Of a stretch of DNA of 64,000 bases, positions 1 to 64,000 are shown piece by piece. Every line of letters begins with the position of its first letter. Within the stretch, counting starts at the first letter, position 1. The notes under the pieces were generated by a model. That model worked only from the letters and a program-made list of their open reading frames with translations. It ran no database searches and was not told the DNA's origin. The stretch is from Maylandia zebra (lineage: Eukaryota; Chordata; Actinopteri; Cichliformes; Cichlidae). The stretch covers positions 68,500,251 through 68,564,250 of the forward strand of contig NC_135173.1 in NCBI RefSeq assembly GCF_041146795.1, in the 5' to 3' direction. The position numbers and the translations under genes were made by a program.

Positions 1-345
1 TAGCCTTTACGCTTCTTTGCAGCTCGACCAGCCAATCAGAAAGAATGATTTTGACTGTGCTTTAGAAAAGTGTTCGGGTGGAAACAGTATCTTGCTTTTG
101 TTCCCCCTCCTTTGTTCCGTTAATTTTTAGTCTCTTTTGCCCTTCAGAGTGGAATTAAATGACATTAATCGGAAGTTATAAACAAAATAACCGCCCATAT
201 ACGACTTTTCCTTTAAACTAAGTGCACTTAGTTAATTATTGTCTTTCAGCATAATGATGATGTAATTTATTTGAATATTTACATTTCATGCCACTATGGA
301 GGCTTGGGACACACGACACGGGAGCTCCAGTTTTTCACTCCAACT
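1..345. other. AT-rich intergenic sequence
   Basis: I see no gene, RNA or recognisable repeat boundary here. The sequence is AT-rich and ends where the RTE-like LINE fragment begins. Confidence 0.4.
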
Positions 346-634
346 TTATTCACCTCCATACATCAACTGAGCATATCGCGCCCAAACACAACAAGAACCC
401 CTCCTCCAAACTTGGGTGTGAGTGGAACCATGTAGTGGGTCGTCAGTCAAACCACATTTTTTAAATGTTTCTAAAATCTGCACAATCACAGAGAAAAATC
501 TTTTTCTTCTTCTTTTGCTTTCAGCTGCTCCCTTTAGTTTTCTCAGAGGACCATCTCCTCCTGTTCCAGCATCCTCCTCCGTCACTCTGACCTTCTGCAT
601 GTCCTCCGTCACTATATCCATGAACCTTCTCTGA

Positions 635-2407
635 TAGGGTTGCCAACTCCCTGAAAAATAAATAAGGGACACCTCGTGGCCAGGGCCGGGCGACCCAGTT
701 GTCTTCACCCTTCCCAGTGTGGTGAATTTTCTAGCTCTTTTTTTGTGTGTGAAATTATTTTTTTTAACCCTTTGACTTGAATTTGATTTAAGCAGATGCA
801 TATTCTTTGTGATATGAACACATGTGAAACAAATGATCATTTAGCCATTTATTTTTAGCTCAAAATGACAACATTAACACAGTAAAACATTAACACACTT
901 AAACAGAAGCCTGTCATGCTTAACTTTTGAGAATATAAGTAAATCTTTCTTTAAAAGCACTCTGTCCTGCTTAACTTAAAATTATATAAATTAATAGAAA
1001 ACAATAGAACGAAAAATATTCTTGTAACAGTGCACATTTAGTGCATTTAGTACAATTGGCTTCAGCTGAGGTATTATTTCAGCTTTTCTAATGCTAATCA
1101 GCTGCTCCTGTTTGTAAACCCGCTTGTTCCCATGATTACGCATCATAACTCATCATCATTATTCATCTATGTATTACTTTTATGTATTAGTCATCTATTT
1201 GTTGTAATCATCTATCCTTGCAGTTGTTTATTACACAAAATAAATTATATTATCACACTTCTGGCCACATAGCGCTGATATTCACTGCACATGCCCATAT
1301 TAACTTTTTCCAGCCAGGTGTTTTCCTTTTCCCATTCTTCCCTTTCTCTGAGGGGAACAAACATTGCTGCTCTAATGCTGGGCTCACACTGTGCGGTTTT
1401 AGGCCCATTTTGAGACGATTTTTGAGTGATCTTCATCGTGCATCGTGTAGTATACGTGGGGTAACGAGAAGTGATTAACACCTCGAGCAGCTCCCGATCA
1501 TCAATCGCTCGTGAGGTTCTCACCACAGCCGCTCACACTGCTCGCGCGCAAACACGTAAACGTTGGTGTAAAAGATGGAGCAGCACGGCTGTGCAGCGTG
1601 TGATCTGGACACAAGCGATGGAGGCACAACTTGTAGAACTTTGGAAAGCTCATCCGAGCCTTTTCGATGTGGCCTCACAAAATTATCACGACCACAACAA
1701 CCGTGAAAATAGTTGGATTTACATGCTGCTCAATCACAGCTGCCTGATCATGTTTTTCATTAGCAATTTAGCAAAGTTGATGGTGGTGGTGTGTCTGTGT
1801 GAGTGAGAGACAGAGAGAGAGAGAGGGGGAGCGACAGATTTTCTGTTATAACCTTCATGTTATGGAGGCACAGTGTGAGCACTCAGGTCGCATCAGAGCA
1901 TCGGGCCGTATAGTGTGAGACCTGCATCTTGACCTATGAACGTCTAACCCCTGCGAGTCAATCGTGCAGTTTGAGCAGGAGCTGAATAACGTGACTGAAA
2001 AAATCGCACAGTGTCTGCCCAGCTTTAGGTGTACTGTCGTCCGAGACTTGCACCGCAGTGTCGGCGTTTGTTTCCCTGTTGGCCATGCTTCTTGTTGTGG
2101 TCAACTGTTGTCTTCCGGTATTTTCTCCGTAAGCGACCTTTCCTCGACCAATGAGATGAGCGGTAATCTGAATTGTCATACTCGAATTGTCATAAGTGTG
2201 CTGTCAGCTCATTGGTCACAAAGCAGGAGAGGGGCTGGGAATTATGTTTTCAAACAAAGCGTTAATTCCATTAACATTTATAGACTACTTTTGATTCTCA
2301 CTGTATTACGGGACAAAGTGCGTCCCTTATTAGCTCAATACGGGACGTGTACTTTTGTTTCTAAATACGGGACGATTCCGTATTTTAAGGGACGGTTGGC
2401 ATCTCTA
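635..2407. mobile_element. Non-autonomous hAT-like DNA transposon with 8-bp target duplication
   Basis: The element begins TAGGGTTGCCAAC and ends with the imperfect inverse GGTTGGCATCTCTA. It is flanked on both sides by the identical octamer TTCTCTGA (627-634 and 2408-2415). Near both ends it carries repeated GGGAC-containing AT-rich sequence. The 8-bp duplication points to a hAT-type transposase. It has no transposase gene of its own and carries a second element, at 1377-2023, inside it. Confidence 0.7.
1377..2023 (+). mobile_element. PIF/Harbinger-like element with MADF-type ORF remnant, nested
   Basis: The ends are similar inverted repeats: GCTGGGCTCACACTGTGCG on the left, and the inverse of CGCACAGTGTCTGCCCAGC on the right. 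Inside, from 1618 on the plus strand, a short reading MEAQLVELWKAHPSLFDVAS resembles the first helix of a MADF/Myb-like domain, the accessory protein of PIF/Harbinger transposons. The target duplication is not clean. The family assignment rests on the termini and the MADF fragment, so it is moderate. Confidence 0.5.
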
Positions 2408-2470
2408 TTCTCTGAGGTCTTTCTCTTTTCCTCCTGCCTGCCAGCTCGATCGTCATCATTCTGTCTAATA

Positions 2471-2894
2471 CAGGGGTTTCAAAGTCACAGCCCGTATACT
2501 GACATGAAGAAACATAATGCAGTTTGGTTTTTTTGTTAGGGAGGATTTGTTTGTTGTTGAGTGAAATGTTAAAATGAGTTTTTTAAAAAGCCAAAAATGA
2601 TTGAATATGAAGGCAAAATGAGCAGAGAGCACGAACATGCTGTTAGTTCAGTGACAGAGTCTCAAACTCATGTGTTTATTTGGTGGTTCAACAAAAGGCT
2701 TCAGTTAGTTAAGAGTGAGGAAAAATAAATCTGAATTCACGTTTGCGGTTTTGTCTTGTTATACAATATTTGAAATTTAAACAAAACATTTTAGAAAATA
2801 TTTCTGGTTTTCTTGTTTTGTACTACTTGCACACTAAAGTGGCCGTCCAATGAGACGACAGCAGCCCACAGCTCATTTCACTTTGACACCCCTG
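2471..2894. mobile_element. hAT MITE with 8-bp target duplication
   Basis: The termini are CAGGGGTTTCAAAGT and the inverse of ACTTTGACACCCCTG. The flanking octamers GTCTAATA (2463-2470) and CTCTAATA (2895-2902) match at seven of eight positions. The inner sequence near GGGAGGATTTGTTTGTTGTT recurs in inverse orientation at about 28180-28225, so both belong to one family. Confidence 0.75.
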
Positions 2895-3140
2895 CTCTAA
2901 TATCTCCATCCTGTGCAGCCTTCCTCAGCTCTCCTCGGATGGTTGACCCGAGATATTTAAACCCCTCCCCCCGTCTCTTTCTCATTCACACACACGTCTT
3001 TCATTCCTCTTCTCTTCAGAGCACGCCTCCACCCACACAGGCTCTCCTACGCCTGCCTGACCTCACCCGTCTCAAACAGGAGGGGGCTCAGAGCTTCAAC
3101 CCATCTGTCCTGCACCACCCTTCCATACCTCCAATATAAA

Positions 3141-3837
3141 CACAGTTCCTCTCACTGAAACACACCCGAGCTGTTCACATATGTCTTTCACCCTTTGCCC
3201 ACAGAGGTTAAACAAAGGATGGCGATCACACTGAACCGTCAACTTTTCACACTCCAACTGTCATGCAAACATAAAACACAACTGAAGCATAAATCACGTC
3301 TGCAGGTGCGTCGAGCCGGCAGGTAGGCGGGCACTGCCTCGCTGCTTTATGCTCCTGAATATTTAAACCATCACCTGGAGTGGATCTTTATTCTGTGCAG
3401 TAATAAAATGATTTCCTCCATTATTTCATGCAGAAAAGACAAACTGGGGACAAACAGCTTCTTCAGACTGTTAACAAACACCACACACGTTTATTGTGTT
3501 TGCATCCATAATTCTGTTGTACGCACAAAGTGCTATTCTATGGTTTCCCGAAATGAAACAAAGCAGAAAATGAGGTGCTTGATCCTGATGCTTTTTCTCC
3601 TGCTTCCATCCTCAAAATGAAACCTGTCGTCCACGTGTGAGGACAGGACGCTCTGATGACTGTGCTCAGCTTCACTCACCTTTTTACAGGTTGCTGCCGT
3701 CACGTTTGTCCCCGAGTCACATTTACTCACAAAGAGAAACAATGAACAATGAGTCTGCTGCTGCAGGATGTGACTCAAGGAAGTGTCAAATTCTCTGTTT
3801 GCCGAGGCAGCAGCGTGAAAGAGTCTGAGTTTGTTCT
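3141..3837. other. Non-coding intergenic sequence
   Basis: No gene was recognised. Short open frames here lack family resemblance and splice context. Confidence 0.35.
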
Positions 3838-4030
3838 TCAGTTCAAGTCAACTTTATTCATATAGTACAAACCCACAGCAGCGGCCTCAAACACATTTTA
3901 TTGTGCAGTAAAGATCTTACAATAAAACAGAAACCCAACAATCAGACAGCGCCCTGTGAGCAAGCACTTGGTGACAGAAGGAAGGAAAAACTCCCTTTAA
4001 ACAGGAAGAAGCTTCAGGCAGAACCAGGTA
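3838..4030 (-). mobile_element. L2-type LINE 3' end fragment
   Basis: The stretch contains the hallmark order seen in the longer copy at 40231-41120: a CAACTTTATTCATATAG-like start, a CTACAATAA-like block, GGAAGGAAAAACTCCCTTT, then AACAGGAAGAA and GCAGAACCAGG. It is the 3' untranslated end of an L2-like element in minus orientation, lying downstream of the FAM3 stop codon. Confidence 0.6.
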
Positions 4031-4638
4031 ACCTTCATCTAGCCTCAAAATCGTTGTCTTCCTCCGGAGTCAAAGCATCAGCATCTTCTTCATTCGGCTT
4101 CCTTTCATTTTTAATGTAAAGAAACCAACAACCACACGTGCAGACACACAGCCCGGCAACTAATTCACTTTGTAATAACCTTAAACTCAAGAAAGGACAC
4201 AATAAAAATATGCACATTCAAAAAAGTCCAGAAACATCCCCAGACCTGTGTGTGATCCTGGCTGGTTGATGTCATCGTCTCTGTCAGAGTCTGTCATTCT
4301 TAAGAAATCAAAGCAACACTTAAAACATTAACGAAGAAACAAACTGGAAGGTGCGGCCGAGCTGCTCTGGGAGGACTCGAAGATAAAACCTGGAGACTCT
4401 GGTTCCGGTGATGGTGCCTGCAGCGCTTCAGGAGAGGCTGGATGTCAGAAACCTTCAGGAGGTCTTACTGCACAGCTCACCTGGCTTCAGACAGCAGACG
4501 GAGACAGAGTCCAACTTCCCTGAAAGCCTCACGCAGACAAGACACAGAGCAGGTGGGTTCACCTGGATTTGGTTTGCACGACTTGCTGGTCCCAGATCAG
4601 TCTCCAAATCACCGGCCGTGCGTCCGCCACCTCGCCCG

Positions 4639-7600
4639 TCACTCCAGGTATTTGGGGACGCAGCCCTCCAGCCCGATCATCTCGGGCCAGCCGTCGTATT
4701 TGTTGGTTGCCGAGTCGCTCTTCATGTGCTGGAAGAGAGAGAGCGAGGAGGTGAAGAGGGCGGTCTCTGACATGCTGAGCAAGGTTAGAGGCGGCACGGC
4801 GCTCTCCTCGGCTTCTACAGAGCCTTTCACGTCTGACACGTGTGCTCAGGCTGAGCCTGGTTTGTCTCGTTGTTGCTGCTATAGAGCACATCTCCTCCTA
4901 AAGGCTGGCTAAGAGCTCAGACACTTTAACAAAAAAAGAAGAAGTGGAGATCAGTTCAGGATGGTTGTGATTGGTCAGGACTCAGCCAGCATTTGGGCCA
5001 CCCCTCCACTATCAGGGGAAACCTGATACCTGCTCCCTCAGGGATCACACCTGCGTCAGGACCCTGATCCCACGTGAGCATTTAATGCTTTACATGCACG
5101 AGTGCACACATTTCCACGATGAAGCCAGAGCAGGCTCGATGCCTTCAGACTAATCTACCTTCTCAAAGGTGCTCTTCCCCGTTACTCCTTTGCCACCAAT
5201 AAACACCCAGTTGTCCCTGTATCCCAGCGAGTGGATGTGGGAGCTTCCCAGTTCAGCAATCAGATTCTTGAGCTCGTCGTTTAACCTGCAGAAACACACA
5301 GAGGGTGGAGCAGTGCGTTAACAGCTTCAACACGGGTGGAGGCAGCGCCTTTCACCTCAATATGAAGACAACACAGAGACTGAGCTGACAGCTGAGACAA
5401 AGCCTCAGAAACACAAACTCCACCCCTGCCTGGAAAAGCTCTGTCCCGTTTTATAAAACAGACGAACACGGAACAAGATGCAGCATCCGCGCTGCATTTG
5501 GTCCTCGATTACTGTGCAAGAACAAGAACCCAGAGGAGAGTCCGAGCTCCCGTCAGGAGCGATCAGAGGAGGAGACTCTTACTTTGTTGAGGCTTCGTCG
5601 TAGGACGCCATTATAACGATGGAGCCCGTCTCGATGCTCTTCAGTAGCTCAATGAACGGTTTCACATCTGCAACACAAACATGATAAAAGCTCCGCCTCC
5701 AACCACTGACACGAGTCGGCTCGGGTCGTCTTCACTCACCTCCGCTGTACGTGTCATAGTGATCCGTCTTCAGGACTTCTCCCGTTTTACCTGCCAGAGA
5801 AAAACGAAGGTATCACCTCACACGGGATCACAGCAGAACACCAGGAGAGAAGCTCCGCCCATTCATTTGATGATTGAATGCGTTTCCAAAGAAAATCTTA
5901 AGACTAATTCTTAAAAAAGTAAAGGTTTAGAAATAAGAATAAAGCAGTGAAAAGAGAAAAACGAAACACCAGAAACCGAAAGAAAAGGAGCCGTCTCGAT
6001 CAATCAGCAGCTGTGGGAGCGGTGAGGCTGCACTGTGCACAAAGCGCCAGATGAAGCCCTTTGCACAGGAAGCACACTCACCGTTTAGGATAACGATGTT
6101 TATTCCTCCTCCAGCGTTGTTCAGCGCAGTTCCCAGAACCCTGAGGAGAGGCACAGTCTGCACGTTAGCACAAAGAAAGGTCTGACAGGACGCCAGAGAG
6201 ACGCGCTGAGGAAAGGAGGCGGCGCCTACAGTTTGTTTTGGACGCAGATGGCCGCGGGGACGACGTTGGCGGCTCCGCTGTGGATGTAGAAACTGATCTC
6301 ATGTGCAGGACACTCTCTTGGAGTACCACATACACCAGCTGAAGGGAGGACAGAAAAAGACTCATTATTATCCTCCACCTCCTCCTCTGGGTCAGCTGAC
6401 GCCCCCCAATCAGCTCGAGTGACCTCTGACCTGAACGCTTGCTGGATATTTTGGCTTCGCGAGGGAAGAAATTGATGAGCTTGGGTAATTTATGCCAACC
6501 ACCTGCGAGGACAGAAACAAAACGACACTCATTAGATTTACAGAAACAGGTTTTTCTTCGCTTTAATACGAATCTGAAACATCCGGCCTGAGAGCGCAGC
6601 TGAAGGTGCGACCGTCCTCGGCGCTACAGTCAGTAGATCCGTGTCGTGCTTCATGCACTCTCACCTTCAGACGAGACGTTGGACTGCTGCAGGTAGACGA
6701 CGACAACGATCACACACGCGACCGCCATCAGCCACAGCACGACGCCTGAGGGAGGCACACAGTGTCGTTAGCACGCTGTGTGAGGCGGTCGCACAGCTGC
6801 AGGACAGTTTCACGCATCACAGGCATGAGAAACACGTCTGACATCCTCACACACTCGCTTTTACCTTTAACGTTTCTCTTTGTCAAACCATTTGGATTGT
6901 TTTGGAAAATGTTTCCAGTTTTTTTAGAAGTAAATAAAATCAACAACCAAACCATGAAAGTCAATAAATGATAAGAACGACTTCAAATAAATGGAAAGAA
7001 GGCAAACCGGTGACTGCGGCTGGTTTATTACAGCCACGGGAAACATGAATGTTTCAGTTTTAAATGTTTAAATCACATTAAAGTGAGCCGGACACAGGCC
7101 CACGCGCTTTGTTGTCAATTATTGCTTTGTAAATTAAATGCAATCAAATATTTGCTCAGATTATCTTGGTTAAGATGTTCGTCGTCTGCATTTCTTTGTG
7201 CGCAGGTGAGCTGAACACCGGTGTTCTTTCTCACAGATGTGCTCTCACTACAGGAAACATCTGCCTGCTGTGCTGAAGAGCGATCACCCGAAGTCAACTG
7301 TGGCTAAAACAGAGCTTTGTTTAAGGGTGGTGCCCCTGAAATATTAGGAAACATAGCAGCCGCACACGTGTGAAAGCCCGTCAACCTGAAGTCTGCCTGA
7401 AGCTCGTTTCTGCCAATGAAAGATAAAAACTGTTTCTGCCCTACACGCAGCCTTTAGGTGATGATCTTACAAGTTTCAGAAGCTGACATGTCGGACAATA
7501 TTCGGCTGTTAAGTCGAATTTCCGGTGATTATCTCAAATTTGCCGTCTGCAATCTACTGACAGCTCGAGGCGAGATTTTACACACTAAACATTTAACATT

Positions 7601-9178
7601 TTGGCTTCTCTCAAAATTTGACGTTGAGGCAGAAACGAGCTTCCGTGCAGTGGGAGGAACATCAGTATGGAGGAAGACTCAGACAAACAGGAAGAAGATA
7701 AAGGCTGTATCCCAATCCAGGGTCTGCAGCCTTAAAGGCCGCATTTTAAGGCCGATTACGTCACCGCGACGCCACGAAGGCTGTCCCAATTCAAAGGCTG
7801 CTCGAAATGCGGCCCTCAAATGAGTCCTTCATTTCCCTGAATTTTAAGGATGTGGCGGTGTAGACTTCATGGCCCAATATATCCCAGAACATGTCTGTGA
7901 AGGTTCTCAGTCATCCAGGTCATCGTAGTCAAAGGAGCTTGCAAAGAAAAGCGTCTGGACTTCTTTAAGTTGCTTGAAGACGTTTCACCTCTCATCCGAG
8001 AAGCTTCTTCAGTTCTAGGGTTAAATGGTGGAGAGTCCCCCCACAGAGGGACAAAAGGACCCCTGATGATCCTCTAATCGCCTGAGCCAAGGTGTGAAAC
8101 TGGGTGTGGGTCCCAATCAGCCAGAGTTTCGGGTGTGTTCATTGTGAAACCTGGCCCCACCTTATCATGTGAATTCCTGAGGTCAGATGGCCCAGGATGT
8201 GAGTGGGCGTTAAGGCGTCTGGGAAGGATCTCAAAACTGGATTATAGATGGCAGACAGTTGGTGTCGTAAACCCCGCCTCTTTTCAAAGATGGTCGCTCA
8301 CAGTGGACATAGATGCTTCTTTCACTCCTCTTTCAAACCATCTGTCCTCTCTGTCCAACATGTGAACATTGGCATCCTCGAAAGAGTGACCTTTGACCTT
8401 TAGATGGACAGTCCTTTTGTCCCTCTGTGGGGGGTTACTCCCACTAGGTTTATATCTGGGACTCTCCACCATTTGACCTTAGAACTGAAGAAGCTTCTCG
8501 GATGAGAGGTGAAACGTCTTCAAGCAACTTAAAGAAGTCCAGACGCTTTTCTTTCCAAGCTCCTTTGACAATATCCCAGAATGCATAGCGGGGCAGTGGG
8601 TGTGGATAATTTTGCCGAAAAAAAACGGTGGATGAGGGGCGGCCGAAGAGTAAACTTTAAGTACTGAATATGACGTCACTTATTTATGTGGAAATTTTTA
8701 CTAACGAAGAACATTAAAACATGACTGTTGGCCACATGTCAGCAAAGTCATGTGACATTAGTGACGTTTGTACTAACTTGGTTTTAAAGCCTTTACTTTA
8801 AAATATACGCCGTTCAGTAGCGGAGCTTAATCTCACAGAGAATGATCAAAGCTCATGTAGCAAGGAACAAATGAACAAAAGATTTTCTCCTTCATCTCTG
8901 TCAAACACAGCTGTATGACACCATGGTTGCTAGGCAACCTGGGCAGCGCAACGGAGGCTAGACCGCCCATTTCACAAGCCTCGCACTTCCGGCCTTAGCG
9001 GTCTTTGAGTACGCGGCCCTGGTGGACCGTTAAGGCCGCAGACCCTGAATTGGGACACAGCCAAAGAGTGAAGGACGAAGCAAATCAACGAGGAGCGTCA
9101 GAAGCGCGCGCGCGCACAGACACGCGCGCAGGTGAAGACAGAAAGAAACTTACTTCCCCGGCGGGCCGCGCGCTTCAT
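4639..9178 (-). CDS. FAM3-family secreted protein (FAM3C/ILEI-like), 9 exons, 232 aa
   Basis: FAM3 proteins are small secreted or signal-anchored factors with a beta-beta-alpha globular fold. FAM3C is also called ILEI. Coding exons, in translation order: 9178-9154, 6745-6665, 6502-6431, 6338-6230, 6140-6082, 5790-5740, 5667-5583, 5285-5159, 4728-4639. All phases agree. Residues 9-28 form a hydrophobic signal anchor after a basic MKRAARRG start. The core shows [34 protein letters not shown] and NKYDGWPE. Cysteines at 63, 69, 91 and 226 have exactly the spacing I know for human FAM3C C58, C64, C86 and C221, so two disulfides are expected. Which FAM3 paralogue it is cannot be settled here. Intron 1 holds a 1.4-kb transposon, and a hAT element starts 63 bp upstream of the start codon. 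Confidence 0.9.
7703..9062. mobile_element. Terminal-inverted-repeat DNA transposon in FAM3 intron 1
   Basis: The ends are inverse copies of each other: GGCTGTATCCCAATCCAGGG on the left matches the inverse of the right end, read as GGCTGTGTCCCAATTCAGGG. A possible 3-bp duplication AAA flanks it, which would suit a PIF/Harbinger-type element, but this is too short to be decisive. A fold-back element is inserted in it at 7890-8570. Its right end lies only about 90 bp from FAM3 exon 1. Confidence 0.65.
7890..8570. mobile_element. Fold-back element with 111-bp inverted arms
   Basis: Arms at 7928-8038 and 8459-8569 are near-perfect inverse complements. They share CACCTCTCATCCGAGAAGC and its complement and differ at only a few positions. 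The inverted similarity continues inward through the CCCCCCACAGAGGGACAAAA block. The element is flanked by the 11-bp direct repeat ATATCCCAGAA (7879-7889 and 8571-8581). One diverged arm of the same family occurs at 53608-53735. No coding sequence was seen. Confidence 0.7.
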
Positions 9179-9241
9179 CGTGCTTCGTTTCCCTGTTTGA
9201 GACAAACGGGAGGAAACTTCAGGACATGCTCGTGTTCACAT

Positions 9242-10312
9242 TAGGGCTGGGTATCGTCACTGATTTCTAGAATCGATTCAATTCCGATTCACAAGGTCCC
9301 AAATCGATTCGATCCACGATTCGATTTAATTCGATTCGATTTAAATCTGGGAAATTTTGACAGTCAGAAGTATAATTCAGATCAGAACATTTACATATTT
9401 TTGTATCTATAAAAAGGAAGCTGACACTCGCAAGACTTTATCCAAGGTGTGAGCATCACAGCAGAGGCCTTTGTGTCAAAGTAGCTGAAGATAAAACACA
9501 GAAAAACATGAAGGTGATTTTCCTGTTCTGGGATTTTATAAAAATATTCTGCAGTACATCAAAAACAAAAGAAAACCATTAATTAATGAACATTACCTCT
9601 GACGTTACAGCGGTTTTATTAGACACACGGCTAAGCATTTTGCATTTTGAATAATATTAAAAAGTTTACATTTGTTCAGTATTGAACAGCAGAAATGAGG
9701 TTTTCTTTTCGGAAGAATGTAAAAGGGAAAAAAACAGCGGCCGACAGCCTGTAAACAACAGTAGACTTGTGTAACAAGCAAGCGAATAATGAAGAAAGCG
9801 AACTGTTCGAGAGAGAGGGGGGAGGGAGAGAGGGGGAGGGAGAGAGAGAGAGGGAGAGAGAGAGAGCTACGCATCGCAATGGAAGCAAAACAGAGTGAAT
9901 TCATGACGATGTTTATGTGAAGCGTTTGGATCTTCTTTAGCTGCTGGTTCGGTCAATATTGTTTGGAGAGAGATCAAACTAACATCAGCGCATAAAGGGC
10001 GTGAACACAAAGCGCGGACCCGGATCAGCGAGCTGTCGGCTTTCAGCCCCGACTGTGAGAAAGTCACATCTCACTGATCCTGATCCGCGGGTTGCGCTGT
10101 GTGTTTAAGTCTATGTGCAGAATCCCTGTACCTGCTCTCATTTACTGTTTGGTGGTTCTTGAAATTTTGTGAGATGTCACCAGAGATTCTGGCATTTCGG
10201 ACAAAATAAATTTATATTAAAAAATCGATTCAGGATTTTAATGAATCGATTTTACGTTATCCAAGCCAGAATCGATTTTAATCGATGAATCGATTATAAA
10301 AACCCAGCCCTA
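9242..10312. mobile_element. Non-autonomous hAT element with perfect 8-bp target duplication
   Basis: It starts TAGGGCTGGGTATCG and ends with the inverse of TAGGGCTGGGTTTTTAT, with ATCGATT-rich subterminal repeats. The octamer GTTCACAT occurs immediately on both sides (9234-9241 and 10313-10320). The interior holds a GA-rich microsatellite (about 9811-9866) and no transposase. It lies just upstream of FAM3 exon 1. Confidence 0.85.
9811..9866. repeat. GA-rich microsatellite
   Basis: GAGAGAGAGGG-type repeats inside the hAT element. The long serine-leucine-proline open frame over it is an artefact of the repeat. Confidence 0.85.
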
Positions 10313-11109
10313 GTTCACATCCCAGCTGTGATGTTCCTGTGGGACTAAAGCTGTGGATGCGTCTCGCACACCCACCGGGACACGCCGAGCGCTCGCAAGT
10401 GTGCTGCCCGTCCGTCTTTACTTACACAGTAAATAAGCTCACTAAAGTCTGTGGAGCAACGAGCTTCTGTGTTCAAACCACCTTCATAACCGATCCGTGT
10501 AAAATCTGTCCGCGGACCTGCTGTGACTCTCAGAAATACATTTTAATGTCAGCCAGACTTCAACAGGACAAATAAAGGATCTATAAAGTCACGGCCTACT
10601 TTGGCCTACTACTTTGAGACAGGAATGCTGTTTATCGAGATGATGTCATTCTCAAGAGGAAGCATTCAGCCTATGTTTGAAATGTTTCGAGCTTCGCAGC
10701 AGTTTAAATGCTGGAAATCACAACGCCGGTTGATCTAAACGCCAGTAGATCTGGAACACCGGCCCGAGACTCCGCACCTGAGCGCGCTCCACAGAAACTG
10801 CAAACACCTGAGCAGAGCTGTCAACCCTTCAGTCAAAGACTTCATGAATGTTTGGAAACTTGCTAAAGCTAAACTTACTTGCCGGGTACACCTGCACAGG
10901 TGCTCCGTAAAGATGCGCTTTCTTCATATTTTCAGCCGAGGAAAAGAAACCAAACCACACCGCACGTTACTTGTGTGACACCCGCGCAGGTACAGCAGCT
11001 CTCGCACCTTTTTCTCTCCGTGAAAAAACCGCGCAACTCATTCCTGTCTTTAAACCCCAGGTTTGTATCCCTCCGCCCACCCGTGGAGTTCCAGTCAAGT
11101 CAAACCTGA
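10313..11109. other. Flank between two hAT elements; possible FAM3 upstream region
   Basis: Removal of the 9242-10312 insertion would join this sequence to the FAM3 5' flank, so it may contain the original promoter or 5' untranslated region. No coding exon was recognised. Confidence 0.35.
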
Positions 11110-11117
11110 GACTGTAT

Positions 11118-13308
11118 CAGGGGCGGATCTAGAAGGGTGGCATGGGGTGGCAAGTGCCACCCTAAAATGATCCCTTGCCACCCCAGTTTTGCATATGACA
11201 GTGTTGTTTATTAAAGTAAGACAGCATTAACAGTTTGAGCGTAGTTACAGTCAGCAGTGAATATAAATGCTAAAACTGAATATATTGCATAGTGTCCCCC
11301 CTGCACCAGTAACAAATGGTTCAGCCCATAGCAGGACCGGCTTTTTTCTTGTTTTCAGCAGCAAGCGATGCTCATGATCGTGCCAGAGCACATTTTGAAC
11401 AACACCATGGGAATTTTGGATTTTACACAGGTGGGTGGATGTTACACTGTGGAAATGGAAGGAAGGTGAGTGTTATTAACCCTCTGTGGTCCACGGACAC
11501 GCTGCACCTCCAGATCACATGACTGATGTAAGCTGACACAGCAACAAGCTGCAGCCACGCTGAGTCTCTGTTTCAGCCACATTGAAAGTTCGGACTTCAA
11601 AGTTTTTAAATTTTAATTACAGGCCAGTAAATCCAGAGTTATGATCATATATATATCAGCCACGCTTCGTTCTAAATACTGTCGTCACGTGTGTGTTTTA
11701 AGCGTTTTGTAAGGACAGCACGAAAACAGGAAAGAAAGGAAAAAAGCCACCTCTTTCTTATTGGTGGAAAAATGCACCATGTCGACCAATTAAAAAAAAG
11801 TCAACATGTGGGATTTGGTTGTTTAGGAAGAGGGAAAAGTTTGGGGAGTGACGGTAACAGGGCGAGCGAGACAGAGCGAGAGAGAGAGAGAGTTTAGATG
11901 TGGCAGATTTGTGACGTTTAGTGTGTTGTGTAGTCGTTCTGTTGTGTAGTCGTTTTGTTTAGTGTGTCAGTGAGGGCACTAATGACTGTCAGAGGCACAT
12001 TTGCAACGTAAACACTGTCACTAAGTAGAAAACCAGCGGAGTGATACACCTGCTGTTGTCGGGCCTGCAGGTTTGTCCCTGTGCTCTTTTGTCTTTTGGT
12101 GGACAAACTTGTTTTTACTGGCACACATCATTTGTGGGGCATCTTATTGCCACACCTGATTGTTCTCTCATTTTAGTTTTAGTAATATTTTTAAATGGTT
12201 GTAGAAAATGAAACAAACGGTGTATTGGCTGCATTTTTAGATAAATAGTTGTTTATGTTTATAAAATGTACGTTTTATATTTGCATTTCAAGTTATAAAC
12301 ATTTACCCAACATGTCTGTGTTTTTTTACAGTAAAAAAACAACTAAAGTCAGTTGAGCTGAATTTAGTTGATTTTTGCCTGTAAAAAGGCAATTACAAGA
12401 AAATGGAACAAGATAGACCCACCATCACAGGACGAATGGATCAAAATTATAGATGAAATACAAACTATGGAAGAATTGACCTACAGAATAAGGACTCAGG
12501 AAGATCAATACCATAAAAAGTGGGAGAAATGGACTGAGTACATAAACCCAACAGGATAAAGACCAACACACTGATAATGAGAAATGATCAAACTGTAGAA
12601 ACAAGGAGATCCAACATGGGTTTGTTTTGTTATCCTACCTGTTGTATTTATCTTTTTGTTGTTGTTGTTGTTTTGGTGTTTTGTTTTGTTGTTACCCCCC
12701 CCCCCCCCTATAATGTTTAAAGAAAAACAATAAAAAGAAAGTAAAAAAAATAAATAAATAAATTCAGTTGAGCTGAAAAGAAAAAATAAAATGAAACAAT
12801 CTGAGGGTGAAATACAAACGTAAACTCAAAGGAGTCACAAATGTCCGGTTGTATTTCAGACCTCAGTGGGTTCATCCAACAAATCATGAAAAATGAGGTT
12901 TACATGTTTGTTCATGACGGTGCAGATTTCTGACATTTTGTGTAATTTAAGCTGCAACAATGTGACTGTTTTCTAACAAAAACAGTGAAACTTAAGTTAG
13001 ACTTGTGTTTGTAAATGAAGCGCCCCATGTTGTGTAGCTTTCTGGAGTTTATACTTATTGGGCTACATATTTATTTATCATACAGGCTATACAGTACATA
13101 GCATCAAAACTCACATGTTTTATGTAACTAAAGTGTGTAATCATGTGGGCTACAGACAATAATTAAGTTATCGACAATATTTATATGAAAAACGTGCATA
13201 CTTACTGCATTTGAATCATGTAACCACATGTAACCACCTGCATGAGTGTTTGGGGGGAAAAGGCTTTGATTTTGCCACCCTAAGAAAATTTCTCTAGATC
13301 CGCCCCTG
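11118..13308. mobile_element. hAT element with perfect 8-bp target duplication
   Basis: The left end CAGGGGCGGATCTAGA and the right end (inverse CAGGGGCGGATCTAGAGAAA) are matching inverted repeats. The octamer GACTGTAT flanks both sides (11110-11117 and 13309-13316). No transposase was recognised, so the copy is non-autonomous or gutted. It carries an L1 insertion at 12363-12763. It landed within a GACTGTATATAAAAGATGGA motif that recurs elsewhere in the window. Confidence 0.85.
12363..12763 (+). mobile_element. 5'-truncated L1 LINE (ORF2 C-terminus and tail) with 14-bp target duplication
   Basis: A plus-strand reading from about 12374 contains ITRKWNKIDPPSQDEWIKII and then LTYRIRTQEDQYHKKWEKW before a stop, which is the C-terminal end of L1-type ORF2. 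It is followed by a GTTGTT-rich stretch, a C run and an A-rich tail. The 14-mer TCAGTTGAGCTGAA lies on both sides (12349-12362 and 12764-12777), the signature of target-primed reverse transcription. The copy is dead because of the 5' truncation. Confidence 0.85.
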
Positions 13309-13316
13309 GACTGTAT

Positions 13317-14280
13317 ATAAAAGATGGACGTCAACCGTGGGTTTGATGCCAGGAGGAGAGCTCCGTCAGTTTCAGGGACCTCATTCAGTCAAATATGTGA
13401 AACGTATGTGTGGAACCCAGCAGCTCCACGCTGACGCGGCGTAAAGGTGAGGGGCGTCACACCTGGCTGTTACAGCCCATCTGTTTTTACCGTCGGCCTC
13501 ATTTTCAGCATAAACTGCGTAACAGTGAAGCGTCTGAAACACGACTTATAATCCAAACCTGCAGGTTCCTGCTTCCTGTCCTCACACAGTAAAAACAACA
13601 CTTTTTAATCAATGCTGATCTTTATTTCCTCCAGGAGACAAACGGCAAACAAAAGGCATGTTTTACGTTTTCTATAGAAAACCTGACAGTGCCACAGAGG
13701 TCACATGACCTGCAGCCTCTTTAACACTGAAAAGCTGGAGACAGAAATGTGCTTCAACGTTAGTGTGGTCGTCAGGCGGCGACTTACATTTGAGAACATC
13801 CCCGACATCAAACCCTCGATGCGCTTCAGTTTCACTTTTCAAACACGATTCAAGTCGTTATTGTTCCTCCTTCAGCAAGTTCACACAAAACGACAGAGAA
13901 AAGAGCAAAACATGAACAGAGTTTTTAAAACAATCAGAACAGCTCCGCCCCCCTCAAGCGAGGACGCTAGACTCATCAAGATAACGTCACGGTTAGTAGA
14001 AACACACGAAACACCTGCAGGCCGACAAAAGTCCTCTCATCATTAGAATGGACCTGCCTCTCTATTATTATTAACGGTAAGTTGAATGGCCTGGTTATGT
14101 AAATGACCGTGTCATGTGACAGACTGACCTCTCACCGAGCAGCAGACGCTTCCTCGTCCTGTCACACAGATGTAAACACACATTTGGTTCCTCGTCAATA
14201 ACAAGTTAAGAGGCTTAAACGGCCGGCCGAATAAATCTGTGTAGATGACAGCAGCGCAGACTCAGCAGGTCGGGGTTACT
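13317..14280. other. Intergenic sequence without recognised gene
   Basis: No conserved exon or repeat boundary was recognised apart from the TATAAAAGATGG motif at the left edge. Confidence 0.35.
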
Positions 14281-14370
14281 CCACACATACACACGCGCAC
14301 GCACACACACACACACGCACGCACACACACGCACGCACACACGCACGCGCACACACACACACACACACAC
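14281..14370. repeat. (AC)n microsatellite with CG interruptions
   Basis: About 90 bp of ACAC/GCAC dinucleotide repeats. Confidence 0.95.
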
Positions 14371-15059
14371 TGGTAGTTTACTGGCTACACTGGTGTAAAA
14401 CCTCCCGTGTCCACTAACCCGTCGGCACGGTCATCGTTGACCGCAGCTGTACTTATTATTTTGGCTGCTGTAACAGGAATCCAGCTTCTGATTGGTTAAT
14501 TTCTGGAAGCCTGCTGAGGGCCCTGTTACGCGCCCTCTTATTTGTAACACCTGGCTTCATTTAAACAGGACATACTCGCCAAACCCGTTTTACTCACAGA
14601 GGCTTCAGTCGGCGCACGCCATGACCACAGACCTGCAGCAGCTTCGATGGCGTCTGGTGCTCGCATCTGTTTTTCATACGGAAACGACGTCCTCGGGGCA
14701 GGAAGTCGCCGTCAGGATTTAAATAAAATCAAGGCACCAACTTTACTGTCCTCTAAGTGATGAACGCCGGCGTAACGCCATGTAATCATGCAATTCAGAG
14801 TAATCTGATTACAATTTACATTTGTGTTTTTCCCATGATGAGAATCTTTAAATATTTGTGTGCAGGCTCAGCGGTAAGTGTAGGACATGTGCAAGCGAAA
14901 AACCAAAGCAGAAAAGAGGCTGTAGGTGCAAAGATAGGATTGGTGTTTATTAGGGGTGCAACGATATTCGTATCGATATTGAACCGTTCGATACAGTGCT
15001 TTCGGTTCGGTACGCATATGTATCGAACAATACAACATTTGTAATTTATTTTATCAACT

Positions 15060-15183
15060 TTCCTTCTGACGATGCTGTCTGTGTTGAGCGCTCAGTGGAT
15101 CTGTGTTCGACTACTCCGCCTAGGCTGCACTGTCGAGCGCAGATCCACTGAGCGCTCAACACAGACAGCATCGTCAGAAGGAA
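15060..15183. repeat. 44-bp perfect inverted repeat (hairpin-capable)
   Basis: The arms 15060-15103 and 15140-15183 are exact reverse complements over 44 bp, separated by a 36-bp spacer. The arm contains GAGCGCTCAGTGGATCTG. Transcription would give a very stable stem-loop. Confidence 0.9.
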
Positions 15184-15764
15184 GAGCGCAGGGCAAGCTA
15201 GCAAGACAGAAGTTAAGCTCTACTTGCAACATGGACCTCCCCCACCCTCATTCAGATCTGGCGTTTGGAATTATTTTGGTTTCCATGTGACGTATGACCC
15301 TGAAGGTAAGCGAGTCATGGACTAAAGTAAAACAGTATGTTGGATGTGCCATGCAATGCTCAATTACATGGGTGGGAACTAGTGTGTTAGCGCAGTTAGC
15401 TCGTTAACGTGTTGGCCGTCTAGCCCCATGCACGGGGCGATCGGCGGTAGCTCGTTAACGGAGATTTGCCGTGTTGTGGCGTTAAGGTCATTTCAACGAG
15501 ATTAACCTGAAAGCACTAGTGGGAACACAACGAATATGACTGCACATTTACGCCGACATCATCCTAGTGCAAAGACAAAAACAACAAGCATGCTACTAAC
15601 TTTAGCCGAGTCATTTAGACAGCTGTTAGCACATGATTCTCCTTATGCTGCTGAGAATATAGCCCAGAAGAAGCGGATAGTATAGCTTTTATTTTGGAAA
15701 GAGACATTTCTCTGTAATAAACTCTCTTTTCCAAAGATGAGTGATTCCTCAATCAGATACAGGG

Positions 15765-16400
15765 CTCGCAAAATCGCTAGCCCGACGTCCCGGGGCTAGC
15801 GATTTTTTCAGTCGGGCTACCAAAATCTATCTCTGCCCTGCCCGTCGGGCTATTGTAGGAAGGAAAAATATATGTCAATGCTTTTGCATTCTTTCAGAAA
15901 TGTAGCTGGGTAATTATGTCATTGGCATCGGTGAGCCACTGTCAATATGTGACATATTGAAGTCGCGTTTGAATTTGCGCTTGTTTTTTTGCTTTCACTT
16001 TGCAATCGTGCAAACTGTGTATAGAGAGCGACAGCACTGATCTGTGAGTGATGATAATTTGTGCACCAATTCCTCTGACATCGTCTTATTAATCGTTAGC
16101 TTACTATGCAAACATGACAAGTGAAATCTCCCGCAGCTTAAACATGTGAGAGGTTGATCGCAGAGAATCGCTGAGCTTATGTGAGTGCGTGTGTAAAAGC
16201 AGCAGGATATATATTTTAGTTCTGCTGAGCCAAATAAGACAGGTCAGGGTGAAGAAGTGACAGCCAAAGAAAAGCTTACCACAAAACGGAGAAGTTATGA
16301 CAAATCAGACTATAAGGCAAAAAGAAAGTGCAGCTTTATGGTTTCATGGACAAAAGAATTTCTGTGGCTGCAATATGACGAGCTAAATAACCAGGGCTGC
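15765..16400 (+). mobile_element. Remnant of a ZNF862-like hAT transposon
   Basis: It starts CAGGGCTCGCAAAATCGC, a hAT-like terminus with an internal GGGCTAGCGATTTT palindrome. A 46-codon plus-strand open stretch at 16245-16382 contains SDYKAKRKCSFMVSW followed by EFLWLQYDE. That resembles the N-terminal lead-in to the zinc finger of ZNF862-type hAT transposases. The rest of the transposase is absent. Confidence 0.45.
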
Positions 16401-16631
16401 ACATAAGTGGTCCGCAGGTGCGCATTCGCTGTCAAAATAAAAAACACGCACAAGGGTTAGGGTTAAATTTAAAAACTGTACTTTTGAGTTAAAATATATA
16501 TTTATAATTTTAATAAATGACAAATTAAAAATGCATGAACATTTTTTTGTATCGAAAAAATATCGAACCGTGACACCAAAGTATCGAACCGAACCGTGAA
16601 TTTTGTGTATCGTTGCACCCCTAGTGTTTAG

Positions 16632-17605
16632 GTGTAGACAGGTGTGCTGATCAGAGCTCAGCAGCAACAAGGAAATCTGCCGAGGTCTACGAATTCAGCT
16701 ACCCTGCACCCGAGTACAGGATGTTCAGGGCTGCACCTCCCAGTTTGTGTAATTAGTGGAACCATTTGTCCTGGAAATGTTTAGTAAAGTCAGTCGTTGC
16801 CCCCCCTGCCCCCCCCTCCATCACTGTGAAGAACTCGTAAAATCCCTCTGGAGCTTTTATTTTGAAATCCGGCTGCTCAGTGCAGTTTGAGTGGCATCAG
16901 TCACAAATTGGTGTTTTGTTTTAATTAAAGGCTCCTCTGGACACTTCAAGCACACAAGCATCATCTTACACGAGTGTGATCACAGTGAGGGATTCCCGGG
17001 AACAGCCCTCCTGCTTCAGTTTTCACTATTCCCGATGAACCCTGCAGAACCCTTTCAGTTCCTCAAAGAGAAGAAAGAAAACACTCTGTGGCACTGAGGA
17101 TGGAAACGAGTTTAACTTGATGAACTTTCATTAAACACAGAAACAAAAGTCCTGCCTGACTCTGTGCAGCGCTCCTGGTAACCAGTCAGCATCCCAGGAG
17201 GGCGCTTCCAGAACGTCCAATGAAAACCAAACCGACCGGCCTCCACAGTGAGGTCGTGTTCTCAGGCAGCGCCGGACCGTTTTCATCACTGCTGCCGAGA
17301 TCCGAGTGTCCGCCGCGCTGGGTCTCCTCCTCCTCCCCCGGCTGAACAGCTCAGAGATCCAAAGGCGGCCCGGCAGCCGCCTGAGAACACGACGTCAGCC
17401 ACACCTGACTCAGGTGATGTTTCTGATTATTATGGACCTGCACGCAGAGCCGTCTGATCCCAGGACCGCCCACTCAGCGAGCTCAGTCCTTCACAGAAGT
17501 CCTTCTGTGGATCCAGAGTCTGGACCCACAGACAAGCAGGCGGTTTGCCAGCCCGCCACGAGGTCTGTACAGGGATAGTCCACGCCCCCACACCGCACCG
17601 GCGGT
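16632..17605 (-). other. 3' flank of the four-module SANT gene
   Basis: Sequence downstream of the stop at 17606. A minus-strand AATAAA occurs near 16860 and could serve as a poly(A) signal about 750 bp past the stop. No further gene was recognised. Confidence 0.3.
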
Positions 17606-20600
17606 CTACATGAGGGCGTTGAGGTGCCCCGAGTGTCCCACAGAGTTCAGCATCAGCGCCCTCTGGTCCAGCACCTCCCTGTCCCGGCCCAGCGCCGCCC
17701 TCTCCTGCTCCACCATGGCTCTGTCCCGCTCCACTGCCGCCCGCTCCCGGTCCAGCCACAGCCTCTCCGCCTGCACCGCCGCCCTCTCTCTCTCCAGCGC
17801 TGCTCTGTCTCGCTCCACCATCTCTCTCTCTCGCTCCAGCGCCGCCCTCTCCCTCTCCACCATCTCCCACTCACTCTCCAGCCCCCCCAGCGGCCCGTCG
17901 CATGTCTCTGAGCTCCGCTGGTTCTGCTCCGCGCCGTCTCCGAATGCATCCGGCGCATAGTCTGAGGAAGATGGGCGGGAGGGCGGTGGGGCAGGGGGAG
18001 GTGCGGGGGTGGCGCGGGGCCTGAGTCTCGGGGCGGGGTCTGGGTGCTGATCGTCGTCCTGAGTGACGGGGGCCAGGAGGGGGGCGCTGCTCGCCAGCCG
18101 GCCCTCCATGGCTTCGTTCATAAGGTGAAACCACGGCCAGGAGGAGGCGCCGTCTGCCACGGTCTCCATCCCGACAGGAGGGTACTTCAGGTCCTGAGGA
18201 GAGCAGAGGATTTTAGAAACACGCAGCCACGAGCAGCTTTACCGAGGCGGGGAGTTAGTGACGGCCTACCTTGTACCGCCTCTTCAGATTGTCCCACTTC
18301 TTCGCCATCTGGTAGGTGGAGACCTTCCCCTGCAGACCGAGCTCCTTCAGGATGGCTCTGACAGGAAGTGAGGACACAGAGTCAGGAACGCCTCGCTGCT
18401 CCGACATTCACCCGCACGGGAGGCATACTTACTTCCAGGCGGCTTTGGCGGCGTTCCTCCTCCCGGTGAACAACGCCTCGTTAGCGGCTCGAAGTTTAAT
18501 CATCTTCCTCGTGTCCTGGTCGGTCACTGCGACGCACACAGGTCGACAGACAAGTCATCAGTGATTTTATGCTGCAGTTTCAAAGTTTTCAGGGTTTTTT
18601 GTGCTGCATAAGTTTAATTTCAGGTATTTTAAATTCGTTTAAAAGATTTTTATGTTCTTGTACTTTAATTCATTCAGTTTGAATAAATATCTTTTATTGA
18701 TATCTGTATTTTGATAACAATTTTTTATTCATTATTTATTTTCAAACATTTGCATAGATTTCATGTGTTTACATTTTAAACCACATTTTTATTAAATGTT
18801 TTTTCAGTATCTGTATTTTAACACACTCATTGTTATTATGATAATATATATACTTTCCTTATTTCTGTGTGTAAACATTTTGTCTTTATTTTAATCAGTT
18901 ATTTTTAAAGTTTTTATTTTACTTTGTAATTTATTCAATTTGAATTTTGTTACATTTTTCTTTGCAAAGCTTTTCAGCGTTTTTTCCTCACAGGATAAAT
19001 TTCAGGTCTTATTATTTAGTCTTAACAGATGTTTGACTTCCTGTCTGATGTTGTCTTTGTTTGTATTCATTTGGTTTTTGCCGTTTTGTATTTTCTTAAA
19101 CGTGAAAATTTTTCTTAAACAACGTGAGCGAAGCCTCGAGGAGGTTTGAGGGCAGCGATCGTCACCGGGCCGTGACCACGAAGAAATCCTCTCACTTTTA
19201 TACGTCGGGTCGGAGGGTGTCGAACACTCCTCTCCGCTGGCGTCGATGTAGGTGACGTTCCCGTCGGACTCCGCGTTGTCTCCGCCCACCATGCTCTCCA
19301 GCTCCGACACGCTGCTCCTCTCCGCCATCAAACAGTCTCTGTCGGGAGGCGGGGACGAGCCGAACACGCCGTCCTCCTCGTTGGTCCAGACGGGCGTCAC
19401 TCGGGGAGCTTTGCCCGTCAGACGGCCTTCCAGAGCGTCGCTCATCAGCTGGAACCAGGGCCACGAGGCCGGGTTGGTCTGACCCTCCATCCCCCGAGGA
19501 GGAAACTTCAGGTCCTGCAGACGCAGCAAACTCACGTTTCAGTGAACGCTTGAGGCGAGCAGCAGCTCTCTGCGGCGCTCTGCCGATTACTATCAGAGAG
19601 CTGCAGGACACTCAGGCGTCTAACTTTATTTAAACAGGTCCGACTGGACAAAGCAGGTTATAGGTTCACATGCAGGGCACACGTTACTGCGAGTCACCTG
19701 AGAGTCATCGAACACACCAACCACATTTCCTTCAGTTACTATAACACCTTGAGGTCAGTTTAAAACACACCCCTCCGCCTGCACACGACTAACGTATCGA
19801 CGGCGCCTCAGTCTCGAGCGATCCACTCACAGACTTGCGTGTCCACACCGCCCACCTGCAGGACTGACACTACAGTAATTATCTCAGGACTGTTGTCACT
19901 GCCGATCAGGAAAAACTGGGTTTGTTGCACGTGTGGAGAAACAGCTCAGATCAAAAGGAATGTTTTTCTCGCTGGTGTAAATGTAAACTAGCAGAACATC
20001 GACACTGAAGCTGACTTCCTGGTTTTAACGCCTGAAGCTCGTAAGCGTCTCACACACACAGACATTCACAGTGGAGACGTTTATCCGGCCCACAGTGCAA
20101 CAGGACAGCGTGCCAACGATGAGTCTCTGTAAAACCTGACATGTTAGCGTCTGTGCACCAAGTATTTGTAGGTAAAAATATAACAACACTTATTTAAATA
20201 CAGGCAAATTAGTTATGAGGACAACACCGCCTCAGCTGAGGGCTAAAAAGGATGCGGCGGTAACACGGGGTCACATGACCTGAGGCACGCTGCTCAAACT
20301 GCTGCAGGGATCTCACCTTGAATTTGGTCTTCAGGTTGTCCCACTTCTTGGCAACCTGGTCAGGTGTTATCTTCCCTGTCAGACCCATCTCCTTCACTAT
20401 TCCCCTGCGCGCGCACACACACACACACACTTTAACAGGACCCCGACACACACAGAAACGAGCGCAGTGTTTTCAGCAGACGCTCGAACGCTCGCTCACC
20501 TCCACGCCGGTTTGGCGGTGTTCCTCCTGCCGGTGAACAGAGACTCGTTAGCAGCTCGCAGCTCGATCAGTCGCCTCGTGTCGTCTTCGCTCACTGTGAA

Positions 20601-23600
20601 AAGAGGCGAATGCAAACGTTACTTTGAGGCGTTTCCTGCACGGCGTGCATGAATACGATCGGGTGACATCGTTTGTTTCGTTTAAAAACTTCCTACGTCC
20701 TGATTCCAAACGACTCCAGAACTGAAGCTCCGAGCACAACGAACTTTTAGACGAACCCTCGAACCAAGAGAAACCGGACCTATCACATGACCTCCTGGGC
20801 AGCTGATTGGCTGTGCTTTAATAGTTTTCACTTGCACATGTTCCCTTCCTCCCTGATGCCTACATTCCCCACAATCCACCCCGGCTGCAGCGCAGGACTA
20901 AGCTGTGCCCCTCAGTCTCACTCTGCTGTCTGAGCTCCGAGCTGATCGATTATCCTTACGTTTGTAGGTGAACTCGCCCATCCGGTGCAGCTCGCCCAGA
21001 GCCGCCGATCCGTTCTTGTCCTCGTTATCAACCAGCAGGTCCATCTCAGACTCCGTCAGAAACTCGGCCATCCCGCCTCGGCTCCGGCGGGCTCGCTTCT
21101 TGGGTGTCGGGGACAGCGACTCGCAGTCCTCGTCTTCATCCTCCACGATGGGAGTGAGGATGGGCGCGGCGCCAGCGAACCGTCCCTCCATGGCGTCGTT
21201 CATTCTGTAGAACCAGGGCCAGGAGCTGGGGTTGGTCTCCACGCCTCGAGCGGGAAACTTCAGCTCCTGGAGAAATGACAGGACGTCAACACTGCCACCA
21301 TCTGCAATTACCCACGATTCACAGGGACGCCGCCGATTCGGCTTTTCTAACTATTGATTATTAATTTATCTAATTTAACTGAAAGACGTGCAGCATTGTG
21401 GAGCTGCAAAGAACACATGAGTGGCCGTTATATAGTTGCAGTTCCTCTAACGTCCACTTGAGGCACCAAAACTGACATTAACAAAGAATGGCTATCGCCC
21501 CGCCCACTGCGGGTTACGATCTGGATGGCGACGCCCCTTCGAGTCGTGGCGCTGGAGTGAGAGGACGCACCTTGTATCTCCTCTTCAGGTTGTCCCACTT
21601 CTTGGCCAGCTGGTCTGTGGTCAGTTTGCCCTGAAGGCCGAGCTCATAGAGAATCGCTCTGAGAAAATCAACAAATAAAGTTATTTGAATTGGAGCCGAG
21701 CCCCTTCAGACCTGACCAACAATGAACATGAAGGTTTGGAACTGTTTGTCCTCGGCAGCGTTGGAGTTATTTTAGGTTTTTAAGTCTTTAAAAAGATGAA
21801 TTTCTCAAAACGCTGCACGAGTCCTGATTAATTTACTCAGGTTGGTTATTAAGTTGATGAGCCTGCAGCAGAGCGCCGTGAGGAAGTGATCTGGAAACAT
21901 CAAAATGCATGTACTGGTCAATGCTGCCCCCTGCTGGTGTATGTTTGACTTCACATTTGGACAGGAGGGATTACAAAAGGTACCTTTAAGTCTTTGATAA
22001 TGATCAGAAAAATAAACATTATTAAATGTCTGAGACGCTCTGCAAATAAAAACAAGAAATATTTATGAAACCCTAATCTACAAAAAGTATATAAAAAAGT
22101 CCAAAAACTTATTTCTTATCAATATATTCATTTTATTTTTGGTAGTTTTCTGTAAAAAAAAAAAAAAAAAAGTCTAAATGTGCTTCAGGCACCAAAACAT
22201 TTAATACTCGATGATATCCTGATTTAACCTTTAGATCAGGCACACTTTAGGTCGCGGGCCAAACACGATAAACATTTACTGAACCCTACAACAATGTTTT
22301 TTAAACATAAATATGAATAAAAACAGACAGGAATATTATTCCAGATTAAATAAACTTAAAAAAAGAAACTTTAAATATTTTGCTCTTCATAAAAATATAT
22401 CCTGTCAAAATGATGCAAGTTAGAAATAAGAACATGCTGCCAAAACCTCAGGAAAAGTAAATGAGAGCAAACACAAGGTTGGAGCCGCATGTAGACGAGC
22501 TGGGCGCTGCTGCAGGAGTGGAGCTAATAAACTGTGCGGGCCATTCAGTGTCGTACTTTCCCTGAGTGCATCATTACACTGCAGCTGCATCTGAATCTGC
22601 ACAGGTGCAGCTCAGCAAAGTGCGCTGACTTGGTTCAACATTACTGCAACAGAGAAAGTGAGGCAGGCTGCACTGGTGCATTTGTGACAGCTTCACTGCA
22701 TCATACATGTTCATGAACTGACAGGTTTCCTTGCTGAGCTCAAAAACTCTGTTGAGAACTTTTATCCCGACTCAGCCAGCGGAGCTCTGCATGAAGGAAT
22801 GTCGGCAAACTCTGAATCTATTTCCCACATAAAAGACTGAAACTGACGGTGATTTAAACTTTTAGCTCAGATCAAATGTACGGTCTGCGTCGCGGTGACC
22901 ATTACATGCTCCATTTTTAGGACTTTACCACACAGCCTTTCCTGGTGTGTGATGCAGTGATGTGCTGTTAACTCACCGGTACATTTCTCCTGCATCTTTA
23001 CTCGCATCCTGCGGACTAGTCCGCTTTTTCCACCGCACAGCACCGGCGCTCCATCTGTTGTAAGTCCAACAAGTTTGTCCCAGGACAGTTTCACGTCGTT
23101 ACACTTTGACATGCGTTTTTAAAAACGCCTTTTCCCGTCGTTGTCCCGTGCATCGATTTAATGTCCAATATTTCCTCTCCACGGATGAAGCTGGTCAGCT
23201 GTGCAGTGTCCATCATGTCTGTACTTTCATCCACAGCCGAGCATGCAGTGAAGTTTTTGCTTCTTTCACACAACTGTGTTCTTAAATCAGTGACCATCTC
23301 ACAAACCGATCAGCAATCGTATTTCTGCTCAGGCTCACATTTGCTAAACTCTGCGTTTTGTCTGGACACAAGACGTCCACAGCTTCATCCTGCAGCTCTT
23401 CAGAGCGGTACCGGGCTGCTTTGGCTCCTCTGCTACGATAAAACTTGCTTTCACAACAGCTTCACTTTGTGGTTTTGCTCTGGTGACGAACGTCTGCTGA
23501 AACGTCAGATTCTTCTTCAGCTCTTCTACTTCCTGTAGTTTCTGCGTTTCGGTTTTTCAGCTTATCCTGACGTTTTGTCTCGTAGTGCCGTCTTAAATTA

Positions 23601-26600
23601 AATTCCTTCATTACAGCCACATTAGCTCCACTAATAAGACGCACGGTTTACCAGCATGTCTGTAAACATATATTCAGCCTCCCACCGGCGCTGAAAGGCT
23701 CTGCTTTCAGAGTCAACTTGTCTCTGCACCATCGTGAGAAGTAGCTTGACGCGGGAATGTTCCCAGTTAGCCTAGCGCTCAGCAAGGAGGCTGCAGCGCT
23801 GCATCATGGGATCCGTAGTTTGTATATTACTAGCGCCTCATATCGCCGGGACATGCATAACAATAATAATACATCTATATAAAATGATCCCGCGGGCCGG
23901 ATGTGGCCTTGACTTTGACACATGTGCTTTAGAAGAAAACGTTCGATTCATTAGGACCACATCATGTAACGGAGATCAGTGGAGCCTTTGTTTACTGTGA
24001 CCAGGCCACAGCTGGACGGGTGGGAAACCTGCTGTAGAGGCTTGAACTTCAAACACGCCCAAAACATGTTTGAAAACATATTTTCATGACATTAAACCGT
24101 GCGACTATCCCAGGAAGTTGATTCCGTTTCTCACACTGAAAAAAAACACTCCGAACAGGTGATTTCGTCACCCGGGTGACTGAGCGCGCATCAACACAAT
24201 ATGACAAATTATTTCTTTAAATAAGATCCACGTCAATAACAAATCTGAGATGACGGAAATAAAAAGACAATAACAAAATCAAACCAGAAACCGGTTCAGA
24301 CCTGGTTCAGGTGCGTTCGACTCACCTCCAGGCCGGCTTGGCTGAATGTTTCCTGCCAGTGAAGAGCGCCTCGTTGGCTGCTCGAAGTTTGATCATCCTC
24401 TCGGTTTCTTGTTCGCTCACTGTCAACAAGAGGTGGGGGGTGGGGTGGAGCCATTAAACACTCGATCCTGCGTGAGGTGTGATTATACCTGATGATGTCA
24501 GCCAGGTGCGTCTGCCTACTTTTATACGAGCACTCGGTCATCCTCCTCCAGCCCATCGGGATGCCCTCAGGGGGCGGAGCCTCCGTGTGAACCCCCCCAT
24601 CATCCGCTGCTGTTTCGGCTGCCACCGTGTCCTCCATCTCCGTCTTGATGAGGAACTCCAGAATGTCGGTGTTCTCCTGGTTCTGATTGGGCTGGCAGTT
24701 GCCACGGTGACCGGCGTTGCCAGCGGTCTCTGGGCTCAGCACCAGGTTGCTGTTGTAGAGGCGACCCTGCATGGCTTCATCCATGATGTGGAACCACGGC
24801 CACGACTCCACAACGCCCCCCATGTGGTCCTGGCCCTGGTATGGCTGCTTCAGGTCCTGGAAAGAGGAGAACAGTGACCCCTGCAGGCTGAAACAGGGAC
24901 GTACAGTAAGAGCTGCCTGCAGGCGAGCGTCAGCAGAAAAACTGTTCTGCAAAGTGCGTCACAGAAAGAAACGTGCCAAATAAAAAGAATTAAACATGAA
25001 GACATTTAAAGATCTTTTTCCTCCAGTCGACTCCCTGAAAGATTCACCAAGAAGCAGACAGATGTGCTCATCGGAAAAATCTCATTAAAAACAAACAAAC
25101 AAACAAACACCGTCTCTCCTCATGTCTGAAAAAGTAACTGTCCCCAAAACCTGATAACTGGTTGTTCCACCCTCGCCCAGACTGATTTAAGTCCAGACTC
25201 GTGGTGTTTGCTGGTTGAGATCTTCAGCCTGCTTCACTTTGTCAAACAGCTTCTATTTAAAGGATTTCTGAGTCACCACTAGGGATGGGTACCGGTATCC
25301 GGTGCCATTACGGCACCGGTTCTGACATTAACTGTACTAACCAGACCGAAAAGCAGCGCACATTTCGGTGCTTTGTTTTCTTGAGATGTCACACACTTTG
25401 GATTCTAGCCAATCATTTTACGTTTCCAAGCGTAGTAGGCGGGTCCAGGTACGTACGTTCTTTTAGAGCAGAGCTACAGATTAAAAATGCCCAAGGCGAA
25501 GCGGTCAAAGTCTGGCTGTACTTCACAGCAAAAGATGCAAACTCAGCAGCAACAAGTGCTTTAAGCTGATACTGTGATACTGTCAAAGGAGGTAACACCA
25601 AGAATCCGATGAAACACCTGGCGACGCATAGCGTTTTTTTAAAAGCTGAGAAATGCGCCGTATTTGATAGCTTGCTGCGAGACCTCACACCGAGCACATC
25701 TAGTGCGGGTGTGGTGCCTGTTATCTGACCCGGAGCAACATCCCCCAAAAACCCGAAGAGGAGAGTCCTGGCCCCTAGCCCTGCCAGTGTAGCAGAAATG
25801 ATGAGGATGATGATGCAGCAGCAGCCGTTCTTCTCTGCGTGAGTAGCTTAATGTTGTTCGTGTGTAATTTACGTTGAGTAGGCTAACCACGTTATTACAT
25901 TAATGCATGTAAGGTGAACTAGCAAACATCATCATAGCTACATGCGGCTGTCTTCTTGTTTGATGGCAGATACTCCCTTCACCCTGGCCAAAAAGGCTAA
26001 AATGACCAAAGAAAAAGTGGAAAACAGCTAAACATGAGAGGTTTTGGACAAAGTGTGTGTTTTTCCATTCTTTAATCACCGGTTCGAGCACCGGTTTGGT
26101 ACTGGTATTGGATAAAACCTAAACGATACACATCCCTAGTCAGCAGGTCTGACAGGGATCAGGCCTGGGAGTGGCAGTGAAGGGAGTCTTTGCAAAAACA
26201 TGAGGATGATCAGTTAACTTGTGAGTTCACGGGGGGGGGGGGGGTAATGACTTTCACAGACATGAGGAGAAGAACAGCAGCTACATGGCATCTCATGATC
26301 TCATGTACCTTATATTTTGTCCGCAGGTTGTCCCATTTCTTGGCGATCTGGTCTGCCGTCAGCTTCCCTTCCAGACCGAGGCCTTTCAGGATGGTGCTGA
26401 GGAGACAGGAAGCAGGACATGAGCACTCACTGAGGCCGTGGGAACTTTATGAGGGTGCTGCGACCGGTCCTGGCCGCTGGCACCCGGATCTCTCAGGTTA
26501 AACTGCTTCTGCTGCTCCTCGGTCACCTGTCGCTTGCTCAGGTGAGTCCAGGAGCAGGCGGGCTCATACCTCCAGGCTATCTTTGCAGAGTTCCTCTTCC

Positions 26601-26801
26601 CTGTGAACAGGGCCTCGTTGGACGCCCTGAACTCGATCAGCCTTTTCACATCCTCTTCGGTCACTGCAGGCAGGCAGCGGAGGTCAAAGGTCAGCAGCTC
26701 AAACACATGGAGCAGCACTTTTAAGGGTACAGGTACTTACTCTTATAGGAGTTCTCTGGGAAGTGAGGCAGCGGGTGGGGGGCCGGCTCCATGGTGATCA
26801 T
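17606..26801 (-). CDS. Protein with four tandem Myb/SANT-like modules and C-terminal coiled coil, 13 exons, 779 aa
   Basis: Likely a nuclear DNA-binding or chromatin protein; I do not recognise a named orthologue. Exons in order: 26801-26741; module 1 26663-26570, 26396-26309, 24856-24520; module 2 24419-24326, 21658-21571, 21266-20960; module 3 20593-20500, 20404-20317, 19514-19196; module 4 18526-18433, 18357-18270, 18193-17606. The frame is open throughout. Each module has an A exon of 94 bp, a B exon of 88 bp and a C exon of variable length, in identical phases. A+B encode the trihelix (RAANE.LFTGRR, then LGL.GK.T.DQ.AKKWDNLK.KYK). C begins with a D/E-L-K and then SWPWF..M..AM.GR. The domains lie at about residues 21-82, 194-254, 357-417 and 524-584. 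Residues about 690-765 form an Arg/Glu/Ala coiled coil. The start could be 26801 or the stronger ATG at 26792; an in-frame stop lies 15 bp above. Confidence 0.85.
22237..23926 (-). mobile_element. hAT-Charlie-like element in intron of the SANT gene
   Basis: The left end CAGGCACACTTTAGGTCGCGG and the right end (inverse CACATGTGTCAAAGTCAAGG) bound the element. The octamers CTTTAGAT (22229-22236) and CTTTAGAA (23927-23934) match at seven of eight positions. It contains the decayed transposase at 22867-23660 on the minus strand, the same strand as the host gene. It sits in the intron between the A and B exons of module 2. Confidence 0.75.
22867..23660 (-). pseudogene. Decayed hAT transposase (GTF2IRD2/ZBED-like)
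   Basis: Three minus-strand stretches line up with the hAT transposases related to the C-terminal part of GTF2IRD2. NVAVMKEFNLRRHYETKRQD is the zinc-finger end. AVDESTDMMDTAQL carries the first catalytic aspartate motif. LVGLTTDGAPVLCGGKSGLV is followed by a C-I-T-H-Q-E-like motif and VLKMEHVM. Frameshifts separate the pieces and the C-terminal half is missing, so it is not functional. Confidence 0.8.
25280..26138. mobile_element. Non-autonomous hAT element in intron of the SANT gene
   Basis: The left end TAGGGATGGGTACCGGTA and the right end (inverse TAGGGATGTGTATCG) are imperfect inverted repeats with ACCGGT-rich subterminal sequence. The octamers GTCACCAC (25272-25279) and GTCAGCAG (26139-26146) agree at six of eight positions. 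No transposase was found. It lies between exons B and C of module 1. Confidence 0.65.
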
Positions 26802-27300
26802 GAGAGGACACAGCTAGGAGGGAAGGAAGGAAGGAAGGAAGGAAAGAGGGAGGGAGGAGGAGGAGATGTGCTGTGTTCAGGCCCGATGCTAACTACATCC
26901 GCTAGCGCATCCTGTTGCTCCTACAACGGGGCTCCTCCGTCCATCACGGGGGCCGGGCCGTGTCTGTGGGCGGGGGCCGCCGTCTCCTCCCGGTGAACCG
27001 TTAGCGGCCAGAGGCTGCAAGCTAACTCAGACGGCTAAAGCTAAACAACAAACAGACCGCGGAGCCGGGCTTCCCGCCGCACAGAGAGACACCGGCTCCT
27101 GTTAGCTCGGCTCGGCCCCGACCTCCGCCTCCTCTCGGTATCTTATGTCACCTCCTCCGACGGGCGGAAAAGCGTGAATTAAAGCGTCCCCGTTAACGGA
27201 GCTAGCCTGCATCCCGACGCTCTGCTCCGAGAGAAGGGTACGCTCGATATCTCCACCCGGGCCTGGCCGCTATCACCTGACCTCCGGCTCGAGAGGGCGG
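26802..27300 (-). promoter_or_regulatory. GC-rich 5' region and probable promoter of the SANT gene
   Basis: Immediately upstream of the start codon the sequence is GC- and CpG-rich (for example CCGGGCTTCCCGCC and CTCGAGAGGGCGG), unlike the AT-rich neighbourhood. It begins after a (GGAA)n run at about 26820-26845. This looks like a CpG-island promoter with the 5' untranslated region. The transcription start site is not visible. Confidence 0.5.
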
Positions 27301-27337
27301 GGTCAACACAAACACAACCAGCTCGTTTTTTCCCCGT

Positions 27338-27338
<1 letters not shown>

Positions 27339-27372
<34 letters not shown>
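27339..27372. repeat. (ATT)n microsatellite
   Basis: About eleven ATT units. Confidence 0.95.
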
Positions 27373-27486
27373 GCTTTTTTTACATTAAGTAAATATGGGG
27401 ATTTATAACATATATATGGATATAAAACAGGACTGCCTGAAATTGTAATAACTAACTTTCGCACTTTAGTGGTAAAAGCTTTTAGG

Positions 27487-27703
27487 CAGGAAGGGGTTCA
27501 ACTCCAGGCCTCGAGGGCGTCCTTTAGATGTGTCCTTGATCCAACACAGCTGATTTAAATGGCTAAATGACCTCCACAACATGTCCTGTAGTTCTCCAGA
27601 GGCCTGGTAATGAACTCATCATTTAATTCAGGTGTGCTGATCCAGGGTGAGATCTAAAACTTGCAGGACACCGGCCCTCGAGGCCTGGAGTTGGACACCA
27701 CTG
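27487..27703. mobile_element. hAT MITE
   Basis: The left end CAGGAAGGGGTTCAACTCC and the right end (inverse CAGTGGTGTCCAACTCC) continue into shared AGGCCTCGAGGGC on both sides. No clean target duplication is visible. Confidence 0.6.
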
Positions 27704-28129
27704 CTTTTTTTTTGCCTGTCCCGTTTGGTTCTTTAGCTGTCATTGATGAGTTGATGACTGAAGGCCAACAAAGATATCCAACAGATTTACTTTACCAAGT
27801 GGATCATCACGGCTTTGTCGTATTGATCCATTTGATCAACCTTTGTTGTTATTATTTATTTTATTTAATTTTCAGTAGTTACAAATGGGACAGACATGGC
27901 TGGGGAATAGGAAAGGGAGAAAGAAAGATGAAGGAACAGAAAAACAGAGGGGAAGAGGGACAGTGAGAAAGGACACTTAAAAAGAAAATATATCCCAGAT
28001 CACCTGTTGAGAGAAAAAAAGACCCCTGCTTTTACGTATTTACCACATATTTGTCTAAATTAGGGAACTCTGTCACTGAACTAACACAGCCAACTCCCTC
28101 AGCGTGTTTGTAGTCTTGGCTCATATTGC
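27704..28129. other. Intergenic sequence without recognised gene
   Basis: No conserved exon was seen. Confidence 0.3.
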
Positions 28130-28243
28130 CTTCATATTAAATTATTTTGTGCTTTTTACAGAACTTTTTAAACATTGCACTCAACAACAAACAAATCCTC
28201 CCTACGACTGGCCCCCAGGCCGCAAGTTTGAGACCCTGGACTG
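28130..28243 (-). mobile_element. Truncated hAT MITE end
   Basis: The inverse of the right edge reads CAGGGTCTCAAACTTGCGG and continues to GGGAGGATTTGTTTGTTGTT, the same family as the element at 2471-2894. The other end is missing. Confidence 0.6.
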
Positions 28244-28851
28244 GACAGAAGCAGTATTTTAGGCTGTAAAAGCAGACAGTATCAGCTTCATGTGCATGTA
28301 GGTTCATGCAGCTCAGTCCCAGAACAGGAACAACACATTTAAAATCCAGTCTGTAACAAATGCAAATGTTCATTCATTTCATTTATTTATTCATTTTCAG
28401 GCACAACAAATACCTATATTGAACATAAAATACACAAAACAAAAAACAAAACTTGCCTGAAAAAGGAGTGGGACGAAGAAAACTTATTAAATCCCACCCC
28501 TATACTCACTCATCAACAAAAAAAACAATAAACTTCCCGCAGCTACGCCCATCATTGCATACAGACCCATCAACAGCCCCGGGCAGATACAAGCATCTAA
28601 GCGGCAGCTCGCAACCAACAATTAGAGCCTTCATAACTGAATACAGAATATATAAATTATAAATTGCATTACCACAGGTAACAGGCAGTAATAACTACAA
28701 GTAACAAACACACATACATATACATACATATATATCTACACACACATGTACATATATGTACATACATACGCACACTTTATTTTTTATTTTATTTTGGAAT
28801 CCATACCAGCAATGGTAAGAGAACAGACATTACAGAGCACACTAAAACCCA

Positions 28852-31800
28852 TCATTGAGTATACTGTGACCAGACCAACTGTTTGTAGAGGAATTTAAAT
28901 CTATGAATATTTTTGCATTGTTTCAATTGTAAACTCAGACTGTCCCAGATTTTCACACCACATACAGACACACAAAAGCCTTTACGGGTTGTTCGAGTTC
29001 TGGGTAATTTGAATTCTCCAAAGCCTCTCACATTATAAACCTTTTCTCGAATTTCAAATCTAGTTTGTAAATTTGCCGGTAAAAGTTTAGTAAAAGCTTT
29101 ATACAAAATTATGGATGTATTGTAATTAACCAGATCCTGGAATTTAAGTAACTTTGCCTGAAGAAAGAGTTTGTGAGTATGATCTAGATAACCAGCCTTG
29201 TGAATAATACGCAGTGCTCGTTTCTGTACTGTGACTCATGGATTAGTTGTATTTTTATTTCCCCACACTTCCACACAATATGGAAGATATGGAAGAACCA
29301 GGGTACAGTACAGAGTACGAAGTGCATCTTTATCAAGGAATTGTTTCACTTTGTTCAAAACTGCGAGGCTTCTGGAAATTTTGGTTTTTATGTGTCTGAC
29401 GTGGGGTTTCCATGAAATTTTGTTATCAATTACGACTCCCAAAAATTTGTTTTCACTCACATTATCAATTGGTACACCTTCAATGATAATTGGTAATTCT
29501 ATATTATATTTTAAATTACCAAAAAACATTGCTTTAGTTTTATTTATATTTAATGATAATTTATTTATGTCCATCCATTTTTTTATTAATTTTAGCTCCC
29601 TGTTTACAGTCATTACAAGATCAGTATAATCATCGCTACTGAAAAATATGTTGGTGTCATCTGCGAACAGTATGAGTTTAAGTACTTGAGAAACATCAAA
29701 AATATCATTTATGTATACATTGAAAAGTTTTGGTCCCAACACTGACCCTCGGGGAACACCACATGTAATACCAAGTTTCTCTGAATGGTAATGCCCTATG
29801 CTAACATATTGTTCCCGACCCGTTAGGTAACTTTTTAACCAGTTACCAGCTTTCCCTCGAATACCATATCTTTCCAATTTATCCAGTAAAATTGAGTGAT
29901 TGATTGTGTCAAAGGCCTTTTTGAGATCAACAAAAATACCAACTGCATATTTATTTTTATCCAGTGTATCAGTAATTTCTTCTACTGCCTCAATTATCGC
30001 CATTGAAGTGGTTCTTTGCGTTCTGAAACCATACTGACCAACATTTATTATTTGATGTTTTTCAAGGAATTTTTCTAATCTTGAATTAAAAAGTTTTTCT
30101 AGAATTTTTGAGAATTGAGGCAGTAGAGAAATAGGCCTATAACTGGTAAAACTGTGTTTGTCATTACTTTTATATAGTGGTATTACTTTCGCAATTTTCA
30201 TTTTTTTTGGAAAACAACCGGACTGAAATGATAAATTACAGATATATGTTAAGGGACTAGCAATATTCAGAATAACCTGTTTAACTACAGACATATTTAT
30301 GTCATGATAATCCATTGAAGACTTACTTTTACATTTTAATGTGATATTTATTACTTCTTGCTCATTTGTAGCTGAGAGGAACAGTGAAAAGGGATTTGAT
30401 TTTATATTACTGATATTTTCATTTTTATGACACGGGATGTCCGCTGCTAGTTCAGGGCCAACATTTATGAAGAATTTATTGAACCCATCGACAATATTAC
30501 TCATGTTGTGATTTTCACCATTTGCATCAGTAAAATATTCAGGATATGATGTTCCAGAAGATCCTTGTTTAATTAAGTTGTTTAACACATCCCAAGTTCC
30601 TTTTATATTGTTTTTATTTTCATATAATCTTCTTCTATAATAAAGTTGTTTGCTCGTTCTTATAATATCAGTCAATTTATTTCTATATGCTTTATATCTT
30701 TGTTCCACTTCTTTTGTTTTTACTTTGATGAACTGTTTATAGAGATTGTTTTTCTTTTTGCAAGCATTAATAATTCCTTTTGTGAGCCAAGGACTTTTTA
30801 TCTTTTTTTTCTTTGTCATGTGTTCGTTTACAGGACAATGTTTATTGTACCACATAGTAAAAATATCTAGAAAATTATCATAAGCCTTGTCCACATCTGA
30901 CTCTTCATACACCGAACTCCAATCTTGTTGTGCTAAATCGAAATTGAAGGCATGAATTGCTTCTTCATTTATTGTTCGCTTTGCTATCATGATCTTGGTA
31001 TCTATTTTTTTTAAATCACAGTCACACAAAGTAAAAACTGGTAAGTGGTCAGTTATATCACAGACAAGCAGACCACTATTAATTTGGAAATCCATGACAT
31101 TAGTAAAAATGTTGTCAATAATAGTGGCGCTATGTGATGTTATTCTGCTTGGCTTTGTTATTGTTGGATATAGTGATAAGCTGTACATTGTGTCAGTAAA
31201 GTCATCAATGGCTTTTAACCTTGTTGGGTTTAGCAAATCAATGTTAAAATCACCACAGATAAATAGTAATTTTTGGTTCACCGAAGCAAACGTTTTTTCT
31301 ATCCATTCATTAAAAGTGTCAATACTTGAACTGGGTGTCCGATATATGCAACTTATTATAACATTTCTCTTTTTTTCATTCATAATCTCAATAGTCAAAC
31401 ATTCCAAAATTCCATCAATAGCCATAGACATAGTTGTTACAACATTATATTTTATAGAGTTATGAACATATATAGCAACCCCGCCGCCCGCCTTATTTAA
31501 TCTATTCATGTATTTTAAATCATATCCATTCAAACAAAAATCTATTCCTTTATCGACATTGAACCAAGTTTCAGTGATGGCTATAACACTAAAGGGGCGA
31601 GAAAATTGTTGCAAATAGTCCTTAATGAAATCAAAATTAGAGTACATACTTCTGCTGTTAAAGTGAATTAATGAGAGCTTCCCGTCTAGGTTAATTTCTT
31701 TTTCATATTGTTCCTGAGTGAAATAATTACAATTTTTAACAAAAGAAGAGAGAAAGTTACTTTCAGAATCTATTTCTGGATCTATTATATTATGCTCCTT

Positions 31801-31857
31801 ATATTCACAATCTAGATCAATTACTTTCTGTTGAAGAACTAATTTCAACGTGTCCAT
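28852..31857 (-). pseudogene. LINE ORF2: endonuclease plus reverse transcriptase, one in-frame stop
   Basis: The protein opens MDTLKLVLQQ. An AP-endonuclease-like domain follows in about residues 60-290 (IHFNSRSMYSN, ITETWFN, ICGDFNIDLLN, TDHLPV). The reverse transcriptase spans about residues 530-800 (YRPISLLPQFSKILEK, FVDLKKAFDTINH, GVPRGSVLGP, and the active-site box FADDTN). After residue 873 a TGA at 29236-29238 interrupts the frame. The same frame then continues for about 127 codons with the usual C-terminal motif (QKRALRIIHKAGY) to a stop at 28852. The TGA could be a CGA-to-TGA change. Everything else is open, so this is a recently active copy or one mutation from activity. Confidence 0.85.
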
Positions 31858-31888
31858 GTCATTTCCTGGTGTAATTGATACATTGGTG

Positions 31889-32560
31889 TCAGTTATACTT
31901 GTCCAGATCCTCCATGTTCCTCACTATCAGTACTTTTGCCTCTTCTGGTGTCCCGTTTAGCTTAATGAAAATCTTACAGTTTGTTACCCATGTATGTTGT
32001 ATTTTACCGTTCTTCTTCAGTTGCCTTGCCTTCCTCGCGATGTCTGCGTTTTTTCGTGTCAGATGCTCATTAATGAAAACGTCCGTGCCTTTCAGTTTGC
32101 GTCCTTGTTTCAGCAGTGCGACCTTGTTCTTCCGATTGACAAATCTCATAATGATGGCCGGCAGTCTGTCACTCCTCCTGGGCAGTGAGTGACATGCTTC
32201 TATGTGCTCCAGGTCCATCTCTATCCCCTTGCTTTGGAGGAAGGACGCCACCTGTTGCTCTACCGAGCGGGTCTCCTCGTCGCTGGGCTCCCCGACGTTC
32301 CCGGCCACCGCGCGCGCATATGAGCGCGGCTTGATTTTAATACCGCTGATGACCACGTCGTTCGTACAGGTGTACTGCTCCAGCTCATCCACCCGCCGCT
32401 CGAGATCCATGATCCGTCTGTCCTTCTCGGCATTTTGGAGGCGTAGCTGTTTTACCTCCTCCAGAAGCCCCAGAAGCAGCTCCTGCTGCGCCCTGACTGC
32501 GGCCACGTCTCCGCACAGCGCTCCGAGGGAGGTTTTAATGTCCTCAACCTCCTCTGGTGT
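31889..32560 (-). CDS. LINE ORF1 protein, N-terminally truncated
   Basis: An open frame of more than 205 codons ends 31 bp before ORF2. It starts with a heptad-rich coiled coil (LLLGLLEEVKQLRLQNAEKD then RRVDELEQYT). A compact basic domain follows (NDVVISGIKI, LPAIIMRFVNRKNKVALLKQ, GTDVFINEHLTRKN) that resembles the RRM-like nucleic-acid-binding domain of L1/L2-type ORF1 proteins. There is no ATG; the frame runs into the truncation point near 32560. Confidence 0.7.
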   Translation of the reverse strand, partial: TPEEVEDIKTSLGALCGDVAAVRAQQELLLGLLEEVKQLRLQNAEKDRRIMDLERRVDELEQYTCTNDVVISGIKIKPRSYARAVAGNVGEPSDEETRSVEQQVASFLQSKGIEMDLEHIEACHSLPRRSDRLPAIIMRFVNRKNKVALLKQGRKLKGTDVFINEHLTRKNADIARKARQLKKNGKIQHTWVTNCKIFIKLNGTPEEAKVLIVRNMEDLDKYN

Positions 32561-32919
32561 TGATGTTCACATTGACAAGTCAAAAATAGCTTCAAGGGAA
32601 GACAGTTACGTTCAGGCCATCAGTCAGGACCAACATATTTAAGGAGTAATGCAGAAAAATAAGAGAATGAATAAAACCACCTGAGGTTACTGTTTTATCG
32701 TCTGTAAGATTCTGTTTTCTGTAATAAATAAGTCAAATATTTGGTTAAATATAATACAAGTGAATGTGTTTGATTTCTTTTTTGTTCAGAGCGGATTTTA
32801 CCACGCGATGTTCAGTTAATAGGAGCTGCTTTTGTCTTTTAAATGTTTCATTTCACTTTCATTTATGTATAAATGCCACTTGTTTTGCACATTTTCAACT
32901 CTGTATATTTTATATATTT

Positions 32920-32935
32920 TATTATTATTATTATT

Positions 32936-32974
<39 letters not shown>

Positions 32975-33018
32975 ATTATTATTATTATTATTTTTACTAT
33001 TTAATTTGTAAAAATGTG

Positions 33019-33059
<41 letters not shown>

Positions 33060-33060
33060 A
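32920..33060. repeat. (TTG/TTA)n and (CA)n microsatellites
   Basis: A TTA-TTG-TTA trinucleotide array at about 32920-32995 is followed by a CA array at about 33022-33057. Polyasparagine or polycysteine frames over it are artefacts. Confidence 0.95.
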
Positions 33061-33109
33061 GGAAAATATTTAGTATACACATCCAGAAATGCATACACTA
33101 TTATATATT

Positions 33110-33297
33110 GTACATATATTTATTAGTTTCAGGTTGGCCATTCTTGTATTTTGCTCGTTTGTGTTGTTGTGTTTGCACATCTCTGTTGCTTGTGGGGCTC
33201 GCACACAAGAATTTCACTCGCATGTGCTGTGCCAGTGTGCCTGCACATGTGATGTGACAATAAAAGTGATTTGATTTGATTTGATTTGATTTGAAAT
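33110..33297 (+). mobile_element. LINE 3' end with (TGATT)n tail
   Basis: The block AAGAATTTCACTCGCATGTG, then GTGACAATAAAAGTGATTTG followed by TGATT repeats, is a typical 3' terminus of fish CR1/L2-type LINEs. No coding part is left. Confidence 0.5.
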
Positions 33298-34773
33298 GTG
33301 TTAATGTTTACACACACGCGCGCGCACACACGCGCCTCGTCTCCTCTGCTGCCCCCTGCAGGCACCAGGAAGCCTCTGCTGAGCCTCCTGCAGCTCAACG
33401 TCAAGGTCATCACATTCACCACACCCAACACCGGAAATGCACTTTCATAATTAAATTCCTCTCATTCGTTAAAGCTATTTGACAAGTTACCTGAACATCT
33501 TTGCAATTTCCCGTTGCACTGAATTATCGATTAACTATATGATCAGCCTGTAATTGAGTCCAATCGATATTATACTCAGTCTGTTATAGCGCATGGTCTA
33601 CTTTGTTCTTTAATGACCAAAAACATCATAAACGGCACCTTTAGTGTATTATTTTGAAAGTCCAGGCCGGAACCTCACCTATATCATGTTCTAACCTGAC
33701 TCAGGTCGATGCTCGGGTGGTGCTGAGGACATCCTGATGGCTGAATGATGGAGTCCGTGCTGCCGTTCCCGTCGGTTTAAGACACCCCGCTCAGGAACAC
33801 CACCTTTATTCAACTCCATCAGCTCACTCCCGCCCAGGTAACGTCGCGTGACTCTAAGCGGGTTTTATCAGTGCGGTCATCAGTGTCACCTGCAGAGAGA
33901 CGCGCGTGTCGTTATGGTGATAGGAACCAACAAACGCGAGGACGTAAAGAAGGATGCTGATGCTCGCGTTGGTTTCTGTTAATATGGAGTTAGATTCTTT
34001 TTTGTGACCACCGTGGAAATGATGCCACCTGCACACACCTGCAGGAATAAGAGACTGTTTTGGACAATTAACTGTCGTCATTTCCGCCTTTCTGCCTCGA
34101 CAGTAAACATGGGAGAGCAGAGGTCACATCCTCCAGGCTCTCACATACATCACCAGTCAACTTAAAACAGGTCCCAGCACTGTCTATGATAATGTAATGT
34201 AATATGTTGCAGGATGATAGCAGGTATAGTCGACTCTAAACAGTTTTTAAATTAGTTGTAACTGATTATTTTTGAACTGTGATAAATTATTGTTGTTTAT
34301 ATTCACGTATTCATTGTATTAACAAAATAAAGAGGAAATAACACAATAATATTACAGTTATATAATAAAGATCTAACATGGCTCACGTGCACGTACACGC
34401 ACATGTTTGCAGTTTTTATTGTTTTATTTTGTTATTTAATTGAGTTGTTTTACTATTTTTATCTTTTTAGTTTTTATTTTATTATTATGTTACTGTTGTG
34501 TTTTTTGTTTACGTTTAATTTAAATGTCTTTGGGATGTCAGAGATGCATCTCGTCAGTAACAGGAAGTAGAGGATCTCCTTCAAACGGCTTACTCACCAA
34601 AAGTCCAAAGTTCAGAAGATTATTGACAAATTTCTTTTACAGTATTTATGAATTCATCATTTTTGCCTCACTTAAGAATTATATGCTGTAAATCTGCTGT
34701 TTTCTTGGTGTTGATGACGAACCTTTCGCAGCTGTATTTATGTTTAAGTTGTATTTTTCACGTGCGCAGCGTC
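33298..34773. other. 5' flank of the Kir6 gene
   Basis: No coding exon was recognised. A splice-acceptor-like CGTGCGCAG lies four bases before the Kir6 start codon, so an upstream non-coding exon may exist in this stretch. Confidence 0.3.
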
Positions 34774-37678
34774 ATGTTGGCCAGGAAGGGCCTCCTGCCG
34801 GACGGCTTCCTGCTGACCCGGCTGGCGGAGGACCAGAACCAGCCAAACCGCAGCCGTTCGAGGTCTCAGAGAGCCCGCTTCATCACCAAGACCGGATCCT
34901 GTAACGTGGCTCACAAGAACATCAGGGAACAGGTAGAGCAGCGAGTGTTTGGTTATGATGCGGTTCAGCATGCAATGAAAGCTTCAGATGTGCAGGACTT
35001 TTCTGTTTGCTGCTCTGTGGCAGAATGTAGATAAAAAGCTACAGCGGATGGAGGGCGGAGCGTCTGGGAGCTCCACTGCGTTTTTATCTGTTAAACATCC
35101 TTTTACTTTGATAAGCCGGAATCCAGAATAAGTTAAATGTTGTTACGGGCGATGGGAAGAAAAGGTCCGGGGGTAGAACGAGGAAAAAGAGAGGACGGTT
35201 TGCTGACGGGAGGCTTTGTGGTGTGGTTCAGGGTCGCTTCCTGCAGGACGTTTTCACCACCATGGTGGACCTGAAGTGGCAGCACTCCCTCCTCATCTTC
35301 ACCTCTGCCTTCCTCTGCTCCTGGATGCTCTTCGCTATGATCTGGTGGCTCCTCGCCTTCGCTCACGGAGACCTGGAGCCCCGCGACCCCAACGGCGAGC
35401 CGGGCCCAGTCCCCTGCGTCACAGCCATCCACTCCTTCACCTCTGCCTTCCTCTTCTCCATTGAAGTCCAGGTGAGAGTTGCTTCCTGCTGATGCGGGTG
35501 TAGACTTCTGTCTTGTGGTAATCCTGGATGTTTCCCGTCTAGGTGACCATCGGTTTTGGTGGCAGGATGGTGACGGAGGAGTGTCCGCTGGCCATCACCG
35601 TGTTGATCATTCAGAACATTTTGGGGCTGATCATCAACGCCGTGATGCTCGGCTGCGTGTTCATGAAGACGGCGCAGGCCAACCGGCGAGCAGAAACACT
35701 CATCTTCTCCAAAAACGCCGTCATCGCTCCTCGAAATGGCCGCCCCACTTTCATGTTCAGAGTGGGAGATCTGAGGAAGAGCATGATCATCTCAGCCACC
35801 GTCCAGCTGCAGGTGACCTACAACTTCACCTGAGCTCCACATCACGCATACAAAACAAAACAGCCCCAGTAATGCAAACCAATCCTGAAGATACAGACAC
35901 AAAACTGAAATCTTCTCTTCAGGTGATCCGGCGGACGGTGACGTCAGAAGGCGAGGTGATCCCCGTGTGCCAGCTGGACATCCAGGTGGAGAACCCCCTC
36001 AGGAGTAACGGCATCTTCCTGGTGTCTCCCCTGATCATCAGCCACACCATGGAGCGAGGGAGTCCTCTCTACGAGCTGTCTGCCCAGTCACTGGCCTCCG
36101 AGGACCTGGAGATCATCGTCATCCTGGAAGGTGAGATCTTTACCTTCCTTTGTATCATCCACCCACTGTTATCATCTTCACTGCCAACACAGAGCAGCTA
36201 CCTGAACATTGCTCCAACAGAGGTCCATCATCTTGTTAATAACTTTACCTCCTGTCACTGCGTACGACTCTGGATACTGTAGCTCTGGTGAAAAATAGAC
36301 TTAAATCAGAAGTACCTGACTCCGTGGTATAATTCTCAAACACGTAGCGTAAAGCAGACGACTCGTTAGTTTCAGTCAGGTTTCAGAGCTCATCACAGCA
36401 CAGAAACAGCTTTAGTGAAGGTTACAAATGATCTTCTTACGGCCTCTGACAGTGGACTCATCTCTGTGCTTGTCCTGCTAGACCTCAGTGCAGCGTTCGA
36501 TACTGTCGACCATAATATCCTATTAGAGCGATTAGAACATGCTGTAGGTATTACAGGTACTGTGCTGCAGTGGTTTGTATCATATCTATCTAATAGACTC
36601 CAGTTTGTGCATGTAAATGGAGAGTCCTCTTCACACACTGAGGTTAATTATGGAGTTCCACAGGGTTCAGTGCTAGGACCAATTCTGTTTACATTATACA
36701 TGCTTCCCTTAGGCAGCATCATTAGAAGACATAGTATACATTTACACTGCTATGCAGATGACACCCAGCTCTATCTGTCCATGAAGCCAGATAACACACA
36801 CCAATGAGTTAAACTGCAGGAATGTCTTAAAGACATAAAGACCTGGATGGCCGCTAACTTTCTGCTTCTTAATTCAGATCAAACTGAGGTTATTGTACTC
36901 GGCCCTGAAAAGCTTAGAAATATGGTATCTAAGCAGATTCTTACTCTGGATGGCATTACCTTGGCCTCCAGTAACACTGTGAGGAACCTTGGAGTCATGT
37001 TTGACCAGGACATGTCCTTCAATGCACATATTAAACAAATATGTAAGACTGCGTTCTTCCATTTGTGCAACATCTCTAAAGTTAGAAATATCCTGTTGTT
37101 ATGATTTGAATTGAACTTTATAAAGAGTCCTGCAGGCGCCTGCAGCTGTAAAGCGACACTGAATGAATAAAACTTCTGGACTGCATTACAAACAGGTTTT
37201 TGACCTTTAACCTTATATCTCCATGCACCCTCTATTTCTTCTTTAAGGTGTGGTGGAGACGACGGGGATCACCATGCAGGCGCGGACCTCCTATATACCC
37301 GAGGAGATTCTGTGGGGGAGGCGCTTCGTCTCCATCATCACGGAGGAGGACAGCAGGTACTGTGTCGACTACTCCAAGTTCGGAAACACGGTTCCCGTGC
37401 GGATGTCGTCTCTCAGCGCCAAGGAGCTCAACCAAACCAGAGGAGTCCAGGAAGGAGGGTCCGACGTCCAGCTGCAGGGATGGGGGCTGGTTCGAGCCGG
37501 CAGAGGGGGGTTCCGCAGAGGAGGGCGGGCCTACGACAGCTCCACGCCTCAGCCCTGGTACGCCCAGTCAGATAAAGCAGAGAAGGAGGTGGAGCAGAAA
37601 GGACAGAAAAAGACAGTCCAGTTGGAGGTGATCGGACGGCAGATCGAAGAGGACGCGCTCGGAGAGCTAAGCGACTGA
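34774..37678 (+). CDS. Kir6-type inward-rectifier potassium channel (KATP pore subunit), 5 coding exons, 435 aa
   Basis: Kir6 subunits form the tetrameric pore of ATP-sensitive K+ channels with SUR/ABCC partners in plasma membrane. Coding exons: 34774-34932, 35232-35471, 35543-35812, 35923-36130, 37248-37678; phases agree. Residues 1-53 hold MLARKG and AHKNIREQ. M1 is at about 73-98, the selectivity filter TIGFG at 135-139, and M2 at about 148-175 with the pore-lining asparagine at 165. R51, K190 and R206 sit where Kir6.2 has its nucleotide-site residues R50, K185 and R201. [24 protein letters not shown] and VDYSKFGNT are Kir6 hallmarks. The last 80 residues are Gly/Arg/Glu-rich and unlike Kir6.1 or Kir6.2, and no RKR retention motif is visible. 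It may be the fish Kir6.3 type (kcnj11-like); I cannot separate paralogues. Intron 4 contains an L2 fragment. Confidence 0.92.
36388..37110 (+). mobile_element. L2-type LINE reverse-transcriptase fragment in Kir6 intron 4
   Basis: The plus-strand reading contains [37 protein letters not shown], the active-site box CYADDTQLY, and then [14 protein letters not shown] and [15 protein letters not shown] stop at 36805 breaks the frame and both ends are missing. It is a dead copy on the same strand as the host gene. Confidence 0.85.
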
Positions 37679-37733
37679 ACACAGCGCCCGCTGCTGCACA
37701 CCCAGGTGAACTGCAGTCATGTGCCTGTTAAAG

Positions 37734-38042
37734 CAGCGGTCCCCAACCTTATTTGCGTCATGGACCGGTTTATGCCCGACAATATTTTCACGGACCGGCC
37801 TTTAAGGTGTCGCGGATAAATACAACAAAATAAAACTAGTACTGAAAAAAAGAAGATTTATTCATAACACTCGTGAAAAGACCCAGGAACACCGAGTAAA
37901 CGATAAAAACGATAACAAAATAACGCTGGAAACCGATAAAAACCCTGAAAACCAGACATTTCACACCTGAGCCTCTACTCTCGCGGCCCGGTACCAAACG
38001 ACTCACGGACCGGTACCGAGGCCCGGGGGTTGGGGACCGCTG
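37734..38042. mobile_element. hAT MITE with perfect 8-bp target duplication, 56 bp after the Kir6 stop
   Basis: The termini CAGCGGTCCCCAACC and GGTTGGGGACCGCTG are perfect inverted repeats. The octamer TGTTAAAG flanks both sides (37726-37733 and 38043-38050). The plus strand of the element supplies an AATAAA near 37829, which could act as a poly(A) signal for the Kir6 transcript. A truncated sister copy lies at 57493-57760. Confidence 0.9.
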
Positions 38043-38050
38043 TGTTAAAG

Positions 38051-39049
38051 GATGCCGATCTCCCACAATGCAATGCACAAAGGTTTCTCAGAGCTGGAAA
38101 ACATTAAATATTTGTGTAGAAGACAGAAATGAACATTATTTTAAAAACACTGAATGTTATAGATGGAACACATGCTGTCGAAGCTCCTGTTAGTGATATT
38201 ACGCATTAGAAATGTACGTTTACCGCATACAACAGACACAGGAAACTGACCACAACATGGTTTTTGTGTCCATCGTGTTCATGCTGACTATTTTAATAGA
38301 CTTAACCCTGCTGAGATTTTAGGACACACTTAGCTTGTTGTCTCCTTTCATGTCCTCGTGCTTGTCTCCTCCTTTAGTTCTAAATGATTTAACAGTCACA
38401 TTAAACCCTGTGTGTGTGTAAGTACTGTACACTGTAGACAAAGACACTCCCGTGAGTGCTGAGGTTTGTAGCACATCTCCTGCTGCTTTAGATCTCTTCT
38501 GTAGGGCTTGGATATGTATTTCAATATTTGTGATGTTTAATAAATATGTTTTTTTATCATCCTTTGAAGTGCAGGTCAAGCTTTATTTTGAAAGGATTTC
38601 AGGGCAGATTCCAGGTCCTTCCTGTGAAGAAATAACCGCTTTGTCTTAAGATATCATCTGAGACTCGTGTTGAGCTGGGCTTTCAGTTAGTGTAATACCA
38701 CTCTGTAACACTAGATGGTGCAATAGACCAGTGAGACAGCAGCACACACGATGCATGATGGAAGGTTCAGAGTACGAAGGGAAATTATTCATTTAATACT
38801 TACAAACGAAGTGATTTGTATGTACTCACGTTTGTGCTCCGACCCTCACATGAATATATACGTGTATATATGTGATCTACTCCACGACAGAAGTAATCAG
38901 TGAGATGCTGTAAGATGAAACCGCAAGGAGCAGAACCCTCCACGGAGAAGGAGACTACTCCAAGATCAAGGTAGCACAGAGGAAAAGTAGCCGACTATCG
39001 AATTTGGAGAAAGGTGCGATGTAGGAGGTGCCTACGCAGTACAGCAAGC
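38051..39049. other. Intergenic sequence without recognised gene
   Basis: A second plus-strand AATAAA near 38539 is the next poly(A) candidate for Kir6. No other gene was seen. Confidence 0.3.
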
Positions 39050-39906
39050 AGCAGCGGTTTTTGATACGGGCGGTTGCCCGGGGCGGCATCGTGGTCGAGA
39101 CGACGAGGCTCCAGCTACAGCAAGTAAACAAACAATAAATATAAGAGGAGTAAGAAAATAAATCGACACTTTAGGACTCGGGGTAAAGGATCAATAACAA
39201 TTTAAAATTATAATTTACAGTTCGATGATTTAAAGTCTCACACAACCCGTTGAAAGGGGCGGGGCCTGCTGCTTCCAGATAGAGCACATCTCATTTATAA
39301 TGATGTAAATCCAAGGGGGATTTGTGTTCATGCTGGAGTGCAAAATTAAAACCAAGATGGACAAGAAAAGTTCAAAGCCAAATTTGACAGAGTAGAAAAG
39401 CGTGTGTAAAAAGGCTGTGACCATTGCAGTGTTCACAGTGTGTTAGATGGAGGAGTTGTACAGGGAGCCACAGGCAGGAATGATTTCCTGTGTCGTTCCG
39501 TACTGAGCGTGCTCCTGTGACCAGCCAGCACGTCATGGAGTAGGTGGGAGGTGTTATCCAACATTGTCTTTATCTTGGACAACATCTGCCTCTCAGACAC
39601 CACCCTAACAGAGTCCAGCTCCATCCCCACAACATTACTGGCCTTGTGGATCAGTTTATTTAGTCTGCTGGCGTCTGTGACCCTCAACCTGCTGCCCCAG
39701 CATGCAGCAGCAGAGAGGATCGCACTGGCCACAACACAGATACAACAAGATAACATTAATTAGTAGTGATAGTGAAAACTTCTGTTTACGTTTGTTAGTC
39801 ACTTGGCTATGATAGTAAACAGTAGACACCAATGTAGCTTACTGAAGGGAGTCACGCCCAGAGGGAGTGTTCACCCGGGGCGCCAAACAGGCTAGGACCG
39901 CCACTG
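39050..39906. mobile_element. hAT element remnant containing a LINE fragment
   Basis: The right edge, read inversely, begins CAGTGGCGGTCCTAGCCTG followed by GCGCCCCGGG, a hAT-like terminus. The left part carries GCCCGGGGCGGCATCGTGG. The left terminus is decayed. A LINE fragment at 39430-39760 lies inside. Confidence 0.45.
39430..39760 (-). mobile_element. CR1/Rex1-like LINE ORF2 C-terminal fragment
   Basis: The minus strand encodes AACWGSRLRVTDASRLNKLI, then KASNVVGMELDS. This matches the corresponding segment of the LINE at 49373-50480 (CWGSSTAKKDSSRLEKLIRR, ASSVVGMKLDT). Frameshifted and truncated. Confidence 0.65.
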
Positions 39907-41440
39907 ACAGCAAGCTGCCCATACCTGAGGCCTTGGAAAGTGCCAAGCGGGGCCAATATGAGGACAGCACCACCAAGGCTGGAGACAGAGCAATACTGCA
40001 AGAGCGTACGGGAGAAGGACGCAACCATAACAGCAATACTCAGTGGCTACTGGATCTAAGAGCAGACCACAGCAACCTCCCCACCCAGAATGGCTTACTG
40101 AACGGCGGACAGTCCAGATCCTCAGGGACCCCCAGAAGGAACCAGTCCCATCCAACTACTGGCCAGTAACCTGCCTCAGTACCAGGTGGAAGCTCCTGTC
40201 AGGCATCATAGCGGCTAAGATGAACAGGCACATTCAATTCAATTCAATTTTATTTATATAGCGCCAAATCACAACAACAGTTGCCTCAAGGTGCTTTATA
40301 TTGTACAGTAGATCCTACAATAATAGATACGAGCCTATGAGCAGCACTTTGGCGACAGTGGGAAGGAAAAACTCCCTTTTAACAGGAAGAAACCTCCAGC
40401 AGAACCAGGCTCAGGGAGGGGCGGGGCCATCTGCTGCGATTGGTTGGGGTGAGAGAAGGAAGACAGGATAAAAGACATGCTGTGGAAGAGAGACAGAGGT
40501 TAATAACAGATATGATTCAATGCAGAGAGGTCTGTTAATACATAGTGAGTGAGAAAGGTGACTGGAAAGGAAAAACTCAATGCATCATGGGAATCCCCCG
40601 GCAGCCTACGTCTATTGCAGCATAACTAAGGGAGGATTCAGGGTCACCTGGTCCAGCCCTAACTATATGCTTTAGCAAAAAGGAAAGTTTGAAGCCTAAT
40701 CTTGAAAGTAGAGATAGTGTCTGTCTCCTGAATCCAAACTGGAAGCTGGTTCCACAGAAGAGGGGCCTGAAAACTGAAGGCTCTGCCTCCCATTCTACTT
40801 TTAAATACTCTAGGAACAACAAGTAGGCCTGCAGAGCGAGAGCGAAGTGCTCTAATAGGGTGATATGGTACTACAAGGTCATTAAGATAAGATGGGGCCT
40901 GATTATTTAAGACCTTGTATGTGAGGAGCAGGATTTTGAATTCTGGATTTAACAGGAAGCCAAAACAGGAGAAATCTGCTCTCTCTTTCTAGTCCCTGTC
41001 AGGACTCTTGCTGCAGCATTTTGGATTAGCTGAAGGCTTTTCAGGGAGTTTTTAGGACTTCCTGATAATAATGGCTTAATACACAAGTGGGGCACAGAAA
41101 GGAATTGGCAGGAATACCAGTGGAGCGAATCATCAACTACTGGTAGAGAGAGCACTCACCCAAGACTGCAAGACTAGGCTGACCAACCTGTGCACTGCCT
41201 GGATTACAAGAAGGCCTATGACTCAATGCCCCACACCTGGATCCTGGACAGCCTGGAACTATACAAACCAGCAGGACCCAAGAGCCTTCATCAGGAACTC
41301 AATGGGGATGTGGCGGACAACACTAGAGGCCAACTTCAAGCCCATAGCATAAGTCAGCATCAAATGTGAGATCTACCAAGGAGATGCTCTGTCCCCACTG
41401 CTGTTCTGCATGGGCCTGAACCTCTATAGACTGGCTCCGT
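39907..41440 (+). mobile_element. LINE reverse-transcriptase remnant of R2-like type, split by an L2 copy
   Basis: Before the split (to about 40230) the reading includes QKEPVPSNYWPVTCLSTRWK and LLSGIIAAKMNRHI. After it (from about 41150) comes DYKKAYDSMPHTWILDSLEL, then a decayed IYQGDALSPLLFCMGLN. These are RT blocks of LINEs usually annotated in fish as type-1 retrotransposable element R2-like. Stops and frameshifts are present. The clade is an inference. Confidence 0.55.
40231..41120 (-). mobile_element. L2-type LINE 3' end with RT C-terminus
   Basis: On the minus strand NSLKSLQLIQNAAARVLTGT is the C-terminal RT motif of L2. It is followed by the 3' untranslated end with AAGGGAGTTTTTCCTTCC and a terminal ATAAATAAAATTGAATTG repeat. 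It is inserted into the LINE at 39907-41440. Diverged 3' ends of the same family occur at 3838-4030 and 51719-51895. Confidence 0.8.
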
Positions 41441-42235
41441 ATATCTTCAGTGTTGTCCCATGAAAAGATAAAACAAAATATCTACAAAAATGTGTGGCGT
41501 GTACTCACCTTTGTGACATACTGTTTATATAAGCTCGATGACTAATAAACAGCTGGTCATCGTTATCAAAAGTTATTGCAGTTTGAATGCTGTTATTAAG
41601 AGTGTTTGAAGTCATCACCAGTGCAGCGCACATTCAACACATCACGGAGCTCATCTATAAATCAGAGTTTATGCTTGTGGATCATGAGAATAATCTCCCT
41701 CCACAGAGGGACTATGTAACTGGCGGATGAATCTATGTGTTTTTGTTTGTTCTTTAAAAAAAAGAAGCAACACAGTTTTTTAAATATTTTTTTCTCTCGT
41801 ATTTATTGTTCAATTTGCAGAATAAGAAGTGAGAAATCAGCTGACAAGGTGAAAAAGCTGTTTTTATTTTTTTACATTTGCTTTAGTTCGTGTTAGCTTT
41901 GAAAGATGAAATCATAGGCTGTATATAAAAGATGGATGTCGCTGGAGTGACGTCACCTGCTGGTTAGTGAGGGCCTGTTTGTGACGGTTCAGTCACAGAA
42001 ACTCCTCCTGCTCCTCTGCGACTCTAACAGGACCAAGTTCGTGTTTTATTTTAGAAAGTTTTAGACCTGAACCTGCGACAGAGACCATTAGCGAGTTTAC
42101 TGAGCTGAGATCGGCTGAGCAGGACGCTCATTTTCTCCGGACCAGAGGAGGCGCCCCCTGCTGGTCATTAGAAAGAGCAGGTTGAAGGACTTTAGCTGTT
42201 CAGACATCCATCGACTTTATACAATCTGTGGCTGA
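41441..42235. other. Intergenic; possible MITE and CD59-like 3' flank
   Basis: From about 41923 a GGCTGTATATAAAAGATGGA motif opens a block ending near CTTTATACAATCTGTGGC (about 42215-42233), which looks like a short inverted-repeat element. A minus-strand AATAAA near 41803 could end the CD59-like transcript. Confidence 0.35.
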
Positions 42236-42252
42236 AACACTGACATGCTGCT

Positions 42253-44191
42253 TCACATCCAGCACCACCAGACACTCAGCAGAGACCCCAGCAGAGCCAC
42301 CAGGGGCGTGACCGCGGTGCAAGCGGTGCCGGAGTTGCACAGGTTGCTGCTGCAGCATCGGTACGTGAAGGCGGAGATGGCCGGGAACATCTGGCTGAGG
42401 CGGGAGTTATCGCAGTCCGTGTACCTGATGCACTGACGGATGGTCTTCCCACCTGGAAAACCAAACACACGCACAGATATCTGATTGGCTGACAGAGAAA
42501 ATTCTGAGTGGAGCTGAAAAAGAAAAGTGCGTCCTTCATTTTTAAGATTTAGCATCAAAGTAAAATGAGCCGACTCAGCACTAATAACACAGGAGTCATA
42601 GCTCTGAGCTAATCTGGCCAGTCTCTGAACCACGAAGCTAACAGGAAGTGGTCAACTCTGGGTTAAACTGACCTCTCTCACTCAGAGAGATGCACGAGTC
42701 CTCATACGTGCACTCCTGGACGTCCTGGCAGCGTCCGGTGTAATCCTGGCACTTATAGCAGCGAAGCCCAGAACCTGAAGGAGAACGAGGAGAACGAGGA
42801 GAAGGAGGAGCGAGATTTATCGTTTTGGAAACAACACGTCAGGTTTTCATGTTCTTACTACCTATTTATTCACCAATTCATTAATTATATATGAAATATA
42901 TTGAATAAATACACAAATCATCATTTGACTGAAATCCCCTAAAACATCTTCCAAAGAGAAAATCCCACAGACTGTATATAAAGATGGACAAAGCTTCTAG
43001 GGCTGACAAGTGAAGCCTGCATTACTTCTAATGTCCAGCAGGGGGCGGCGCCTAGAAGTGTGTTTGGACACAAGTGTGAGAGAAAGGTCGAGTCAGTGTG
43101 TTTTTATGGTTAAGAGTTTATAGTGTTGTGGAGTCTGTGCCACCTCTGACAGCGATGGCGAAGCGATCTACTGACCTGCTTATGTGGAGGTGTGGTAGCA
43201 CCACGACGGGCAGAGCACCGCCACCTAGTACCTGAATCCACGAGTCTGAGCTCTCAGAGCCGAAATGTCCTTCAAATCGACCTTTACTCATTCCAGACTC
43301 ACAAAACTGAACAAATAAAACAATTTAAAACCAAAAGCAGCCTCGACGCCCTGATGACGTGCAGGACAGATGTGATCTGCATACACAGATACACAACACT
43401 GAAACACTACCGACCCTGCAGCCGGGCGCACAGCGTTTCTGACTTATAAATAAAACCATTTATTGAGGCAGCGCTCGTCCTGTGAGCGACACGGCTGACG
43501 TGATCCCAGCTCACGCTGTCGGCCTATCAGAGCTTTGTCCATAATGATCGAACACAGCAGTGTTTCTGACACCTTTACGTGTCCCCCTTTATTATTTAAA
43601 GAAAACGCTGAAGCTGTACTCATATATATATCACATATATCCAGTCTACACTTGTATACCTGCTCCACAGTTTCCCAGGTTGTTGCACTTCACTTGTTTG
43701 TATTATTTCATTATTTCTGTTGCTTTAATGGGAAACCGGGACCGTGGGTACGTAGCTTCGTCTCACCTCATGTAAACATGAGAATGACAACAAAGCTTTC
43801 TTGAATCACTGATATTCTCAGCAGAACATTTGGAATTATCCTCCACATGAGAGCAGGATCAACACCGGCAGATTCACTTCATTCATACTCAGGTCCAGTA
43901 CTGACTTTTTCTCCTCTGGTAAAAACGATTAAATCTAGTTAAAGAAAAAATATTTGAAACATGGAAAAGCAGAATTCAGCCCCAGAGTTTTTACTTTAAT
44001 CGTTTACAGCAGGAAGTGATCTGGGAGGTGACCGTCAGCCTCTGAATGGATCAGCAGGTGTCTTACAGCGATCGTGGCTTCACACTCTTTCTAACCGCTA
44101 TGAATCCTTCTGGCTGGTTTACGGCGAGGAGGAACTCGGACTCACCCACGCGAAGCGTCCCGAAGCAGAGCAGCAGCAGCAGCAGCTTCAT
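42253..44191 (-). CDS. CD59-like Ly6/uPAR-domain GPI-anchored protein, 3 coding exons, 115 aa
   Basis: Ly6-family proteins of CD59 type are secreted through the ER and held on the outer membrane by a GPI anchor; CD59 itself blocks the complement membrane-attack complex. Coding exons: 44191-44146, 42774-42673, 42452-42253, with matching phases, the usual layout of this family. Residues 1-15 (MKLLLLLLCFG) are a signal peptide. The mature part starts GLRCYKCQDYTGRC and ends YRCCSSNLCN, with ten cysteines in the Ly6 pattern. The last 20 residues (PLVALLGSLLSVWW) are a hydrophobic GPI signal. A splice acceptor (TTTGCAG) 12 bp before the ATG indicates an upstream non-coding exon. The exact orthologue, CD59 or another Ly6, is not decided. 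Confidence 0.88.
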
Positions 44192-46896
44192 GTCGTCTTC
44201 TCCCTGCAAACGAGAAGCAGAGCTGAAGTCAAAGCGGCGCCCGAGTCCGATCTGTTCCTCCGCCAACCCAAACTGAGAAACACTCTTTGTCCAGCGGACC
44301 ACAAAGACTCGCTGTCTGCCTCCCCCCCTCCGACAGCCTCCAGCCTCCGCCTCCCTCTGAGTCTCATCATGGATGTGTGTACGCCGTCCCCCCAGTGAAA
44401 TCTAAATTACTCCTGTGTTATAACCTGCAAACATCTGAGAGCACCACAGGCGCTCCTTCTGCTTTTATTTCATCCACAGATGTGTCTGAAACGTCCTCCT
44501 CTGCTGAAGCTCTGCGCTCGGTGGACGTGCCACACCCGGACGGCTCATCATCTTCCCCTGAACCCTGTGAAGCACCTATTGTGCCTGAACTGAGTCACAC
44601 TGAAAGCAAAAGTAGAAAGCACAAAGGTCAAAGGTAACGAGTGTGACCTGAAAGCTTCACCCTGATGATGTCAGGTCGCAGTGCTCCCTCTGTACAGAGT
44701 CAGGATGCTGCAGGAGAGGACGGCTTCAAATTACACGACCTTCGCGTGTCCAGTCAGCAAGCAGGAAGTGAGACGATGATTCAAATGGATCCCCGTGTGA
44801 GCCGCAGTCACTCCGTCTACAGCCCGTCCTCCCCGCCGGGCCGTGGGAGGAAGCGGTGTTGGTTTGGCATGCGAGTCTGTTTGTAGCTGCAGACGCCTCG
44901 GAGGCACCAGAGGCTCGCGCCGACCGAGTCACCGCATCCCAACCTTTAACACAAGGCCACTTTTCAACCCTGCGAACACCCCGACGCAGGACAGCTTTTA
45001 AAAAGTGTGGAAGCAAAGAACGAGCTACAAGCGGAGAGAGATCGAGCTCAGGAAGCACATGTGAGGGAGCCAATCCGTGTTTGACGCTCTTTAACGACGG
45101 TTTGGACTCAGCGGGAGACGTCCACCAATAAGACTGAGGCCTGTCATGAAATCAATATCCTCAGTATCCTTATTTTCCTATCAGATTGTTTTATGTACTT
45201 TAATAATGACGGCTTGTAGAGCAAGGCCACTGTTGACTCACAAGGTGCTCAGCAGACGGAAGAACAGGAAGTCTTAGTGCACAGGTGTATTAACAGATAA
45301 GACACAATATAAGCAACGTTTGAAACTGTGACGTCTGAAGTACAGAAATAACATCATATAAGACACGTGGAGCTAAAAATGTTGGAGCTGGCGTTTGAGC
45401 TGTGCAGGGGTCTCTCCGGAAGATGATTGAAGACAAAGAAATATAAATGTTTTAACACTAAGAGTCGGTTTCCTCTGTTCTGTCACGGGGACAAAAGAAT
45501 CGGGTTAACATGGGGACGAACTGCACACCGCGCCTCGTTTACTGATGTCGACGTGCAAACAGAAAAATGAGTTTATTCAATATAATAATGAATTAAATGT
45601 ATAGAAGGTGTGCGTTTGTAAATCAGAGTCGTTGGGAACCAGCAGCGTGTGCTGCCTGCACTCAGCCCCGCCCCCTTCCTCTCTGTGAAAGCAGTGATGA
45701 TGAGGAGAGAGAGAAACCTGCAAGAAAGGAAGCGATGGGATGTGAAGCCAGAAGAGGCTCTCCACAGGAAGAAATGGTAAATGAATAAGTAGATTTTTGA
45801 CTGAGATGAAATAATCTAAAAAGAAGAAGAAAAGCGGTGAAGGATCATGTGATCTGGTTTTGTTTCTAAAGACGTGGCCGGGCTGCAGCGTCCAGCATCC
45901 AGGTCTGCGTCCGTTTCACTGCAGAAAAGCAGGAAATAAGTGAAAGGACCCAAAGTTCCTGTGCGCCGTTCTGACGTCACAATAGACGTAAAAGAAACAT
46001 GGCTGCCACTTTTACACAGGTTACCTTAGACAGAAAGTCCGGTTTCTGACCTGTTTGACAGCCTTAAAGGGGTCAGAGGTCACAGGAGTGTGATCAGTTT
46101 ATGTGCTCAATCGTTACTTCACAGAACAGAGAGCGTCCTGTTGGCTGGGCCTGGGGACACACAGAGGCTCCATTATGGTGTGGGTGTCCATCTTTAGTCC
46201 TCCTCACACCAATCCTCGGCTGGCAGCTTCGAGTGGCTTCAGTCAAAACGAGTGTTTGGACAAAGGCGTGTGTGCAGCTTCAGGCGGCAGCTGGACGTCG
46301 CACAGTCGCCCCTCTAAGAGCGGTGCCGCGCCGTGTGCCACGACCCCCAACCCTCCCGAGCTGCCTTACACGATAGCGTCCGCGCCGCTGTTTCCAGCAG
46401 AGGTTGGAGTCATGCATTGAGCTGCAGCTGAAGAAAAGCGGCGCTCCCAGGACTCTGCGTCAGAATCTGTGTAATAAATACCTGCAGTGGTGTCAGGCGT
46501 CCATCGTTTAAGTACAGTCTACATTTAGCTCCCCTCTGGTGTCTGACTGCAGGTGATGTCAGCAGCTGCAGACAAAGCGCGCTTCATTCGCTGACAAAGA
46601 CGTCACAGTGAGCCGGCGTCCAGTCGCTCTCTGACTGGCTGACAGCAGCGGCTCTGGCTCCTCTGACGTGGAAGCGCTGGCAGCGTCCGGTCGCTTCCTG
46701 CCCGCCCGGGAGCGGCCGGACAGCTCGGCAGGAAAGCTGCTTTCTCTGTTTCCAGGAGACGGAGAAATACTCCAAAAAATCCAGGACAGAAACTCAGTGC
46801 TCTGACCCTTCACCTCCTGCTGGGTGCTGTATATTAAAGATGGAAGTCTCTGTAGTTTTTTTCTTTCACAGAGAACAAAGATGCTTAACTTTGCTT
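44192..46896. other. Intergenic / CD59-like upstream region, no recognised coding exon
   Basis: Several open frames overlap in the GC-richer part (44287-45131) but none shows a family or splice context. A 46100-46200 stretch (THRGSIMVWVSIFSP) hints at a decayed Tc1-like transposase end. Nothing else was recognised. Confidence 0.3.
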
Positions 46897-47435
46897 TTAA
46901 TGGGATTCTGAAGTCAGTGAAAGAGTGGGTCATACATGGGCAATTTCAACGGGCCATTACTTTGAAAGGCAAAATCAAGGCGACTTGAAATTGACTTGAT
47001 ATCCCCGTGATAGTGTACACTGTTGATCTAGAGGGAAATTATCCCGTGGAAACAGCAATTTATTTTTAAAACATTCTGAAATAATTGAAAGACTATATCA
47101 CATATGGGCAAATTCGACGGGCCATTAATTTGAAAGGCAAAATCAGAGCAACTTGAAATTTACATGGTTTTACTGTCGGGTTGGATACTGTTGATCTAAC
47201 ATGGATTCATCCTGTGGAAACAGCAAATTTCAATTTAAGAGCATTTTGAAATCATTAAAAGAGTAAGTCATATATGGGCAATTTGAAAAGGCTTTTATTT
47301 TGGAAAGCAACATCAGACTAACTTGATATTGACATGGTGTCACTGTGGGGTTGGATACTGTTGATCTAAAGTGGAATTACCCTGTGGAAACACCAATTTT
47401 CATTTTTAGAGCATTCTGAAATCACTGAAAGTTAG

Positions 47436-48005
47436 TGTCAAAGCTGCCGAGGCGAGCCGTGTGGTGTTGGAGGAAAGGAGGCCCCAAAATGCAGGTGATG
47501 AATGATGATTCGAGTGATGTTTATTTACAGGGTGGTGTAGTGGCAAACAGGCAGCGAGGGATGAGAGGGAACTAAAGAAACCTAAACTGGATAAACTAAA
47601 TAACAAACCTGAGATGATACCGGAGAGCCGCAGACGAGGAACAGGACACCGTGAAACACAGACAAACCGGCAACAGGCAGGAGAACACACAGGGCTTAAA
47701 TACACACAGCAGTGATCAGGGGATGAGAGACAGGAGGGCAACACAGCTGGAAGAAGTCAGCGCTGACGGGACGGAGGAAACGGAATCTGAACACACTCAC
47801 ATGAGACGGGGACCTTCAGAATAAAACAGGAAGCTCAGACACAGAGAACCAGACAAGAGACAGAACTAAACAGACAGATTCACAAGCAGACAGAAGTGGG
47901 ACCAGGGAAACCTAACAAATGGCAAATCATAACGGAGTACATAATCAGAATAAACAAAAGCATAAAGAAACAAAACACTGAGTCGGCAGACTCAGGACCA
48001 TGACA
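47436..48005 (-). mobile_element. Solo LTR of an LTR retrotransposon
   Basis: A 570-bp element starts TGTCAAAG and ends CCATGACA, with TG...CA ends. It is flanked by the 5-bp direct repeat GTTAG (47431-47435 and 48006-48010). There is no internal coding region, so it is a solo LTR left by recombination. The minus orientation is inferred from the TGTCATGGTCCTGAGTCTG start commonly seen for fish Gypsy-type LTRs. Confidence 0.75.
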
Positions 48006-48242
48006 GTTAGGTCTTAAATGGGCAATTTGAAAAGGCTTTTATTTTGAAAGGCAAAATCAGACTGATTTGATATTGATATGGTATCACTGTGGGTTTGCTT
48101 ACTCTTGACCCAGATGGAAATTATGCAGTGTAAACAAGAATTTGTCTTTTTAGAGAAATCAGAATTCATTGAAAGATTATTTCCCGTGTGGGCAATTTGA
48201 AAGGGCTCTTATTTTGAAAGGCAAAATAAGAACGATTGATAT

Positions 48243-49089
48243 CCGGTTGTTCAGTCTGACGTCACTAGCCGTGTCTGGGCCTAAACTCCGCTGCAGGTCC
48301 ATATATCAAACGATCACTGTGGCATTACTGAGAGTTGAAAAACTGTCTAAAGTCTTTCATCTTTAATAAAATGATCAGCGTTCTGCTCTACCAGGTGTAA
48401 CAATTGAGTTTAACATCCAGGCATCCATGAAAACGGAATTTATGACATTTAACGGAGTTAGAAGTTAGCAGGGAGTTAGCTCGCTAGCTTCTATCTAAAT
48501 ACAATATAGCATGTCCTGACTGCGGGGTTTTGGAAACAAATTCAAACGTACAGCTCTGTTATCACTTCCAGCATAAATGAAGACAGAAAACTAAACAGCA
48601 GTGATGTTTGTAGGGTTACTGAAGTTGGGCTAGCTGGTATATAATGATGTGCTACGTGACCGCTAGCGACACAGCTATGTTAGCATAATATAAACAAGCT
48701 AACTTTTTTCCACTCCATAAAAGTTACCGTGAGTGTTCTCGGTGGTCAGGAACAAATGTAATCGCATGGCAGGATGCTGTAAAAGGACCAAACTTCAGCC
48801 AGGAGAACAACTGAGATAATCCATCCACAATACGAGGTTAGTCATTCATATACTGCTGCATGGGCTGTAGTTACATCCTAAGGTTTTAAAAACTGAGCTT
48901 AAATAAATGATTAGTGGTAACAAAAGCCGAGGGAGGTCAACAGTGATCACTGACTGTTTTAGGAGCTTTTTGAGATCAAATAGAAGAAAATACAAAACAT
49001 TAAACATGTTAACAACACAAAAGCCATATTAAACGCAGACTGCTTTAGACCCGGAAGTAGGATTCGTCGTGTCATCACTGAACAACCGG
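48243..49089. mobile_element. Non-autonomous DNA transposon inserted in the satellite
   Basis: Perfect 13-bp terminal inverted repeats CCGGTTGTTCAGT and ACTGAACAACCGG. Flanking octamers ATTGATAT (48235-48242) and ATTGACAT (49090-49097) match at seven of eight positions, which suits a hAT. No transposase was seen. Confidence 0.75.
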
Positions 49090-49372
49090 ATTGACATGGT
49101 ATCACTATGGGGTTGTATAATGTCAATATAGACTGCGACTAGTCTGTGGAAACGTGAATTTTCCATTCTGAATTAATTGAAAGAGTAGTTCAAAAATAAA
49201 CATTCAGAGGGCTTTTACTTTGAAATCCAAAAGGAGATGGCTTTAATATTGACATGTTGCTACTAGAATAGTAGGGTATGTCATTTGTATCCAGCATTAG
49301 AGTGTTCAAACAAGACTAACTGATATTTGTGAATGTGCTCTTAATTTACTGGAAGTTGGCTTTTATTTAGAA

Positions 49373-50480
49373 GTCATGCTTCAGGAGTGCCTTTAATACC
49401 ATCCAGTCCCGTCTGCTTCAGGAAAAACTGAACAGGATGGAGGTGGACCCCTGCCTGGTGGCTTGGATCTCCGACTACCTCACCGACAGACCACAGTACG
49501 TCAGGCTGAAGGACATCACGTCTGACACTGTGGTCAGCAGCACAGGAGCACCACAGGGAACTGTGCTGTCCCCTCTTCTCTTCACCCTGTACACCTCTGA
49601 CTTCTGCTACAACTCTGAATTATGCCACATTCAGAAGTTTGCAGATGACACAGCCATCATGGGGTGTATCTGGGATGATCAGGAAGAGGAGTACAGAAGT
49701 CTGGTGAGGAACTTTGTCGCATGGAGTCACACAAACCACCTGCAACTCAACACCTCAAAGACTAAGGAACTGGTTGTGGACTTCGGGAGGTCCAGAGAAG
49801 GTCCACTGCCGGTTCAGATAGAGGGGGAGGAGGTGGAGGTGGTCAACAAGTACAAGTACCTCGGGCTGTGGGTGGACAATAAACTGGACTGGTCATGCAA
49901 CACAGAGCACCTGTATAAAAAAGCCCAAAGCCGACTGTACTTCCTCAGGAGGCTGAGGTCTTTTAACATCTGCAGGAAGCTCCTGAGGATGTTTTACCAG
50001 TCGGTGGTTGCTGGAGTACTTTTCTATGCTGTGGTGTGCTGGGGGAGCAGCACAGCAAAGAAGGACTCATCCAGGCTGGAGAAACTGATCAGGAGGGCTA
50101 GCTCTGTGGTCGGCATGAAGCTGGACACTCTGGTGACAGTGGCAGAGAAAAGGACATTAAAGAAACTGCTGGACATTATGAACAATGCTGGACATCCTCT
50201 GCACACGGCCATTAACAACCAGAAGAGTCTGTTCAGTGACAGGTTGCTTCTCCCAAAGACAAGAACTAACAGACTTAAAAACTCCTTTGTCCCACACGCC
50301 ATCAGACTGTTTAACTCCTCCCTGGAGGGGAGAGGGAGGGGAAACAGGAGGACAAAGGAGGGAACAACTAAGCTGTAGTGCCTCTGCACCTCACTGTGCA
50401 ATACCTTTTGTAAATAGTCAACAGTGCAATAGACTCAATACTTGAAATGTGCAATTCACTTGTATTTTTATTTTTATTCA
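49373..50480 (+). mobile_element. CR1/Rex1-like LINE, 3' half with intact RT C-terminal frame
   Basis: A 313-codon open frame begins inside the reverse transcriptase (upstream remnant FNTIQSRLLQ, then VDPCLVAWISDYLTDRPQYV). It shows STGAPQGTVLSPLLFTLYTS, the active-site box KFADDTAI, NTSKTKELVVDF, NKYKYLGLWVDN and the C-terminal RLEKLIRRASSVVGMKLDT, and ends at 50378. The 5' end is truncated. The frame is free of stops, so the copy is fairly young. Confidence 0.85.
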
Positions 50481-50810
50481 ACTGCCGCAGCTGAGTGCAG
50501 GAAGCAGAGGTGAGCTGTGGCTCACCGACAAACCGGAAAACACACACACGCACGCACCCACGCACACACACACATTTTCATATCTTAGTGACGACATCTT
50601 TTTGACATAACCCTTCCCTAGCTGATTGCCCAACCATCCAAAACCAGTGCCTGGCCCTCAGCTTGAACTCTGACCCTGACACTGCAGTTTGAGTGTGAAA
50701 GACGGCTCGTGGGGACGGAACTGTTGGTCCCCATAAACTTCCAATGTTTGGTCCCCACAAAGATATGTAAACACGGAGACTCACACACTGAGTTCACGTA
50801 AAATGCTCAC
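50481..50810. other. CA microsatellite and GTCCCCACA-bearing repeat
   Basis: A short ACACAC run (about 50540-50575) is followed by a block with GGTCCCCATAAAC and GGTCCCCACAAAGATATG, a pattern typical of a short interspersed fish DNA repeat. No gene. Confidence 0.35.
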
Positions 50811-51010
50811 CTGTAGATCCCGATGACGTTTCAGCAGCTTGCAGTGACGTAGTGGCAGTTGTCTGAGTGCGCACACGATAATTAGCCGAGCGCTCGCGAC
50901 GCAGATCTGTCCGCAGTACAACGGTCGTCAGCGAGTAAAATGACATCATTGTGCAGTCAGTCCTAACGGTTCACAGCCCCGCGGCATTATGGGAAATGCA
51001 GTTCCGGGTA
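50811..51010 (-). promoter_or_regulatory. Candidate promoter and first non-coding exon with ZNF143/THAP11-type motif
   Basis: On the minus strand AACTGCATTTCCCATAATGC (50986-51005) resembles the ZNF143/THAP11 promoter motif (ACTACAATTCCCA...ATGC). It is followed by CpG-bearing sequence and a strong splice donor CAG|GTGAGC at about 50813. The next minus-strand acceptor that needs a partner is at the CD59-like gene, 6.6 kb away. The assignment to that gene is inference only. Confidence 0.3.
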
Positions 51011-51718
51011 ATTACAACACTGAAAAAGGTTTTTCTTATTTTTGTGGCTTTAAACAAACAAATAAAGAAGATGCGTCGTCTTTGCTTCATTTGCTCTTTT
51101 TACTAGTTTATAAATATTTATTTTAAACTAATTACGGAAAACTTCAGCTAACGCCATCATCTGATCAGTTCATCCAAACAATAATAATCACCTACAGTAT
51201 TAGGAACATTGTTTTAAAAGCTGGAAGCTGAGTATTAAAAAGAAGCATCTAATACACCGAATAATGTATAACATCGTCCATGTGCAAAAGTAACATCCCA
51301 GGATCAATAAGACCCAACGTCTGCTAATTAAATGTTATTATGAAGTATAAGATGAGTACGGAGCCCCGCAAGGGACGGTGGAGGAAAAAAGATGAAGATG
51401 ACTCATCTTCACCGTAGATGAGTATTTAACTCAGATTGCAACTGCAACTGAGAGCATTAAATAATAATTTGCAATAAAGTAATTTACTAACTCGCTTTGT
51501 AATTTAGAAAATATTAGAAAAACACAGAAAAAAGAATTAAATAAAAAAAATTATTTTTTAAAATTTTACTGGTGAAAATAAACATTTAATGAATAGTAAT
51601 AAATTTCCCCTCAAATATTCAAATAACATTCTTACACAGATCAGAAAAACATGTCCAAAGATTTATTTATTTTAATTACTAAAAGATAAAGCTGACTGTT
51701 ATTGACCAATTATATGAC
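51011..51718. other. AT-rich sequence, nothing recognised
   Basis: Strongly AT-rich, without gene or repeat borders that I can support. Confidence 0.4.
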
Positions 51719-51895
51719 CAAAAATATTAATTCATTCAATTTTATTTGTATTGCACCAAATCACAAGCATTTTATATTCTCAGGTAAAGACCCTACAATA
51801 ATAATGAGCCAGCGTTTTGACGACAGTGTGAAGGAAAAACAGGAAGAAACCTCCGGCAGAACCAGAGAGGGGCGGGGTCATCTGCTTAAATCTCA
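51719..51895 (-). mobile_element. L2-type LINE 3' end fragment
   Basis: Shows TTCAATTTTATTTGTATTGC, CACCAAATCACAAGC, CCCTACAATAATAATGAG, GAAGGAAAAACAGGAAGAAA and GGCAGAACCAGAG in the order of the copy at 40231-41120. Confidence 0.65.
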
Positions 51896-54177
51896 AATTC
51901 ATGAATTATCAGAATATGTAATTAAATGTTTTCTGAAAAATTTACGAAAAACATTTTTTAAATGGTGTAAATAATATTGTATGAAAATATGAACAATATT
52001 CATGAAAATATATATCAAATATAATTCTATACAATCAGACCACAAGAGTCGCCCCCTGTTGGCTTCTCTGTAGAACTAACAGCTGCATCCATCTTTTAAC
52101 TACAGTCTGAGAAAAACTACTCAAACTATGGAGGACTGAAGATCAGCTGCTCATATTTATGAAGCAAAATAATTTTTAAAAATGACAAATTTCTCAAAAA
52201 TATGAATTTAAATTCAGACAAATATAAAAAATAAAGTCAGGCTGATCATTCCCATCATGGCATATTTATTTCTGCATTAAACATGAGCAAAAAAACCTTT
52301 ATAATAATTATAAAACACAGGCTTAGGAAGGAGCTGAAAGCAGCAGTCGATCATGCAGCTGTTACAACACCTCTGAAGCTTTGGCCGAAGCTGAACTGCT
52401 CCTGCAGAACATCAGTGGAAAATGGCATCAGGAACATAAAATAGATCATTGGCTGCACTAAAGACTGAACAAATATGGCAAAAGTACAGCGTGGCGTCGC
52501 AGGATAGCACCTTTTTCTTCGCATTCGATCATTTTGGCACAATCATCCAATTCAAGAGAAAAACACTGTCCTTTAAAAACAGGCTCGGCAGCATTTACAG
52601 TATGTACAGTCACCACAGTATAGACCGTGTGCAGCAGGGCATTTCTAATAGAAATATAAAGCCTTTATACATCCTCACACTCCAGCTTTTCATTCCTGTC
52701 AGGCACAACACTGAATAAGCTGCTGGCAGATGAGCTAAAGCAGAGAGCAACGATTGTTCCCGATGTGAAACTGTCTGTTATCGTGGCAACAAGCGCTTCA
52801 TTATCACATGGAACAAGCGCAGCTCGGAGCGGGAGGCTCCCAGCCGAGCACGGACACGTGAAAGCAACACAACGGCACACGCTCAGCTCGTCTTCCGTCG
52901 CTTGTTTTTGTGCTTCTTGTTTCGCCGCCTCCCTGTGGACGTTTGTTTCTTGGTGGTGAGTCTGTGTCTCCGTGGAGGTCGTGGGTCTCTCGGAGCCTTT
53001 TGGACGTCGTTTTGCATCGATTTGGGACGTTTTGAAGCACTTTGCGGTCATTTTTGTTCACTTGGGTCGAGATTAGGTTGCAACCCATTCACACAGAGAC
53101 CAGAATACCATAGCAGTCAGATCAGGCCTTTTACAGAGAGTCTGACTCGGAGTTCGTCTTAGTAAGATTTCCAGTTGAGCTGGTGGATGTTAAAAGGTCA
53201 TGTGACATTTTCTCTGGTCTGCAGAGGCCTTCATCTTCATAACGTGTGTTTCTGTAGCTCCTTTAAATGCAGCTGATGATGAGCTTTCGCACGTTCACAA
53301 GCAGAACGAGCAGACTGCAGGCTGAAGCTCTGTGGAGAAACGCTTCTTCAGTCTATCTCAGTCGCCGTGGGCTCTCGGCTCGACCACCTTCGATTTGTCC
53401 AAAGGTCTCACGATCAAAAGTTTGGACATGTAAAAGGATTGCTGTGAAACTTTAGCTTAATATGTTAAATATTTATTTTCACCCACTATGAGGTCATGTT
53501 TGTCTTGTATCCGACTGCCAATCATGGGAAATGAGCTAGAAATCCCCTTTTCACAAGTCTTAATTGCTTTGCTAAGTTTATTTCTCATATGAAAAGTTTT
53601 ATATCATTATGTCTGTGAAGGTTCTCACCAGGTCACGGTCGTCTAAGGAGCTCGCAAAGAAAAGCGACTGGCCTCCAGGTTTCCAGACGTTTCACCTCTG
53701 AGAGCAAATGTTGGAGAGTCCCACTACTTGTATGTTTAACATTTAACAGTTTTGGAGATACTCATATTCAAACATGGCCTCAGATTTCAAACTGCAAAAA
53801 AAGATAAAAGCTGCTGGAAGTAAGTCTACAGAGCCATTTTTAAAATCCTATATGTTGAAACATTTTTGATATATGAAGCTAAAATTTCACAACAAACATT
53901 TTGGTGGCCGTGCAGAAAGTGTTCCCAGAACCTGATGACTGAACGAGCCAAAGCCCACTGAAGGTCAAGACGTGCTCACATGGCTCGTTTGGGTTTTCTT
54001 GAGTTTTTAGTGGAATTTTTGGGATGTTTGATTTTCTGCCTCTTCACACCGATTGGCTGCTTTTGTTCTTCCAGCTGAATTTGGTGGCAGTAATTGTGAC
54101 GTCACGGCTTTTCTGAATTCAGCGTCTACCCTTGTTTGGCTGCACACCACATCTTTCAGCAGCACAGGATCTGCATG
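51896..54177 (-). other. 3' flank of prdm11, with a fold-back arm remnant
   Basis: No coding exon was recognised. A minus-strand AATAAA near 53475 is a possible prdm11 poly(A) signal about 700 bp after the stop. 53608-53735 is a diverged single arm of the fold-back family seen at 7890-8570. Confidence 0.35.
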
Positions 54178-57100
54178 TTACACATCAGGGTAGAATTCTG
54201 CGTTGACGTCAACGCTGTGCAGCACGCATTTCTGATCAGCCGCCGACATCCTGTTCAACACCTCAGCCGAGAGCGAGTAGCTGCTGCCGGACTTTTCCTC
54301 AAACCAGCTGTCCAATGCTCGCTTCCCGTCAAAGTTTGCGATGGGCGGTCCATTAACAGCCACAGTCAGCAGATCGTTCATCTGTTCCAGGGTCAGCCGG
54401 GAGCGGTTGTTCTTGCACATTTTCTGCAGAGACCCTCGGCCCTTATCGCAGCAGGCCGTGGAGCTGGGCAGGACCCTGACGACCTGCACGATGCGGTTCA
54501 GCAGCGGGAAGCGTTGCTTGTACCTGCAGATGTGGCCGATCACCTCTTTAAAACCGTTCATACTGTAGTAGTCCGCTTTCAGATCCTTCCACTCCACCAC
54601 CAGGCTGCCTCTGGCCTCCGTCTGGGAGACCTCCTGGGCTGCGGTGGGAATCGATTCCAGGTGGTTGAATATAATCTTGATTTCCTCGTCCCCGTAGGCT
54701 TGCAGGTCCTCGTGGTTGCTGGGCCAGGTGGACAGGTCCAGCACCTTGCAGGCTTTGGCAAATGAGCAGCTCTGCAGGTCCAACCTCTGAGACAGGATGC
54801 TTTGGCTCCTGTTGCAGATCTTTTCTCTGATGGACTGAAACTTGGACTCTGCAACGCGCAGGTTCTTCAAGGCAACTCCGTTAAAACTTTCTCTGAAATT
54901 TTCCTCAAACTCCTGCAGATATTCTCCGGGGCAGTCCACCAACTGGCCTATCTCCTGAATGGCCTCCTCTATCTTGGCTTCCACCTGCGACACCAGCAGG
55001 TACTCTCCCTGAAAGGTGAAGGCCAATCGTGACAGGATAGCTATGATGTCGAGCAGGAAGTAGATGAGCTTCACTGACTGATAGTCCATGAGGAACTGGA
55101 GGAGGGTGAGCGCGATGGCCGCAGCGTCAGCCCTCTGTGTCTGGCTACTGATCTCCTTAAGGTGTGCAACGACCTCCAGGTAATCCTTGATGAGCGCATT
55201 AAGGACGTTGGGCTCTCCTATGATCCAGCGTATGGCTCTGATGTCTCCTAGGAACTCCGTCTCCTCCGACAGTGTTGGCGCAGTGGATCGCAGTTCGGCC
55301 ATCATGCGAGGGGAGTAGCGGTAAAAACTGAGAAGCTGTTTGAGGTTGTTTTCCAGGTCCTCCAGGCAGGAGAGCTCCTTTCCACTGATGGCATCCAGAA
55401 CTTCCAGATGTGGTCGATGGATCATGATGGGAAGACAGAGGATCCAGGGAAAGGTTTTTTGGACAGCTATATAAAGGTTTGCTCTCATTCCTGAAGAGAT
55501 GTTGGTGCCGTCCACCCCCAAACCGACCACCAGCAAGTCCTGAAACCGGAGGCCTAGGACACCAAAGGCACGATCCATGACCTGGAGATACCCATCCACA
55601 TTGGCCACGGTCAGTCTTTGCAAGGACAGGAACTCTGTGTTTGGGGAGCCCTCGTTGGTAACGAACTGGACGTAGACCGCCACCATGTCGGAGAAAAGGT
55701 CATCGTTTTGGGCGTCCATTATGACGCTCAGGAAGGGAGACAGACGCATCTTCTCTGCAAGATCCTCCTTCACAGCCCGGGCGATGTGGTGGATTAGGAT
55801 CTGACAGTCGCCTTCATTCATATACTGATCTACCACTTTGAGCTCGCACTTCTTCAGGAGCTCTGCCAATGAACGGAGGTCGGAGAAGGGCCGCCCTTCT
55901 AGGGCCAGGTGGTACGCTGCGTTGAAGAGAAGCATCATGTTCTTGCACATTTCCTCGGTCTTTTCCGGATGCATGCGCAGCTTGTACAGCTGCAGACACT
56001 TCTTGTGGAGGTTGCTCTGGCTGTGCAGCTTGATGGTGTGGATCTTGAATTGCTTGGAGCCGATAATGAAAGCTGAGGTGCGGGATGACTGGACGGTGTA
56101 CTGGCGGCACACGTGGCACCACATCTCATTCAGGGTTGGCGAGTAACGGAGGAACCAGAACTTTTTCAGCCACTCCTGCTTGAAGCGTCGAATCCGTCTG
56201 CCTCCTGCGGAGGAAAGCTTTGACGAGTCCTCGGGAGATATCACAAGATCTGCAGCGATGGACTCATCGGCAGAGTCCACGTCCTGCTCGTCTTCGTCCA
56301 GAACCACCTGAGTGGGTGTCAAGGGCTCCATCCCTGCAAAGAGAAACTTATTCAACTTCTGAGAGTAACCAGCATTAAAGTCACATCAAATGTCTAATAT
56401 CATGCAGAGTGAATGACTTTATCAAGCAGCTGAGCAGATTTCTGGGGCTGCACAGCTTATCTCAACTGCTCTGCTGTAAACACAGTGGGGAGCATCAACG
56501 TGAGCGCTCCACAACCATTAGACAGGATTCACACGTGCTTAGAGCACTCCTCGCGTTTGGCAGATATCTTTGCTGTCATGATCGTCATAGTAGAACCACT
56601 CCACAGCTCACAGGACAGCCAGCTCCTCAGGACGGCACTCGGCTGTGTGTTCATTCACATTTCTGACAGAAGACAGAGGCGGCGGCCTCGGCACCGACCA
56701 TCAGCTGAGCTAGCGGTCTGTGACGACCAGTGCTGGTCAAGTTACTTGAAAAAAGTAATCAGTAACTAATTACTGATTACTTCCCCAAAAAAGTAATCCC
56801 GTTACTTTACTGATTACTTATTTTCAAAAGTAATTAGTTACTTAGTTACTTTTTAAAAACACGATTTACACCCTGAATAGGTGATAAAGCGATAGATCTT
56901 TCAGCACAATTCTACTTTTTCTACATAATCATCATACAAAATGTGATCAGATGGAAAAGTCTCTTTTTAAAACTTGTTTTATTAGTTTTAATCTTTTAAC
57001 TTTATGCATCAAGCAAACATTTAATTATATGCAACATTCTCTGACTGGAAGAAATTAGTTTAACATTGAAACCTATTTTCTGCACATTCCAGCACATAAA

Positions 57101-60100
57101 ATAAAATATTTTTTGTGTTTACACTCAGTCTTTCAAATAGATGCAAGTAAAACACAGCAGAAAATAAATAAAGTCACAGACTCAGCGGTCCTGTTGCTCT
57201 ATTTTCACCTGTAAAGCAGGAGTGGGGCAGGCGGAGGTTTACCCTGGTGCAGGTGTGCCGCGGTCAGTTGAAGAATCCGTGAGTTTCTCTGTGAGTTTCC
57301 CATTACGTTAAACGCTGCACGCTCATACTCTCTCTGCAGTTACAAGGAACGCGTTACTGCCCATCTCTGGTGACGACCACGCAATGTGCTGACAAACTGC
57401 AGCAGCTAGCAGCAGTGCTGGCACGTTTGAATAAACTGTCTGGCATCACAATCTGCATGAAATCACTGAACTGAACCAAGAACCGTCTGGAACAAAGGTC
57501 CCCAACCCTTTCTGCGCCACGGACCGGTTTATGCCCGACAATATTTTCACGGACTGGCCTTTAAGGTGTCGCGGATAAATACAATAAAATAAAAGCAGTA
57601 CCAAAAAAAGATTTATTCATAACCCACGGGAAAGACCCAGGGAAAGCGAGTTAACAATAAAAACGATTAAAAGAAAATAACGATAAAAACCTGAAAACCG
57701 TGAATTTCACACCCGAGCATCAACTCTCGCGGCCTGGTACCAAACGACTCGCGGACCGGTCTAGAAAACTTTCTGTCCCGACAGAGAGCTTTTCCTCCTC
57801 TCAGTGGTGAACTTGGGCGGACTTCAGGGGGGCTCCTGCAGCGACACACATCGCTCATCGGTTGAGTTTTCTCTCATTCACACTCACCAGACACTTTATT
57901 AGGTACACTTAAATGCATTACTGAGGTCAGTGGGCGGGATGTACTGATCTGTATTAGACTGCATTTTACTTGCAAGGTGTTCCTAATAAAGTGGCTGATG
58001 TGTGCAAAAGTCTGCAGGTATTAACTAATGTGACTAATCTTTGTGGGACTGTGGTGGAAACAAACAGCCAAACGAACCTTCAGAGTCTTTTTTGTGTGAA
58101 TGTGGCTTCAGATGGTGATCGAAACAAACACGCCTGCTAGACTCTGCACGTCAAACACAGCCACACTGCAGAGCGGTAACGCCGCTGCGCTGCAGAGAAC
58201 ATCTGCCCTCCTGCTCTCTCACATACCTTGAAAATCCTCGATGGGGCCTTGCTCGGGGTGCGGTGGGGCCTGATCGCGTTGAGTCTGTTCGGACGTCGCC
58301 GGAGCAGCAGCGTCTCCCTGTTCTCCTCGGAGACGGGACAGCTCCTCCTCCAGTTCCAGGATCCTCCTCTTCAGCTTCACACAGTTGGGGCAGAAGGAGG
58401 TGGAGGGTTTCTCTGTGCTCTGGTTCTCCTCCTCCTTCTCTTCCACCTTCAGGTTGGGAACGCCAAAGCCGCTCTCAGAGGAATCAAACCCCGAAACCAG
58501 GGCTGGTACTTTATACTCGCTGGTTTGGCCAGACCGGAACCTGAATTTACCAGAGTCCTCCAAAGAAGCTTCTAGGACGTGTTTGAAGATGAGGTCGATC
58601 TTCTTTCTCTTGGCCGGAGGCTGACCGTCGGACTCTTCGCTCGGCTGTTTGCTCAGTTTGCCCTGCAGAGCTGACTGCAGGCACGGGGACTTGAAGTCTT
58701 TCCCAGGACCTGAAAGAAAACCGTTTTTGAGCTATTTAAAGCCCCTAAAAGTGGGTTCAAAGTGCTCTACAGGTGACAAAGTGATCCACAGAAAGACTCC
58801 AGCACCCAGGAGAGCAACAGCGAAACAGCGCCGCCTGCTGGAGAGCCAAGAGCAGGACATCTGAATAATCCCTGAGGAGTCTATGTGGGTCACAGTCGCT
58901 CCAAGACGACAACAGTAACAGACTGAACTAATTAAATAATGCAACATATTACAAAGTTTACAAAATATAAGAAATGTCTCTAATTACAAATATCCAGAAT
59001 ATTACAGAGGGGACATATAGATGATGCACAAAAAGGAGATTTCATCCAAATTCCAAATTGTATGAAGAGATTTTAAAACTCATGATATATTTTCGGTGAC
59101 TGCGTCTCCTGTTACCTGCTCTAATATTTCACCCGACTGCCTCCTCACCTGTGTCCAGGTTGCGGTCGATGCTCTCCTGAGAAACGCAGTGAAGTCGTCT
59201 GATGTAATCGTCGCTGTACCAGACCCTCAGCTTCTCTCCGGCCGCCAGCGCCCGGCAGACTCTGAAGTAGATGTTTTTACCGTGCTGAAACGCCGTGAGG
59301 TTCCTGTCGCTCTCCTCCAACGAGGTCCGCACGTACCTGGTCAGAGACAGAAAAGCCGAGGGTCGTTTCTCCAGGACAGACCGTCATGGATCAGTCTGAC
59401 CTCTGAGATGTAACTCAGTAACTCCTGCAAATCAGATTTACTGTGGTATTGTGGTTTTAATGAGGTGATGAATGTGTTGCCAAGCACCCAAATTTAAAAT
59501 GAAATTAAAGAGAAAAAAAGAGATGTATGAAAGGTTGTTGGCTCAGTAGAAGAGAACCCGTCGGTACAACTGAAACAAACGCCGGCGGTGATGGATGACG
59601 TTAACCTCAGACTAAAGTTCACCTCATCCAGTTGGCTTTGGTCTCATCGCTGCCATCGATGGACTGGTAAGTGTTGTGCACATCAACAATCTGAAAACGG
59701 GAAAGCAAACAGATTCAGACGTCCCGGAACAAAAGGAAAGTAGTTGTATACTGGTTGTATACTGGTTGTATACTGGTTGTAAACTGGTTGTACACTGGTG
59801 TCTGTGGCGAGCTTACGATCCATGAAAAGAATCCTGAGGATCTGTCCTTGGACACCAGCTCTCCCTCATACGGCCCAAACAGCGCCCCCTTCGGGTAGAT
59901 CGCGTCCACGCAGCGAACATCTACCTCGTCTCCCTCGCTGAACACCTCTAAACCCGATGGGACCGTGAGCGCCGCCCTGTTGGCCGTCCCCGGGGCTGCG
60001 TGCGTGTCCCGGACGAACAGTGGGGGCCCGTGAGACGGACACTCCTTCTGGAAATAGTCCTGACACTCCTCACAGACTGAAGGACAAACCCAGCAGATAA

Positions 60101-61469
60101 AGGTTATCTCCAAATCTTCTTCTTTAATAACAGATTATTACTTTAGGAAGATTTGAGAAGACAATCCTGAGATTCAGATGTTGTTGAACCAGAGTGCAAA
60201 TAATGACATCATCAAATCAGGTGCAGACAAAGGGAAAATCCAACAAACTCAGTGAAGTCCCAGAAAGTTGATTCTGTTCATCTGGACGTAGGTCATGAAA
60301 CCGACCTGACAGCACGCTGTTCGTCAGTGGTGCTGGTGTCAGCTATTATGCACATGTTCTGTTTATAAGGGTGGAGACCTGCAGTCGCCTGATGATGACG
60401 AAACGTTTCTCCCACTGAAAACGTCCAGATGAACAGGATCAGCCTTTTGGGATTTCCTTACCCGGATGACTGAGCGCGCATCGAGACGTCTCAGTGAAGA
60501 TCTAAAAGCAGAACTGTTGGTTTACACGTTTCTCTGAGCCGTTTCTGAACAAGGTTCAAAATCACACAAGTGACTCAGATCTGTCTCCACTGAGGTCTGG
60601 GAGAGACCCAGACTGTCGCCCTCAGATGACAGGAAACTGTTAGGATGTTCAGGAACACCCAGGATCAAGCCTGCTGTGGACTGGAATCTGCTGGAACACC
60701 AGTGTCCCTTCCACAGTGAAGCCAGTCTCACATCTCCATGGACCAAGAAAGAAGCTCCTGCTCCAAAATCAACGAGCTCAACTGAAATCTGCCCACATGG
60801 ACGAGCCAAACGGCGTCTGGAGAAAAGTTTGATGGTCAGACGAGACAAAGATGGAGCTGATTGGAGGAGCAAAGGTGAGGCTTTCAACCCTGAGAACACT
60901 GCAGCTGTGACGCATGGCGGTGGCAGCATCACGCTCTGGGCTGTTTTATCCAGACAGGATTACGTCAGAAGACTGCTGAAGGTGTCTGATCGCAACTTGC
61001 TAAATGACCAAACATTACATAGGGTCTGTATATATATTTGAGCCTATACGTGAACTTTGGACCAGAGAAACTTGTTCTTTAAAGTCTTTAAAGCTGTACA
61101 ATCCAAAGAAACTGTTCAAAGAAATGATTGAAAGCCCAAAATGATCCTGACACTCACGTCCGTCACGAGAGGACAGAAAGTTTTTACCACATCTTTGAGT
61201 GTTTGAGGTAAAACGTTTGTGGCTGGCAGCACAATCAGAGGCTTTTCTAACATGTTCTGATAGAATCAGACCACTGAACAAATACACGTGTGCAGGAAAC
61301 GCACGAGCAGCTCCACGTGTCAGCGTGATAATGACGACATGTTAGGGCTCAGAGCGCGAGCACGGAAACATTCAAATATTCATTATTCAATCAGCCACAT
61401 CAAGCTCTAGGGACAAATCAGGGAGCAGACGTGAAGCTTACACCAGAGGTCCAGCGAGTTCTCGCTCAT
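54178..61469 (-). CDS. prdm11: PRDM11: PR/SET-domain protein fused to a domesticated hAT transposase, 6 coding exons, 1060 aa
   Basis: PRDM11 is a nuclear PR/SET-domain transcriptional regulator. Coding exons: 61469-61442, 60076-59817, 59690-59623, 59336-59149, 58709-58227, 56333-54178; all phases agree. Residues 10-20 ([13 protein letters not shown]) form a zinc knuckle. The PR/SET domain spans about 30-165 ([42 protein letters not shown]). [18 protein letters not shown] at 215-232 and CPNC plus coiled coil from 288 match human PRDM11. At residue 343 a phase-1 intron joins this to 717 residues of ZNF862-like hAT transposase in a single exon: zinc finger (C415, C418, His 441-452), RNase H-like core, and hAT dimerisation end (FPLLNRI to VAVNGPP). 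The usual D-G-S-T-D motif reads DAQND at 549, so catalysis is probably lost. An in-frame upstream stop fixes the ATG. Confidence 0.9.
56728..57369. mobile_element. hAT MITE with perfect 8-bp target duplication in prdm11 intron
   Basis: Starts CAGTGCTGGTCAAGTTACTT and ends with the inverse of CAGAGATGGGCAGTAACG. The octamer GTGACGAC lies on both sides (56720-56727 and 57370-57377). The left part has GTAATC/GATTAC subterminal repeats. It lies in the intron just before the transposase exon of prdm11. Confidence 0.85.
57493..57760. mobile_element. Truncated hAT MITE (same family as 37734-38042)
   Basis: Shares GGTCCCCAACC, CGGACCGGTTTATGCCCGAC, AATATTTTCACGGAC and GGTGTCGCGGATAAATACAA with the copy at 37734. 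The right terminus is lost after GCGGACCGGT. Confidence 0.8.
59737..59800. repeat. 11-bp tandem repeat beside the PR/SET exon
   Basis: About five copies of TTGTATACTGG (later copies TTGTAAACTGG and TTGTACACTGG) lie only about 17 bp from the splice donor of the exon 60076-59817. Confidence 0.9.
60570..61020 (+). mobile_element. Tc1/mariner-like transposase remnant in prdm11 intron 1
   Basis: The plus-strand reading contains [20 protein letters not shown] and then [15 protein letters not shown], which match the W-x-D-E..., N-P-x-N-T and K-H-G-G-G-S-I-M-x-W-G blocks of Tc1 transposases. The frame is decayed and partial. It lies opposite to the host gene. Confidence 0.65.
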
Positions 61470-62430
61470 GGTGGAACCATGATGGTGAAATCCGGTCCGT
61501 CGTCCACTTCACACCCGTCTGTGGAAAATAAACACAGTCGTTAGAGCGTCACAGGAGGCGCTCGTTGCTCCCGCAGCACGTTCAGTTTATCAGATATTCG
61601 TACTCGTGTTTCTCTTCACAAACTGAAGCTCCGTTTTTCAGAATCGGGGACAGGTGAAGGTCACAGGTATGAGCTCTCAGACTGAAACGTGGTTTAAGCG
61701 TTTCTTTGTATCGTTCACATTTCTCCACACCAGCTACGTGTCATCAAAGTGCTGCGGGAGTCCCACGCGCCGCCGCTCCGTCATCGAGCGCGGGAATCAT
61801 TCTGGATCCAAATGTTCGTTTCATACCAAAACAAAAGCTCATTTCCTGGAATCGTTTTCTAATAATAAGAGAAAAAAGCAGAAACTTAAGCTGGACGAAC
61901 AGCGTGTGCCTCAGACTTGACCTCTGAGGCATCGTCCCGGTGACTGGGGTAAAGCTCAGGGGAAAATGTGCATTTTTGAGAATAAATTTAAAAAAAGAAA
62001 AAACTGGGTGTGCTTGACTTCTCAAGACTAACCTGAAAGACGTTTGCATATGTGGACTGCTGGGAATATTCTCTATGTAACGGTATTGTTCAAACATGGA
62101 ACCCAATAATGATTTTCAGCAAATTTTCCCAACATCTCCAACCCAGCGGCTGATTTATTTTTTAGCCTGAGCGCTGCTGATGCACCTACACATCCCGGTT
62201 ATACTGTCACAAAACAAACAGAAGCTTACAGAAGCTGGCCAATCAGACGAAAGCGTTCTGTCAGAGAATACAGGAGCAGGGCCAGTGTAACATAAAAAGA
62301 AGGATTATTCTGAACAGTGAATCATGCAAAGCTGCAGAGCCTGCAGTAAACACTCTGAAGGGTCCTGCTGCTGCTTCATGCATCCCATAATAACCCTGCT
62401 ACAGCCACACTCTACCTGGAAAGATAACAG

Positions 62431-62811
62431 TCAATCACCTGCGTGATAAGAACACGGGATTATCTGACTGAAATACAAAGCAGCTGTGGGTGTGATCAAG
62501 TATTGACCTACGGCATCGAACAGGGACAGATGCCGGGGATCAGTGTGTGGGTCTCGGACGGATCTGCCCCTCCGTGGCTTCACGAAGCTCCGACAAAGAA
62601 ACTCTGAACGTACGCTGCGAGGTCCATGGACACGTGAACGCCGCAGACTAAAGTTGCCTTTAACTTTGCGCAGGTCTGCGGTAACGAGAGCGCGTTCGGG
62701 CTCGGATCTGCGCCACGCTTTCTCCGCTTCAATCTGCAGGCAGCTGGCAATCTGCCTGCAGTTTTCGGAAGCCATTTTCACTGGCCACAGTGGCCACCGA
62801 CACGGACCCAC
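62431..62811 (-). other. GC-rich open frame upstream of prdm11: candidate first exon or uORF
   Basis: A 126-codon minus-strand frame (MASENCRQIASCLQIEAEKA from an internal ATG at about 62775) lies in GC-rich sequence 1 kb above the first supported prdm11 exon. A splice acceptor (CCACAG) lies at about 61517, before the exon carrying the prdm11 ATG, so an upstream exon must exist. I could not find an in-frame splice that adds this frame to prdm11, and it resembles no family that I know. It may be the 5' untranslated first exon and promoter region. Confidence 0.3.
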
Positions 62812-63430
62812 CTTCGTGCAGACACGCAGCGGGGACTGGGAGCCTCTCCCCGGGATGAACCGCGCTCTCTGCCCCCTCCCCCGTCCGCTGGCTCCGCCGC
62901 TGCCCGCAGATCACAAGTTTGGCGTTAATTTTTGCACCGACTCAGTCGCCTCCCCCGAGCTGTGACCACCATTTTTTATCACAGGAAATGACATGGAAAA
63001 ACGGAAGAAAGCAAGTGCGCAAAAATTAAAGTTCACCGAATGCCTGCGGAGGCTGGAGGCCGGGAGAGGAGGCGGGCAGGCGGCTTTGGGTGCAGCTCAG
63101 TCCGCCTGTCAGCGCTCATCCCCGGCCAGCTGCAGGCTGCAGACCCGCCGAGGATCCCGGGCTCACCGGGTCACCCCCCCACCACCACACACACACACAC
63201 TTCCCTTTCTTAAGCGAAGGACAAACACATTTTTAAATGCAACTTCACCGCCTCCGTCACTGGGACATTTCTGTCTCGTGGAAGGATCGATACAGCTGAT
63301 CAGCTGTGAGACACACTGATGACAAAACTAATCAGCTTACAGAAACAAGGCCGACTCATGGTTCATCATCTCCATCGGCCCTCCCCATAAGTGACACTTG
63401 GTACGTTCCAGCTGGGATGAAAGATGCTGA
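62812..63430. other. GC-rich flank upstream of prdm11, no recognised gene
   Basis: CpG-containing sequence (for example CCGCTGGCTCCGCCGCTGCC) gives way to a CACACA run near 63185. It is probably the promoter side of prdm11, but no start site can be placed. Confidence 0.3.
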
Positions 63431-63780
63431 GGTTTCCTTCATTTATTTACAGACATTAGAAAAATGTCCATCTCCACCACTGGCCTCCACCCCCTCCTCA
63501 GTCACTCCAACCCTCTGCACGTCCTCCTTCACCACATCCATGAGCCTCCTCCGAGGCCCTCCTCTTCTCCATCTTCATCATCCTTTGTCTAATAAATCCA
63601 GTCTCCCCCTGCACATGCTGACCTCCACCGTCTGCAAACCATTCATGGCTGACACTGGTCTCCACCCTGCCTGCACTCCCTTCTTCACCTGCCTGTGGAT
63701 GGTTGACCTCCACCTTCCAGCTGTCCTTTCTTATGCTTTCTCTGGATCCACAGAGACACAGAGCAGCTCCTCCTGAGCTT
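63430..63780 (-). mobile_element. RTE-like LINE ORF2 C-terminal fragment
   Basis: On the minus strand, with one frameshift, MMKMEKRR is followed by RRLMDVVKEDVQRVGVTEEG, the same C-terminal motif as in the fragment at 346-3140. Confidence 0.6.
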
Positions 63781-64000
63781 CTCTAAGCGTCTGATGGATG
63801 GAGGCTTGTTGGTGTTTTGATGCCCCGGTCAGGCGGGTTGGCTCCTCAGGTCTTCAACACCTCCAGCGGCATTAACCCCCCACCTCCGACAGGGGGCGCC
63901 ACGTCTAATCTTTTAGTGCAGTTACACATTCGGGCGAACATTTGCCGGTTTGTTCAGCCTGATATGGAAAAAGTTCGATCGTGTTTTCAGCAGTTTGTTC
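63781..64000. other. Window end, nothing recognised
   Basis: No exon or repeat border that I can support. Confidence 0.4.

Follow-up and report, generated by a model that had tools for sequence, protein, structure and literature searches.

Many teleosts are reported to have Harbinger elements that carry a Myb-like gene (PMC9179366), and the Myb-like protein of zebrafish Harbinger3 is described as binding a 9-bp motif (PMC9710019). NAIF1, a host gene derived from a Harbinger DNA-binding protein, and HARBI1 are described as a domesticated Harbinger pair (PMC8616336, PMC9710019). In the sources cited here, internal multiplication is not described for Harbinger domestications. Drosophila HMR combines four Myb/SANT-like (MADF) domains with a BESS domain for interactions at its C-terminus (PMC8412352, PMC3961192). 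Another fly protein, Mzfp1, has two MADF domains in tandem and a zinc-finger cluster that is reported to give it DNA specificity (PMC11229372), and plant factors of the GT-2 type have two domains with the trihelix DNA-binding fold (PMC3292583). Among the matches listed, we found no vertebrate protein with four trihelix domains in the open literature.

Here we describe a gene from the cichlid Maylandia zebra that encodes four trihelix modules in a row. It lies within the 64,000-nucleotide stretch of DNA that we analysed (the window). An exon-by-exon rebuild on the minus strand (26801..17606) gave 13 exons, which splice into an open frame of 779 amino acids, and all 12 introns are GT..AG. The features of the gene are:

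26800..27499, no strand: CpG-rich stretch spanning the 5' end of the gene (CpG observed/expected 0.73–1.05 in three overlapping 300-bp windows)
26741..26801, minus strand: exon 1, 20 residues ending in SYK, with a phase-1 donor; start at 26801, alternative start at 26792
26570..26663, minus strand: exon A1, 94 bp, opens trihelix module 1
26309..26396, minus strand: exon B1, 88 bp, carries AKKWDNL
24520..24856, minus strand: exon C1, 337 bp, holds the WPWF segment plus an acidic linker of net charge −8
24326..24419, minus strand: exon A2, 94 bp
21571..21658, minus strand: exon B2, 88 bp
20960..21266, minus strand: exon C2, 307 bp (linker net charge −7)
20500..20593, minus strand: exon A3, 94 bp
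20317..20404, minus strand: exon B3, 88 bp
19196..19514, minus strand: exon C3, 319 bp, holds the WPWF segment plus an acidic linker of net charge −10
18433..18526, minus strand: exon A4, 94 bp
18270..18357, minus strand: exon B4, 88 bp
17606..18193, minus strand: exon C4, 588 bp, holds the WPWF segment, a linker rich in proline, the C-terminal tail and the stop codon
17667..17883, minus strand: 21-bp tandem repeat units inside C4, encoding about 10 heptads of the type [ED]R[ED]RAAL

Each module enters its A exon in phase 1, its B exon in phase 2, and its C exon in phase 0, which makes every A-B-C unit a cassette with symmetric phase-1 ends. The preliminary description of this DNA had reported A exons of 94 bp, B exons of 88 bp, longer C exons, and the same phases throughout, and our rebuild confirms this. 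It had also placed AKKWDNL and WPWF in all four modules; each motif occurs four times in the translation. Chance is excluded as the source of this pattern, and splice sites, reading frame, and homology support the model of a single gene with 13 exons. The CpG-rich stretch is a probable promoter. The first ATG (26801) has an in-frame stop immediately upstream. By eye, the Kozak context is better at the second ATG (26792), so translation may start there, giving a protein of 776 amino acids. In our reading, the heptads of C4 would form a long, charged helix or a coiled coil. In the linker of C2, we noticed by eye a basic KKRARR cluster (a possible nuclear signal) as well as the acidic stretch EFLTESEMDLLVDNED.

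A profile search of the 779-aa protein, which the preliminary description had suggested as a check, found four stretches of PF13837 (Myb_DNA-bind_4, trihelix), with E = 1.9e-40 over the full length (137.6 bits against Pfam's curated cut-off of 27). The MADF profile also matches (2.4e-21), but PF13837 scores higher. The 10 Pfam families that the search lists at E ≤ 1 do not include BESS, so the protein lacks the MADF-BESS combination of HMR; its predicted heptad helix takes the C-terminal place that BESS has in HMR. By description, NAIF1 contrasts with this gene in having just one domain, which belongs to a different Pfam family (Myb_DNA-bind_5). In all four modules, the tryptophan of helix 1 is replaced by Met or Leu, and the aromatic positions of AW and KKW are retained. 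Plant trihelix proteins have three tryptophans in the helix core, a feature that lies outside Pfam's definition of PF13837. Judged by score, membership in PF13837 stands despite the Met/Leu. The four-module profile matches the plant trihelix factor GT-1 (structure 2ebi, E = 4.8e-5), a distant match, and the GT-2 type factors differ from our protein in having two domains and a plant history (PMC3292583). In a search of PDB with a single module, bacterial Rok was the top match (E = 0.0071; GT-1 was third, at 0.095). We judged the match to Rok to be due to chance because the four-module profile ranked GT-1 first.

The modules are basic (pI 8.96–9.99) and the linkers between them are acidic (pI 4.05–4.54). 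The suggestion that four such domains recognise an extended or repeated DNA site is plausible. We also considered that the modules might be mainly platforms for protein-protein contacts, like certain MADF domains in HMR and Mzfp1, instead of DNA readers. The third MADF domain of HMR, which is predicted to be negatively charged, is tied to contacts with chromatin proteins (PMC8412352), and it is the zinc fingers that give Mzfp1 its specificity (PMC11229372). However, all four modules here are basic, a class that is read as DNA-binding (PMC5982830); HMR, which belongs to another subfamily, has one MADF domain that is predicted to be acidic (PMC8412352). Furthermore, Pfam gives no other kind of DNA-binding family above cut-off in the protein. 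We consider it unlikely, although a serious alternative, that protein contacts are the modules' main role.

The four modules are 57–71% identical to each other, and 40 of the 93 alignment columns are invariant. The similarity is confined to the exons plus a few splice-site bases. Between modules, dN is 0.18–0.31 and dS is 0.99–2.19, values that span the entire history of the modules, including any phase within an element; most differences are at third codon positions. With identities in this range, matching limited to exons, and dS of about 1–2, we conclude from the alignments that the duplication is old and has been under constraint. The gene model, the invariant columns, and the clade formed by the modules (see below) agree with the preliminary description's main claim, that a three-exon Myb/SANT cassette was duplicated within one gene. 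Could the array instead be decaying or without function, or could the modules belong to several separate genes? The introns do hold what look by eye like remains of other mobile elements. But the 12 introns all have GT..AG, 779 codons are open, the differences between modules cluster at third codon positions, and the gene's 5' end is CpG-rich, which makes decay or separate genes very improbable.

To find relatives, we compared module 4 to the whole genome. At E ≤ 1e-3 there were 15 matches: all 12 module exons of the gene itself and three loci elsewhere, which we call L050, L051, and L052. With module 4 as the query, the gene is thus single-copy in this genome. Within the window there were no further module-like copies at E < 0.1 (the best was 0.21). 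The three outside loci are copies of a Myb-like gene with the PF13837 fold. At L050 and L052, a 306-aa open reading frame adjoins the Myb-like gene on the opposite strand. The frame at L050 matches DDE_Tnp_4 (E = 2.1e-30), the PIF/Harbinger transposase, and the frame at L052 is, by eye, nearly identical to it. L050 is enclosed by perfect 36-bp inverted repeats whose arms are 4655 bases apart; by eye, we saw no target-site duplication around it. No transposase frame was found within the 9.9 kb examined near L051.

L050 and L052 have an A exon of 94 bp, a B exon of 88 bp, phases of 1/2/0, and intact splice sites. L051 keeps the 94/88-bp plan, with decayed splice sites. This identical plan supports the preliminary suggestion that the modules were perhaps of transposon origin. 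The fish Myb-like proteins also resemble the four-module protein in having a charged tail. Unlike it, they have one module, are multi-copy, and (at L050 and L052) are paired with a transposase. The element family has at least 147 exon-level matches in the genome at E ≤ 0.1, from 150 scored out of 226 candidates; these include the four B exons of the window (best E = 1e-5), and the longer matches span about 58 to 98% identity. We selected 20 loci by hand from these matches and added L050, L051, and L052. Among the resulting 23 loci, AG/GT is found exactly at the 94-bp A positions in 12, at the 88-bp B positions in 12, and at both in 6. Another difference from the four modules is that the A exon begins with GG in 14 of the 17 element loci that have an AG acceptor; this GG would complete the codon for the helix-1 tryptophan (T|GG). 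By this comparison, the Met/Leu in all four modules is a shared derived change. Against a close link, the three best-preserved element proteins share only 40–47 of 90–93 residues (43–51%) with the modules.

We built an unrooted tree from the modules and 12 of the 23 element loci, and in it the modules group as one clade (support 97/95, and 100/100 in a separate analysis). The 12 loci are seven with A+B+C, four with B+C, and L070, which was assembled from three pieces; the 11 loci left out of the tree are L051 plus mostly incomplete or decayed copies. A further split (100/98) sets the modules together with L070 apart from the remaining 11 of the 12 loci in the tree. L070 itself is a relic, and a fragment of transposase lies nearby (E = 2.8e-13). 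We considered whether the C4 heptads are an element-derived tail and found this weakly supported: the resemblance to the tail of L070 is weak (6 of 1000 shuffles were equally good) and there is none to the tail of L052 (630 of 1000). The clade already contradicts another scenario, in which four separate Harbinger insertions were exonised one after another into the same gene. In favour of that scenario, Harbinger-related matches are abundant and the element's exon plan recurs in every module. But the modules also have in common the lost helix-1 tryptophan, the (S/T)YK junction, a single orientation, and shared motifs in their linkers, and we view four insertions as extremely improbable.

The window itself contains no relic of a transposase (the best match to the L050 transposase has E = 0.073) and no match to the L050 inverted repeat with up to 3 mismatches. 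It thus lacks the DDE transposase within inverted repeats that marks an active PIF/Harbinger element. What we do find are features expected of a domesticated gene: a single copy in the genome (with module 4 as the query), no transposase, no inverted repeats of the L050 type, and homology to the Harbinger Myb-like gene. The shared intron positions and phases are supportive, not required. The missing traces of insertion are a counterpoint: they are expected after long decay, but also for a gene that was never inserted. We also considered the opposite direction: an old, ordinary vertebrate Myb/SANT gene with internal repeats, from whose like Harbinger captured its Myb-like gene. This is formally possible because the tree is unrooted, and no insertion scar was found in the window. 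However, the family of elements has many and varied members (its longer matches span identities of about 58 to 98%), and the row closest to the modules, L070, is an element relic. The GG of the helix-1 tryptophan, absent from all four modules, still stands in most A exons of the elements, which fits an older state in the elements. Also, Harbinger elements bearing the Myb-like gene are reported across many teleosts (PMC9179366). Capture from a host seems to us quite improbable.

Overall, the Harbinger origin of the gene is well supported by these comparisons. We think it probable that this is a domesticated PIF/Harbinger Myb-like gene that was quadruplicated internally and now encodes a nuclear, multivalent DNA-binding protein. 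The Myb-like gene of the element would already have had the A(94)-B(88)-C plan with phases 1/2/0, and one copy of the element would have become a host gene. Because the cassette is symmetric in phase 1, it could have been duplicated within the host gene until there were four in a row, with the last copy retaining, and perhaps lengthening, a charged helical tail. It is likely that the transposon's own exon plan is the reason that the domain could multiply. If so, the gene is a clear example of how a mobile element can donate a DNA-binding module that is ready-made and can be shuffled. From sequence, we infer the direction from element to host as well as the protein's function: the four trihelix modules, basic and joined by acidic linkers, would recognise a short DNA motif present in clustered copies, and the heptad helix would lead to oligomerisation. 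Together, these would make a multivalent reader in the nucleus that recruits or bridges partners. One partner might be a Harbinger-derived transposase protein, as HARBI1 is for NAIF1.

A more specific role is conceivable but rather doubtful. The fourfold reader might still recognise motifs in the subterminal regions of the genome's own Harbinger elements and outcompete or silence these elements by avidity and oligomerisation, by analogy to the repression of fly repeats by HMR. In that case, the multiplication of modules would be the product of an arms race, comparable to zinc-finger arrays. Since the donor superfamily persists in the same genome, direct comparison is possible, and both an inherited motif and an anti-transposon role can be tested.

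We also compared the modules to more distant PF13837 domains. A search of the genome gave 35 matches; none of these is the four-module gene, in which each domain is divided among exons. We assigned loci to 30 of the matches and used 10 in a tree, after dropping near-copies, wrong-strand reads, and further domains. The modules group together (92/90) and are far from the rest, except for the long-branch row L026, which joins their clade at 86/95. Scans for the modules in collections of viral and genome contigs gave pattern matches and no confirmed relative. The same genome has other tandem arrays of PF13837 (L031, L032, L033, and L034), each with several domains lined up along the same strand. 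These arrays are from another subfamily: they have the canonical tryptophan, lack AKKWDNL and WPWF, and apparently use 1–2 exons per domain rather than three. Given these arrays and the four MADF domains described for HMR, the four-module architecture is less isolated than was first assumed. Nothing that we found contradicts the preliminary description's remark that it recognised no named vertebrate protein with this architecture. Elsewhere in the window, ARAGORN found no tRNA. We considered whether the PR-domain gene at 59718–60134 is PRDM9 and rejected this; its closest solved relative is PRDM11.

The gene on the minus strand at 26801 to 17606 contains four copies of a three-exon trihelix unit (modules 1–4). 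We reconstructed 13 exons from the sequence. All of its introns are GT..AG, the spliced product is an open frame of 779 codons, and a stop codon lies in frame upstream of the first ATG. In every unit, the A exon is 94 bp and the B exon is 88 bp; the C exons are 337, 307, 319, and 588 bp. The phases of exons A, B, and C are 1, 2, and 0, which makes each A-B-C unit symmetric in phase 1. All four units contain AKKWDNL and WPWF. The preliminary description had proposed just this: a three-exon Myb/SANT module repeated four times within one gene, with constant A and B exons, a longer C exon, shared phases, and both motifs retained. The exon-by-exon reconstruction bears it out. The profile search that it had suggested, using the 779-amino-acid protein, found PF13837 (Pfam) in four stretches (E = 1.9e-40). 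Among solved structures, a profile of the four modules matched the plant trihelix factor GT-1 (E = 4.8e-5).

The modules are basic (pI of 8.96, 9.99, 9.89, and 9.99 for modules 1–4) and the linkers between them are acidic (4.41, 4.54, and 4.05). Beyond WPWF, modules 2–4 also share a conserved A-P-x-[LV]-[TA]-P segment in their linkers, which is looser in module 1. (S/T)YK ends exon 1 and exons C1–C3, ahead of the following A exon. At the end of exon C4, a 21-bp tandem repeat encodes about 10 ERERAAL-type heptads, which we read as a putative long charged helix or coiled coil.

We searched the genome (962 Mb in 63 contigs, including the window at C7:68500251-68564250) with module 4. All 43 candidates were scored, and 15 matched at E ≤ 1e-3. 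Twelve of these are all the module exons of the gene itself, and the other three are on C16, C17, and C13. Around all three outside matches (the Myb-like gene copies L050, L051, and L052), A, B, and C pieces are found in order. At L050 and L052, the Myb-like gene adjoins a 306-amino-acid ORF on the opposite strand; the ORF of L050 matches DDE_Tnp_4 (E = 2.1e-30), and by eye, the ORF of L052 is nearly the same. There is no such ORF in the 9.9 kb around L051. Perfect inverted repeats of 36 bp flank L050 (3864-3899 and 8555-8590); by eye, we saw no target-site duplication around them. L052 has a 45-base arm pair (91% complementary) at the matching places. L050 and L052 are PIF/Harbinger copies with both genes. 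When the Myb-like protein of L050 was compared to the genome, with 150 of 226 candidates scored, there were at least 147 matches at E ≤ 0.1, which are exon-level pieces rather than copies; these include the B exons of all four modules.

The exon plan of L050 and L052 is the same as that of the window gene to the base: a 94-bp A exon, an 88-bp B exon, phases 1/2/0, and consensus splice sites. L051 retains the exon lengths, with decayed splice sites. We also considered 23 element loci (these three and 20 regions chosen, not at random, among the matches to the L050 protein). Of these 23, 12 have AG and GT at the exact 94-bp positions of exon A, 12 have them at the exact 88-bp positions of exon B, and 6 have both; the remainder are truncated, shifted, or unaligned. 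Where an AG acceptor precedes the A exon of an element, the exon mostly starts with GG (14/17), which we infer would complete the tryptophan of helix 1 (T|GG). In the window modules, this position is Met or Leu.

A tree that included 12 element rows placed the four modules in a single clade (support 97/95), with module 1 the first to branch (87/90), and split the modules and L070 from the remaining 11 element rows (100/98). L070, a Harbinger relic, has a fragment of a transposase (E = 2.8e-13) roughly 0.6 kb away from its C exon. Support for the module clade was 100/100 with three element copies only and 92/90 with ten more distant PF13837 domains, in which case the long-branch row L026 joins the clade. 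The modules are identical to the element protein at 40–47 of 90–93 residues. We recognized no remnant of the L050 transposase in the window (best E = 0.073), and a search of the window for the L050 inverted repeat that allowed up to 3 mismatches gave no match. The simplest account of these relationships is a single domestication, followed by internal duplication. As the tree is unrooted, the element might instead have captured the gene from the host.

Protein identity between modules is 57–71%, and 40 of 93 columns are invariant across all four. Over the six module pairs, dS is 0.99–2.19 and dN is 0.18–0.31 (Nei-Gojobori), distances that span the entire history of the sequences, including an element phase. 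Most differences are at third codon positions. In a self-comparison of 16500-28000 (E ≤ 1e-3), matches between modules were confined to the exons and at most about 20 adjoining splice-site bases. The module duplications are old, and the modules have been maintained under constraint.

The Myb-like protein of zebrafish Harbinger3 is described as binding to a 9-bp motif located subterminally in the element, and as being required for nuclear entry of the transposase (PMC9710019), and NAIF1 and HARBI1 are described as a domesticated pair (PMC8616336). Given its family and anatomy, with four basic readers, acidic spacers, and perhaps an oligomerizing tail, the window protein most likely binds DNA in the nucleus in a multivalent way, recognizing short motifs that occur in clusters. 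The closest working analogue is fly HMR, which is reported to combine four MADF domains with a BESS domain (PMC8412352) and to take part in repeat repression (PMC3961192); relatedness is supported by no test here. HMR and Mzfp1 also caution that such domains may bind proteins.

The trihelix fold is already known, as are domesticated Harbinger proteins and, separately, proteins that carry multiple trihelix or MADF domains. Among the literature matches listed, we found no description of a domesticated Harbinger Myb-like gene that has been quadruplicated while retaining the exon plan of the element. The same genome has other PF13837 arrays, counted here by domains rather than as genes:

G000:C17:30661500-30671400 (L031), seven PF13837-type trihelix domains in tandem, all in the same orientation and from the canonical Trp subfamily
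G000:C17:30950500-30956500 (L032), four domains
G000:C22:8568500-8573000 (L033), three domains
G000:C3:2597000-2601000 (L034), a near-copy of L033 with two clear domains and one partial domain

At several copies in L031, the domain is apparently divided over two exons.

Two introns of the window gene contain other features. Intron A2-B2 has ORFs at 22867-23650 (minus strand) that presumably resemble a broken hAT/ZBED-type transposase; two ORF pieces had no Pfam match at E ≤ 0.01. In intron B1-C1, 25281-26140 is by eye a mobile-element-like stretch whose CTAGGGATG-type ends are inverted relative to each other, and one ORF within it (25413-25847) had no Pfam match. Elsewhere in the window are:

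1465-1803, plus strand, MADF-domain-like fragment (19 bits, below the Pfam cut-off of 22)
29236-31920, minus strand, 894-amino-acid ORF resembling, by eye, the endonuclease/reverse transcriptase of a non-LTR retrotransposon
35115-37675, plus strand, KCNJ11-like (Kir6.2) inward rectifier gene
42256-42651, minus strand, ORF with a CD59-like match (E = 1.2e-6; 28.6 bits, below the Pfam cut-off of 33.9)
54181-56385, minus strand, 735-amino-acid open frame that encodes a zinc finger of the C17orf113 type (E = 1.2e-8)
59718-60134, minus strand, PR/SET exon, closest to PRDM11 among solved structures (E = 2.9e-32)

The PR/SET exon also has a weak Pfam match, under the cut-off, to PRDM2. The frame at 54181-56385 is possibly another transposon-derived gene. 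Between pieces of the KCNJ11-like gene, we noticed by eye a reverse-transcriptase-like ORF (36370-36804).
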